Of a stretch of DNA of 64,000 nucleotides, positions 1-64,000 are shown one piece after another; position 1 is the stretch's first letter, and every line of letters starts with the position of its first letter. A program made the position numbers and the translations under genes. A model generated the notes under the pieces. It was not told where the DNA came from. It ran no database searches and was given only the letters and a program-made list of their open reading frames with translations. The stretch spans positions 482,739-546,738 of the forward strand of contig JAOTOM010004877.1 in the NCBI GenBank assembly GCA_034440615.1, given 5' to 3'. This DNA is from Ashinkailepas kermadecensis (lineage: Eukaryota; Arthropoda; Thecostraca; Neolepadidae).

Positions 1-867
<867 letters not shown>

Positions 868-1048
868 CTGAGCAGACGAGGTTTCGGCACAGACCAGCGC
901 GGAAGTCGTGAAAGACCCGATTCCGGTGCGACTGCTGCATGCGCGCGTGGATGTAATAGCACGAGTAGCCCAGCTCTGTGATCTTCTTGGCCAGCAGCTC
1001 CACGCGCTGGGTCGAGTTGCAGAAGATGATGCTCTGGTTGATTTGCAA
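868..1048 (-). CDS. me31B: DDX6/Me31B exon, start of RecA domain 2 (motif IV)
   Basis: A 181-bp minus-strand exon encoding 60 residues plus one base. It carries [20 protein letters not shown] (motif IV and surroundings), the YYIHARM segment and [10 protein letters not shown], near-invariant in DDX6 orthologues. The acceptor is ...ctttcAG before Leu; the donor is CTCAG|GTGGGT at 867/868. It joins in phase to the exon at 5224-5352 upstream (phase 0) and the exon ending at 118 downstream (phase 1). The downstream intron (119-867) holds a tRNA-headed SINE; the right duplication of that SINE ends only about 70 bp from this donor. No frame lesion is seen. Confidence 0.95.
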
Positions 1049-1936
1049 CTGAAAGGCCGAGTGGGATCAGTTAGTAGCCCGGCAGGGATCGATCGCCCAT
1101 CGAAGCTACCTTCCATGGTGGGCACATTTAACTATATACCAACGGGGTTGAAAAATTGTCTCGGGTATTAGCCACCCAGAACAGGGTCATGTGCGAAAGA
1201 GTTCCGAGTTGCCGGTTTGCATGCACATGGACAATCACTATTCCGTGTTCGCTCCGGCCCTTCACGGATACCATAATGACAGAGGCTGGAACAACGGATG
1301 GGGACGGGGAAGGGGATCTGTCCTGGAACAGATGCAAGGCGGCAACCATTGGTTGTACGCCCTAAAACTCGATCGCATCAGAGAAAGGGCGAATTTAGAA
1401 CAGGGAAAAATGGAGCACGAGCCTGGTATTTCTTCCTTTTTTAATGCGTAAACTACACGGACGCCCTGCAGTCCCATTGGATGTAAAATGGGCCCACTGC
1501 TTGATTTGCTTTCGTAACGAAGTTAATTTTGGACCACTCTTTCGAATGCGAGCTTAATCGCGTCTGCTCCTATGTATGCATGTATGTATGCCTGGGATCC
1601 GCGCACCGAGCGGATCCCAGGCATTTGGTCGGCACATACCGGCGCGCTGACCCCAGCAGTTGACGCCACAGCCCTTTGCGGTGCGGTGCAATAGGTGTCG
1701 TCGACCGGCCAGATCGGGAGCGTTCACCCTCCCCCATGAGCGACCTGTACCCCTCTCGCGCGCGCGACTTGTGTCGTAGCAGGGGAGCCGGAGAGGTCAG
1801 TCTGGGCGGGTCAGCCGGAGAGGTAAGACGTTGCGTTGTCGAGGCTTGGAAGATGTAGCCATGGTTAAGATGTGGACGTTAGAACGGTTGGGTCACTGTT
1901 GGATTGGAGAAACTGTTTGAAACTGTTGCTCAAGTA
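1049..1936. other. Intron sequence, no gene recognised
   Basis: Part of the me31B intron between exons at 868-1048 and 5224-5352. Short open frames on both strands overlap without recognisable domains. A perfect hairpin lies at 1588-1624. Confidence 0.6.
1588..1624. repeat. Perfect 15-bp hairpin
   Basis: ATGCCTGGGATCCGC (1588-1602) is perfectly inverted at 1610-1624 around a 7-nt spacer. Function unknown; it lies in a me31B intron. Confidence 0.85.
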
Positions 1937-2355
1937 CAGTGGCGTACCGAAGTAGGGGGTCAGTTGCTCCCTCCCCCTGAGAGGTGGGGTCCCCAAGAAA
2001 CGCACAGAGGTTCGGAAAGATTGCGCCAGGCTCCCTAAAAATCCCACTGGGGCCCCCAAGAATCGCACCGGCCCCCTAAAACCAGGCCGGGGCCCCTATA
2101 ATCACATTGGAGGCCCAAAAACGTGGCGTAGGGGCCAATGAAAATGGCGCCGGGTGACCCCAAAATCGCACCAAGGCCAATGCAAATCACACTGGGGGCA
2201 CACAATCGTTCCGGGGTCCCTGAAAATGACGCCGTGGGCCACAGAAAATGACGCTGTGGGCCCCAGAAAATGGGACCGGGGCCCCTGGAAATACCGCTGG
2301 GTCTCCCAAAACGTCGCACCGGGTGCCCTGAAAAGTCGCGCCGGGGCCACCGAAA

Positions 2356-2431
2356 AGACGTGGCCTCGTTAGTTATTTGGGCTTTACGGCGCTCCGACCA
2401 GTTATGATCATTCGCGCCCAGATGTGGCCTC
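2356..2431 (-). mobile_element. Short tailed insertion A (52 bp) with 12-bp duplication
   Basis: Body 2368-2419 between AGACGTGGCCTC and AGATGTGGCCTC. The plus strand starts GTTAGTTATTTGGGCTTTA and ends CATTCGCGCCC; in reverse it has the hairpin core (GGGCGC/GCGCCG) and tail AACTAAC. It interrupts the first GGGGCCCC-type repeat copy. Confidence 0.85.
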
Positions 2432-4817
2432 AAAAGTACGGACCGGCGCCCCTGGAAATCACGCTGGGGGCACAAAGTTTCACCGGGCCCCCCCCCCAAA
2501 AAAAAACGACGCTATGGCCCCGAAAGGCTGGCCGGGCCACTGAAAATCATACGGGCTCAAAAGATCGGACCGGGGCCCCTAAAAATCGCACTGGGGCTCC
2601 CAAAAATTCGGACCGATGCCCCTGGAAATCACGCTGGTCGTCACAAAAGTTCGCGCCTGGGCCGAGGGGACAAAAAATTCACGTCGGGGGCCCAAAAAGT
2701 CGTGTCGGGGTTCTTGAAAATGACTGCCGGGACCCTAAAAGGTCGGGTCGGAGGCCCCACGTGGAGCCTGGAGGTCCAAAAAGTCGCGCCAGGGACCCTG
2801 TAAATCACGCTATGTGCTCGACAGGTCGCACCGGAGCCCAAAAAGTCCCATAGAGACCACCAAAAAGAATTAGGCGGGGCAATGAATAAACAGTCCGGAC
2901 ATGGCAACTCACTTTGTGGTCCCAACAATCGCTCCAAAAGCCACCAAAATATGTCGAGTCCTCAAGAGCATGTCGGGTCCACTAAAACCTGCGATAGGGA
3001 TTCCAACAAATGACGACCGGGCCCGAAAAAACGTATTTCCAAAAATCAAATCCTACCCGGAATGCACTCTACGGCCACAATTGCGTCAGACCTAAAAAAA
3101 CAACAAAAAAACGCCTCTGACAATGGAAGAGCGTGTTGCGGCACGCAATAAATGCCCCGGGAACCCGAAGAATCGAACCGGGCTCAAAAGTATCGCGCAA
3201 GTGTCTCATAAAAAAAATATACTCACAATAATCACAAAGGGGATTGACCTAGACCTAGATTGACCGAGAAACGGAAAATTCAGAACCGGTCTCGAAAGAA
3301 GGTTCTCCGAAGGACCTTTCTACTCTGAAGGGTGCCATCGGCTGGAGAAGAAAAAACTAGTAGCCGCAGTGGCGTACCAAAGAGACACATTCCCAGCCCC
3401 TCCTGAAGGAGTGGACTCAAGAATTAAGCCAGGGTATCCCAAAGATCGTTCTAGGGCCCAATAAATTCGCGTCGGGGCCCCAAATTCGCGTAGGGGGCTC
3501 TAAATATATACAGCGGGCACCAGCAAACTAGCGCCATGGCCGCCAAAATCGCGCTGTGGCCCAGCTAAGTACAACGCGCCCCGCGAACTCGCGCCGAGCC
3601 CCCAAATATCGCGCTCGGGAACCAAAATTCCCGTCGATAGTCCCAAAATTCTGATCGGGGCATTACAAACTCCACTGAGGGAAAAAAGGAAGCCAGAGCC
3701 CTCCAAAATAAGGAGATTCTGAAAAACAAATGTATGAGCCAGGAAAATCGCTCCGGAGCCCCAATCTATCAACAGATGCCTTCGAAAATCGTGCATGGTC
3801 CCGACGAAACGTACCGAAGCTCGAAAAATCGCAGCGTGACAAAAAATAGAGCCGGGAGCCCAACAATCAGGCTGGAACCCGAACTTTGAAAAATTCATAG
3901 GAAGTCACCAAAAATTGAGTGGCGCCTAGGAAACTGGCATCGGGTACCTCCGGAACCACGCACTTGGGCCCGAAAAGTCAGTCCGGGACCCCGAGAACCG
4001 ATAAATTATACCGGAACACCCAAAAGCGTGCTGGGGTCCCACAAAGGTGCCCAGAGCCCCAAATAAACACAGCTTGGCCCTAAGAGCACAACAGGAGGCC
4101 GAAAATGCATCGGGCCCTATGAATGGTACGGAGTCCCGCAAAGAGCGGCACAGTCCTAAAAAATGCGTTGCAGCTTTAAATAAACACACCGGTAGCTCTT
4201 AAAAACATGACGGAGGCCTCAAAGCACACCAAGGCCACGAGATCGCATGGGGCCTCAAAAACAGGCTAGGGCCCTCAAAAAGCGAAATGGTCCTAAAAAT
4301 GAATTAAAAACCGAACACTAAATAAACACATAGGTCTTCGACAACGCGCCGGTTCCTAAAAAAAGAGTCTGGGTCTCAGAAATGTGCCCGAACCCTAACA
4401 AAAATTGGTTGGAGCCCTAAAACACATTCGTAGACGAAGGAAACGCAAAGGATCGAAAAAAAAACCTAGCTGGGGCCTCGGTTCGCTAGCCAATCTGGGA
4501 GCATTTTTAACCAAGAGAGATGAGGTGAGGTGTAAAGAGATGAGGTGCATCAAAGTTCATCGGGTATCCGAATTTCTGAACCACCAGAAAAGGTGGGATT
4601 AAAAGAACTGATCATCGAATTGAACTAATCGAAATTTTCCCAGCGAACACCGATACGAAGCATTCCACATGCCAAATATGGCACAAGACTATCATGTGGC
4701 AGCAATTAGCAAAACGTAGGAGACCTAGCAAAAGCCGGAGAATCGCACGAAGTGTGGCGAATGCTCCGAATGCGCAAGGTGGGTGTATGCGTGCACGCAC
4801 GTTGGCGTTTTGGCAAC

Positions 4818-4901
4818 CGGGCGTTATTAATTGGTTGGTTATTTGAGTTTTAGGGCGCATCGACCAGGTTTAGTCATTTAGCGCCCATCGGGCGTTATTA
4901 A
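4818..4901 (-). mobile_element. Short tailed insertion B (58 bp) with 13-bp duplication
   Basis: Body 4831-4888 between perfect CGGGCGTTATTAA copies. The reverse strand shows GGGCGC/GCGCCC hairpin arms and tail AAATAACCAACCAA. The related repeat copy at 58.5 kb lacks the insertion (an empty-site comparison). Confidence 0.9.
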
Positions 4902-5223
4902 CTGGAATACCCGAAATTGGAGAAAAAAAATCACATTTAAGTGATTGGTACAGTTGTCATTTCGGCAGTGTGAGGTGACATATCAATGGATACCAAAATA
5001 AAAGCCTTCAAACAGGATGGGGGAGTTAGAGTTGAAATCCGGCGACTCGAACGATGGTGGGAGATTGGGCCCCTCCACAGAACAATTAAGTTGGTCCCTA
5101 ATTATTTTATTCAACAAAATACAATGGGTCCCTTTAAACAAAAATATTGGTCGAGACCCGGGTTCAGCAGTTAGTTACACCGGTTCAGCAGGTGGCAGCA
5201 GCCACCAGCCGCCCAACACCCAC

Positions 5224-5352
5224 CTTGGAGAAGAGCGTGTTGAGGCAGTGCACCTTCTGTTTCTCTTGGACGAACGCGTAGTACTGTGTGACTCCTTTCA
5301 GCGTCAGCTCGTCCATCAGGTTAATCTCGTACGGCTCGTTAAGGTGTTTTCG
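5224..5352 (-). CDS. me31B: DDX6/Me31B exon, linker between RecA domains
   Basis: A 129-bp, 43-codon minus-strand exon in phase 0 at both ends. It reads [20 protein letters not shown] and then [20 protein letters not shown], the interdomain segment that is highly conserved in Me31B/DDX6 ([18 protein letters not shown] in relatives). The acceptor is gtcgcAG|CGA; the donor is CCAAG|GTGGGT. The downstream intron (1049-5223) is almost filled by a copy of the GGGGCCCC-type repeat. A 42-bp near-identical piece of this exon recurs at 6136-6177 in the upstream intron. Confidence 0.95.
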
Positions 5353-6135
5353 CTGCGACATCAGTGAGCGTTGTCAGCACTGCAGCAGGCAGCAGCTGTC
5401 GGCACCGCAGCAGACACCCACCACGAGACACTAACACGGCTCAGGCATACAGCCACGAAGGAATCTTTGAATCTCTCAGAGGACCTTGTTCGTTCATTAG
5501 GGGCCGTTCAGGAGAATCCCAGTTCAGCCCTTTCCGACTCTCATAGACCCTCTTCATTCCTTTCACGTTGGGCCTCTGGGACCTTCACGTCAGCCCAGGG
5601 GGCCTTTGAGGGATCCCCTGCACAGACGCCTTGAGGGCTCCTAAAGGAGGTCGCCTGGAGGACCCCCTCAGACCCTCCAGGGGTACTGCCCACTTCGCCC
5701 CCTTGGCTACGCCACTGGCTCCGGCTACTAAATTAAAATGGCTTATTGATCACATCCTCAAGTCTTTCCACGAAAGTCCTCCGATGGGAAAGGTTGATGA
5801 ACGCCGGACGAGTGCTTCCAAGTTAAGCAAAATTGTAATCAATCAATGCAGAATAATTCAATATGCTCGGCCGGCCCAACTTTGCATCATGTAAACAGCG
5901 GATTTCCATACACCGCCTTGATTTAGTCAGGGTTCGTTGTGCTCCACGACACACCACCGATGAGGTTTTTTTATGAAATTGATGTCTGATCTACACAGAA
6001 ACGAAGGCAGTATAACTTATTCCACTGAAAGCATGGCAAAGCCGATGGAGTTCTCGTTCTTAGAAAATTGGTAGAATTTGTTGTAAAATATTTACATACC
6101 TCAAACATGAATCGAATGCAAGGTGCTTTCGCGCT

Positions 6136-6177
6136 TGTTTCTCTTGGACGAACGCGTAGTGCTGTGTGACTCCTTTC
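6136..6177 (-). pseudogene. Duplicated fragment of the me31B linker exon
   Basis: 42 bp nearly identical (one mismatch seen) to positions 5258-5299 of the me31B exon, including the codons for KGVTQ-YAFVQEK. It lies in the upstream intron with no splice sites of its own. Nearby repeats (GCCACCACGGGAC and GACACGGCTCAG at 5420-5445 and 6579-6633) suggest a larger, decayed local duplication. Confidence 0.75.
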
Positions 6178-7036
6178 TTCTCGCTAGATGGCAACCGCTC
6201 AAAGATTCTGTAATGCGTTCTTTTATACGAATTCAGCTTGCTAATACGAGTAGTCAGGCAATATGGTGCAAAGGGCCTTTCTGCGGTCTAGAGCAGTCTT
6301 CGGCACCGGACCAGCTCACAGGCTGGTTTGAGACGGGAATGTGAAGTATTATGAGGATATTTCATATGTATCTAGTGGGGAAACTGAGGGAAGTTTCTGC
6401 ATGTATTTTCAATCGATATTTGTAATGCTTCTAATCAATAGGATATATCGGCACGGTAACACGAAACGAGAAGCTCGGTGAAAGGATGTGGAAAATATTA
6501 TTTGAAGCGATGAAAGAAAAACAACTCGGGTGTCAATTTGAACGCAACTGTAGACATTTGAAAACAATGACTCGGGCAGACAGCCACCACGGGACCTTGA
6601 CACGGCTCAGGCCACCACGGGACTTTGACACGGCTGACCTCGGCACACACGAACAGGCAGAGAAAACACTGCAGGCCACGGCAACCTCTTGGTTGACATA
6701 CATAATGGAAGTTAATTCAACGACACCCAAATCTAAGCGGACATGATATCTTCCTATTTGAATTCATGCAAGTAGCCATGTATGTGTGCAAGTGCAGCCT
6801 TACATGGAGAAAATGAGCAACAGCATTGCGCTGGCATGTATTAATGCATTCTGCTTGAATAGAGTTACAGTTCATTCATTCATTCATTCATTCAGTTCAT
6901 TCACACAGTTCAGAACTTTTAGTTAATACCGCGAAGTAAGCAACACTACGTTTGATACGACGGTCAACAAACTTTAAACACACTTGCCTATCCGAAAAGG
7001 AGATCACTAAAGCACAATACCACACATAATGAAGAG

Positions 7037-7160
7037 CATGAACTGCTCGACTGCGAGTCACACCCATCATGAACTGCTCGGTTATGGGCGACGCCCGCCA
7101 TGAGCTGCTGGACCGTACGCGACACTGACCATGAATTGTTCGACCGTGAGCGGAAACGTA
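7037..7160 (-). repeat. Four-copy 31-bp tandem duplication of an exon end and donor
   Basis: Units starting at 7037, 7068, 7099 and 7130 share CATGAACTGCTCG (or CATGAGCTGCTGG / CATGAATTGTTCG) on the plus strand at an exact 31-bp period. The unit at 7130 is the true end of the me31B DEAD exon. Only that unit keeps a GT donor; the others read GC, AT and CT after CATG. Confidence 0.88.
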
Positions 7161-7347
7161 GCCGAGAAGAGCAGCACCTGCCGCGACTGCGGCAGGAACG
7201 AGATGAGCCGGTCCAGCATGCCCTTGAAGTCTTGTGACAACAGCTTGTCGGCCTCGTCCAGCACTAGCGTCTTGCATCGATCCATCTTGCACACCTGCTT
7301 CTCCATCAGGTCGAGGATACGACCAGGCGTCGCCACAATCATGTGCA
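7130..7347 (-). CDS. me31B: DDX6/Me31B exon with motifs Ib, II (DEAD) and III (SAT)
   Basis: A 218-bp minus-strand exon with [11 protein letters not shown] (motif Ib), [13 protein letters not shown] (motif II, DEAD) and [15 protein letters not shown] (motif III, SAT). The acceptor is attccAG|TGCAC: two bases complete a Val codon begun by the previous exon. The donor is CATG|GTCAGT. The ATP-hydrolysis motifs are intact. The donor end is copied in a four-unit, 31-bp tandem duplication running into the intron (7037-7160). The acceptor-side intron sequence recurs near 12547-12590, suggesting local segmental duplication. Confidence 0.95.
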
Positions 7348-8051
7348 CTGGAATGCACGCCAGATGCCGCTGTACTGCACAGTGCATACCACGCCCATAC
7401 CGCAGTCGGTTGACCTTGACCGCGCGCGGTCGGTTACGGTCCGAGGGTGGCAGTGGTGAACTCGGCCGCGGGCGAGACAAAAGCGCGGGTCGTGGTGGCG
7501 GCAGAGGTGGCGATGCCGCGGCCGCCAAGGTCGGGCGTGGTGTCGCCGGTGCTGCAGCCTGTGGAGGTCGTGCACCTCGGACTTCAGCATCAGGTGGTCG
7601 TGGTGGCCGCTAACGCTGTTATGTGATCACCTGTTTTTCTTCGGAGATCCTAACGGTAATCAGCTCACCGTATTGAACTCGCCCATGGTCTTGGTTATTT
7701 ATTATTATAATGATGAAGTAGTGCTAAACTGGCACAAGATCTGGGAAATGCCACGAGGTGTGTAGTTAACGTAAGTGTAAGTGAAGATAACTTGGAATAG
7801 CTCCAATGATAAGGCTGCTGGAATAATGTGAAATATTGTTTCCGATAGACGTAAATAAACTTTCTATGTTCCATATAATTGATCTTGGTGTAATTCCAGT
7901 ATATTGTGTGTCATTAATGTATTTAAAATGTCAGTTTCACGCAAGTGCTCGCTGCTGTGTTGCCGTATTGCGATGTTTGTTTGGTCACTATTGGCTGGCC
8001 ATACGAATGGACAAGGACATGGCCGGGTCGGCGGGGCTGTGCGGACTGGAG

Positions 8052-8103
8052 CGGCACGGCTGCCCCCCATCGGCACGGCTGCCGATGGGGGGCAGCCGTG
8101 CCG
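8052..8103. repeat. Perfect 24-bp hairpin with 4-nt loop
   Basis: CGGCACGGCTGCCCCCCATC starts the left arm (8052-8075). The right arm (8080-8103) is its exact inverse, and the loop is CGGC. It lies in GC-rich intron sequence just before the L1-like element. Confidence 0.9.
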
Positions 8104-8379
8104 GTCAGCGGCCGTCGATCCGGCTTGTGGCGGGCGGCCGGCTCGTGGGCTCGGGCGAGCTGTTCTTGCAGCAGGATCGGCGCATCGGTTAGGTCGATTA
8201 ATACCGTTCTAGCGGGTTGGGGTAGGGTTCAGACATGGGGGTTAGGACTTTGGACACCTAGTATGGGCCATACTTTGCAATTAAACGTTGATAAAGCCGA
8301 CCGTGACAGTATCTGGTGCATTAAATTAATATTTAGAAGTACTATGTTAAACATCTTTCGGTATACATTTTAACATACT

Positions 8380-10877
8380 ACTTCTGAAGTTAAATATTTT
8401 AACGTTTAATGCCAGGGGAATACGGTGTGATGAAAAAAAGAAGGGCTTTGTTCCGATTTCTGCATATAGATTACCCTCATCATATTGCGGTTTTGCAACA
8501 TTCCAATATTAAAGACCAAAAAGTTTGGGAAAATAAATGGGGATCGAACATATTCTTCAGTCATGGTTGTTATTGGGATTTAGGGGCACATCAAGTGCGT
8601 AGGTTATACAGCTCCCATTCAGTCATGGTGAAAGCACACACGATACTGGTGTAGCAATATTATTTCCTCGATCGTTTAAAATGGTAGTATTGTAGAAAAT
8701 GCTTTTGTAGATGACAAAGGAAGATTGGTAATAACTAAGTTGGCGTTTGAACGCGTGAGAATATCACTCGTGGTGCTGTACGCACCAACTCAACTTCACA
8801 ATTTGGATCAAGTCTCATTTTTTTCCAATCTCTCGGTCATCGACTAAAATAACCGACTGCAGATGAATTGAATCACACTATAACTTGTGGATATCTCAGT
8901 TTACGACTATCGCATTTAGATGCGGATTCAGCTGATTACCGACCAAATTTGACAACGAAAAATGTGCATCACATGGTAAACGAACTCGATTTCGTGGACG
9001 TTTGGCGCGATAGATATCAGAGAACTGCTAGGTATACCTGGCGGCGACTAAAACCTCTTCAACAATCAATAATTGATTACGTGTTCAGTAGTAGTTATTT
9101 GTTACAGCATCATGCACTACAGCGCATCGAGATACAACCAGGCATTTGTAGCCACCACAGCTTAGTCAATTTTGAAACTATGCTGTATGGAATAAACTAT
9201 GCTGTAGGAACTGGGCTGTGGCGATTTAATAATACCCTTCTCGAAGATGGCATTTGTATTTACAATGTGCGTGCTGAGATTAAAAGGGCTAATGACAATG
9301 AGAGTATATATGACGATGCTCACGATCTCTGCTTAAAATTAGAAATGGTCACGAGTGCCATTCGAGTGATTCACATGAAAAGAAGCAAAGAAAAGGCCAG
9401 ACAGAAGAGAGAAGAAAAAATATACTACATGAGTTAAAACAATATGAGCTGCTCTTGTCGCTAGTTCTACCGAAGCTTTTTTTAAACAGATACGCTACTG
9501 TTCGCGACCGAGCAAATGCATTTGAAGAACAAAAAGGCAGATCCGTCATGTTATGGTCTGGAGTGAGATGGGTTGACCAGGGTGAGAGGCCTTCAAAATA
9601 CTTCTTCGGTATGAAGTATTGCATTTCTCCCAGAGAAATGCAAAGAAAAATATCAATGTTCTGGAAACAGAAGACGAGCAACACATTTCCAAAAATAGAC
9701 ATTCTGGAATATTGCAAAAAAACATTTGATAAATTATATGAATCTAAATCTAACACAATAGCTATAGGCGAATCAACGATTATCCGACTTCCATCAATTT
9801 CCCCAGATTAACCGAAATATAAAATAATTTGTGACGGTCGCATTACAAATCAGGACTGGCTGCATGCGCTTAAGGGGATGATTAATAACAAAGCTCCTTC
9901 GGTTTCAAGATTTTCGAAGGAATTCTTCCTTTTCTTCTTGCCAGACCTGGGAAACATGATTGTAGATTACATAAATGAAGCAAAAGGAAGGGCTGATTTT
10001 ATAACACAGAGGCGTGGAGTGATAACATTGATACCAAAAAAGGTGATCAAAAGTTTATTAAGAATAAAAGGACTATTTGTTTATTAGACATAGTGCACAA
10101 AATAGTGGCTAAGGTCTTGTCAATTATAATTATGGCTGTCATTGAAAGCATAATAGCCTATGACCAAACAGGGCCAATTAGGGGCATATTTATTGGCTCC
10201 AACTTGCGAGCGCTAGCCGATGTTATTAAATACTGCGAGCTTAATGACGGTGGAGGAATACTCATGGCCTTGGACTTCCAAAATGCTTTTAATACAGTTG
10301 AATATGAATTTGTATATGCATGCGTAAAATGCTTTAATTTTGGTGCGTCCTTTATCGAATGCGTTAAGCTATTGCATACAAACTCAGAGCTTTCGATAAT
10401 AAACAACGGTTTCACATCATATTGGTTTAGGCCGTCTCGTGGTCTACAGCAAGGGTTCCCTTATCCCCGCCGCTATTCACGATTGCGGTTGAAAAACTCG
10501 CATGCAAAATCGGGCAAGCAGGAAATGTGCATGGCCTAAACATTTCGAACGAAAATTTTGTTATTTCTAAGTATTGTGAGACGACACCACGTTGTTTGTT
10601 AAAGATTTGCGATCAGCAGAACAATGCCCGCGCATAGTTTAAGATTATGGAAAGGTATCCGGCATGGAATTGAATCAGGATAAAGTGAATTCATGTGGTT
10701 AGGTCGTGATAAAAAGAATGAGGCGAGTATTTGTGGTAGGAAACCGTCTGAGAAGGTTAAGATATTGGGAGTTTGGTATAGTGCCGTGGTATACCGTGAC
10801 GAAATTAATGTAAAGCCAATTACAGCAAGGATTAAACAAACACTGAACCGATGGAAACAGATCTCACTTTGAAAGGG

Positions 10878-10940
<63 letters not shown>

Positions 10941-12240
10941 GTCTCCCTGTCTCAAAGAATGATACTGTGGGTGAAATCCAGGGATATGTCACGGAGTTTC
11001 TATGGAATGATCGAACAGCTAAAGTTGCCAAACAAACTTTATGCTTACCCATCGACGAAGGCGGACTGAATGCCCCTGACGTCCTTCAGGTTTATAAAGC
11101 TATCCGAGTATCATGGCTGGGAAAGATGATAAGATTGAAAAATACAGCTTTCGTTAAAGTACTTGAAAATAAAATGAGTATCCATAGAGGATATATGAAA
11201 TGTAACTTACCGAAGACTTGGATCAATTCAAAACCTATTTTAAGGTATCACAAGGAAATGTTGTGGTTCAGAATAGCAGTGCCAATTAAGCAACCGACAA
11301 AACGCAAAAGAAGTAAGGCAGCAATACATTGGGCATAAAGAAGTAAGGCAGCAATACATTTGGCATAACTCGTCGATACGGGTACGTGGGCAACCAATTT
11401 TTCATAATGAACTAAAGAGAGGATGTGAGCCTTATTGACGACTTTTTTTTTATCACACTAACATCACATCACACTGGCTTTCTTAAAAAAAAAGGAAAAA
11501 AGGGAAAAAGGGAAAAATTTCGTCCGCATGGGTTAAGCCCACTCACATATATTGGATGGTGTCACGCCATCCCTTCACAACGGAAGCGCTTAGCTATACA
11601 AAGTCCTCATTTACAATATATAGATAAACGTAAAGGTACTATTAAAGTGAACAAGACAACTTCGCTTTTGCTAATAAAATATAAATATGTATACAGCCAA
11701 AATGTATATAGCGTGAAACCAGCCGCACAAAAACGTTGGGACGAGGAAGGAAAGGGGTTCGGTGGAGCGTGGAAGACAATATATTGCTTACCGTTTAAAA
11801 TCACGTCATCGACGAGATTGCAGTCTTCAATATATAATTATTCACCGTTGTTTTCCAACACAACGATTTTTATGCATTAGGAAAGTACTCGATGACCCAC
11901 ATTGGCGAGAACTGTCGAGAGGCAGAAACAATGGAACGCCTATTGTTTGCGCGTTACATTTCAGTGAGGATATCTTGGCAGAAATTATGCGATGAGTTAA
12001 AGCAAGTAAGGGCCAAAGATGAGGTCATTAATTTAAACGAAAGCAACTTGTCTGGGCGCACTAGTTATAAAGATGTCACAAATCTCGTCATATTAACAAA
12101 AGAGTACATTGTTTGTCAACGTGGCAAAGGGAAGACTTTCATATGCAACCATTGCAAAATCGAGTAATTAAAATTAGGAATATTCAGCAGGCCATGGCTA
12201 CAAAAACGAAAGAGTAGAAAGGTTTAGGGAGAAATGGGGG
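8380..12240 (+). mobile_element. Decayed L1/Tx1-like non-LTR retrotransposon
   Basis: Plus-strand ORF2 remnant broken into many frames. In order: an APE-type endonuclease start near 8398 (LTFNARGIR, then KKRRALFRFLHIDYPHHIAV); the endonuclease end near 8990-9160 (WRRLKPLQQSIIDYVF, SHHSLVNFE); RT approach (SQRRGVITLIPKK-like TQRRGVITLIPKK at 10010); and RT core (DQTGPIRGIFIGSN, LDFQNAFNTVE, RGLQQGFP, 10160-10460). The C-terminal part reads LNAPDVLQVYKAIRVSWLGK near 11070 and ILTKEYIVCQRGKGKTF at 12095-12150. A (TA)n tract sits inside. It lies in the me31B intron, opposite in sense. Clade assignment to L1/Tx1 is by pattern only. Confidence 0.82.
10882..10938. repeat. (TA)n microsatellite
   Basis: Uninterrupted TA dinucleotide run of about 57 bp inside the L1-like element. 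Confidence 0.97.
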
Positions 12241-12700
12241 TGATTAGAAAATATATGGGCGTGATAGCACATGGTCGGTTGGTTCTTATATTTGTGCGAT
12301 ATGGTACTATGATGTATTCGAGCTTAATTCAGGCCCAGTGGAATCGAATTTCATAATTATGTGCAATGACAAGGGGTAGGAAGATGGGGGTTAGAGGAAG
12401 GCGATATCACGGAGTTGTAGAAATTGATGAACATATATAATGTTGTGGGGTGATTGATGTCTCAAGCGTTATGGAGCGAAATGTTATGAGAAATATACGG
12501 GAAAAAACCACGCCCATACCTGTACTGGTCACCAGACGTCCGAGGCCACTGCGCGCCAGACACCGCTATACTGTACAGTGCACACCACACACGCACGGGC
12601 TACCTGTATTGGCCACCACAGAAGTCCGAGGCTACTGCACTCCAAAATATACACCAAGGTCACTGGACTTGCCCCACATGCCAGTGTTACAGTCAGTGGC
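12241..12700. repeat. Intron segment with a copy of the exon-4 acceptor region
   Basis: Positions 12547-12590 (GCGCCAGACACCGCTATACT, GTACAGTGCACACCAC) closely match 7355-7400, just upstream of the DEAD-exon acceptor. Within 12520-12665 a ~76-bp unit is repeated twice (CCTGTACTGGTCACCA / CCTGTATTGGCCACCA). The rest is unassigned. Confidence 0.65.
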
Positions 12701-14175
12701 ACGGAGCGGGCCCCAGTAGACGACACGGAGCGGACCACGGTAGACGACACGAAGCGGACCACAGTAGGCACGGAGCGGACCACAGGAGACGACACGGAGT
12801 GGACCACAGTATACACGGAGCGGGCCCCAGTAGACGACACGGAGCGAGCCCCAGTAGACGACACGGAGCGGACCACAGTAGACACGGAGCGGGCCCCAGT
12901 AGACGACACGGAGCGGGCCCCAGTAGACGACACGGAGCGAGCCCCAGTAGACGACACGGAGCGGGCCCAAGTAGACGACACGGAGCGGACCACAGCAGAC
13001 GACACGGAGCGGACCACAGTAGACGACACGGAGCGAGCCCCAGTAGACGACACGGAGCGGGCCCCAGTAGACTACACGGAGCGGGTCCCAGTAGACGACA
13101 CGGAGCGGACCACGGTAGACGACACGAAGCGGACCACAGTAGACACTGAGCGGACCACAGGAGACGACACGGAGTGGACCACAGTATACACGGAGCGGGC
13201 CCCAGTAGACGACACGGAGCGAGCCCCAGTAGACGACACGGAGCGAGCCCCAGTAGACGACACGGAGCGAGCCCCAGTAGACACGGAGCGGGACCCAGTA
13301 GACGACACGGAGCGAGCCCCAGTAGACGACACGGAGCGGACCACAGTAGACACGGAGCGGACCCCAGTAGACGACACGGAGCGGGCCCCAGTAGACACGG
13401 AGCGGACCACAGTAGACGACACGGAGCGGACCCCGGTAGACGACACGGAGCGGGCCCCAGTAGACGACACGGAGCGGACCACAGTAGACGACACGGAGCG
13501 AGCCCCAGTAGACGACACGGAGCGGGCCCCAGTAGACACGGAGCGGACCACAGTAGACGACACGGAGCGGACCCCGGTAGACGACACGGAGCGGACCACA
13601 GTAGACACGGAGCGGACCACAGTAGACACGGAGCGAGCCCCAGTAGACACGGAGCGAGCCCCAGTAGACGACACGGAGCGAGCCCCAGTAGACGACACGA
13701 AGCGGACCACAGTAGACACGGAGCGGACCACAGTAGACACGGAGCGGACCACAGTAGACACGGAGCAAGCCCCAGTAGACGACACGGAGCGAGCCCCAGT
13801 AGACGACACGAAGCGGACCACAGGAGACACGGAGCGGACCACAATAGACACGGAGCGAGCCCCAGTAGACGACACGGAGCGGACCACAGTAGACGACACG
13901 GAGCGGACCACAGTAGACGACACGGAGCGGACCACAGTAGACGACACGGAGCGAGCCCCAGTAGACGACACGGAGCGGGCCCCAGTAGACGACACGGAGC
14001 GGACCACAGTAGACGACACGAAGCGGACCACAGTAGACGACACGGAGCGGGCCCCAGTAGACGACACGGAGCGGACCACAGTAGACGACACGGAGCGGAC
14101 CACAATAGACGACACGAAGCGGGCCCCAGTAGACGACACGAAGCTGACTACAGTAGACACGGAGCGGACAACAGA
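12701..14175. repeat. 24/21-bp coding-phase minisatellite, about 60 or more units
   Basis: Units of 24 bp (GACGACACGGAGCGGACCAC plus AGTA) or 21 bp (one GAC missing), with three main variants (CGGACCACAGTA, CGAGCCCCAGTA, CGGGCCCCAGTA). All unit lengths are multiples of three and contain no stop in any frame, so five or more long overlapping open frames (up to ~610 codons) result. The plus frame reads VDDTERAP / VDDTERTT. Higher-order copies exist: a block with GACACGAAGCGG, GGAGTGGACC and GTATACACGG occurs near 12745-12830 and again near 13115-13200. It ends 33 bp from the me31B exon-5 donor. I regard it as non-coding. Confidence 0.95.
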
Positions 14176-14208
14176 CTGCTCTCCACGACATGGTAGTGAA
14201 GTACGCAC

Positions 14209-14352
14209 CTTTCTGGTAGATCCGCATGATGTCGTCCTTGAGGACGGTCCCGCCGGTGGTAACCATCACCTTGGTCCCGAGGTGCTTTGCCAGTTCGATG
14301 CATATCTGACTAGTCTGCAAAGCCAGCTCTCGCGTTGGTACCATCACTAATG
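14209..14352 (-). CDS. me31B: DDX6/Me31B exon with motif Ia (PTRELALQ)
   Basis: A 144-bp minus-strand exon reading [20 protein letters not shown] (motif Ia), then VMVTTGGT and DDIMRIYQK. The acceptor is tttccAG|CATTAG; the donor is AGAAAG|GTGCGTAC. Phases match exon 6 (one base carried in) and exon 4 (one base carried out). Only about 33 bp of intron separates the donor from a 1.5-kb minisatellite. The exon frame stays open through the donor and across the whole array, so intron retention would yield a long repeat protein, not an early stop. Confidence 0.95.
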
Positions 14353-14493
14353 CTGGAAAAGAAGTAAGCGAGTCACCCACAGCAGCACACCGGAACATGG
14401 TGCTGTTATTGACAGCAATACTCACTGGGTGAATGTCTGGCGGAACCGCGAGCCCACACGGCCAATACCGCACGCATCGGGTCGCTTAGTTAG

Positions 14494-14552
14494 ACGTTAA
14501 CTACGGACGTTAACGCTAACGTTAACGCTAACGTTAGCTTAACACGCTAACC
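14494..14552. repeat. GTTAACGCTAAC short tandem repeat
   Basis: Repeats of ACGTTAACGCTA in the intron between the Ia and Q-motif exons. Confidence 0.75.
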
Positions 14553-14803
14553 TTGGACCGAACACAGGTTACTGAGGGAAGCTCGTTGGTCAGCTGACTG
14601 GTTATCTGGGCTTAGGAGAGCTCGAACTCATTGACCAGACGGCACAAATAAGGCAGTTTGGTGAGCCAGTAAATCACTACTTTGGGGTGGCACAAGATTA
14701 GTCCAGCACCAACGCCATCACCACCCGCACGAGCAAATCCGCTGTCCATCAGAAAGCTGAATATTTCGCGTGCTTCACAGCCCGTATGAGAGCCACGCGG
14801 CTA

Positions 14804-15285
14804 CTGGCCGACACATGGAACAGGGACACGCCATATCAAAGCCCCCCCTATCCCACTGCCAGTGTCGACTGGAGCTGGCCGACACATGGAACAGGGACAC
14901 GCCATATCAAAGTGCCCCCCCCATATCCCACAGCCAGTGTTGTCGACTGGAGCTGGCCGACACATGGAACAGGGACACGCCATATCAGAGTCCCCCCCCC
15001 ATCCCACAGCCAGTGTCGACTGGAGCTGGCCAGCACATGGAACAGGGACACGCCATATCAAAGTCCCCCCCCCATATCCCACAGCCAGTGTTGTCGAGTG
15101 GAGCTGGCCAGCATATGGAACAAGGACACGCCATATCAAAGTCCCCCCCCCCATATCCCACAGCCAGTGTTGTCGAGTGGAGCTGGCCAGCATATGGAAC
15201 AGGGACACGCCATATCAAAGTCCCCCCCACCCCATATCCCACAGCCAGTGTTGTCAACTGGAGCTGGCCAGCATATGGAACACTG
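14804..15285. repeat. Seven-copy 71-81-bp tandem array with poly-C tracts
   Basis: TGGAACAGGGACACGCCATA (with small variants) starts at 14816, 14887, 14965, 15038, 15116, 15195 and 15276. Spacing differences come mostly from C-tract length (5-9 C) and a TGT insertion. It is intronic in me31B. Long open frames across it are by-products of the repeat. Confidence 0.93.
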
Positions 15286-15386
15286 CCATGGCCTATCGAC
15301 ATCTTACACCGCACACACCGTCAGGGACGGGCGCAATGACCTAGAGGTCACTGTGTCCACCTCAGCCAGAGCGGAGGCGTGACGCT

Positions 15387-15474
15387 ACCTTGAATGGCGT
15401 ATGGGTGTTGTATTACCCATGCAGTTGATGCGCCCTTAAACTACAACAATTAACCAACTAACCTTGAATGGCGT
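15387..15474 (+). mobile_element. Short tailed insertion K (60 bp) at the me31B exon 6 donor
   Basis: Body 15401-15460 on the plus strand (antisense to me31B), between perfect ACCTTGAATGGCGT copies (15387-15400, 15461-15474). Reverse-complemented, that duplication is the last 12 exon bases plus the donor GT. The core has arms GGGTGT/GCGCCC, which pair as RNA with G-U wobbles, and the tail is ATTAACCAACTA. Confidence 0.92.
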
Positions 15475-15770
15475 CGATCTTGGGATCCACTTGACTGAGC
15501 ACGGGGATGCAGTAGGCGCCCGTTTTGCCGGTGCCGTTCTTGGCGCGCGCGATCAGATCACGTCCGCTGAGTGCCAGTGGGATCGACGCCTCCTGGATCG
15601 GAGACGGCTTCTCCCAGCCCTTCTCGAAAATACCCATCAGCAGCTCGCGCGACAGGCAGAAGTCCTCGAACTCATTGCCCTTGGTGGCTGTCACATCACT
15701 GGTCCGCACCCGCCGGTCGCGCTCCGGCACGTTCAGCTGAGACTTCCAGCCGCCATCCAGCTCCTGACCC
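15463..15770 (-). CDS. me31B: DDX6/Me31B exon with Q motif and motif I (Walker A)
   Basis: A 308-bp minus-strand exon reading [20 protein letters not shown], then [34 protein letters not shown] (Q motif) and [13 protein letters not shown] (motif I, AxxGTGKT). The acceptor is acctgcAG|GGGTCAG, so an upstream exon with the start codon must exist; I did not find it between 15.8 and 25.8 kb. The donor is CAAG|GTTAGT. Its GT lies inside a 14-bp target-site duplication of a short retroposed insertion (15401-15460). A second copy of the exon end plus GT sits 74 bp further into the intron. Confidence 0.94.
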
Positions 15771-18700
15771 CTGCAGGTCACACGCAGGATCAGACTGACG
15801 TCGACAACCCCGGCCCCACAGGGCTGCACAGGGGACAGCACAGCCTGGCATCCGTACACCACGTGTGAGGTTGGACTCCACACAGATGGCTGGAGACGTA
15901 TCCACTTCCATGGGGGTAACGTTAGCCGGTTAGAGACATTTCCCCCTCCCCAGTTTGTGAAAAGGCCTAATTTGAGCCCCGCAGTTTTGGGACATGTCTC
16001 CCAGTTTTTAGTGAGGACAAACTTGATGATCTCCAACTTTCATATGATTGTAATCCAAAACCTTTCTTTTATATTTTATCTATCCGCTATTGAAATCTGC
16101 TGACTGAACATATCCTTTGTTACATTTGGCATGATTTTCAAGCTCATAGTTAAAGCCCTACTTCACACACTGCGCTCTCCTTGCACGTTGAGTATGGCCT
16201 CGAACCAAGTAACCTTGTAAGCATAATTGAGGTGCGGTTGGTGCTACGATTGCTGGCACGGCATCCATCGACTTTGATCACTTACTTGCTTCGATGGGTG
16301 CAGGATTGGTGAGTCAGTTTGGCGTTTTCACGTGTAATCTGTGAAACCATGTGTTTCTGTGTAATCAGTATGTGAACTCCAGATGAACCGACCAACATTG
16401 ATACATTTTGTCAGCTGTTGAGCTTTGCAAAAACATATTGGTGACAACAAAGGTGTTTCGTGGCAACAAAGGAGTTTCTTGCCCTGATCTCCATTAAACG
16501 CCTAAAGGGGAGAGGCTCATCCTTCTGAACTAAAGGTGGGGTGGGTTCTGAACTGAACTAAAGTCGCCTCTTTTCAGGAGTTTGAGGCCAGCTTGGAACA
16601 GGGGCAGCGTTGGAAAAATGGCCATTTTTGGACATTTGGCCGTCCAAAGAATTATACACTCCCCCAAAAAATCCACTCCTTGCATTGCCAAATATCAGAT
16701 GAAGGGCTAATGCATAACGAGCAATCCCAGCTAGTCCTGTCACTATCAAATAGTGGTAATTGTTTGCATAGCCCACAGAGCAGCATGCTCTATGGGCTAC
16801 GTGGTGACCTATGGCTAGTAGTGAGAATGAGATCCACTGTAGTTCTAGTAATCTTCAACTTGTGCAACCATTTTGGGCCCTTGACACAACAACTTGGCAA
16901 TATCATTCAGAATATTGTACATTTGTTGTTTCAGGTGATCATCGGAGCTGCAGAAACATTCAAAGAGAATGCAAGGAGCAGAACAGAAGATGAGATTCCC
17001 ATGAGATTTGAAGAATGACATCTTGCCAGCATACAGAATGGAAGCCAAAATTGGGATCCAATACATACAGCCTTAACAACATTGAACATTATTAATATAA
17101 CGGTGCAAGTGTAATTGTTTGGTACAAGTGAATAAATAAACATCCGTGCCTTCATTCGTACATTTTCCATTGATTAAAAATGTCCTGACCAGAAGAATAC
17201 AAGGCCAAAACAAGAAAGATAACAGTAGCCCATACACAACTTGTGATTAGAGAGGCATGGAGGGAATACTTGTAATATCTTGGCAGGTGCAAGTCATGCT
17301 TGGCCACAGCATAGTTTTTATGAAGTGAGAGGCAAAAACAAAAACAAATGGTTCAGTGTAGGATGGGATGGGTGCACCCAACAATTTCATGAAACACTTT
17401 ATAAGTACACAATTAATGTGTATGATTGCATGTTTAGGTGCATTGAAGGGATGACAAACCCACAGGAGTAAAAATTAATGTATTCAGAACCTGAAAATAA
17501 GCAGTTCTATCCCCAACTCCAAAGCATTTGTCTGCTGAAAATGAATATTCCTTTAAAAAAAAATCACAACATTCTGTTCGAACAAGAACAAAACAATCAG
17601 AAAGCTTTGTCCATTCCAGGGCCACCAATGAATGAAGATCCTAGGTAGGTAGGCCACTGGGTGCATATGCACTTACATGGGGATTCAGATGTACCTAGGT
17701 AGGACTTTCCTACCTAGATTTGTACCTAAGTAGTAGGTATGTAGGTACGTCAGGAATTCAATTTCAACAACTCAATTGAGCCTAGTTGCTTACGTCGGCC
17801 GACGCCACACCACAGCAATTACTAGTCTCACTTCCCGCCACCCGGTCCATTAATTATCCAAATACCTGTATCCAACACACCGTAAAACTCACATTTAACA
17901 CAAGATACCATCTCTGGGCTTCCAAATACAAAACACGAAGTAATCTCTCGCAAATGAAGGAAGCCTCAATGCGCCGCTGGGCTAATAAAGGAAACTACCA
18001 CTTGCCGAGACGGCTTACACATTTACAAGCTTTTGGACGAAGGGAAATCCTGGCTCTCCAGCTCCCACTCTTTCGGGAGCTTTTTTAAACCACTGCAAGG
18101 AAAGACTATAAATACTTTAATTTTGAATGCTTCCTGAAAGATTGTGATGTTCTGCATCAACTGACTGACCAGAAAAGGTCAATTTATGAACTTTCAAGCA
18201 ATCTCAAGCAATACAAATAAAAGATATCTTAAATTTACGCGTTAAAATTACCCACAACCGTCCAAAACGTTCTCGAAACCGAGTCTTTGTGGCAAAATAG
18301 ACCCAGAGATCCAGAAATTTCAGTGTCATTAGATTTTATGACAGACATTGCCTCCGAACGCCACATATTTATGAAAATAGCATTGTTTATCCCACTCGCA
18401 CATCGAGTTTCTCCCATTCCGGAAGGATGGAAATTTGACTCCGCTCAATTGTCACTTAATGTGGCTCAGATCTTTCCTTTACTGTACTATTCCGCGCGTA
18501 CTTCTATTGTTGTTCGGTCGCGAAAGGCTAGGAGTGGTTTCGATTGTTCTTTTGTTTCTTTTGATCTGGTTAGAGTTCAAATTTCGAGAGAGAAAAAAAA
18601 GCTGGCGCTATAATGGCAATGACCGTGTTGTATTCACTGTAAGCGTGGGAACTTCCTGCTATTCTCGTTTGTCAAAGTCTGGAGTTATCTAGAGTCGCTG

Positions 18701-20260
18701 CGATGGTTTCATGGTGGTTTGATGCTGCCCCAACATACATAATGTAAACCTTTCTCTTTTACTTGCTGCCGTCATGCACTTTTTAGTATCCCCATGTGGA
18801 GGGCTGCCAGTGGACATAAGCCGTTTGTTTATCACACATTGTTGCTAGGTCAGTTTGTGTTTCGTTAGGGGCAAAATTTCTCAAATTTCCCCCACAACGA
18901 TTTTCATTATTTGGAAATAATTTCTCTTTAAAAGCAGTTTATGGGGTAAATTTGTCTTAAAAGGCGATTATTTATTTTTGAAGACAAAAAATCACAATTT
19001 CTTTTAATCCCCAAAAGTGCATTTGCACAAAAAATAAGTGGTCCCATCATCTTAGTCCTATTCATCAACATTGCATCGGAAAGATAAAGTCCATAAATTC
19101 ACAAAATGTGTTGAGCAAAAATCTACCAAAAGTTGCAGGGAAGTGCATATGGATAACGCCTATTGATGAGCTCCTTTGTATGACCTGTGTTCATGGCTTC
19201 ATGATGAAATGGTGTTCATAGTAGACCTGTGGCCTTTACCAGTTGGCAGTGCATGCTACTACCAGAAAACATGCATACTTTTAAAGTTGCACATCACCTA
19301 TAGCATGCAGTAAAAACAAAAAATTGGACCTAATGATGTTAAAAGAAAAAGTGATGTCAAAACAATTGTCATTACGTGTAGGTCTCCACTCAAATTTAAG
19401 AATTTCAGGGCACTGCAGCTTGAGAAGACACACTGCTCACCAAGTGGTGAGACAAAGGCACAATAGGTGGTTTTACAGCAGCAAGTTCCTCATTGACATG
19501 TAAATGACATCATTTTTGTTTTAATTAAAATATTACAGATATGAACTTAAATGTTTGTAATGCAGCATTTGACATTAATAAGTAAGTTGTTAAGCCAGTT
19601 GTTACAGTTTTAAAATAAACAACAAGAACTAATTGTTTGGCAGTAGACAGGAAATGATGGCAGATGGAGTGTTCTGGTGTAGTCTGAAATAAACCATTTT
19701 ATATTCCCAAACTCACGTGACAATTGAACAAATAAGTATGTGTACCAGCATCATACTTTTGAGCTGTGGTGTGATTCGTTGGTGTTAGCAAGTCAGGAGT
19801 GTCAGGTATAGATGTATAAAGTTGATAGACATGTATGAAGCATGCTTATGTGATCATTTCATTTATTGTTGCCCTGGAACAATTTTAATCATATTCCTTT
19901 CTAATTTAACCATAGCACTAATGTTATCTCGCAGCCATGCATTGAGCTCATAGACCTGAGTGCAGTTTACATGTGAACCAGCAAGTATACTATTTGCAGA
20001 TATTCACAAATATAAATATTTTTATTTTGGGGTATTAGTGTCCTTTGATATATTTTGAATGCTTCGTAAAATGTTCGAATTGGAAGTTTATAGAACTGAT
20101 TAAGACAATGAGGCCACTCATTTCCTGTGCAAATGTCACTTTTTTTTGGAGACAAAGTACTGAGTATCATATACACTGAGTCATAGCTCAGGAGCTGAGG
20201 AATCGTCTAATACCTGTGTCCTGTCCACAACAAGTACTGACGTCGGAGCATGGTGCGCTG
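15771..20260. other. No gene recognised; should contain the missing me31B 5' exon(s)
   Basis: AT-rich sequence with short unconvincing open frames. A cluster of TAGGTAGG/CCTACCTA motifs lies at 17640-17750. me31B exon 6 needs an upstream exon ending two bases into a codon, but I could not identify one here. Confidence 0.5.
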
Positions 20261-23200
20261 GTGGGAGTTATGCGTCTCTCGCTGTTCCTAACGGCCGCGC
20301 CGACGCACATCTGAGAGCTGAGAGCTTCAGTTTGAGTTTGAGTTGGCCTTTTGAAGCTGGAGGAGCCCCTGAGAAAGTTGGAAAGTCCATTCGAAGTTGG
20401 AGATGCTTCTTTAAGCTGGAGTCAAACCTTGAAGCTGGCGAAACCTCAAAGCTGGGGTACTTCCAACGTCGTGCGGCGACTTTTCGCTGCATGGGGTGCT
20501 TGTAGTTCGCCTTCACTTACATCTACAGATGGATGGCCCCTGGAAGGTTGAGTAGCGCTGGCACTTGGGGCCCCTGAGAGTTGCACAGCTTCTGAAAATC
20601 CGGAGAATTTGAGGGATTTCTAGGGGTAGGATTAGGACCATTTGTTGATCTATGGGGGCCTTTTCTGCCGTCGCCAAGCACCCTACCAGAAACACAAGAA
20701 AGGGTATAATTTTGGTATATTTTCCGATGACGACATTCTCATCCGACCTTAAATGCAGTATATAATATATAAAGCTAATGCATGCTCATTCATAGTTAAA
20801 TAGGAAAGATCGAGAGCGGAATTTGCGCTCAACTGTTCCTCCCTAGGGTAGTGCAAACAAGATGTTCCAATATACTGCTACCCTGCCAGGATATATACTG
20901 TATTATTTGTGAGCCATCGCGATCGGAGTCCAACGCCTGGTGATCAACAACGTCCAATAGCACTTCAACATAGGCCTAGCGCCAGCACAGGTCTCCCTGC
21001 CCCACAGGTTTGAACAGTGGGTTGGCAAGCCTTCAATAACATGGAATGTCCAACATTGATCCAGGGTTCAACCTCAGCTTCAGCTCATCGACACAGCAGC
21101 TTAAGCGTTCCTAGTCATTCGGCATCCTGATGTATCAGGAACTAAGTCCCGAGTCCTGACTAAGACCAGGTCTTCAGATGCTCAGAATTTCAGCTTCTTC
21201 ATGAAATTTTACCCCCGGGGAGAAATTATTGAGAGGAATTACAAAATGCGAAACAAGTAGTCCAGTGAACATGCCGACAGCGGCCCGCTGTCGGCTGTGA
21301 AGTGGAATGTTCGTCCATGTCGATATGCAGCCGACATGGGACCGTTAGTTATTTGGGATTCAAGGTGCGTCGACATGGGACGGATGTCGGAAAGATGTCG
21401 AGCTGCTGTCAGGACGCTACCGGTCCACTGTCGGCTGGGGAATGAAATGTCGGATAACGGCCCGACGTCGGCTGGGTACTATTGATATGGCGAACTCATC
21501 CAAACAGACGATATCCAAAACAGAGGCTAGTTTTCCGATGTCGGGCCGAAAGCGGCCGAACAATATCGAAAGTATCGTTTTACATCCCACAATTTTTTTT
21601 TTTTTTCGGGTCACCCCCCTCACCCCAAACACGTTTTGTTCACGTTTTGGGCACTCCCTACACATTGCACATTATCGCACAGCACTAAGTAGTGCACAAG
21701 TAGTAGTCAAACAACGATGGGATATAACAACGAAATAAACATCAGATGATGTGAACTTGTTTTTAAAACTTACACATTAGTAGGTCTGATGCGGCTCTTG
21801 TAGCTTCCTTAACGAGGGCTGAACATTTTATGATCACCATAGTGTCGAAGCTTATTTTCATGTAACGGCGCAATTTTACTTCAGAACATCTGGTGGTTAC
21901 TTGCAACACGTACTGAATGCCATCACACATGACAACGATTCAGCCTGACGATATTCGACCATGCTAACATCACAACAAGAAGCACAATTATGTTATATTT
22001 CCACCTGCAGAGCATCATTTATATAGACGTACAGTCGAACACATATTGCAAGCCACTCTTTGCTGTCGCAGTGCACGTAGGCTGTGCCAGGAAACATCAT
22101 TTTCACAACCTTCATTATTCACGTTTTTGAGACACTGCGCATGTGGACATTCCGTATGGGATACTGCTACACAATTGTCCATATGTTAGAAAAATGAAAG
22201 CAGAGCAAACGGTGTTTATTTGGCTTTGATAACCAAATCGTTACGAACGGCGTCGATGTCGAAGTTCGCCGAAGCTGAATTTTTTGGGGCAAACATGGAA
22301 TCTGGGGACGTAGACACCTTAGGAGTTGTCAAAATATTCTCGGAAATTCCGAAAAATGAAAACATTTTAACCTTTTACCTTTGCGCGATGGGTGAAATAG
22401 GACGTTTTCGGGCAGTTTGTGATTTTTGGTCACTGCAACACCTAGTAGGGCATCAAATCTGGAAATAAAAGCGCGGCAAACAGCTTGGATTTCCGGAAAT
22501 GGCATTTTGAGACAGTAAATATCAATTCACAGCTGATTTTAAGATGGCATCTGAGACGACTCGCCCTGGCCCAGCGCTTTGGTCGAGGATATCTTTTTTT
22601 TAGTCTATAAAACTTGTTTCTAACGAGTAAATTTGGAAATTCCATGTGCATTGAGAAATTTGTAGAGCTTTGAATATGGCATATTTCAGGGACTTCTCAA
22701 CAGGTACAGATAGCCAGCAGCCAATAGAACATATTTTCTTTGCTGGAAAGTCAATTTTGAGTACAAACATTTCCGCAAAATGAATTTTATGTATTTGCCG
22801 CTTTTGGCATGCTTCCTTCTTCAAAGCCTCTCAGAGTTCTGAATTTTGTTTGCATCAAGTTTCCCTTCGGTGTATCTTTTTCATTATTTTCATTTCTGAC
22901 GGGTTTTTGTGGAGATAAAAAATATTAAAAAATCTGAGATATTTAAAAAAGAAAATAGTTTCACAAATTTCAACTTGGGAATTTGACACAAAGCCTGGTA
23001 ATGTGAAGATGCTGTCGTTTTCAATAGGGCTTACCGATACTTCTGCAACATTGTTTTTGTTATCCGCTTTGTATGACTAAGAATCGACACAGTGACTATC
23101 ACAATTGCTTGTAGCGTTTACATACGTCGAACAAAAATTCACCACGTCCTCTTTCCACCAGGCGTTTTCGAAGACTGCTTCGTACACTGCTCCCGCTCTG

Positions 23201-24600
23201 CCAAGCCTGTTATCGTTTCCTTCCCGATGTCAACCCCTCTGTTGCTCGCAGGCATCAACGCCGGCGCCTTATCTCCCTCGGAACCGCCACCAGGCTGGAG
23301 AGTATTGAGCTATGTACGGATGGAGAGTACGGATATATGTACGAAGTACGGATGGGGTGGGAGGGAAGACATACGCGAGACAAACACCTTGGCTTTTATT
23401 TGCCTTTAACACATAGCCATCAGCAGTCCACAGAGACGCAGAGCTTTTTCTTCAGCACAAAATGGTAAAACTGCACTTGATCGCTGACAAAGTGATCTTT
23501 ACGTTTGTTATATGTACCTACCTATCGCGCCAGATGCAATATGTAGGTAATATAACCTGATTCAATAGGGCCGGGTTGCGTTTTTTTTCATGTTTGTTGT
23601 TATTCAATACATATCAGTTGTTCCGAAGTACAATTGCGTAGCTACGCATAAGTAAACCCATGAGTGACCTATCGGTAGCTAGTGACCTTGAAATTCGAGA
23701 TGTTTTTTAAGGGAAACTATAAGATCTACATTAAAAAGGCAGGAATGTTTTTTCTTAGAAAAACGTTTTCCAATCATATGTCTGTATGTCATTGTTCTAC
23801 TTCATGTAGCTTTCCAATGGAAAAGAGCTTACACGAAATCCGTCCTACCCGGAAAACGCAAAATCGCAGTTATCAAGAGAGAACGGCCATATCGGATATT
23901 TATAAGAAAACTTATTTTTGTTTGGTCAGCGAAATCATGCCCATTTTAATTTCCGCCGTCAAATTTGTCAATTTCGATGGGCTAGGGGTCACGGGGTCAC
24001 GAGGTCAAGTGTAGGAAATACTGATATTTTATGTCGGGAATGTTTCAGTTGATCCTTTTTCTTCTGAAATATATATGCTTTGCCACCATTTCCTCTTCTT
24101 ATTCATGAGATATCCATCGTCAAACCAACCCATGTTATTTGACCTAAAAATAATGCCGGAGGCTATAGATCAAAAACCGTTGGCCGAATCGGGACGAAAT
24201 TTGCACAGCCGTGTTCAGAGCCAAAGACAACCATGTGCACAAATTTTGATCTGAGTTAAAAAAAATTATGCGGTGAAGTGCATTGGTCGATCTGTCGTGG
24301 AACGCACCAGGTGTTACTCCAGTTCAGATGAAGCGGCCCGAAAGCCAGGATTCGAGCATGGAGCAATCAACTTATGCTGAGACTCAACCGATCACCTATG
24401 TGTAGAATATTTATTGAAAACTCCGGTCTGCTAGATGCCCGTGAATACACAGCATGACTGACAAGCATGCATAAACTAAGCAGCTGTGCGATGCTTGAAT
24501 TGCGCATTTGATTCAGAGCGCACTAACTAATGGAGTAGCTACGAACATCAAATTGGTAGCTGACGATGCCTAAAAACAAACTACGATGCACCAAAGATAA
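20261..24600. other. No gene recognised
   Basis: Contains a degenerate AAGCTGGAG/AAGTTGGAG repeat at 20353-20457. It also has an 11-bp hairpin at 21273-21295 (GCCGACAGCGG inverted) with related GTCGGCTGGGG motifs at 21430-21475, short insertion C, and a poly-T run near 21593. Nothing else is supportable. Confidence 0.5.
21332..21381 (-). mobile_element. Short tailed insertion C (28 bp) with 11-bp duplication
   Basis: Body 21343-21370 between CGACATGGGAC copies. Only the tail and the first part of the core remain (GTTAGTTATTTGGG, GGTGCG). This is the shortest member and a strongly 5'-truncated form. Confidence 0.7.
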
Positions 24601-24620
24601 AATAATGGAAAGTTGGTATA

Positions 24621-24773
24621 ATTGGCGTCACAAATAACATGGCAGTCAGGCTGGGAGTCCTGGCACCTGAATATCCTGCATAGATATACGTGTAGTGGAG
24701 AACAGTATACCTATGCAGAATATTCAGGTGCCAGGACGCTCAGTCTGACTGCCAAGCTATTTGTGACGCCAAT
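24621..24773. mobile_element. Palindromic foldback element (MITE-like)
   Basis: Left arm ATTGGCGTCACAAATA...GGCAGTCAGGCTG (24621-24685) is the imperfect inverse of the right arm ending ATTTGTGACGCCAAT (24773), with arms of about 63 bp. Internal motifs are CAGGTGCCAGGA and ATTCTGCATAG. No clear target-site duplication and no protein. Confidence 0.85.
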
Positions 24774-24803
24774 GGTACCTAGGTGTGGTAGTAAGCAGTA
24801 CAA

Positions 24804-24866
24804 CTATGCAGGATAATCAGGTGCCGGGATGTCCAGCCTGACTGCCAAACTATTTGTGACGCCAAT
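24804..24866. mobile_element. Half copy of the foldback element
   Basis: A second right arm (CTATGCAGGATAATCAGGTG ... TTTGTGACGCCAAT) about 30 bp beyond the full palindrome, without its left arm. It could be a deletion derivative or an unequal duplication. Confidence 0.8.
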
Positions 24867-24899
24867 CGTGGTCATAGGCGCACCGGAGGGGGGGGCATG

Positions 24900-25220
24900 A
24901 GACCAAAGTGCCCTTTTGGCCAAAAGTGCCCTTTTGACCGAAAAGTGCCCTCTTGGCCGGAATGTCCCAAATTTAGCCCAAAAATCACCTGCCTTATGTG
25001 CCCCGCCTGTGCCAAAGGTGCCCTTTGGGCCCAAAACTGCCCTTTTGGCCTAAACATGACATTCCCCTGTGCCCTTTCCTGTCCTATGCCTGTCCCAATT
25101 AGGTGCCCTTTTGATCTAAAAGTGCCCTGTGCCCTGCCCTGTGCCTTGTGCTGTACCGTGAACTCTGCCCTGCCCTGTGTCCTGCCCTGTGTCCTGCCCT
25201 ATGCCCTGCCCTGTGCCCTG
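24900..25220. repeat. GTGCCCTTTTGGCC and CCCTGTGCCCTG minisatellites
   Basis: A degenerate array of GTGCCCTTTTGGCCNAAA units (about 24905-25060) passes into a CCTGCCCTGTGC array (25122-25220). Related GTGCCCTTTT pieces recur at 25525-25550 between two CCCATGGAAAA blocks (25455 and 25560). Confidence 0.75.
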
Positions 25221-25925
25221 AAGCTTTCGTCGCTATTTTTATTGTGTTACATGTTTGTGTACATGTCACCTGCCTTCAGGACCATCGCCTTCGTTTCAGC
25301 TGTTATCATCCTTTCCAGAAATCCACATCCTGCGTACTTTTACATCAAAGGTAAGCGGGCAACCTTCATCTCACGACATAATGCATGCAGGCTGCATGTT
25401 TTTGGAAATATTATTGTAAATACAAGGGTTCGGTGCTATAACATATAACGTGTCCCATGGAAAATTCACGCCCCCCCCGGTCAGCAAACCTTCCAGTGTG
25501 CCCCGGGCCGCAAAGTGCCCTTTTGGAGCCGGCCAAGTGCCCTTTTCGGTCCGGGCCCCCCCCATGGAAAAATCCTGGGTGCGCGCCTGATCGGGGTCAA
25601 GTGAAAATTACCTTCAAAACACAAAAGGAATTGAAATTTGACCTCGACTGAATTGCAAAATATGGTGGGTAACAAATAAAGCTTTATATGATCTTCACCA
25701 ATACATGTAACGATTAACTGGATAAAACCAGTCCTCAAAGCAAGCACATGTGCAGTAACATCCGGGGCTCCAAGCATATTGGTCAGCTTGCTTAGGGACT
25801 CTAGGCCAGTTCACGTCCCGACATGCCGGGTGGCCACTTGGTAGTAAGCAGTTGGTCTTCAGTGCTCACAATCTGCCATCGTCCGGAGTCGGCCGCACAT
25901 CCGCACCGTCTGGTCGCGGCACAGC

Positions 25926-28728
25926 CTACTCTTGCGGCAGCGCGTGCTCGCCGGCGGCCAGGGAGCCGGACAGCGCGTCAGAGAGTCGCTCGAGGGTGGC
26001 GTGCAGCCGCATGGCGGGCGCGCCGGGCCGACTGCGGTGCAGCAGCTCCACAGCCGTCACGTACTCGTGCTCTGCGAACACTGCGCCGCGCTCAGTCACG
26101 CCCGCCACCAACTGGTCGGCGTCCTGCAGAAGTAGCTCGTAGTACTGGCGCGCCTGGTCCAGAGCCGTCTCGCGCGCCATCGTCAGCTGCGTCATCGCCT
26201 GCTGCAGACTCAGGATGTCGCGCACCATCTTCTTGGCGCCGTGCTCGTTGACTCGCGGGATGTGCGCTGCCGCAGATATAAGCAAGTTGGAGACGAGCGG
26301 CGCCAAGCCTTCGAAGATGTAGCGCAGCTTGCGTTTGCGTAGCGCCGACTGCAGCGTGTCGAGGATGGAGGCCAGATCGCGGTTGAGTCGCGTCACCTCC
26401 GGATCCGGCTCGGACGCGTCCAGATTGGGCGCGAACTGACCGTGCCGAGTGAGCGGCAGCAGGTGATAGAAACAGTGGACGCGCACCTCCAGGTGCAGAA
26501 CCAGCAGGCTGCTGTCTGCCAGCTCTTCCAGGTCGCGGCCCAGCTGAGTCAGCGTCTGCACGGATGACTCTGGCACGGTACCGGCCTCGCCCAGGCCGGC
26601 CGCCATGTTCTGCACGTATCCGCCCAGCCACTCTAGACTCTCGTGCAGCCACGCCAGCTGCCGCAGCAGCTGCACATCAGTCACCGTCTCGCCCGGCGTG
26701 ATGTCGCCGTCGCCCAGATTGCCAGAAAGGATCTCAGTCTCGCGCCGGTTGCGCTCCCGCACTTCCTCTGGCGACTCCTCCACCGAGAGGTCCTCTGCGC
26801 CGGCGGCGGCTGCCGCGGCCGCACCGCCCTGTTTCTGATTGAGCCAGTTGGGTAGCTCGCGCAAAAAGCGACTGATGTCGTCGTCGTGCGCCCACGAGGC
26901 GGACACCACCTGGCGGCCGTCCTCGGCCTGCGTGACACCGCGGTACTGCTGACCGCAAGCCTCCTTGTACTGCACTAGCGTGCCGCAGATGATCGACAAA
27001 AAGTGGTTGCAGTAGTCGGGCAGCGACTGCATGAGCGCGCGCAACTGAGAGACGTAGTGGCGCACCTGCACGGCTGACTGGAGCAGTGGTTTGGCAGCGC
27101 CCAGCTCCGCCAGTTCGGCCGGCTCCTGCAAAGTCTTCCAGCCGTCCATGCGAGTCTCGGCGAGCAGCGTCCCCTCTGCGCGCAGTCGTCCAAGCAGCAC
27201 ATCGGAGATGTAGTCGCTGATGAAGACGCGCAGCGGGCAGTGCTGTGAGGAGGTGGACAGCCGCTGCTCGATTTCCTCGGCAAGGCGGATCAGCGGCGGG
27301 TACAAGACGGTGATGTGGAGCGGGTCGGCGGCAGCCAGTAGCGGCTGCTCGCCGGGTGATGCGAGCGCAGTCGTGCCGTCCGGCGCCTGCTGCTGCAGAC
27401 GCGCCTTTTCCTTCAGGTAGGCGCCCATGTTCAGGCTGGTGGACGACGCGTCAAAGTTGAACAGCAGGCGGGTGCGGACGCGAGCCGGCCGCTTGCGAGC
27501 AAAATGAGTGGCCAGCTCTGCGGCCATGTCGGCGCGCGGCGTCAGAGGCGTCTCGGCGCCGCCAGACACGGCGCGCTCTACGTCCAGGTACTCGGACGAC
27601 ACCAGCTTCAACACGTCCTGGATACTCGCCCATACTTCAGTCATGCTGTACAAAGCGACCGTGTCCGAGCCACGGCCGGCGGCGGCCCGGCGGAACGCCG
27701 TCAGCAGGCGATCGTGGGTGTTGGCTACAGCGCGAAACTGGTCGGTGACCGAGTCCATCAGCTGAGACAGCAGTCCCGGCGCATCAGCCGGCTGCACCAG
27801 CGACGGCCCGATCAGTGGCGCCACCACCTGGACGGCGCGCTGCTGCCGGAGCAGCGCAGTCGTGCGGCCCACCACTGCCAGTAGCTCACCTTCCATGCTA
27901 GATAGCAGGGCGTCCACAGTGTCGGACAGCTTGCGCAGCTGCGTCACACACTCTACCAGCACGGCAGGGTGCGCCGGTCCGTCGCCACCGTCCAGCGCCT
28001 CCAGCTCTTCCTCGCCGCCGGCCGGCGCACGCAGGAGGGCACTCACGTCCACCACCGGGCGCCGCTCGCGCGCCGACGACCGTCCCGAGCTGCGCTGCTC
28101 GTCGCCGCGCTCAGAGACGGCTCGGCCAGAGCCGGCACGCTGCAGGGCAGCCAGCACGGGCGCAGTGCTGGCGCGGTACAAGTGCCGCTGGAGCTCCTCC
28201 ATCAGTCGCTCGTGCAGCGCGTCCGCCTGCGTGTCCAACTCGGCACGCACCTCCTGCAGTGCATCAACGCCGGCCAGCGGGCCATCCAGCAGCTGGCACC
28301 CAGCCGTCAGACGGCGTGTGGCTCGGTAGTACTCGCGCCGCTGCAGGTGTATGCTTACCGTGTCTGGCAGGCCACGCATCTCTTCCACTCGCTCCAGCAG
28401 CGACAGCATGTGCTTATGCTCCACACCCTCCTGCCACAACTTCTTCAGTTCGTCGCGTTTGCAATGCAGCAGCATCTTACAGTTGACCAGGTTCTCTCGG
28501 ACGGTGCGCATGCGGGCGCGCGTAGACGTGATGCGACCAGACACGTTCTCGTAGATGGCCATGGCGCGGCGTAACTCGGCCTCGTGGCCAGAAACCAGCT
28601 GCTGCAGCTGCTGCTCGCTGCGCTGGTACTTGCGCTTGAGCGCACCCAGCCGCTCGCGGAACTCGTCCGGATGCGTCAGCGAGAGGTTGTCAAGTTCGCG
28701 CAGCAGCGTCTGGCCCCGCTGGGTCGTT
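25926..28728 (-). CDS. Sec8: Exocyst complex component 4 (Sec8), large terminal exon
   Basis: Minus-strand exon of 933 residues plus one carried base, ending in a TAG stop. Sec8/EXOC4 is a subunit of the octameric exocyst, which tethers secretory vesicles to the plasma membrane (family knowledge). Family blocks seen in order: ENLVNCKMLLHCKRDELKKL (N-terminal Sec8 domain, near residue 75), the MLSLLERVEEM coiled region, EELQRHLYRAS, ISASWA-like VSASWAHDDDISRFLRELPN, ILSGNLGD, LHESLEWL, LLVLHLEVRVHCFYHLLPL, YIFEGLAPLVSNLLI, and near the end AREXALDQARQYYELL-type and LLHRSRPG. Human EXOC4 is about 974 residues, so roughly 40 N-terminal residues are missing; homology stops at a good acceptor, gtgttgcAG|AACG. 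Vertebrate EXOC4 has many introns, so one 2.8-kb uninterrupted exon is notable. No frameshift or stop is seen. The frame is open further 5' to 28961 but that part shows no Sec8 similarity. Confidence 0.93.
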
Positions 28729-31255
28729 CTGCAACACGGGAGCGGGCCAGAGTCAGCGCCGGCGGCTGTCACCCGCCCCCGTGTTGCCGCCCGCCGCGAG
28801 ACTGTCCAGGACACCGCTGCCCGCGCACAATAATTTACGCCGCAGCCAGCCTTCACCCGGTCACAGCCAGGCAACTCGCATCCAAGCTCCACAAACCAAC
28901 TCTCCACCCCCACACGAGTGTGGCAAGATTCGCTGTGTGGACTGTCCCAAGAAGTTCTCAATTACCTCCAGAAATGCTTGATGCTTTGGGTACAATATGG
29001 ACAAATCGTGTCTTCCTTGAGAATCGCTTGATGACTGATAGACAGCAGAAACAACACAAATGTTCTCAGAAGTACGTCCAATTTCGCGACACTTTCACAC
29101 AAATTATCACCCATTGCGCAACTAATGGGTGCTATACGACCTATGCAATTGATGCACCCATAAACTACAATAACTAACTAACCATTGCACAACTACTGAA
29201 TACCCAGGTGAAATGCTTCAAATGGCTTGGTGAATGGAATACATTGCAGGCAAGTGATCTGAAGAGAATACACTTTGTTGTTCTTTATTGCTCTGGATTG
29301 CAGACAATTGAAAACCTCCAGTGAAAAATATGGAGTATTAACTTAGCAGGTCAGGTGTCGGGTGGGGCCTATTTTCTTATTCCTTAAATGCAAACAGCAA
29401 GGATGAATGCCACGTACAAACTCTTTCCATGGCTTGTCTATATGCCATTCACTCCAAATTAACTACACTAAGTAACTTGGGATGGTGCCCCATGTCGGGA
29501 CAAATTCCATACAGGATTCCTGGTACGTAATTGGTAAATGTTCTCTTCCCTCCAGTGTTCAATTGCTGCAATTTCATAATGTGGTACTGCTTGTTGTGGC
29601 TTCAATCACCTGGATCAGAGCAGTCCTTCAAAACGGTGGGACAGTGTGGTGCCTGTACCAATTTCAGTTTTGGCCTTGCTGTGGATTTCCAAAGTTTGCA
29701 ATATCATGCAATGATTTGTTTTAAACTCATAACAGCAGTGCTCTGAAATACCACAATTTAGGTAGAAGCCACACTTCATAGGGTCTTGCCTCGATTTTCC
29801 GTGAACGGGGTTATGACATGAATTAACTTCAATAGCATGCAACATGACAGCACTTGCCTACCGGCACAGCAGCAGGCTTTGTCATTCCCAATGTCACGTC
29901 AGCAATGTGAGGACATGTTTTGTTACCAAGTGCCAACAGTGTTTAAGGCAGCTCAACTATGTTCCTTGGTAGTCGATTATTCTGATGCAGTGCCTTAAAA
30001 TTGATTTTTGTGGGGTGGAGGGGGATGGAGAGGGTGATGTCAAGCAAGCCAACTCATGAAAAAAAAAAAATATATGCAGATGTATATAGATAGTGCCTGC
30101 TGATGAGCAATTTTATATGGCTTATGCTCATCGCATGGTGACAGTGCTGTCTGTCTCTGCTACCTTTACCAATCAGGGAAGTGCTGCTGTCAAAAACCAT
30201 AAATGCTTTTAAATATGCAAACCTCACTCGTAATGCAGAATAAAAAAACAAGTGGCACTTCGTTTTCGAAAGAAAAACGTACAATTTGTATAGTGTTGGT
30301 CTGAAATTAAATGTCAGAGCACTGTTCTAATGTTGACATAATTTTATGACTGCTGCAAAATATACCCCACAAAAAATTCTATTGAGAATGCCACAGAAAA
30401 TATATTTCCATGACCCACCTATAACTTCTTGCACATAGTGTATATTATGCAATATGATTGTTGGGCTGATGAACATTAAAAAATATAGCCACGAAAATTT
30501 GCACCAGATATTCCATGGTCCATATGCCTTGGTGGCTTCTTGGAATTTGGATTCACTTGGTGGCTTCTTGGAATTGGAATCCACTGGCTTCTTGGAAATC
30601 AATAACTTCAATTTACCAGTTTCAATGCAACTGTTATTTTATTCATGCCATCAAAATCGTTCCCCACAAGATAAGTCATGCCAGTTTTGCTAATTTCACT
30701 TTAAATGCTCACATTTCTGCCATTCTGTAAGACATGTCTTTCAGGATAATTGAAGAAAAAAATATATTTCCCACTGATGACATCTGATTGAATTCGGGAT
30801 GTGAAGGGGAAAATTATTGGGCAATGGAATATGGATAATTTTTTTCCAACCTGGAATTTGATAATTTCAGTTTGAACTTTACAATGAATCATCAGCATTA
30901 GTCAGGGCAGTTCATTGTCAAATAGCCCCATTCAACTTCCAGATGACAAAAAGGACAATGTTCTAGATGCCAAACATCTAGCAGCATATTTTTATGAGCC
31001 ATATTGACAACACTTGTGGATTAAACGTTTTCATGATACCAGCTACAAAACAAAATGTAGCAGAATCGACATGAAACAGTTAAAAATCACCAAACCATGC
31101 AATTACAGAATTCAAAGCAGGAAGGGATGGAATGGCAATACAAGTAAAGGAAAGGTCTCATTTGTAGATGGTGCCATGGATACTTCTTTCTGAAACGTTC
31201 ATAACCTGCTGTATTTTTGGATCATAAAGACAGTCATAAAGTGCTTGGACTTATC
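28729..31255. other. Upstream of the Sec8 exon; no further exon recognised
   Basis: The missing Sec8 N-terminal exon was not found. It contains short insertion L and a small 28-bp tandem (TTGGTGGCTTCTTGGAATT, about 30528-30598, three copies). Otherwise AT-rich and unassigned. Confidence 0.5.
29111..29195 (+). mobile_element. Short tailed insertion L (57 bp) with 14-bp duplication
   Basis: Body 29125-29181 on the plus strand, between CCATTGCGCAACTA and CCATTGCACAACTA. Its hairpin arms are ATGGGTGC/GCACCCAT: a C-G pair of the family consensus has become T-A on both sides. The tail is AATAACTAACTAA. Confidence 0.9.
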
Positions 31256-31366
31256 GGTTATTGGTTTTACGACACGTCGACCGTTGAGTCATATAGCGTC
31301 GCCAATCTCTCACGCCGATTGGTCGCGGGCGAAGAGTAGCGACAGGTGAGATTCGAACCCACAACC
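31256..31366 (-). mobile_element. tRNA-headed SINE fragment (S2)
   Basis: Same tail and body as copy S1, on the minus strand. The tRNA-like head is cut off just upstream of the B box (plus strand reads GGTGAGATTCGAACCCACA). I could not find a convincing target-site duplication, so the ends are approximate. Confidence 0.8.
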
Positions 31367-31541
31367 TAGTAAGAGCCACAAGGGCCCATCCAGTTAAATG
31401 TGTAAATGGAAGATACCATAAGCCTGGTAAAAAGACCCACCCCAACCATCACCACTTCCTAAAGAAACCATCCAGAGACATTCCACATACCTATCAGTGC
31501 CTATCTACCCTAGCTATCTAGCCCTATTCCCTTGATCCCTC

Positions 31542-33450
31542 TTAACACGCGCCCTTGAGGACCTCTGAAAATTACGCCCACTGGAAGGGGGGGCGGATTC
31601 CGTCCCCCCCCCCCAAGATCTCGGCTTCTATTGAAGCTGGAGTAACGAAATTATCAGGGTGGATGGGTACGGTAGTGAACTCTATTGTGTGCAAACTTCA
31701 CGACCTTGGCCAATATCTTCAAGGTGAAATGAAGTCACAAGTTAAAATTTTCTTGTTTTGCGTGGCTTGGCTTGTCATTGTTATGGATCGCTGTGGTTGT
31801 GTTTAAATGCTCCAAAATTGGCATCAATGTTTTGGACATTACTAATGATGAAATACAGACGCTAGACCCGGCATTTGACCTCAGGTCACCTATATAGCAG
31901 TACTTTATCAGGTCAGTTACCTGTTCCAGTTACCGGAACCGGGTCGCCCGCCCGACTGCTCCGTCGGGCGGTTCGGCGCAATCGGCTTCGCGAAGAAAGG
32001 AGTGAAGTACATGAATAAAGTATGGAAACGCTTAGGTACACAATGACAAACAGTAATTTTCAAGATGTGTAGGGAGTAACATGCAAAGTGACATCAATCG
32101 CATGACAGTCATTTGCATTTATGACAACATTCCAGTTGACCAAATTTGGTTCCATTAATCTGTCATGAACTTCACCTGACTTGACCTCAGTGACCTAACA
32201 TGACCTTGAAACTATATAGCATAACAATACACATGAAACAAGTCGCCAGTGTTGCCAAGAACACTTCCTTTTTGCTAATATACGGGAAGCGCATCAGCGC
32301 CGATTTTTGTGGTCTGGCGCTACGAAATGCTTCGACTTTAACGGCCTCCAACTCTAAAAATGTTCGGCCGATTTCAGTTTTTCTTGCTTTAACACGCGCA
32401 CTGGAGGGGGGGGGGGGCGAAATCCGCCCAGCCCTCCGGTTTTTCGCAAATAACTGCAGATTGTACCGGTCGATATACGCGATTTTCGGTGTACCTGCTT
32501 AAAAATGAACGGCGCGTCGTTTAAAGCAAGAAAAATGGAAATAGGCCGAACATTTTTCAAGCTAGGGGCCGCTAAAGTAAAAAAATGTTGTAGCGCCAGA
32601 CCACACAAATCGGCGCAGATGCGCTCCCAGTATACTGACAACAGGGAAGTGTTCTAGGCAACACTAGGGACTTGTTTGATGCATATTGATATGCTGTATA
32701 GTTTCAAGGTCATGTTAGGTCACCAAGGTCAAGTCAGGTCAAGTTCATGACAGGTTAATGGAACCAAACTTGATCAACTGGAATGTTGCCATAAATGCAC
32801 TACTGGTTGTCATTTGTACTGTTTGTCATTGCGTTTCCATACTTTATTCATGTACTTCACTCCCTTCTTCACGAAGCCGATTGCTCCGAGCTGCCCGACG
32901 GAGCAGTCGGGCGGGCGGCCGGTTCCGGTAACTGGAACAGGTAACTGACCTGATAAAGTGGTGCTATATAGGTGACTCGAGGTCAAATGTTGGGTCTAGC
33001 ATCTGCATTGCATCATTAGTAATGTCCAAAACATCATTGATGCCCATTTTGGAGCATTTAAACACAATCACAGCGATCCATAACGATGACAAGCCAAGCC
33101 ACGCAAAACCGGAAAATTTTGCCAATCTGACCTCATTTGACCTTGAAGATATCGACCTAAGGTCACGAAAATTGCACACAATAGAGTTCACTACCGTGCC
33201 CATCCACCCTGCGAATTTAGTTCCTCCAGCTTTACTAGGAGCCGAGATCTTAGGGGGGGGCGGAATCCGCCCCCCCTCCAGTGCGCGTAATTCTCAGAGG
33301 CCCTCCAGGGCGCGTGTTAAACGACGCCCCGGATATTTCTAAGCAGGTACGCAAAAAAATGCCGTATATCGACCGGTAAAATCTGGAGTTATATACGAAA
33401 AACCGGAGGGGTGGGCAGATTCCCCCCCCCCCCTCTAGTGCGCGTGTTAA
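31542..33450 (-). mobile_element. TTAA-flanked element, outer copy (split by an inner copy)
   Basis: Bounded by TTAA at 31542-31545 and 33447-33450 with terminal CACGCGC inverted repeats. It is in opposite orientation to the inner copy and interrupted at its own internal TTAA. The left portion (31546-32388) is the inverse of the long arm; the right portion (33321-33446) is the inverse of the ~130-bp short arm. TTAA target choice is typical of piggyBac-type transposons (established knowledge). No transposase is encoded, so it is non-autonomous. Confidence 0.85.
32389..33320 (+). mobile_element. TTAA-flanked element, inner nested copy
   Basis: Bounded by TTAA at 32389-32392 and 33317-33320, with ends CACGCGCACTGG and CCAGGGCGCGTG. 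It carries an internal CGTCGTTTAAAGCAAG site equal to the site in which it sits within the outer copy. It includes a GC hairpin (CCCGAC...GTCGGG) near 32900 and G-tracts near the ends. Same family as 52374-53313. Confidence 0.87.
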
Positions 33451-33809
33451 CATGTGGATTGAATGCCTTACCAATAATTTTCAAACTGCATCCATGCCTA
33501 CTTAAAGAGGTCTTTGCCGTGCACATTTACCATAAACATAACCCCATCCATCACTAATTGGAACTCAAAAAGAAGATTTTCCTTTCTTAAAAAAAAATTG
33601 TCCACCTTACTTTTAATTACATTCAATGAGGAACTCCGCACAACATCACCAGGCAGCCTATTCCACTGATCAACAACCCTTTGACTGAAGACCTGTTGTC
33701 GCTTAACTGTCCTACACCTCAACCTGTCTAACCTGAATTGATGACCCCTATGTGATACTCTAAACTAAAGAGCATCATTCAAATTGACCTGATATAGCCC
33801 TAACAATTT

Positions 33810-33892
33810 TGTACATTTCAATCGGTTGGTTATTAGGGTTTTAGGGCGCAATAACTGCATTGGTTATACCGTGCCCATGTACATTTAAATCA
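33810..33892 (-). mobile_element. Short tailed insertion D (55 bp) with 14-bp duplication
   Basis: Body 33824-33878 between TGTACATTTCAATC and TGTACATTTAAATC. The plus strand begins GGTTGGTTATTAGGGTTTTA. It lies inside the minus-strand CR1-like LINE fragment. Confidence 0.85.
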
Positions 33893-33950
33893 TGTCCCCC
33901 TTAATCTCCTATACTTGAGCGAGTACATATCTAATGCCGTAAGCCATTCT

Positions 33951-34091
33951 TCATATTATAAGTTGTGGGTTCGAGTCTCACCTGTCGCTACTCTTCGCCC
34001 GCGACCAATCGGCGTGAGAGATTGGCGACGCTACATGACTCAACGGTCGACGTGTCGTAGAAACAATAACCAACCAATCATATTATAAGTT
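33951..34091 (+). mobile_element. 5'-truncated tRNA-headed SINE (S3) with 14-bp duplication
   Basis: Body 33965-34077 on the plus strand, starting at the T arm (GTGGGTTCGAGTCTCACC) and ending AATAACCAACCAA. It is flanked by perfect copies of TCATATTATAAGTT (33951-33964 and 34078-34091). It sits inside the minus-strand CR1-like LINE fragment, so it is younger than that LINE. Confidence 0.9.
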
Positions 34092-34682
34092 ACATATTCC
34101 ACTGATGAGTCTAGTGGCTTTGTGCTGCACTCTTCCTAACATAACTATATCTTGTTTCCATGACTTCCTTGCTGATATCTCAACACTGCTATTAATGAGT
34201 ACCAGCATTCAGTGCCCTGTTCCCAGCTGAGATACATTGTTTTTCTGCTTTTAGGTCTTTTGAAGCCAATACACCTAAGTCCCTTTCCTCTTCAATAACA
34301 TTCAGTTCCCTCCCTCCCATTGTATATCTGAAAGTCTCACCTCCAGACCCCAGATGCATAACCTTACACTTATAGTTTAAAAAAACATCTGCCATTGATC
34401 AGCCTACATGTTTAGGTCTTCCAAGTCTAGTTCAATATTACTAGATTGATCACTACTGTGTGCCACTCCTATCAGCTTGATGTCATCAGCAAATCTGAAC
34501 ACTATTCCTCAGCCCTACCTCAATGTTATTTACAAAGACGATAAAGAGAAGTGCCCTAGAACAGAGCCCCGTAGTACTCCACTCGAAACATCCTACCAAT
34601 CAGATTTACATCCATTTAACACTACCCTTTGTTTCCTTCCCCTCAACCATGCTTCAATCCAACCTAGAACTTTTCCAACAAT

Positions 34683-34743
34683 CCCATGTTGCTGTGGTTT
34701 AGGGGCGGATCGACTGCACAGGTCATATAGCCCCATGTTGCTG
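34683..34743 (-). mobile_element. Short insertion E (37 bp) with 12-bp duplication
   Basis: Body 34695-34731 between perfect CCCATGTTGCTG copies, inside the CR1-like reverse transcriptase fragment. The core GGATCGACTGCACAGGTCAT is present. The tail is reduced to AAACCA on the element sense strand. Confidence 0.85.
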
Positions 34744-34780
34744 AAGTCGATGAATTATCCTTCCATGTGGAACTTTATCA

Positions 34781-37700
34781 AATTAATCACAACCATTTGC
34801 CAAATGGGCAAATATCACACCATGCTCAATTTGTTAAAACAAGCATTCCTACATTTTCAAGTCATTATTTACCTGGATAAACAAAGTCACCCTCTTACCA
34901 GCACACAAGGTGGATTCCAAACATATTGCTGACAGGGTCTAGCACCACCAAGGGACAGTTAAGATCATGACAGAAGAATATCCATATGATGGCCCAAATA
35001 CTGCTGAGTAGCAAGACTGACAGCCAATGCATGCATGTCTTCATGCCATTCACCTAATCAGGATGACCTGAGCATGGTGGTTGACTAGCACACCATACTG
35101 GGTGTAATTCTGCACATCACCATACCGAGTGACAATGGCTTCCAGCATGGCACCTGCTGCACCAGGTCATCAGCATTTTCCATGCCACACCAGCTTGGCA
35201 ATCACGATTTCTCTACACTGCACCATGTCATGGTACACTTTTGAGATCTCAAAATTATTGTAAAAAGCATGCTACTAAACATATCTTGATGTCTTCATCA
35301 AGAGCATTGTACACAAACACCTTCTGGAACTCCTCAATCAACCACAGGGCACCATCACACAGAATCACAAAAGGTAGAACAAATTGCACTTTGATGGAAA
35401 TGTGGCATATGATGTTTCAAGATACTTGAGTAATGAGTATACCAGGTGAATCAGCATGGATGAGCATGATGATATTTCCAAGTGTGGCTTTTTGAAACTA
35501 CTAATAGTATGCCAGTGACATCAGCAAATAATTACAGGAAATACTCACGAAAAGCCACTTGCATTACCATGTTATAAAAATATGCAATGATTACATGATT
35601 GTCTAGTGTGAAAACCTGATTAGGTAACAGATCACCACATATCATACACATCCTGCTGTCAAGGTGCACTACATTGGTGCAAAATCACATGTTCACACAA
35701 AATCAGCAACACCAATCAGCATCCCATTTGTGATTTGTGCACCAAATAGCTCCAGTGAAGTGTTATACTCTGCATAATTGCTTGCATACCAACCATGGAT
35801 GTACTTAAAATGTGATGCCCTCTACTTGGGTTGGGCAGCTGCAAGAAGTGGCACATCCAAATTCACAAACTTAGGTGTCAAGGGAGGGATGCAAAGTTCC
35901 AATGTCATGCCATGCAAACACCAGGGAAACAGGCCCCAACAAATAATTTTGCCTGGGGTTGTGGGATTTTGCCTTTGCTTTGTTTGGTTGTGGGACCACC
36001 TCCAAATCCAACCAGACTTCCCCCCCACCACCCAGAGCAATGGGGAAAGGTCACCAACTAGGGGCCATAGCCATGACTATGGGTATGGACATGCCCCACA
36101 AGCTAGTATGTTAGATGCTCAGAGGACCAGCACAACTTCAATATATGTAATGTAATGTATTTCGGATCCTCCCAAGCAGGGTTTTTCAGTTTCCATTACA
36201 GAAGTGCACTAATGCACAGCACAAACCATCATCACGAGCATACACGATAACGAGTGGCATCACAGTGCTGACGTAAGCGATGTTCCGGAGGCCGGAAATT
36301 AGAGCCCGGACATGTGCAGCATGGCATATACAGCATATACATGCCTACCACCAGGCAGCTTCTTGGGGGTTTAGGTGTGCATCAACTGCAGAGGTTATGC
36401 AGCTACCAGACAGCTTCCAAAAGGGTTTCTATTGCTAGAGAAGCAAATATGTGAAAACCTTCAAATAATGTGCCTATGTTTCCTACATTCCAAATTAAAC
36501 ATGCACTTACTGTCTCAGTGAGAAACTGCATGAAAGTCATGCACAGTCTTACTCCTACAAAGACGAATACTGGCATTAAAACATTGGTCATTGTGACCAT
36601 GATTGATGCAAATAACATTTATTTCTGCACCAAGTTACTTTCATAAAAACTGTCTACATATATCAAGTATGATGTTCCTTCTCCAGTTGTAATTGTTTCA
36701 TATACTCATATCTCCAGAACGTGCTGGTGCATATCTCATTCCTGGCACCTTTCCTTTTGTCATATGTTCCAGCTTAAACTACATGGCAAGGACAGCCCAG
36801 TTGGCAAGTAAGGCAGGCAACTACCGCACATTTAACAGCTTGGATGGGCATGTCCTTTTCTTATTTGAAATTAACAGCTAAAGGTCCACACAAAACTTGA
36901 ACATGAATGCATTAATAATTATTTCCTCAGCAGAATTGGATTACAGTGAATAGGCATGCATCTCAAAATAATTAAACCAGACTTGCAATAAAATACCTTC
37001 CACAGGTTGATATCTTATGGCAAACATGTAAGTAAGGGTATTAGATAAACAGAGCAGTGTGACACCAAATATTAGTCTGGATTGCTCAGAATGGTTGACA
37101 TCCAATATGTAACCAATGTTCTCAGGAATGCAAAGTTGAATGCAATAGCTAGCCATATCAACCTTAAATGCCAGTGCAGTAATCTGACCCAACATAAGCC
37201 CTAATTATTTGACAACACAACACCTGATGTTTGATTGCATAGAGCCAAGACATGCTGAGCAATGCAACAACTGAATATCCAGCATTGGACTGCACCAAAT
37301 AATTGCATTGCAATATGTCAATGCAATGCAAAGAAAACTATTTTGATTAACATTCTAACACCTTCATGCACAGTAAATAAAGACTGCCAGGTATAAATTT
37401 GAACTCTTAGCCTAATGCCATCCACAGTATTATAAATTCATTTCAGGACACATTTCCACGTCAGCCATTTTGAATTATTCTTATTGCCATTTTATGGTCA
37501 TGAATGAAAAGCATAGTAAAAAAATATCTTGAATTATGCAACTAATTAATAACTGGTAGCCTTTTGTAAATAGTAAAGCAGAATGGCTTTATACATTTTG
37601 TTTAATCAGCAGTGGCACCAAATTGTTGGCATTTATTCATTTTCAAAGTGGTAGGTGTTGATAGGAAAGCAGGGTTGGAAAAAAAAGTTTGTGGTATGCC

Positions 37701-37939
37701 ATAGTTTGTCATATTAACCAGTAAAAAAACAGCTACTGGTAAAAATTAAGCACACAGCAGACCACAATGGCCTGATAACTCAGTGCTACAGAAAACCTCC
37801 AGTCCAGAATCACAAACCTGGCATGATCTCTGCAGCACATGCTTTTCCCAAGCTCCTGGCATCAATCAGTTTATGTCAGCATCTTGGCAACTCTGGGCAA
37901 AAGGTTGGAAAAAAACTATGTAATAAGGTATTCACAAGA
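34781..37939. other. No gene recognised
   Basis: AT-rich sequence. It holds short insertion F at 36350-36417; no domain-bearing frame or clear repeat otherwise. Confidence 0.5.
36350..36417 (-). mobile_element. Short insertion F (42 bp) with 13-bp duplication
   Basis: Body 36363-36404 between ACCAGGCAGCTTC and ACCAGACAGCTTC. The core reads GGTGTGCATCAACTGCAGAG on the plus strand. Confidence 0.8.
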
Positions 37940-39792
37940 CATGTTTGACCTGAACCTACAAAGGAAAATTAAATATTAGAACTTGTGCTTACTAATGAGG
38001 AAAATGTTGTACAAAATGTGAACATAGGAGACCTTTTGTAATAGTGATCACAACTTATATGCTTCTCATTTTATGTTGGAAGTGTAGGAACCAATAAAAC
38101 ATTGATTCCAAACTTTGCTAAAGGGAAATACAATGAGTTCAGGAACTTCCTGAATGCAATTCTTTGGGAAGAATTATTGAAGGGCTTAGATGCTTATGAA
38201 ATGTGGAGAATGCTAAAAGGTAAACTATTTCAAGGCCAGGATAGGTTCATTCCCAATAGGCAAATTAGACTAACCAGGGTTGAACACCATTCATGGCTGA
38301 CCAGGGAAGTAAAGCATTTACTGGAGTCAAAGAAACAGGCATTCAAGAAACTAAAAGATGCTAACTCTGAGGTAAACCTTGAATCATATATAATAGCTAG
38401 AAATAAAGTTAGGTATGTTAGGGCATCTAAAAGACTGACTAATCAAATTAGCTCAAGAATGTTCAGCAGGTAATGCTAAGATTCTTTAGCTTCCACAAAT
38501 TTAAGGCTAAAAAGTGTTGTGTAGGGCCACTGGAGGTAGATGGGAAAATAGTGGTTGATGGTGATATTGTGGAATCCCTAGTCAAGCTATTCTCACTAGT
38601 CTTTACTAAGGAGAACTCTGGTACAATAGAAACAACTGAAGGTTATGTCATGACAAGTGATAGGCTGGAACCTTGGGTTCTTTTAAAACACATTCAACCG
38701 CTAGGTTATATAGCGTCGCTAGGCTAGTGATAGGCTGGAGGATCTTACAATAACTACAGAAGCTGTAGAAAAGCAGTTGCAGAATATAAAACCTAATAAA
38801 GCTTCTGGACCAGATGATATATATGCTAGGGTAGTGTGCTAAAGCTTTAGCCATTCACCTAGGTATAATTTTCACATGGTCTGTGGAATATTCTGAAGTA
38901 CCTGAGGAGTGGAGAAATGCTAACGTAGTACCAATTTTCAAAAAGGGAAGTATGAAGTGTGTAGGAAACTACAGGCTAGTCGGTCTGACCTCAATAGTTT
39001 GCAAGGTACTAGAAAATCTGGCTAAACCATGTTCATATTCATCTTGATAGGCACAACCTTTTACGGGAACACAGATTTCGATCTTGAAGGTCTTGTTTAA
39101 CTAACCTATTGGAGTTCATGGAGTATGTTACTAAAGAAGTAGACAATCAAAGCAGGATGGATGTCATGTACTTGGACTCTAGCAAAGCTTTTGATAAAGT
39201 TCCACATGGGAGGCTAATTCATCAACTACAGCAACAGAGTTTGTTGGAAAAGTTCTAGGTTGGATTGAAGCATGGTTGAGGGGAAGGAAACAAAGGGTAG
39301 TGTTAAATGGATGAAAATCTGATTGGAAGGATGTTCTGAGTGGAGTACCACAGGGCTCTGTTCTAGGGCCACTTTTCTTTATCAACTTTGTGAATAACAT
39401 TGAGGTAGGGCTGAGGAATAGTGTTGAAATTTGCTTATGATATGAAGCTGGTAGGAGTGGCAAATAGTAGTGATCAATCTAGTAATATTCAACTAGACTT
39501 GGAGGACCTAAAAAGTGGGCTGATCAACAGCAGATGTCTTTCAACTGTGATAAGATTGGCTATGGTAGCACAATGGGCATGATTGGAGGAGTTTGTAATT
39601 GTTGAGGAGTGTGTTATGCAATATCAGGTGAATAGTGCTCGATAGGCTGGGATATATAGCTCCTTAAGAACTTGAGATAAATAATTGATTGAGGTGTGAC
39701 TATGTACTTTTCTAGTATCTTTTCAAGACAGGCTTAACCCAGATGGGCCCCTATGGCTCTTATTAAGCCGTAACACTATGACTTTATGACTT
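37940..39792 (+). mobile_element. CR1-like LINE fragment, plus strand
   Basis: 5'-truncated, same family as 33490-34780 but opposite orientation. In order: endonuclease tail (LVLTNEENVVQNV, near 37985), a linker with RLTRVEHHSWLTREVKHLLE (38265-38330), and RT blocks EEWRNANVVPIFKKGSMK (38905-38955), FDKVPHGRLI (39190), GWIEAWLRGRKQRVVLNG (39265), GVPQGSVLGPLFFINFV (39340). A 3' end follows near 39790. Multiple stops and frameshifts; it carries short insertion G. Confidence 0.87.
38656..38739 (-). mobile_element. Short insertion G (56 bp) with 14-bp duplication
   Basis: Body 38670-38725 between perfect AGTGATAGGCTGGA copies, inside the plus-strand CR1-like LINE. The sequence (CATTCAACCG, GGTTATATAGCGTCGC) is closest to the tail half of the tRNA-headed SINE and so links the two groups. 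Confidence 0.88.
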
Positions 39793-40519
39793 GACCTCTG
39801 TAAAGCAAACAAAAGGATCATGTTTGTTTAATATGAATAACTTTTTTCTGAAATATTTCAATATTTGATTAGTTTCCTTGAAAAGCAAGGTAGATTAGGT
39901 TAGGTTGCATTAAGTATTAAATTTGGTAGACATTTTGGAGAAGCATGTCTGAAAATTTTTAGCTTTATATTTTTCTTAAAAGGGGGCTGGGCTATGTTAA
40001 GGTACATTTCAATAGGGAGGCTAAGCTAGGTTAAATTATATTTAGCATTCTTTGTCATGATATTTTACCAAACTGAAAAATCCTTTTTGGTCTTACTTTG
40101 CTTGCCAACTAAAAAATAAGCATTTGGAGAGGAATTTAGTGATCACAGATGTTTTAATCATGTTCATAACAAATTGCATCAGAATAAATTAATTAAAACA
40201 TTATCTTAAAGTACATTTACCACAAGAAATACCCTGTGCTGGATTTTGTCACCCAGAACATTCAACAGAACCCCATTCTCTTCTTGCTGGAGGGCTGAAT
40301 GAAAGCAACAACTTTAAAATAGGTTTTACACATCATGCATCAATAAACAAAATGAAGGAGTTAGGTTATGCTTGGTTGGGCCAAGTTATATTTTTTGGTA
40401 TTATTGCAATTTAAGGTAACCACAAGACATGCTTTATGCACATTTTACCTCCATGAAGCATACACAGAGGTTAGGTTTGGTTAAGTTAGGCATTTGTTGT
40501 AGGCTAGAAAAAAGACATG

Positions 40520-40588
40520 CCAATTGCAGTGGTTAGTTATTTGGGCTTCGACCAGAATTGATCATTCGTGCCCACCAATTGCAGTGGT
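40520..40588 (-). mobile_element. Short tailed insertion H (41-42 bp) with 13-14-bp duplication
   Basis: Body about 40534-40574 between CCAATTGCAGTGGT copies. The plus strand starts TTAGTTATTTGGGCTTCGAC and ends CGTGCCCA. Confidence 0.85.
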
Positions 40589-42014
40589 CATACAGCTCAA
40601 GGATATACCTAGGCAGGCACCTTGGTATCTCTACCAGCTCAGTGCCATTGATAAATGAGTTGAGGAACTTACTTTATATTTGACATTGAACTGGAGCTCA
40701 GGTGGTTCATTGCAGCTTGACTTGGCCTAACTTCAGTCATAGCTCTTTAAATCAAATACTTAAAGCAAAAGAAGCAATACATCGACGCGACCCTCACAGA
40801 CTCAACCTCTTGATTTACAACAAAGCAGATGTTTAGTCTTGTCGATAACGGCCGCTGGAAAACCGATCTGGAAAGAAAAACCGACGTGAGTATTCCATGC
40901 TAAAAACCATGGTGATGCAAGATATGAAATTCAAAAACGTTCGTGACATAGTATGCTTCAGACGTTTAGTTAAATTGTACAACTCGACCAGGCCATCACG
41001 GCCCTAACCACATCGCATACGTAACCAACGCACCCTCACCCCTCACCACACAACACGCAGCAAATCTCCACGCTCAACTCACTGGCAGCCGCGCACCGGA
41101 TATATAGCACAAGATAACATAGCAAACATTATGCTAAAGCATAGCAAATCTACAAAGTATTAATTTTGTAACCGAATATTCAGAACATGGTTGATCTGGT
41201 AAACTAAAACACGTGATATCGGTAAAATGTTTAATAACCATTGGAAGATCGCTCATTGTCTTCAGCATTTGCTCTAGGCACCGTTCGTACATATAGCATA
41301 TCGTTAGTCCTGATGAATCTAGCTCAAAGATGGCCGAGAAGGAATGAAAAGGAATGAGATCCATGGAGTGTGGAGAGGAGACGCCGTAAAAAGGAACATT
41401 TTCCAATGATTTTCCATTTTATGCTTGTGCAATACATGAATAACACATGGCGCGACTTGAAAGTTAATCCATTGAAAACTACCTACGATACAAAAACAAC
41501 AGGGCCGGTTTTGGAACCAACTAGTAAATTCATTATGATGAAAGAAATCCAGGAAAAAGTGTATCATGGCAATGGCAGAGACATTCCGGAGACTGGGAGG
41601 TGGTGGGATACCTTGTACGAAAATCGTTTTACTTCGCCTCTATCAATGAAGTAATGACTGACAAAAGAGAGACACTGGCAGAAACCACCTTCCCACCGCG
41701 GAAAGCCGACGGCGAGGTACTCGGGGGGGGGGCTCCTTCCCAGCAGGGAGTGCCTCCCGAGGGTCCTCCAACGGATGGGCGGGGAAGGTGACAATTTAGT
41801 AGGGGAGGCGCAGTTCAGCATTGGGTGATGGACGGGGTCATGCAGTCCCGACATGTCTCGAAGTTCGTATTGTACCGATGTAGGAAGACAAGAATAGGCC
41901 TAAAAACGCTCCGTTCCTGTGCCGAAAGCCCGTGGCGTTGCCAATGACATTTGCCGATCCGGAAGCGTACCAAACGGCAAACCAGCCCATTTGCCGACTC
42001 AGAGGGGAATGAGC

Positions 42015-42072
42015 GAGGAACTCTGGGGCTTTAGGGCGCATCGACTACATCGGTCATGTGAGGAACTCTGGG
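42015..42072 (-). mobile_element. Short insertion I (32 bp) with 13-bp duplication
   Basis: Body 42028-42059 between perfect GAGGAACTCTGGG copies. It contains the core GGGCGCATCGACTACATCGG but not the AACYAAC tail. Confidence 0.85.
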
Positions 42073-42602
42073 TATGTACCTCTCCACAATGATGGAGCGC
42101 GCAGATAGGACACCAATTAGGAAGGCCCACTTACAACCCTGCCTCCTCGGAAGATCTCCGTCAAATACGCCTTTCTGGAAAATGACAAAATGCAGGAGTT
42201 CCAGCCACCCCAGAGATCGGAAGTTCCCCAAAGCTGCAGCTTCCGCGGTGAACCATGTATCACAGCCTCCTCGGGAGCATTATAGGGAATATAATAGAAC
42301 ACGGGAATTGCCACAGTTACCACACCCATCCTTAAATGTCAGACATCTGGTGAAAATCTTCATACATAGGGTGCCGATAGAAGTGTGTGGAATTGCAACA
42401 CGGCTGGAGATCTCACGAACCTAGGGGAGGGGGGGGGGGGGTGAGGGTCAAGTTCCTACCAGTGATTCACGTCCATATATTTAAGACATTTTCAGATTGA
42501 ATAGGGAAAATGACAAATTAACATCTGCAGGGTACCAAACCAGAGTGGTACAGAATCCCCGACCCACCCGGGATCTGCAGCCATGAAATGCAACCGGAGA
42601 TT

Positions 42603-42690
42603 AATGTGTAGCCTGTAGTTAGTTATTAGGGTTTTTGGGCGCATCAACTGCATTGGTTATACAGCGCCCATAACGAATGTGTAGCCTGTA
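42603..42690 (-). mobile_element. Short tailed insertion J (58 bp) with 15-bp duplication
   Basis: Body 42618-42675 between perfect AATGTGTAGCCTGTA copies. The plus strand starts GTTAGTTATTAGGG, then GGGCGCATCAACTGCATTGG and CAGCGCCCATAACG. The 6-bp hairpin arms are complete. This is the best reference copy. Confidence 0.95.
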
Positions 42691-43084
42691 AAAATAATGC
42701 ACCGAGAAATACGAATTTCACCAGACCCGCTGCCTGCCACTGTCAATTCGTGAAGGACACATGTGGAACAGTTGATTCAATTGGGTTGAAAGCTCGAAAG
42801 CCTCGCCTCAGTGGCGGATCCAGGATTTGACCACGGTGGAGGCATGCATAATTTTGGTGCCCCATGTACTTTAGTGGCCCCACCATGGATTTTGTGTTCA
42901 ACGAGGAAAGGATGCGCACCAAAATGTTAGCATCGAAGCATTGGCCTTCTCCGATCAGGGTGCTCGAGGTGGGAGCCTAGACAGACGGCAGCACGGGTGG
43001 ACAAATACATTGCACACGATTCCGCACCTCATGGCGAGTGAAAATACTGTTGTGAAATGTGAAGTGTGAAATGCGAGTGAAAAT

Positions 43085-45800
43085 AACTGAAAATACCGTT
43101 GATGCCCGCAAAAGTCGCACCGGGGTCCCTGTATTTTACGCTGGGAGTCTCAAAAGGTCCGGCAGGCGCCACCGAAAATAGCGCTGAAAACTCCAAAAGC
43201 CTGGCCGGGGCTCCTGAACATCACGCTGGGGTCCTGAAAATCGCGCTAGGGGCTGGACAGGCCGCAACAGGGCCCCAAAACTCATCGAGGCCAAACAAAA
43301 TGAAGCCAAGGCACGAAAAAGCAATCCGTACATGGAAAATCATTCTGGGCCCACAATAATCGCGTCAAAAGCTCCCAAAGCGACTTGGGCCCCGAAAACG
43401 TGTCGAGGCCGCTAAAATTCGCCCAAGGGATCCCAATAAATGGCGTCATTGCCAAAAAATCGCACTAGGACCCAAAAAGTTGCGTCGCAGCTCCCGAATA
43501 TCCGTGGGACCCAAAAGGCAGCGCCGTAGCCCCAAAGGTCACAGCTGGTCATCAAAAATCAATTATTATCTGGAATGTCAATCTTCGGCTTCGGAAATCG
43601 CGTCAAACACTACCAAAGAAACCGGTCGGGCCCCGAAAAAGGAACGTGCCTGGTCACTGAAAAACCTCTGACCTGGAGCCCGAGGAATCTTACCAGGACC
43701 CAAAAATACCGCACAGGAGGATTTGAAAGGTAGAACTGCGTCCAAAAGTCACAGACTTGATCGAATCGACTAGAGCACTGGACAATTAATAACAGTTCCA
43801 GAGATAAAACTATCCGAAGGGACTTCCTATTCGGGAGGATGCCCTTAGCTGAAAAAAAAACAACAGCCGCAGTGGCGTACCAGAGGGGAAAATTTCCTCT
43901 TACCGGAAGGGGTTGGCTGCCAAGAATCGTGTCGTTGTTATCAAAAATCGCGCTTGAGACCAAAACTTCGCATCGCCTCCCCCTCCCCGGAATTTGTGTA
44001 GGGGTTCAAATAAATACAGCAGGACCCAGACAACTCACCGAAGCCAGAATATTTGCACAGTGGCGTACCGATGTGGGGACATGAAGGGGAATTGCCCTCC
44101 CTCTCCCAGAGAGGTTGTGGGGCCCCAAGAACTGCCGCGGGTTTCGGAAGAAAATGGGCCAGACTCACTAAAAATCCCTCCTAGGTTCCAGAAATCGCAC
44201 AGGGGCCCATAAAATCAAATTTGGGGTCCCGAAAAGTCGCGCAAGGGCACCTAAAAATGACGCTGGGGCCTTCAAAATCACACCAAGGCCCCTGAAAATC
44301 GCGTTGTTGCCCCCAAAAATTGTTCAGGGCCCCCAAGGATGACACCGAGGCTCTAAAAAGTGGGGACCCCTGAAAATACCGCCGAGGTCCACAAAAAAAT
44401 CGCGCCGGGGCCCCCAGAAAGACGCGCCGTGCCCCCGAAAATTACGTTGGGGTCTCAAATGGTCGGGACGGGGCCCCTGGAAATAACGGAAAAGTATCGC
44501 CGGGGGGAGAAAAAGTCGCTCGGACCCAAAAAGAGGACCGGGCCCCTGATAATCACTGGGGCCCAAAAGGTCAGGCCGGGACCCTGAAAATACTGCTGGG
44601 GACCCACAAAAAATGTACCGTGGACCAAAAAATCTCGCCGGGGATCCTACAAATTATATTGGCAGCTCCAAAAGCCGCGTAGCGGCCATGAAAATGACTC
44701 AGGTGTCTCAAAAATCGCACCAGGGCCCCTGAAAATCACGTTCAGGGCACAGCGAATCGTTCCGGGCCCATGAAAATGATGCAGGGGCTCCAAAAAGTGT
44801 GACTGGGGCGCTTGAAAATATCGCTGTGACCCGAAAAAAATCGCACCGCGGACCACTAAATGACGCTGGGCCTCCAAAACGTCTGGTCGGAACCCCTGGA
44901 AATCACGCTGGGGCCCCAAAAATATCGCTTGGGCCCCTCAAAATGACGTTGGGGCCAAAAGAGGCGGACCGGACCCTGAAAATCACGCTGGGGCCCAAAA
45001 GATCGGGACCGGCCAATGCAAATCGCGCTGAGCCCCCACAAAGTCGGACCGGGCCTTTGAAAATCACGCTGGTGTCCAAAACGTCGTACCGGGGTTCAAG
45101 AAAATCATGATGGGGGGCCTGAGAGGTCGGGACAGGGCCCCTGAGAATCACGCTGTGCCTGGAGTACCAAAAAATTTCGCCCGGGTCCCTGAAAATCACG
45201 CTAGGGACACGACAGGTCGCACCGGAGCCCCCAAAGTGTCATTCAGACCACCCAAGAAATGAAGCCTGGGCAACGAAAAAGCAGTCCGGATATGAACAAT
45301 CACTCTGGGGTCCCAATAATCGTTCGAAAACCCCTCAAAACGTGTTGGGCCCCCAAAACGTATCGTGGCCGGAAACTACCACTATGGATCCCAATAAGTG
45401 ACCACGGGGTTAAATGACCACGGGCACTTAGTGACCACGGGCACTTAGACCACAAAACATCACACAACTGTCCTTGAAAATATCTCCAGTGGGGGGGGGG
45501 CAGAAAGTTTCCCCGAAGCCTCACAAGTCTCAGCTGGCTTCCCAAAAATCAATCCCTACCCGAAATGTCACTATGCACCACGCGCGGGAGTTTGCAAACA
45601 AAAATAACTAACGCCAAAAATCACAATGGTGCTCAATCGAATCGACCCGAACACCTAAAGATTCAGAACAGGTCCCGGAAGAAAATCCTCTGAAAGGCCC
45701 TAATCTTTCATGCTATCTTTCATTCCAATCTTGATGCTATCGGTTGAAACAAAAAAACTTGAGCAACCTCGGTGGCGTGCCCGAGGAAGATGCCCGGCTC
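43085..45800 (+). repeat. GGGGCCCC/AAAA-type repeat, copy 2
   Basis: The same alternating ~21-bp units as copy 1 (e.g. GGGGCCCCTGAAAATC, GGCCCAAAAAGTCGC). The spacer block GGCGTACC...GAGAGG...CCCAAGAA appears at 43871 and 44058, and the ATCACTCTGGGGTCCCAATA block at 43335 and 45295. The 3' non-repetitive part of the element is missing. Confidence 0.75.
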
Positions 45801-46059
45801 CTGAAAGAGTTCAACACTTCATGCACTCGATTCAATACTGACATTGAAAGTCTGATGTTTCTGGCATAATTCCATATTCATTCATCGAGACTGAATGTGA
45901 CCGATGTGAATGTGATATCCATACAGTCCACAGAGACGGAATGTGACACCTGAAAGCGGATTTTGCAGTCCTGGAAGCACAATTTCAACGTGTGATTGTG
46001 GACTATCCCAAGCCCAAAATTTGTATTTGCTGATATTTTAATTGCGACTTGCAGGAACC

Positions 46060-48590
46060 AAACTGACCCAGGCCGGCGTGCGCCGTTTTATTTTATTTTT
46101 GATTACTAGTTATCTCGGTGTATGGCCTCGCCCACCTATTCGACTGGCTCTCTTGCTGACTTAGTTATTACCAACTGTCGTGACATTGTGAAGCACTGCC
46201 GTACAACATTTTGTAACTTTAGTCCGCATATATTTGTTCGTGTTTCTGTGATACCTATATGCTTAGATCTAGACCGAGCGGCGCCACTGTTCGCCCCAGA
46301 TGCTTTCGCCGTACAGACCCGAATGTTTTGCTTCATTATCTTCTTTTTTGGCTGACGGGAGTACTGTTTTAAATTCTCCCTCCGTCACGCTCAAGTGGAA
46401 CTGTTTTCTGGCTATCTTTTTACCAATCATTGACATTCACGCTCCCATCAGGACTGTTAAAATTAGGAACCCTAGCGCCCCGGTTGTATCGGATCGAACG
46501 AAAGCTTTTATGTGTCGCCGCCGTAGTGCGCTGGCTGTCTATGCACACCAGTCTACGGAGTACAGGGACGCCAACCGAGCTGTACGATCGGCGATTAGGC
46601 GTGATAGCCGCGACGATGTTGAGTGGCGCATCCGTGAGGATGGGCGGAGGTCAAGGTGGCGCCATATCAGGTCATTCGTCGGCGGCAAGCAGGGGATTCG
46701 TAAGCTGCCGGACGCGACAGCTCATGACCTCAACCGATTTTTTGTCCGCGGGGGCCCGTGTGTGGCTGACGAGGTTAGGAGTATGGGAGCGACGCCGAGT
46801 ATTTCCTGCCGTTTGACGCGTGTCGGTGCCTATGCGTTTACCCCGGCGCCGTTGTCGCCATCTGAGCTGCGATTGGTTGGTTGGCTATTGGTTTTACGAC
46901 ACGTCGACCGTTGAGTCATATAGTTGGTTGGTTATTGGTTTTACGACACGTCGACCGTTGAGTCATATAGCGTCGCCAATCTGTCACGCCGATTGGTCGC
47001 GGGCGAAGAGTAGCGACAGGTGAGATTCGAACCCACAATCTTTCGATTGTGAGACATCTTACCCCTAGACCGCTAGGGGTAAGATCTTACCCATAGACCA
47101 CTCGTGCCCCATCTGAGCTGCGAGCCGTCGTCTTTGGGATGAACGGCTCGTCGGTCTGCGGCGTGGACGGCATCAACATCCATATGTTCAGGGTGTGCTT
47201 CGACTAGATAGGTGCGGTGCTCCTGCATTTGGTCAATTCCAGCATTACTCAATCCGATGTTCCTGATTCTTGGAAGCACTCTCTCATCCCATCTTCAAAT
47301 CCGGCGATTCCTCTAGCCCTTCCAATTTCCGTCCTATCTCCATCGTCCCAGTCATTGCAAAAATTGTAGAGCGTGCCGTCCATCAGCAGCTCTACAATTA
47401 TCCGTCCGAAAACCACCTAAACTTGAGGTGGTTTTCAATTGATTTTCAAAAAGAAAACCACCTCAATTTTGATTTGAGCAAGTGTTTTGATGTGCTGGTC
47501 CACTCAAAACTCCTGTCAAAATCAATTCAACAGCATCGATACATCCTGGTTTTCTGCATATCTTCAGAACCATACCCAGTGTCGGCCTCACTGACAGTCT
47601 GAGTGTCGTCCATAAATCTGCCCCTTTGCCCAACAGCATCGGCGTTTTTCAAGGATCATCTCTCGGACCTCTCCTCTACCGAGTCTATGCCAGCGACCTG
47701 AACCTGTTTGCCTAAGGCGCAGTGGTTATACAATACGCCGACGACACCCACATTTTGGTTAGTGATAAGAAATCAAATTCAAAACGTCGTCGCTCACATC
47801 GAAACAGTCTTGACCTCTCTCGACATTTGGTTTCGAGCAAATGGACTGAAAATTAACGTTGCCAAGACACAGCTGATGCTTTTTGGCAGCCCACAAAATC
47901 TGCGTGCCTTACCGTGAATCACTGAAATTTCGCGATCACGATCTACCCACCATTTCGGAATGCAAAAATATTTGACATATTTTCGATCGCTCGCCCAGCT
48001 GGGACTCGCACGTCTCAGAAGTGACTCGGCGTTGTTTTGAAGTTCTGGGTGGTTCTGTTTTGAAGTTCTGGGTGGTCTGTCATCTCCGCGCTGGTCAATG
48101 CCCGGGTCTTCTCGAAGATCCGCCATTGTATTTCTGTGTATGGTAACAACCAAAAAGAACCTGTCTCGCATTAAAAAAATATGAACTACTCGGCAAAAGA
48201 TTTTCGGCCACACAAAAAATTGACCATGTTTAGGATCTGCTGAGGAGACTGGGCTGGCTTAGTGCGGAGAACTTAGTCAGATACCATACCCTGTGCCTCA
48301 CGCACAAGGTGCGCCGTCATGGTGAGCCAGTGTCATTGGCTCATGACCTCACCACCTTGGCGAAGGTTCGTGACCGAACCATCCGTCAGGACCATCACTT
48401 GTGTCCCCTGGTCACGCACTGAGATGGGGAAGAGTCTTTAGCTCCAGAGCACCACTTATGTTCAACTCGTTGCCACCAGAGCTGATGCGGCTTCCCGTAC
48501 AGAGCTTCGGTCGCCACCTACGGCGGCACCTGTCCAGCGTGCCGCCCGTGCCAGACTGATTTGCTGCTGGCCCCGCGGTATTTTATTTAT
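46060..48590 (+). mobile_element. Jockey/CR1-superfamily LINE, 5'-truncated and broken
   Basis: Plus-strand remnant. An endonuclease tail (YSTGSLADLVITN, 46135-46175) is followed by a linker with WRHIRSFVGGKQGI (46655). RT blocks are PISIVPVIAKIVERAVHQQL (47330-47395), DLSKCFDVLVHSKLL (47475-47515), and a broken IGVFQGSSLGPLLYRVYA (47640-47695); the YADDTHIL motif lies near 47735-47760. The C-terminal part has RANGLKINVAKTQLMLFG (47835-47890), RLGWLSAENLVRYHTLCLTH (48245-48305) and FNSLPPELMRLP (48460-48495). It is split by SINE S4 and scrambled by a small inverted duplication at 47408-47463. Clade within the superfamily is uncertain. Confidence 0.83.
46858..47123 (-). mobile_element. Rearranged tRNA-headed SINE (S4) inside a LINE, 15-bp duplication
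   Basis: Body 46873-47108 on the minus strand, flanked by perfect CCATCTGAGCTGCGA copies (46858-46872, 47109-47123). The 3' tail module is present twice in tandem (46873-46922 and 46923-46975). The tRNA-like 5' end is partly duplicated as an inverted repeat around 47060-47095 (TTACCCCTAGACCGCTAGGG GTAA). Removing the insertion rejoins the host LINE reading frame, which confirms its boundaries. Confidence 0.92.
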
Positions 48591-51500
48591 TTGTAATTAT
48601 TATTTTTATTATGATATGAATGACGACCGGTTTAGCTGTTGTGTTATTTTGACCTCTTCTGCTCTGCTGTTTTATCTAATTGACTCGAGGTTGCAATAGC
48701 CACAAGTCCATTGTGGATTACCTCAATAAAAGTCTTCATTTCCGACACGGAATATTTGCAGACACCTGTCCGTAACCTTCGATCAAGGCCGGAAGTTTCT
48801 TGCGATGCTGTTAACGTTAACGGCGGCGCTAGCAATGTTCGCAAGATTTGATGACCCCGGGCGGAAAAGTTTGTTTGGGAGATTCTGGTTTTCCGGTTAG
48901 GTTATGTTAGCATATATTTCATTATGCTATAATATATTATATATTATGCTAAGTTATCTTACTCTCGGACACGTTAGGTTAGGTTATTTGATTTATTCTA
49001 TGATTCATCAATTCATATGTATTTTTGAATTCTTGAAGCAGTAGTCAGCAGACAAACGAAATACAGCCACGAGCCATGCGTATCGGCGTAAGTTTGGTTT
49101 TGGTGTGTTCTGGTTGCGCTCCAGTATCTCGGATAATTATTAAGCTTTCTTTTAAGGACAACTACGCAAGATTACAATTTTTCCGACAACATGAGGTGGT
49201 TTTACAGCGGCTTTTTGCTTCCAGGTCACGTGGTCTCAGGAACAAGATAGAGGGAGAAGACCCGGCATAATGATCTGCACAAATTAAACACGACCACCAA
49301 ATATAATTCTGACATCAGTTTTAACAACGAAATAGGTTTTGCTATCGACGCCGTTTAATTTAAGTTTAATTCTACTGAAATAAGTAGAACTAAACTTACG
49401 AAAACATCAGCAAATTGCAATATGCTTTCTGATTTACGTGGAGACCGCACTCAGCTCTACGGTATTTGGCAGCCGACGAATGACTACCAGATAACAAATT
49501 GGCGCTGTGGTTAAATTAGCGAAGGATACGGTTATAAGCCAACTTGCTGAGCAACGCTAGATAAAATTATAATAAAAGCATACTTAATCGATGTCAACCA
49601 AGTTTATAAATCCATACCTGATAGTCCCGACATGCTCACACCGCACAACTAATAAATATTCACAACACATCCCACGAGTAGGACACACGTGCACAGACTG
49701 ATTTGTTACTTGCCGTCTATTGGGATATGGGTTTCGGTGTATAAAATGGTTTAAAGAAAAATATACTAAAAACAATCCAGTCTAAAATATTTTTATTCCC
49801 ACCCCCAAGGAACAGTTTTTGTCAACGAAAAAGCTTAGAAAATTGAAATAAATTCGTATTAATATTAAAAGTTCTCCGATGCACCTCCGATTAAATGTTC
49901 ATGTCTGGAATGTTTTAGCTGAAGCCAGGAATGACTTGAAAGGATCAAAAGCGACTAGACGGGAGAGCAAATTGCCGCTGTAAAACCGCCTATGGTGTCG
50001 TTCCCAGCGAGGTTATTTGCTCAAATTGTTCAGAGGTCTGCCAGTATTTGTTTTTGGAGGAATTCCACGGCCGCGAGATTCATAATTTTCTTCTCGAAGC
50101 ATCGAAGCTTTTTAAAGCGCAGTCCGAGCGCAGTGCTGATCAGTCCGACACCATCGAGATACAAACGGACGAGCCACGGCCCGTGCGATCCCATTAAGGT
50201 ACGTAGATGTTTGCAGCGTTAACTCAAAATACCGCTAACATCGTAGCACATTTCCTCCGTATTATGCCTATGATGTCATCAATTGTATAGACCACCGCTG
50301 GCTTAAAAGTCATCATTTGCTGAGAAAATGGGTAGTCACATAGTCTTAATCACGTCAAAAAGCATCGTATTAAAAAACAGACACAAAGAAAACAAGTTAC
50401 CTTGATCTGCGAATTTGCCGAATGCGCAAGGCCGGTGTACACGTGCAACAACTTTGGCGTAATGGCGATCAGGCGTTATGCACTGGAGTGCCGGAAATTT
50501 GGAAACTGTACCCATTAAGTGGTTCCTACAGGTGTAATTTCAGCAGCGTAAGGCAGTGTAAGGAAGCAGCAGCAGTGTATCGAGGATACCGAAGAAAAAA
50601 ACATTCGAACAGGGTGGAGACAGTCAGAGTCGAAATCGGGTAACTGAGGACCGATGGTGGTATATTGCTCCCCCCAACAGAACAATGAAGTTAGTCTCTA
50701 ATTTTGAGTAAAAATAAAATTAGGCGCCTTTGAAACATAGCCGTCGAAATCCAGAGTCTAAGCTAAAAATAGTGGTAGGTTAGGCACCGTCAAAATCCAT
50801 TTCCCCCCCCCCCCTCCCCGAGTCCTGACTGACATCCTAGGAACGCCACTGGCGGGGGGGGGGCGAAATTTTCCACGTCCCAAACCGGTGGGCTAGATCT
50901 GCCAGTGTGTGCATGCACCAATCTCTGAATGTATTGGAAAAGAGTTCCACATCGCTTCCCGATTTACTCGCCAAAAGTATTGAGACGAAACGCGAACCAC
51001 CGAACCACTATAATGTCTGATGTTCTCCATGTCCCAGCCATCAAAAAACGGAATCCGGGAGGCGCCCATTGACCCATTAGGCTGAGACTGCTCTTAATGC
51101 GCTTCCTTAGACAATGCGCGAGCTGGACAAAGTGCACTTCCTGGAGTTAAAGAAACATCACAGCGTCACCGGAACGAAGAGGCATCCGACTACATTGCGA
51201 ACACTGTATATACGTTTGACACCAGTAATTTGTGTGGAACGATATCATCTGCTTAATGCGTGCACCACGAATCCTACCCTTCTGAATATTGACTTAAGGC
51301 ATGGAACCGAGGCATGGACGAGAGAACTCTACATTAATTTTCCCCGAGAAGTCTATTAAATAAATTCTAATTAAATAAATAAATATAAAGTTACAAAGCT
51401 GGTGCACAAAACGAAAACGTTGCACCATGGGCTAAACAATGTAAATTTGCCGAACTCAAGTGCATTGGACATTTGAGCGGGCTGTCGCCCCCTCAATACT

Positions 51501-52239
51501 AATCCATCATTCCTCACTAAACCTGGCAACATGCGATTCACTCCTGGTAGGAAGCATGGGCGTACAGTCAGAAAAAACGCCAAAAAAGCTCCGAGGGACC
51601 AAATAATAATTAGCTGGTTTTACAAGACAAGCCATCAAGGATATGCTAAAGTTTAAGGTTACGGGAGCCGTATCCAGGGGGATTTAGGATGCTAAACCCC
51701 AAAATTGGAGTCTCTTAGTTGTTACACGTATCCCTCCGGCCAGGATAATCTCAAGAGGGAAATTAAGTTTAAAGGAGGGAGAAATTGTCTGCTCCATTGC
51801 AGGCAATTTGGATCAAACTGGAGGGAGATTTGACGGCTTCCAATGGGGAAAAAAACGATTATGTGGCACGGGATAACCACTCCCTATGTACCCATGGCTG
51901 AGTTAATGACCTAGCTCCACCCTCAATTCACCATTGCACTTACCTCGAGACGCACACAAACGAACTCTGCCACAGAAATGCCGGTCAATCTGCCGTGCGC
52001 CACCCTCTCACACTGCCGAGGCCAGGCATTCGGCCACACCGCCGGCCACGTGGCTGAAAATGGCCCACGGGCAGGTCACGTCGGGCCGGAACACTCTATC
52101 CTGCAGGGGCCGTACAAGACGCACAGCACGCCGTTCATTGGGAGCGGTCCTCTCCTATGCTATCCGACTGGTAGCACTTGTGCCAAAATTGGCTCTACCG
52201 CCGAACGCGGTGCACGCTTCTCAAGTTGAAATGCACTTT
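48591..52239. other. No gene recognised
   Basis: AT-rich with TTAGGTTAGG motifs near 48900-48985 and a partial GGGGCCCC-element 3' end at 50405-50750. Small open frames such as 51114-51359 show no known domain. Confidence 0.5.
50405..50750 (+). repeat. 3' part of the GGGGCCCC-type element (partial copy)
   Basis: Shares ordered blocks with 4750-5160 and 58480-59605: GCCGAATGCGCAAGG, GGCGTAATGGCGA, CAGCAGCGTAAGG, GTCAGAGTCGAAATCGGG, CAACAGAACAATGAAGTTAG and CGTCGAAATCC. The repetitive array itself is absent. Confidence 0.75.
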
Positions 52240-52346
52240 GCCGAATCATGGCCTTTGGCCATGATTCGGCATCTGAAATCGTGCCATTTGAAATCGTGCC
52301 ATTTTAAATAGTGCCATTTGAAATCGTGCCATTTTAAATCGTGGCA
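52240..52346. repeat. 14-bp hairpin followed by a 15-bp tandem repeat
   Basis: GCCGAATCATGGCC is perfectly inverted around TTT (52240-52270). It is followed by about five units of AAATCGTGCCATTTG/T (52276-52346). It lies just left of the third TTAA element. Confidence 0.88.
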
Positions 52347-52373
52347 TCGTAACCTACGTTCAAGTGACCTACT

Positions 52374-53313
52374 TTAACACGCGCACTGGGGGGGGGTGAA
52401 ATTCGCCCACCCCTCCAGTTTTTCGTATATAACTCCAGATTTTACCGGTCGATATACGCCATTTTTACGTAGCGGCTTAGAAATAACCGGCACGTCGTTT
52501 CAAGTAAGAAAAATGGAAATGGGCCGAACATTCTTCGAGTTAAGGGCCGTTAAAGTTTATAAAAAAAATTCGTATCGCCAGACCACAAAAATCGGCGCTG
52601 ATGTGCTTCCCGCATATCCACAAAAGGGAAGTGTTCTTGGCAACACTAGTGACTTGTTTGATGTATATTGATATGCTATATAGCTTCAAGGTCGTGTTAT
52701 TAGGTCACCGAGGGCAAGTCAAGTCAAGTTCATGACAGGTTAATGGAACCAAACTTTGTCAACTGGAATGTTGTCATAAATGCACTACTGTTTGTCATTG
52801 TGTACTGTTTGTCATTGCGTTTCCATACTTTATTCATGTACTTCACTACTTTCTTCGCGAAGCCCATTGCGCCGAGCTGCCCGACGGAGCAGTCGGGCGG
52901 GCGGCCCGGTTCCGGTAACTGGAACAGGTAACTGACCTGATAAAGTGCTATCATATAGGTGACCTGAGGTCAAATGTCGGGTCTAGCATCGGTATTGCAT
53001 CATTAGTAATGTCCAAAACATCATTGATGCCCATTTTGGAGCATTTAAACACAATCACAGCGGTCCATAACAATGACAAGCCAAGCGACGTAAAACAAGA
53101 CAATTTTGACAAATGCGACCTGATTTGGCCTTGAAGATATTGACCTAGGGTCATGAACTTTGCACACAATATAGTTCACTAGGGTACCCATCCACCCTGC
53201 GAATTTCGTTCTTCCAGCTTTAATAGGAGCCGAGATTTTATGGGGGGGGGGGGCGGAATCTGCCAACCCTCCAGTGCGCGTAATTTTCAGAGGCCCTCCA
53301 GGGCGCGTGTTAA
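52374..53313 (+). mobile_element. TTAA-flanked element, solo copy
   Basis: Bounded by TTAA at 52374-52377 and 53310-53313, with terminal CACGCGCACTGG and CCAGGGCGCGTG. Collinear with the inner copy at 32389-33320. The internal insertion-prone site has mutated from TTTAAA to TTTCAA. No transposase; non-autonomous, piggyBac-like by target site. Confidence 0.87.
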
Positions 53314-53819
53314 CTATCGGGACAGTCACAATGCGTTTTGAAAAACTGCAGAAATGAAGTTCGATATCTTATCTTTCGAAGCAAAAAATAAAAGAGATAG
53401 GGGTTTGCCCCTACAGATCCACATGCTCGTTCAAAATTAGGCATGCACGGTTGTTTTTGCGCTAGTTGATCATGGCCTGCTTTAATATTTGTTTAGAACG
53501 GTATATTACTGAAATGCAAACCTTTTGACGTTCGTGGCACGTGATGGGATGAGAGTGTTAGTCATCTGATCTTGAATATTGTGTTGCGCAAGTGTTCTAC
53601 CCAAGGGCGTCGCCACCGGGGGGCAGGGGGGCAATCGCCCCCCCCCCCCTGCCGTGAAACTGGGGGGGGGGCCGCCCCCCTGAAATTCGAGGAAGCCCCT
53701 ATCCGCAAATGCACAGCAAAAAATGTGAGCAAGGAGGCCGACGGGACAGAAGATCATGCTGTCAATGAGGCCTCAAGACTGACGAGGCCCCCAGGAAATA
53801 TAATCAGGTCTCTATAAGA
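53314..53819. other. GC-tract-rich spacer, no gene recognised
   Basis: Contains dense poly-G and poly-C runs at 53618-53690 (a sequence prone to assembly error) next to the start of the GAGGCCCCC array. Confidence 0.5.
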
Positions 53820-56500
53820 GACGTAGAACAGAGATTGGGAGGAGGCCCCCAGGACGATAAGGAGGCCCCATGACGAAAATGAGGCCCCTATGACGAAAAG
53901 GAGGCCCACATGACGAAAAGAAGGCCCCAAAACGTAGAACAGAGATTGGGAGGAGGCCCCCAGGACGAAAAAGGGGCCCCAAGGACGAAAAGGAGGCACC
54001 AGGACGAAAAGGAGGCCCCAGGACGAAAGGAGTGCACCCAAGGACAAAAAGGAGGCCCCCAAGATGTAGAACAGAGATTGGGAGGTGGCCCCCATGATGA
54101 AAAGGAAGCCCCGAGGACGAAAAGGAGGCCCCCAGGACGAAAAGGAGGCCCTAAGACGTAGAACAGAGATTGGGAGGTGGGCCCCAGGACGAAAAGGAGG
54201 CCCCTTGGACGAAAAGGAGGCCCCCAGGACGAAAAGGATGCCCCAGGACGCAAGGGAGGCCCTACTACGTAGAACAGAGATTGGGAGGAGGCCCCCAGGA
54301 CTAAAAGGAGGCTCCCAGGACGAAATGGAGGCCCCCAGAACGAAAGGGATGCACCCAAGGACAAAAAGGAAGCCCCCAAGACGTAGAACAGATATTGGGA
54401 TGAGGTCCCCAAGACGAAAAGGAGGCCCCCAGGACGAAAAGGAGGCCCCTAAGACATAGAACAGAGATTGGGAGGTGGCCCCCATGACGAAAAGGATGCC
54501 CCCAAGACGAAAAGGAGGTCCCCAGGACGAAAAGGAGGCCCCCAGGACAAAAAGGAGGCCCCCAGGACAAAAAGGAGGCCCTAAGACGTAGAACAGAGAT
54601 TGGGATGAGGTCCCCAGAATGAAAAGGAGGCCCCTAAGACGTAGAACAGACATTGGGAGGTGGCCCCCATGACGAAAAGGAGGCCCTCAAGACGAAAAGG
54701 AGGTCCCCAGGACGAAAAGGAGGCCCCCAGGACAAAAAGGAGGCCCCCAGGACGAAAAGGAGGCCCTAAGACGTAGAACAGAGATTGGGAGGTGCGCCCC
54801 AGGACAAAAAGGAGGCCCCCAGGACGAAAAGGAGGCCCCCAGGACGAAAGGAGGCCCAGGACGAAAAGGATGCCCCCAGGACGCAAAGGAAGCACCCAAG
54901 ACGTAGAACAGAGATTGGGACGAGGCCCACAGGACTAAAAGGAGGCCCCAGGACGAAAAGCAGGCCCCCAGAACGAAAAGGATGCACCTAAGGACGAAAA
55001 GGAGGCCCCTAAGACGTAGAACAGAGATTGGGAGGTAGCCCCCAGAGTGAAAAGGAGGCCCCAGGACGAAAAGGAGGCCCCCAGTACGAAAAGGAGGCCC
55101 TCAGGACGGAAAGGATGCCACCGATACGGGCAAGAAGCCACCCAGGTTAGACGAAAAGGCTTCCGATGGGTGGCAGGATAGTCTTAATTTGGAAAACGAG
55201 GCCCCCAAGACGGAAGAGGATGCCCCTGCAATACAAAATTAAGACATGATAGGGGAGATTTATCCGGAAGTAATAGGGGCCCCAAGACGGTTAAGAAGGT
55301 CTCCGCAGGAATGAGAGAAGGCCACCGAGACCAGTCAGATGAGGCCCATATTTTGGAAGGGGAGGACCCTAGAAGAGAAGATCTAGGACTAGGACGCAAA
55401 AGCACCCTGCTAAGAGGATAATGAAGTTGAAAACACAGATAAGGAGGCCCCCATGACGTGAGAGGAGGCCCCTAATTAAAAAAAAATTGGTCACCTAGGA
55501 GAGGGTAGGAGTCCCCAGAAATCAAGAGAGTGTCAAAAATGGCACGGAGGCAACCAGGACTGCAAAAGAGGCCCCAACACCGGAAAGGAGGCCCCAGAAT
55601 ATGAGAGGAGGCCCTAAGACGGAAAAAGAAGCCAGTGGATATGAGATGAGGTTTCGGAGACGCGAAAGCAGGCCCCAAACAGGTGAGGTTCCACCGAGAT
55701 AGAAAAGGACGATCCAGAGACGTGGCAGGAGGCACCTAATTGGGAAGAGAACGACACAAGATTGGAAATGAGACCCTATGATGAACGAGGAGGCTCCTAA
55801 AATAGGAGAGAAAGGCCATTGGATAAGAGAGATGGTTCCCAGGCGGAAAAGAAGGCTCGAAGACGGCTAAGAAGGTCCCCAGGAAATAACAAGGCCACTA
55901 AGATAGGAATGGTTGCCAGTAATTTGGCAGAGGAGGCGCCTGGGAGATAAGAGACCACCCCTAAGATGGGTAAAGATCGAATCCACACGCAGAGCAGGAG
56001 GCCCCCCAAGACGTGAGAGGAGGCCCCTAATTTGAAAAAGAAGGCCTCTAGAAGAGAAATGAGGCACCTGCCGGACTCGAGAGGAGTCCCTCAAGAAGGA
56101 GTAGGTCTCCAGGACCAAATGAGACCCCGAAGACCGGAAAGAGTTCCCAGGAAATGAGAGGAGGCCCTTAAGATGGGAGTGGTAGCAGGTATGGAAGAGG
56201 TGGGTTTCAAAAATTGAAGATCCCTCAAAACGGATAAGGCTTTGCCATGATGAAGGAGGAGGCCCACGAGGCGTGGCAGGAGGCCCCTAATTTGGCAGAG
56301 AATGCCCCTCGAAGATGAGAGGAAGCCCCATGCCTTGTTAAAGGGTCCCCAGAATGCAAGAGGAAGTCCTCCAAGACGGGAGAGGAGGACCATTGAATAT
56401 GGAGGAGGGTAGGATACACAAGGAGAAGTCGAAAACCAGTAAATAGGCTCTAGGAAATGAGGCGAGACCCTTAAGACGCGACAGGAGGTCTATAATTTGC
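53820..56500. repeat. 20-bp GAGGCCCCCAGGACGAAAAG minisatellite with higher-order units
   Basis: A core of ~20-bp GAGGCCCCCAGGACGAAAAG units, interrupted about twelve times by a GACGTAGAACAGAGATTGGG block. The block occurs near 53820, 53933, 54065, 54156, 54268, 54382, 54453, 54588, 54637, 54768, 54899 and 55010, at spacings close to multiples of 20 bp. After about 55150 the array decays into diverged GAGGCCCC units up to 56500. Both strands have long open frames (up to ~300 codons) that I attribute to the repeat. Confidence 0.9.
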
Positions 56501-56519
56501 AAGAAGAAACCATTAAGAA

Positions 56520-59500
56520 ATGGTAGGAGTCGTGTCGGGGTACTGTAAAATCACGATATGGGCCCCAAGAGATCCGGCCGGGGCCCCCGAAAATTATGCT
56601 GAGCCTGGGGTACCAAAAAGTCACGCCCGGACCACGAAAATCGTGCCAGGGACACGACAGGTCGCACCGTGCCCCAACAGTCTGATTGGAACCAAAACAA
56701 ATGAAGCCGGAGCAACGAAAAACAATCCGGACATGGATAATCACTTTGGGGGCCCAACAATGACGCCAAAAGCCCCCAAAGCGCATTGGACCCCCCAAAA
56801 GTGTCGAGGCCGCTATAGCTCGCGCTAGGGATCCAAGAAAATGACGTCGGGGCCCAAAAGATCACATTGGACTCAAAAAAGTCGCGTCGCAGCCCTTGAA
56901 AATCACACTGGAGGCCCAGAAGGTCGCGCCGGGGCCCCAAAAGTTGCAGCTGCCCCAAAAATCAACCCTTAACCGGAATGTCACTCTGGGACAAAAAAAA
57001 ACTCCCTCAGTGGCCGCAGTGCTATATGAAAGGGGCAAGTTCCCCCTCCATCCTGAGAGGGATAAGCTCCCAAGAATCGTGCCGGGGCCTCAAAAATCGC
57101 GCTGGGACCACCAAAATTCGCGTCGGTCCACCAGAATTCGCGTATGGGTCTCCAAATAAATACGGCGAGCCCCGGAAAACTCGCTCCGAGGCCCGAAAAA
57201 TTGCAACAGGAACCGCCAAAATCGCGTTGGGGCCACAACTAAATACAATGCGTCCCACAAACTCGAACCAGGCACCTCAAATATCGCGCTCGGGACCCAC
57301 AATTCCCATTGGTAGTCCCGTCGAGGCTCTCAAAAATTGGCGTCTAGGGCCACACGTAAGCACAGTGTGACCACAAACACCGGATCGTATCCGAAAAAAA
57401 TCAAGCTGGAGCCCTCCAAAATAAGTAGGGATTCCAACAACTAAATGCCCAGGTAAAAAAAAATGGCTCTTGAGCACCGAACATATTATCAGATGCCTTC
57501 ACAAATTGCGTACGGCATCGAAAAATAAACCGGATCTCGAACAATCGAGATGGGATACAAAAACATGGCGCCAAGGGCTCGAGAAATCAGGCCGGGATTC
57601 GGACTTAAAAAAAAATCAGAAAAGATGCACAAAAATCGTATTGAGCCCAGAAAACTGGGGTTGGGTCTCCGGAACCACGCGCCTGGGCGCGATAAGTCGC
57701 TCTGGGACCTAGAAACATCGTACCGAAGCCACAAAATTGTACTAATCGTACCGAAGCCCACAAGTGTGCGTCAGAAGCCCAAAATAAACACATCGGGACC
57801 CTAAGAGCACAACGGGGGCCGAAAATACAACTGGCCCTCCAAAGCGTACATAGTCTCACAAAAAGCGACAGGGCCTTAACGCACGTTGCAGCCATAAATA
57901 TGCATACCGGGAGGTCTAAAAAATATACCGGAAGCTCTCAAGGCACACCGGGGTCATGGTAACGCACAAGAGCCTGATAAGTGGCTGAGGCCGCAAGAGG
58001 CAACATGGTTCCAAAACAAACAAAAAGACCGGGCGCTAAATATACACATCGGGATCTTCGAAAACGCCCTGACACGTCAAAAAATCCTCGGTGCACAAAA
58101 ATGCAACAAACCCTAAAACGAGCAGGGGGTTCGAAAATGTTTCAGGCCCGTAACAAAAATGGATTAGAGCCATAATACACAATCATAGAGCAAGAAAGAC
58201 GCAATGGGTCCAAAAAAGAATGCTGAGGCAGGGCCTCGGTTCGGTAGCCAATCTGGGAGGATAGCAGCAAAGATATGAAGTGCATCAAAGCTCAGCGGAA
58301 ACCGCATTTCATAACTACCAGAAAATGTGAGAAGTAGGAAATTAATGATCGATATTAATCAACCGACTTTTCGCAGCGAACGCCCATACGAAGCATTCCA
58401 TGACGTCAAATATGGCGCAAGTGTATCATGTGGCAGCAATTAGCAAAACGCAGAAGGCCTCGCAGAGGCCGTAGCATCGCACGAAGTGTGGCGAATGCAC
58501 CGAATACGAAAGATGGGTGTGCACGTGCACTGACGTTGCCGTCGTGGCGACCGGGTGCTATGAACCGGAATGCCTGAAATTGTGAAATTTTGTATTTTAA
58601 AGTGGTGGGTAATACATTTTAAATTGAAGTTGTGGGCCTAATACATCTTCGAAACCCTGCTCGTTTTAGGGCTTTGTTGCTTTTTTGTGCACCGAGTATG
58701 TTTTACGTGCCAGGGCGTTTTCGAAGATCCCGATGTGTTTATTTAGCTCCCGGTTGTTTTGTACGTTTTGGAACCATGTTGTCTTTTGTGGCCCCAGCCT
58801 CTTTTTCAGGCCCTTGTGCGTTCTCATGGCCCCTGTGCGCCTTCCGAGCTTGCAGTGTATTTTTTTTAGAGCTCCCGGCATGTTTATTTAGGACTGCAAC
58901 GCATGTTTTAAGGCCCTATCGCTTTTTGGGAGACTCGGTGCGCTTTGGAAGGTTATTTGTAATTTCCGGCACCGTTGTACTCTTAGGGTCCGGCTGTGTA
59001 TATTTGGGGCTTCTGATGCACAGTTGTGGGGCCCCAGTACGATTTTGGGGCTTCGGTACGATTTTTATCGGTCCCAGCGCGACTTATCGCGCCCAGGCGC
59101 GTGGTTCCGGAGACCCAACGCCAGCTTTCTGTGTTCAACGCGATTTTTGTGGATCTTTTCGGTTTTTTTTAAAAGTCCGAATCCCGGCCTGATTTCTCGA
59201 GGTTCTCGCGCCATGTTTTTGCATACCACCTCGATTTTTCGAGATCCGGTATGCTTTTCGGTGCCATACGCAATTTTTTAAGGCATCTGGAAAAAAAATG
59301 TTCGGTGCTCCAGAGCCATTTTCCTGACCCGGACATTTATTATTGGAATCTGTCCTTTTTTGGAGGGCTCCAGCTTGATTTTTTGGGGATACCGATCCGG
59401 TTTTGTGGTATAGGTGTAATTGCAGCAGTGTGAGGTAACTTATCAAGGTATTAAAAGAAAACCTTAGAACTAGGTGGTAGAGTTAGGGTTGAAATCCGAC

Positions 59501-59605
59501 CAACCAGAAACCATAGTGGTAGATTAGGCCCCTCCACAGGACAATTTAGTTGATAACTAATTATATTATTTCGAAATGGCCCCTTTGACAAAATAGCGGT
59601 CGAAA
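56520..59605 (+). repeat. GGGGCCCC/AAAA-type element, copy 3 with internal inverted duplication
   Basis: The array part (56520-58200) and the non-repetitive 3' blocks (58240-58570, 59410-59605) are collinear with copy 1. Between them, 58637-59407 is an inverted copy of 57371-58135: for example, TTGCACAAAAA- and GATCTTCGAAAACGCC-type blocks at 58050-58110 reappear reversed at 58680-58730. The resulting palindrome has arms of ~760 bp around a ~500-bp centre. Confidence 0.8.
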
Positions 59606-60080
59606 TCCAAATACTTTTTCATGGGCGTAGGTGCCTCCGCCCCCTGCAAATCCGTTTGCCCCCTCCTGCTTGACGCAAATATAGGTACTCCACTGGTCCC
59701 TCAATAATTTTACGAAACATACGCCCATGGGGAAAAACCAACATTGAGGGGACAAATTACCCCTCACAAGCATACAATACAACATCCATGCCCCATATAA
59801 AATGGGATGAATGATGTTTTCAAATGCATTTTCTTCCAAGAAACTTCTTTTCTGTTATTATAGCCTGCATGATTAGAGCTTCCCAGCTTCCATACCTTCT
59901 CAAAGTCATTTACAAAACGGTACAGCACAGCGAAAACGATGGGCGTGACGGCGTGGAATTTGAATGTTTGGATTATGTATGCACTGACATTGTTGCATTG
60001 TTGCATTGTCATTTATGCATTGATGTTCAATGCTTGTTCTTTGCGTGAATTTATTCGCTGAGGATATATTTTAGCTCGTG
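59606..60080. other. No gene recognised
   Basis: Short unassigned sequence between the repeat copy and the 5' end of the LINE. It contains a TGTTGCATTGTTGCATTG motif near 59990. Confidence 0.5.
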
Positions 60081-61002
60081 TGACAGTTGCCTTGCAGCCA
60101 GCACCAAATGTTATAAAAATAAACAAATTCCTAAGATGGCGCCATAACCCTTCGCTTATCGCACGCACGTCTACTCACCGCTGCAGCAAGCTGACGCCGA
60201 TACGCCGACACTACAGAGATTGTTGCCGGCACGACGCCAGAAGCTGCCGCAGGATCAAGACGCCGCGGACGCTACCGAGCAGCCTTGGACTAGGAGCCAC
60301 CAGCCACCAGCCTGTCACCACACACACACAAAGCACCAGCCAACAGCCAACATACACACAGACAAGCACCAAGCACACCAAACCACACCTCCCTGCGCCA
60401 CTGATCTCCCCCTCCCTCCAAGCATACAGTACTACCAACCTATTTCCCCTGAACTTCAACTCTATCCAAACCCCTCAAACCTTCAACCGCCCTCTCAAGC
60501 TCACCTCCTGCTACATCTGCTGAACCGTCGACGTCTACGCTACCCTTCAAGATCTTCAAGACCTACTTCAACTCTACTCACCCTCCCGTCTACTCTACTC
60601 ACCACTCTACTTCATCTACTCCAGTGCTCAGTGACAGTGCTCTTCTCTTCTCTGCCTCTACGACTACATCTACACTTCAGGTCAGTTCGGCGGTGCAGCC
60701 AGCCCTCCCGCCCCGGGCTCCCTCCACAACACCCCCTATTTTCCCTCTAGTGCCCTCCGCACGATCTTTATCTGATCTTTCTGACCGAGCTCTCTTCACG
60801 CACAGTTTCTGATTTCTTTGTGTTTTCTTGATCTTTATCTGCCCCTCTTTTACAATCTGTCGGGCTTTCTTCACGCCCCTCCGGACCCTCCGCCAAAAAC
60901 TGTACTGTGATTGTCTGTACCACACACCTGCCACTGAACACTCTGTCTTCAACACCACAGATCACTCGAACGCAAACATCACCGCTAACTACATCACCAC
61001 CA

Positions 61003-62330
61003 ACATGCACTCCTCAGCACAGCCATACGGCGATTTCTTCCTCTGCCACCGGGGTGACGGGGTGCCCATGGGCACCCTCGACCCCTGGGTGGTGGAGGAA
61101 GAGATCGCCAAATACACAGGGGAGTCCCTACACGCCAAACAGATACGCTCAGGGGCTCTCCTGATACAAGCCAACTCGGACATAGACAGCAAAATTCTTC
61201 CCACCATACATATGATCGGCACAACACCTATCACCATCGTCCCTGCCACCAAGATGAACACGTCACAAGGAACAATTCACGCTAGGGAGCTGGCCGGGAT
61301 AGCGGTGGAGACCCTGGTCTCCCGACTAGAGAACCAGGCGGTTACCGCCGCGTTCCGGCCGGCTCAACAACCCGGACGACCACAAACACATATCATCATA
61401 CTCACATTCAGCACACGGATACCACCAAAACACATCAAAGCCGGATACCTACGCTACAACGTCACGCCACGTGCACCCCTCCTCGACGCTGCAAAAAGTG
61501 TCAGCGGTACGGCCACTCCGAGGGGGGGGTGCCACTCTACCACATACACCTGCGGTAAATGCGCAGCACAACACAACACCACAGCATGCCCAGGCGGCGA
61601 GGTCTGCTGCGCCGCCTGCGCGGGACCGCACGAGGCCGGGAGCAGTTCCTGCCCTCGGTGGATGGCGGAGAAAGAAATTCTCCGCCTGGTCCACCTAGAG
61701 GGCATGGAGCTGTCCCTGGCCAGGATGGCGGTGGACGGCCCGCCGGCGGCGTGGCCGACCCGCCGCGCAAAGCCGGGTCACAGATCCCCACCACCACCAC
61801 GAAACCACACAGAGTACCCGGCTCTGTACACATCCACCACCACCCAATACAACCACAACAGAAGCACTTACCCACAAACAAATCACACGCGACCACAACC
61901 CACACCGTCACCCACCACCAGCACACGCAAAACGCGAGCACCAACACCAGCATACACATCAGTACAGCGCCCGGCACACCAACCACCACCACCACCAACC
62001 CGCCAACCGCCACGGACACCGACACCAGCACCCCCCCCACCCCCCCAACACCCACCACCACCACCCCAACGGCCAACAGCCTCACCATACCCACAGACCT
62101 TCCCCTCAACAGACCAGTCCCCAACACACACAACCCGCACATACACAGATCAGGACACAGACACAGAGGAACATACTGACATAGAACACTCTTCCACAGA
62201 CACAGATCGGACACCCCCCACACAACAGAGACCACCCCCCGCCCACAAACCACCAAAGACACCAAAACACATACCAAGACAGACCTCACCTAACAGACTA
62301 CTTACGCGCGCCAACACCCAAAGACCATGA
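61003..62330 (+). CDS. LINE ORF1 (Gag-like, zinc-knuckle protein), slightly damaged
   Basis: Nucleic-acid-binding ORF1 protein of Jockey/I-type LINEs, expected to coat the element RNA (family knowledge). The frame also stays open upstream to 60828; I prefer the Met at 61003 (MHSSAQPYGDFFL), where homology-like sequence begins. An RRM-like region (IRSGALLIQANS, ITIVPATKMNTSQGTIHARE, HIIILTFSTRIPPKHIKAGY) is followed by zinc knuckles (CGKCAAQHNTTACP, CCAACAGPHEAGSSSCPRW), EKEI, and a long Pro/Thr-rich tail. The first CX2CX4HX4C knuckle lies in a different frame (about 61473-61530). Two compensating indels, the second in a run of eight G, therefore displace it, or they are sequencing errors. The stop TGA overlaps the ORF2 start. 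Confidence 0.8.
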
Positions 62331-64000
62331 ACACAATCATACAATGGAATACACACGGCCTCATCAGACACTGGAACGAATTCAAATAATACGCACTACA
62401 ATCAAATCACACAGCACTATGCATACAGGAAACACACTTTAAACCTCACGACCCATATCAATTTAACATCTCCCAATACACACTACACAGACAAGACACA
62501 CACAACACAAACAGATCAGGCGGAGTATGCACATACATTAGGAACACAACCCCGCACCGCCTGATACAATTACACACTACAGCAGACATCTTACTCACTG
62601 AAATCCACGTACACAACATAGCTTACACACTCATTAACGTATACGACCTCCCTCGCGAAACACAGAAACCCTCTCGGAATTAAATAAGGCACTTGATCAA
62701 ATTAACACCCCGGTCATACTCACAGGTGACTTTAACTCACACCACCCACTATGGGACACACGCACAACACGACCCGATCACAGAGCACTCACACTCATCA
62801 CACTGGCTACACAACATAACCTCACAGTACTCAACACCGGATCACCAACATACCTCGTACCAATTAGTTCACACCTCCCTACCACCCCGGACGTAACACT
62901 CGCTTCCTCTCGCATAGCCCTCACCTGGATAGCCGACTCCGATCCACACTTTAGTGACCACGCCCCCATCACCATAACCTTCCACCAAATCCCGACCACC
63001 GGCCCACCCAACACACCGACGGGACGGTGGAACCTTAAAAACGCATCCTGGACCCCATTCTCAGAATCCTTAGCAGCACAGACATCCAATAATCCACAAT
63101 ACACACCAGGACAATACGCAGACATGCTACTCACCACCGCACATCAACACATACCACAAACAAAACCACGACACCAACACAAACCTCGCGCGGCTCCCTG
63201 GTGGAACGAGGAGTGCCACCGGGCGATCCGCGCGAGGAACCACGCACGACACAGATACGAACGACACCGCACACCGGAAACACTCACAGCATACAAACTG
63301 AACAGAGCACTATGCAAACGCACCATCAAACAAGCCAAAAAGACCTCCTGGAATAAATTTAGCTCTCAATTTAATAGATTCACACCTCTCGGCGAAATCT
63401 GGACACTACTCAAAACATTTCAACACCGACAACGACCCCCAGCTAAAGCCATCACACTTATACACAACAACATCACCATCACAGACCCACAAACAATAGC
63501 AAACATTTTCGCAGACAACTATCACACTAGGTCAGGCACACTCCCACGACACCCCCCACCCCCAATCAGACACACACGACCACACCTTTACAACACTAGG
63601 TTTACACTCACAGAATTACAAATAGCAATAGCACAAACAGGAAACACAAGCGTAGGACCAGACAACATACACTACTCATTCTTCAAACATCTACCAATAC
63701 AAGCATTACACGCATTACTCGACACATACAACACCGCATGGACAACACATACATATCCACAGTCTTGGTTACACGCTCTTCTCATCCCTATCCCTAAACC
63801 AAGCACTGACTTAACCCTATGCGACTCTTACCGCCCTATATCACTAACCAGCTGTTTTTCACAAACTCTTCGAACGACTAGTCCGAAAACGCCTTCTTTA
63901 TATTCTTCAAACACAAAAACTAATCTCTCCTATACAATCAGGCTTTCTTCCTAATTGCTCATGTCTAGACAGCCTCACCTATCTCACCACACACATCCAG
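62327..64000 (+). pseudogene. LINE ORF2 (endonuclease-reverse transcriptase), broken and partial
   Basis: Starts MNTIIQWNTHGL (APE-type endonuclease start). An in-frame TAA follows at 62387-62389 and a frameshift near 62655. Endonuclease motifs seen: LCIQETH (62420), GDFNSHHPLWD (62726), SDHAPI (62950). The linker PWWNEECHRAIRARN lies at 63200-63240. The RT start WLHALLIPIPKPSTD and SYRPISLTSCF lies at 63770-63850, with another frameshift near 63855. The rest of RT is outside the window. The catalytic YADD block is not in view. Confidence 0.82.

Follow-up and report, generated by a model that had tools for sequence, protein, structure and literature searches.

The window is a stretch of 64,000 nucleotides from the barnacle Ashinkailepas kermadecensis (C4380:482739-546738 in a searched genome of 908 Mb and 4689 contigs). 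It contains an uninterrupted Sec8 frame at 25926-28961 on the minus strand, with 80% identity to Sec8 of Pollicipes pollicipes. Long degenerate tandem arrays of a unit of about 21 bp (GGGGCCCC..AAAATCGC) occupy 2000-4300, 43000-45400 and 56500-57400; further arrays lie around 12650-14250, with a unit of 24 bp, and around 53800-56500, with a unit of about 20 bp. A tRNA-Val-like SINE is also present, in copies whose ends are approximate. The copy at 618-790 (minus) carries a 3′ hairpin and tail of the kind found in the short inserts described below, and at 46879-47060 (minus) lies a copy whose 3′ end is then partially repeated, over 48 nt. Two others are 5′-truncated (31252-31381, minus; 33963-34083, plus). 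The tRNA-like SINE is the window's only match at the Rfam gathering level, and no tRNA or Rfam match was found in the inserts.

Short insertions between target duplications

The original prediction placed a very short related insert between direct repeats at each of twelve sites. Direct reading found such an insert, of 28-60 nt, at all 12 of them, between repeats of 11-15 bp and not 9-15 bp as had been proposed. When a profile of the 12 was run against the window with nhmmer, a thirteenth copy, absent from the earlier list, was recovered at 8569-8618 (insert 8568-8617, site 8556-8629, minus), between perfect 12-bp repeats. The repeat pairs are perfect for nine of the 13 inserts and contain one mismatch in the other four (4 of 171 positions differ).

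The inserts differ chiefly in where their 5′ end falls on the hairpin: seven start at its foot, one starts 6 nt upstream of the stem, four start inside the hairpin and one, at 38656, is atypical. For instance, the insert at 2368-2419 (site 2356-2431, minus; 12-bp repeats, one mismatch) begins at hairpin base G1, and that at 4831-4888 (site 4818-4901, minus; 13-bp repeats) begins AT|GGGCGC. The two plus-strand inserts, at 15401-15460 (site 15387-15474; 14-bp repeats) and 29125-29181 (site 29111-29195; 14-bp repeats, one mismatch), begin ATGGG. A TGGG start is seen at 33824-33877 (site 33810-33891, minus; 14-bp repeats, one mismatch) and at 40534-40574 (site 40520-40588, minus; 14-bp repeats), the latter with an apparent internal deletion in the 3′ arm. 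The insert at 42618-42675 (site 42603-42690, minus; 15-bp repeats) has an extra 5′ CGTT. The 5′ end lies within the hairpin at 34695-34731 (site 34683-34743, minus; 12-bp repeats), 36363-36404 (site 36350-36417, minus; 13-bp repeats, one mismatch) and 42028-42059 (site 42015-42072, minus; 13-bp repeats), and within the hairpin's 3′ arm in the 28-nt insert at 21343-21370 (site 21332-21381, minus; 11-bp repeats). The atypical hairpin, at 38670-38725 (site 38656-38739, minus; 14-bp repeats), is SINE-like. Eleven of the 13 inserts are on the minus strand (two-sided p 0.02).

Chance repeats are unlikely to account for this pattern. A nearby direct repeat with a best score of at least 9 accompanies 12 of the 13 inserts, against 6.75% of 400 random places outside the tandem arrays. 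A scan of the window for exact direct repeats (at least 11 nt, 30-110 nt apart, tandem arrays excluded) returned 23 pairs, nine of them from the insert family, and 20 Markov controls gave a mean of 1.2. Moreover, two inserts have empty paralogous sites within the window. The flanks of the 34683 insert, once joined, align across the junction to 39190-39440 on the minus strand (92%), and those of the 4818 insert to 58368-58582 (83%); each paralogue has a single copy of the target and no insert. These controls and the empty sites together indicate true insertions, and the 12 sites are genuine insertions with target duplications of 11-15 bp. One related family with a shared hairpin and tail and with real target duplications had been proposed, and it is borne out by repeats around 13 of 13 inserts and by the two empty paralogues. 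Since the inserts end at their target duplications, they are not fragments of an element whose missing parts lie alongside.

The hairpin-tail module and its parent LINEs

The commonest form of the insert, written tail last, is ATGGGCGC-(4 nt)-TGACC...GTCG-(2 nt)-GCGCCC-TAAA...AATAACTAAC. This 3′-terminal module of about 55 nt consists of a two-part hairpin and an AACTAAC-type tail, a conserved 3′ stem-loop and short tail like those of the stringent-type LINE 3′ signal. In a 16-row alignment of inserts and SINEs, of which one row (i40534) is misaligned, 87.3% of the cells are paired, compared to 29-47% when the partner is slid. The percentage paired and the covariation score were seldom matched by shuffles (2 and 14 of 500, respectively). 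Two of the five covariation measures, pairs changed on both sides and further pair types, did not rise above shuffles (432 and 487 of 500). Most of 55 typed hairpins, with rows from the perfect-arm and GTTAT lists described below, fold to the common two-part shape.

The same module closes longer elements elsewhere in the genome. At L010, such a hairpin follows a reading frame in which RNase-H-like and zinc-finger-like stretches were recognised by eye, and the parent LINE layout is an RNase H protein, a short 3′ UTR, and then the hairpin and tail. At another locus, L043, four LINE-type 3′ ends follow one another, and each has its own hairpin. When three pieces of it were compared with Pfam, two scored above the cut-off for RNase H and the third fell short of it. 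For one LINE piece of this locus, 120 of 751 relatives were listed, many with reverse transcriptase and RNase H; these 120 include two named Amphibalanus proteins and one spider protein. Insert 42618 has a whole hairpin identical to the LINE 3′ end at L043:5528, and its extra CGTT matches the 3′ UTR of that LINE. Insert 42028 has one difference from the LINE 3′ end at L043:3424, and its 26 hairpin letters are identical to a hairpin at C197:2449 that bears GTTAT, the usual LINE letters, in front. Several other inserts near-match GTTAT-bearing hairpins by eye, and most of the remaining hairpin types are linked to LINEs by eye or by GTTAT only. Judged by their letters, the inserts correspond to the 3′ termini, hairpin plus tail, of several LINE families of the RNase-H type, longer copies of which lie elsewhere in the genome. 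An independent SINE-like family does not seem to be what these matches describe; LINE-type retroposition, as originally proposed, is supported by the target duplications together with the LINE 3′ match. The simplest reading of the variety among these young inserts is that it reflects a variety of parent LINEs.

The arrangement of the LINE 3′ ends deserves a separate remark. Twelve of the 13 contigs with at least two GTTAT-bearing 3′ ends among the 100 matches listed have all of them on one strand; in this list C520 has eight of eight and C265 and C494 six of six each, and the tendency was noted for C326 among other contigs. Eight of nine contigs are one-stranded for the 3′ ends found with TTTAAAN{4,10}GTTATGGGYGC, and SINE copies keep to one strand per contig in nine of 14, again among the matches listed. 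In L043 each LINE tail abuts the body of the next LINE, and no duplication was found there. We take the one-strand 3′ ends and L043 to resemble one-way, HeT-A-like arrays.

5′ ends and copy numbers

One exact LINE hairpin occurs in 106 copies in the genome, and the 5′ ends of 50 were determined: the leading 30 copies of the list (L013-L042) and all but one of the following 21 (L049-L068), the exception being a copy near a contig start. The search pattern requires the whole hairpin, so that ends inside it are not counted. In 30 of the 50 copies, the 5′ end falls at the hairpin foot (GTT|ATGGGCGC), give or take a base or two; 26 have ATG and four only TG before GGCGCC, and in several of these the A or more could be target sequence. 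LINE sequence upstream of the hairpin is present in the other 20. It amounts to at least 219 nt in 15 of them (L017 among these is a diverged relative, and for seven the length is a lower bound) and to less in five: 23 nt in L055, where it is joined to a SINE body, 65, 114, and 177 nt in two copies that share a flank and are probably one event. For this sample, the density of 5′ ends at the foot is some 266 times that found along the 213 nt that come next. A script found an exact repeat of at least 10 nt around 26 of the 30 foot-type copies. About 20 of these repeats are clean, and six are in simple repeats or far downstream (L024, L033, L036, L039, L042 and L051). With the same script none was found around the foot-type copies L015, L026, L029 and L063, or around any of the 20 extended copies.

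The length distributions of 5′-truncated LINE copies, such as those of human L1, are usually broad. Such copies and the stubs, as the short inserts may be called, are both non-autonomous 3′ ends between target duplications. Unlike in human L1 truncation, however, the 30 foot-type copies of this one hairpin all have their stop in a span of a base or two, about 55 nt from the end, and the usual broad spread was not found for it. The foot is not the sole 5′ end: four of the 13 inserts in the window end inside the hairpin, as do at least two of four found elsewhere. The earlier claim that lengths vary at both ends is only partly right, as in most sampled copies of the exact hairpin the 5′ end is fixed at the foot.

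A different picture is obtained for the SINE, which ends in the layout common to the inserts but with other stem letters. The nhmmer profile of the 12 inserts also matches SINE 3′ ends, at three loci above threshold and at a fourth (34027-34075) below it (E 0.052). The genome has 9,024 matches to a 29-mer taken from the SINE hairpin and tail. In a sample of 40 of these, half of them the top 20 of the list and half chosen from other listed rows, none is cut at the foot and all run on into the SINE body. Four of the second 20 sites were flagged by the strict pattern and proved on reading to be one-base variants. The difference in foot cuts between the LINE and SINE samples is pronounced (Fisher p 8e-11), and the predicted stabilities of LINE-type and SINE hairpins overlap. 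Thus, the hairpin alone seems not to stop synthesis, unless the SINE uses the enzyme of another LINE. With its own hairpin sequence, the SINE may indeed depend on a LINE whose enzyme makes no stop at the foot. The only partial SINE 3′ end in the window lies within the compound insertion at 46879-47060, whose structure resembles what is expected from template jumping and suggests it.

The family is abundant. Perfect-arm hairpins (GGGCGCN{16,23}GCGCCC) were found at 16,469 genome sites, against 355 for the reversed control; 10,329 have AT in front (control 18) and 3,310 have GTTAT (control 0), the last count missing LINE copies with other upstream letters, such as L053 and L066. A longer LINE pattern, TTTAAAN{4,10}GTTATGGGYGC, has 202 sites (control 1). 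The narrower GGGCGCN{4,20}GCGCCC gave 3,929 (control 638) and excludes most of the family, in which the gap is mostly 19-23. Eight of 50 listed perfect-arm sites are also among the listed GTTAT sites, which leaves 42 without GTTAT. Among 20 more sites, hand-picked from the first rows, three are extended and 17 lack GTTAT, and an exact repeat of at least 10 nt surrounds 11 of these 17. Because the hand-picked set omitted several extended sites, eight of 50 is the fairer figure. Two groups of three in that set are copies of one insertion within a larger repeat (e.g., L071/L077/L079), and some of the genome counts are likewise single insertions copied in this way. Two hairpin types also occur about 1025 bp apart on the small contigs C13, C61, C73, C81, C93, C141 and C153, among the sites listed, and these pairs have apparently been carried along inside a larger repeat.

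Five 10-kb stretches elsewhere in the genome contain four clear inserts by nhmmer, three of them with duplications by eye, and a covariance model added one weak match there (E 0.022). Four in 50 kb and 13 in the 64-kb window agree with the proposal of unusually short inserts at high density. The two figures extrapolate to roughly 70,000-180,000 copies in the genome, an estimate only, as the window was chosen by the reader who made the prediction. With roughly one stub every 5-12 kb of the stretches examined, the stubs form a large repeat class that may be unlabelled. According to the Pollicipes genome paper, barnacles lack a comprehensive repeat library (PMC8917513). Scans of IMG/VR with hairpin and tail patterns returned seven and one contigs, respectively, none of which bears the element on reading; two further patterns, including the SINE hairpin, gave no match there, nor did one scan of GTDB genome contigs.

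Possible routes to a hairpin-only insertion

The inserts are most likely 3′ stubs of LINEs placed by target-primed reverse transcription. From what is established for LINEs, the LINE protein would be expected to recognise the 3′ hairpin and to start target-primed reverse transcription at the tail. Insertion of the LINE 3′ module by target priming, preferably from a 5′-trimmed LINE RNA template, is the best explanation as a whole, and we regard it as probable. By likeness to ZfL2 LINEs, the LINE protein would bind the hairpin and prime at the target from the tail. The 5′ part of the LINE RNA would be removed, for example by a 5′-3′ exonuclease or an endonuclease stopping at the protein-bound hairpin, and the remaining stub RNA would still hold what the LINE protein needs and could serve as template. 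That the template is LINE RNA without its 5′ part is the mechanism we prefer, although on the sequence evidence at hand it falls a little short of an even chance. It is favoured because capped mRNA could decay 5′ to 3′ as far as the bound hairpin, a route that Pol III SINE RNA would not take.

An alternative is that LINE RNA alone makes the reverse transcriptase stop at the foot: once the hairpin is copied, the protein would lose its grip and either let go or escape into long synthesis. The 5′ ends of the sampled hairpin form two peaks, 30 of the 50 lying at the foot and 15 at least 219 nt away, with five in between, as would follow from such a choice. Copies that end inside the hairpin are in keeping with it, as is the SINE that carries an additional partial 3′ end, a structure suggesting that a jump can follow when synthesis halts in the hairpin. 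However, the SINE has the same layout and overlapping predicted stability and is never foot-cut among 40 copies. This weakens a stop by the hairpin alone, and a factor specific to LINE RNA must be added. A LINE-specific stop of the enzyme is a tentative reading, nearly as likely as trimmed RNA, and under either the cause of the 5′ end appears to be specific to LINE RNA.

Other origins are much less probable. Ordinary random truncation of LINEs by a poor enzyme has in its favour that 5′-truncated LINE copies are common in animals and that some inserts end inside the hairpin, but as the whole account it is at odds with the crowding of 5′ ends at the foot and with most longer copies running far; we consider it unlikely. 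A free-standing SINE some 55 nt long, transcribed from a unit of its own, could explain a fixed 5′ end and high copy number. It was put aside as very unlikely, given that those inserts that were compared base by base match LINE 3′ ends, that the inserts have no tRNA or Rfam match, and that they come in many hairpin variants, not from one master. A MITE-like DNA transposon would likewise be short, flanked by direct repeats and partly palindromic. The duplication, however, varies in length, the tail is on one side only and the truncation on the other, and the letters are those of LINE 3′ ends; this leaves it next to no credibility, and it too was put aside.

Related systems share single features with the stubs. 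tRNA-derived SINEs with LINE tails, one of which is present here, have a hairpin layout and tail like those of the inserts; unlike them, the inserts lack a tRNA-like head or body and, having no tRNA or Rfam match, show no sign of an internal Pol III promoter or of a head derived from a small RNA. UnaL2, ZfL2-1 and ZfL2-2 are stringent-type LINEs whose 3′ stem-loop is reported to be bound by the LINE protein, and its deletion to abolish retrotransposition (PMC4176376). A stem-loop in the 3′ tail is common to these and the barnacle LINEs, but they are of another type, as the barnacle LINEs have RNase H, and copies of stem-loop and tail only, as found here, were not met in the part of that source available (PMC4176376). 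Insertions from engineered R2 templates are 5′-truncated, as are the stubs, yet R2 is a site-specific element, the templates were designed, and a hairpin-only class was not met in the part of that source available (PMC11331408). A search of titles and abstract openings, chiefly of open papers and therefore a weak one, found no report of hairpin-only LINE insertions. LINEs, their truncation and the 3′ stem-loop are known; we are aware of no description of hairpin-only LINE copies as a discrete class, or of the way in which the SINE differs from them.

Copies of the deeply sampled hairpin are mostly either stubs of about 55 nt or long, an indication that LINE integration passes through a sharp decision, and the often near-constant letter of the cut suggests that stubs and long copies are separated at some specific step. 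As a foot cut is frequent among LINE copies and absent from the 40 SINE copies sampled, the long-standing question of what causes 5′ truncation becomes testable. It is possible, rather than probable, that the protein-protected hairpin and tail left after decay of LINE RNA is itself the working template, and that an RNA of about 55 nt has thereby been mobilised in some 10^5 insertions by extrapolation. If so, RNA decay would be recorded directly in the genome by remnants of about 55 nt, and the mobilised RNA would be, to our knowledge, about the smallest retroposed unit.

Two copies of the sampled hairpin lie against or within SINE sequence. In L055, a SINE body is joined to the LINE 3′ UTR and hairpin in what amounts to a tail swap, and in L060 a stub with a target duplication lies inside the tRNA-like part of a SINE.
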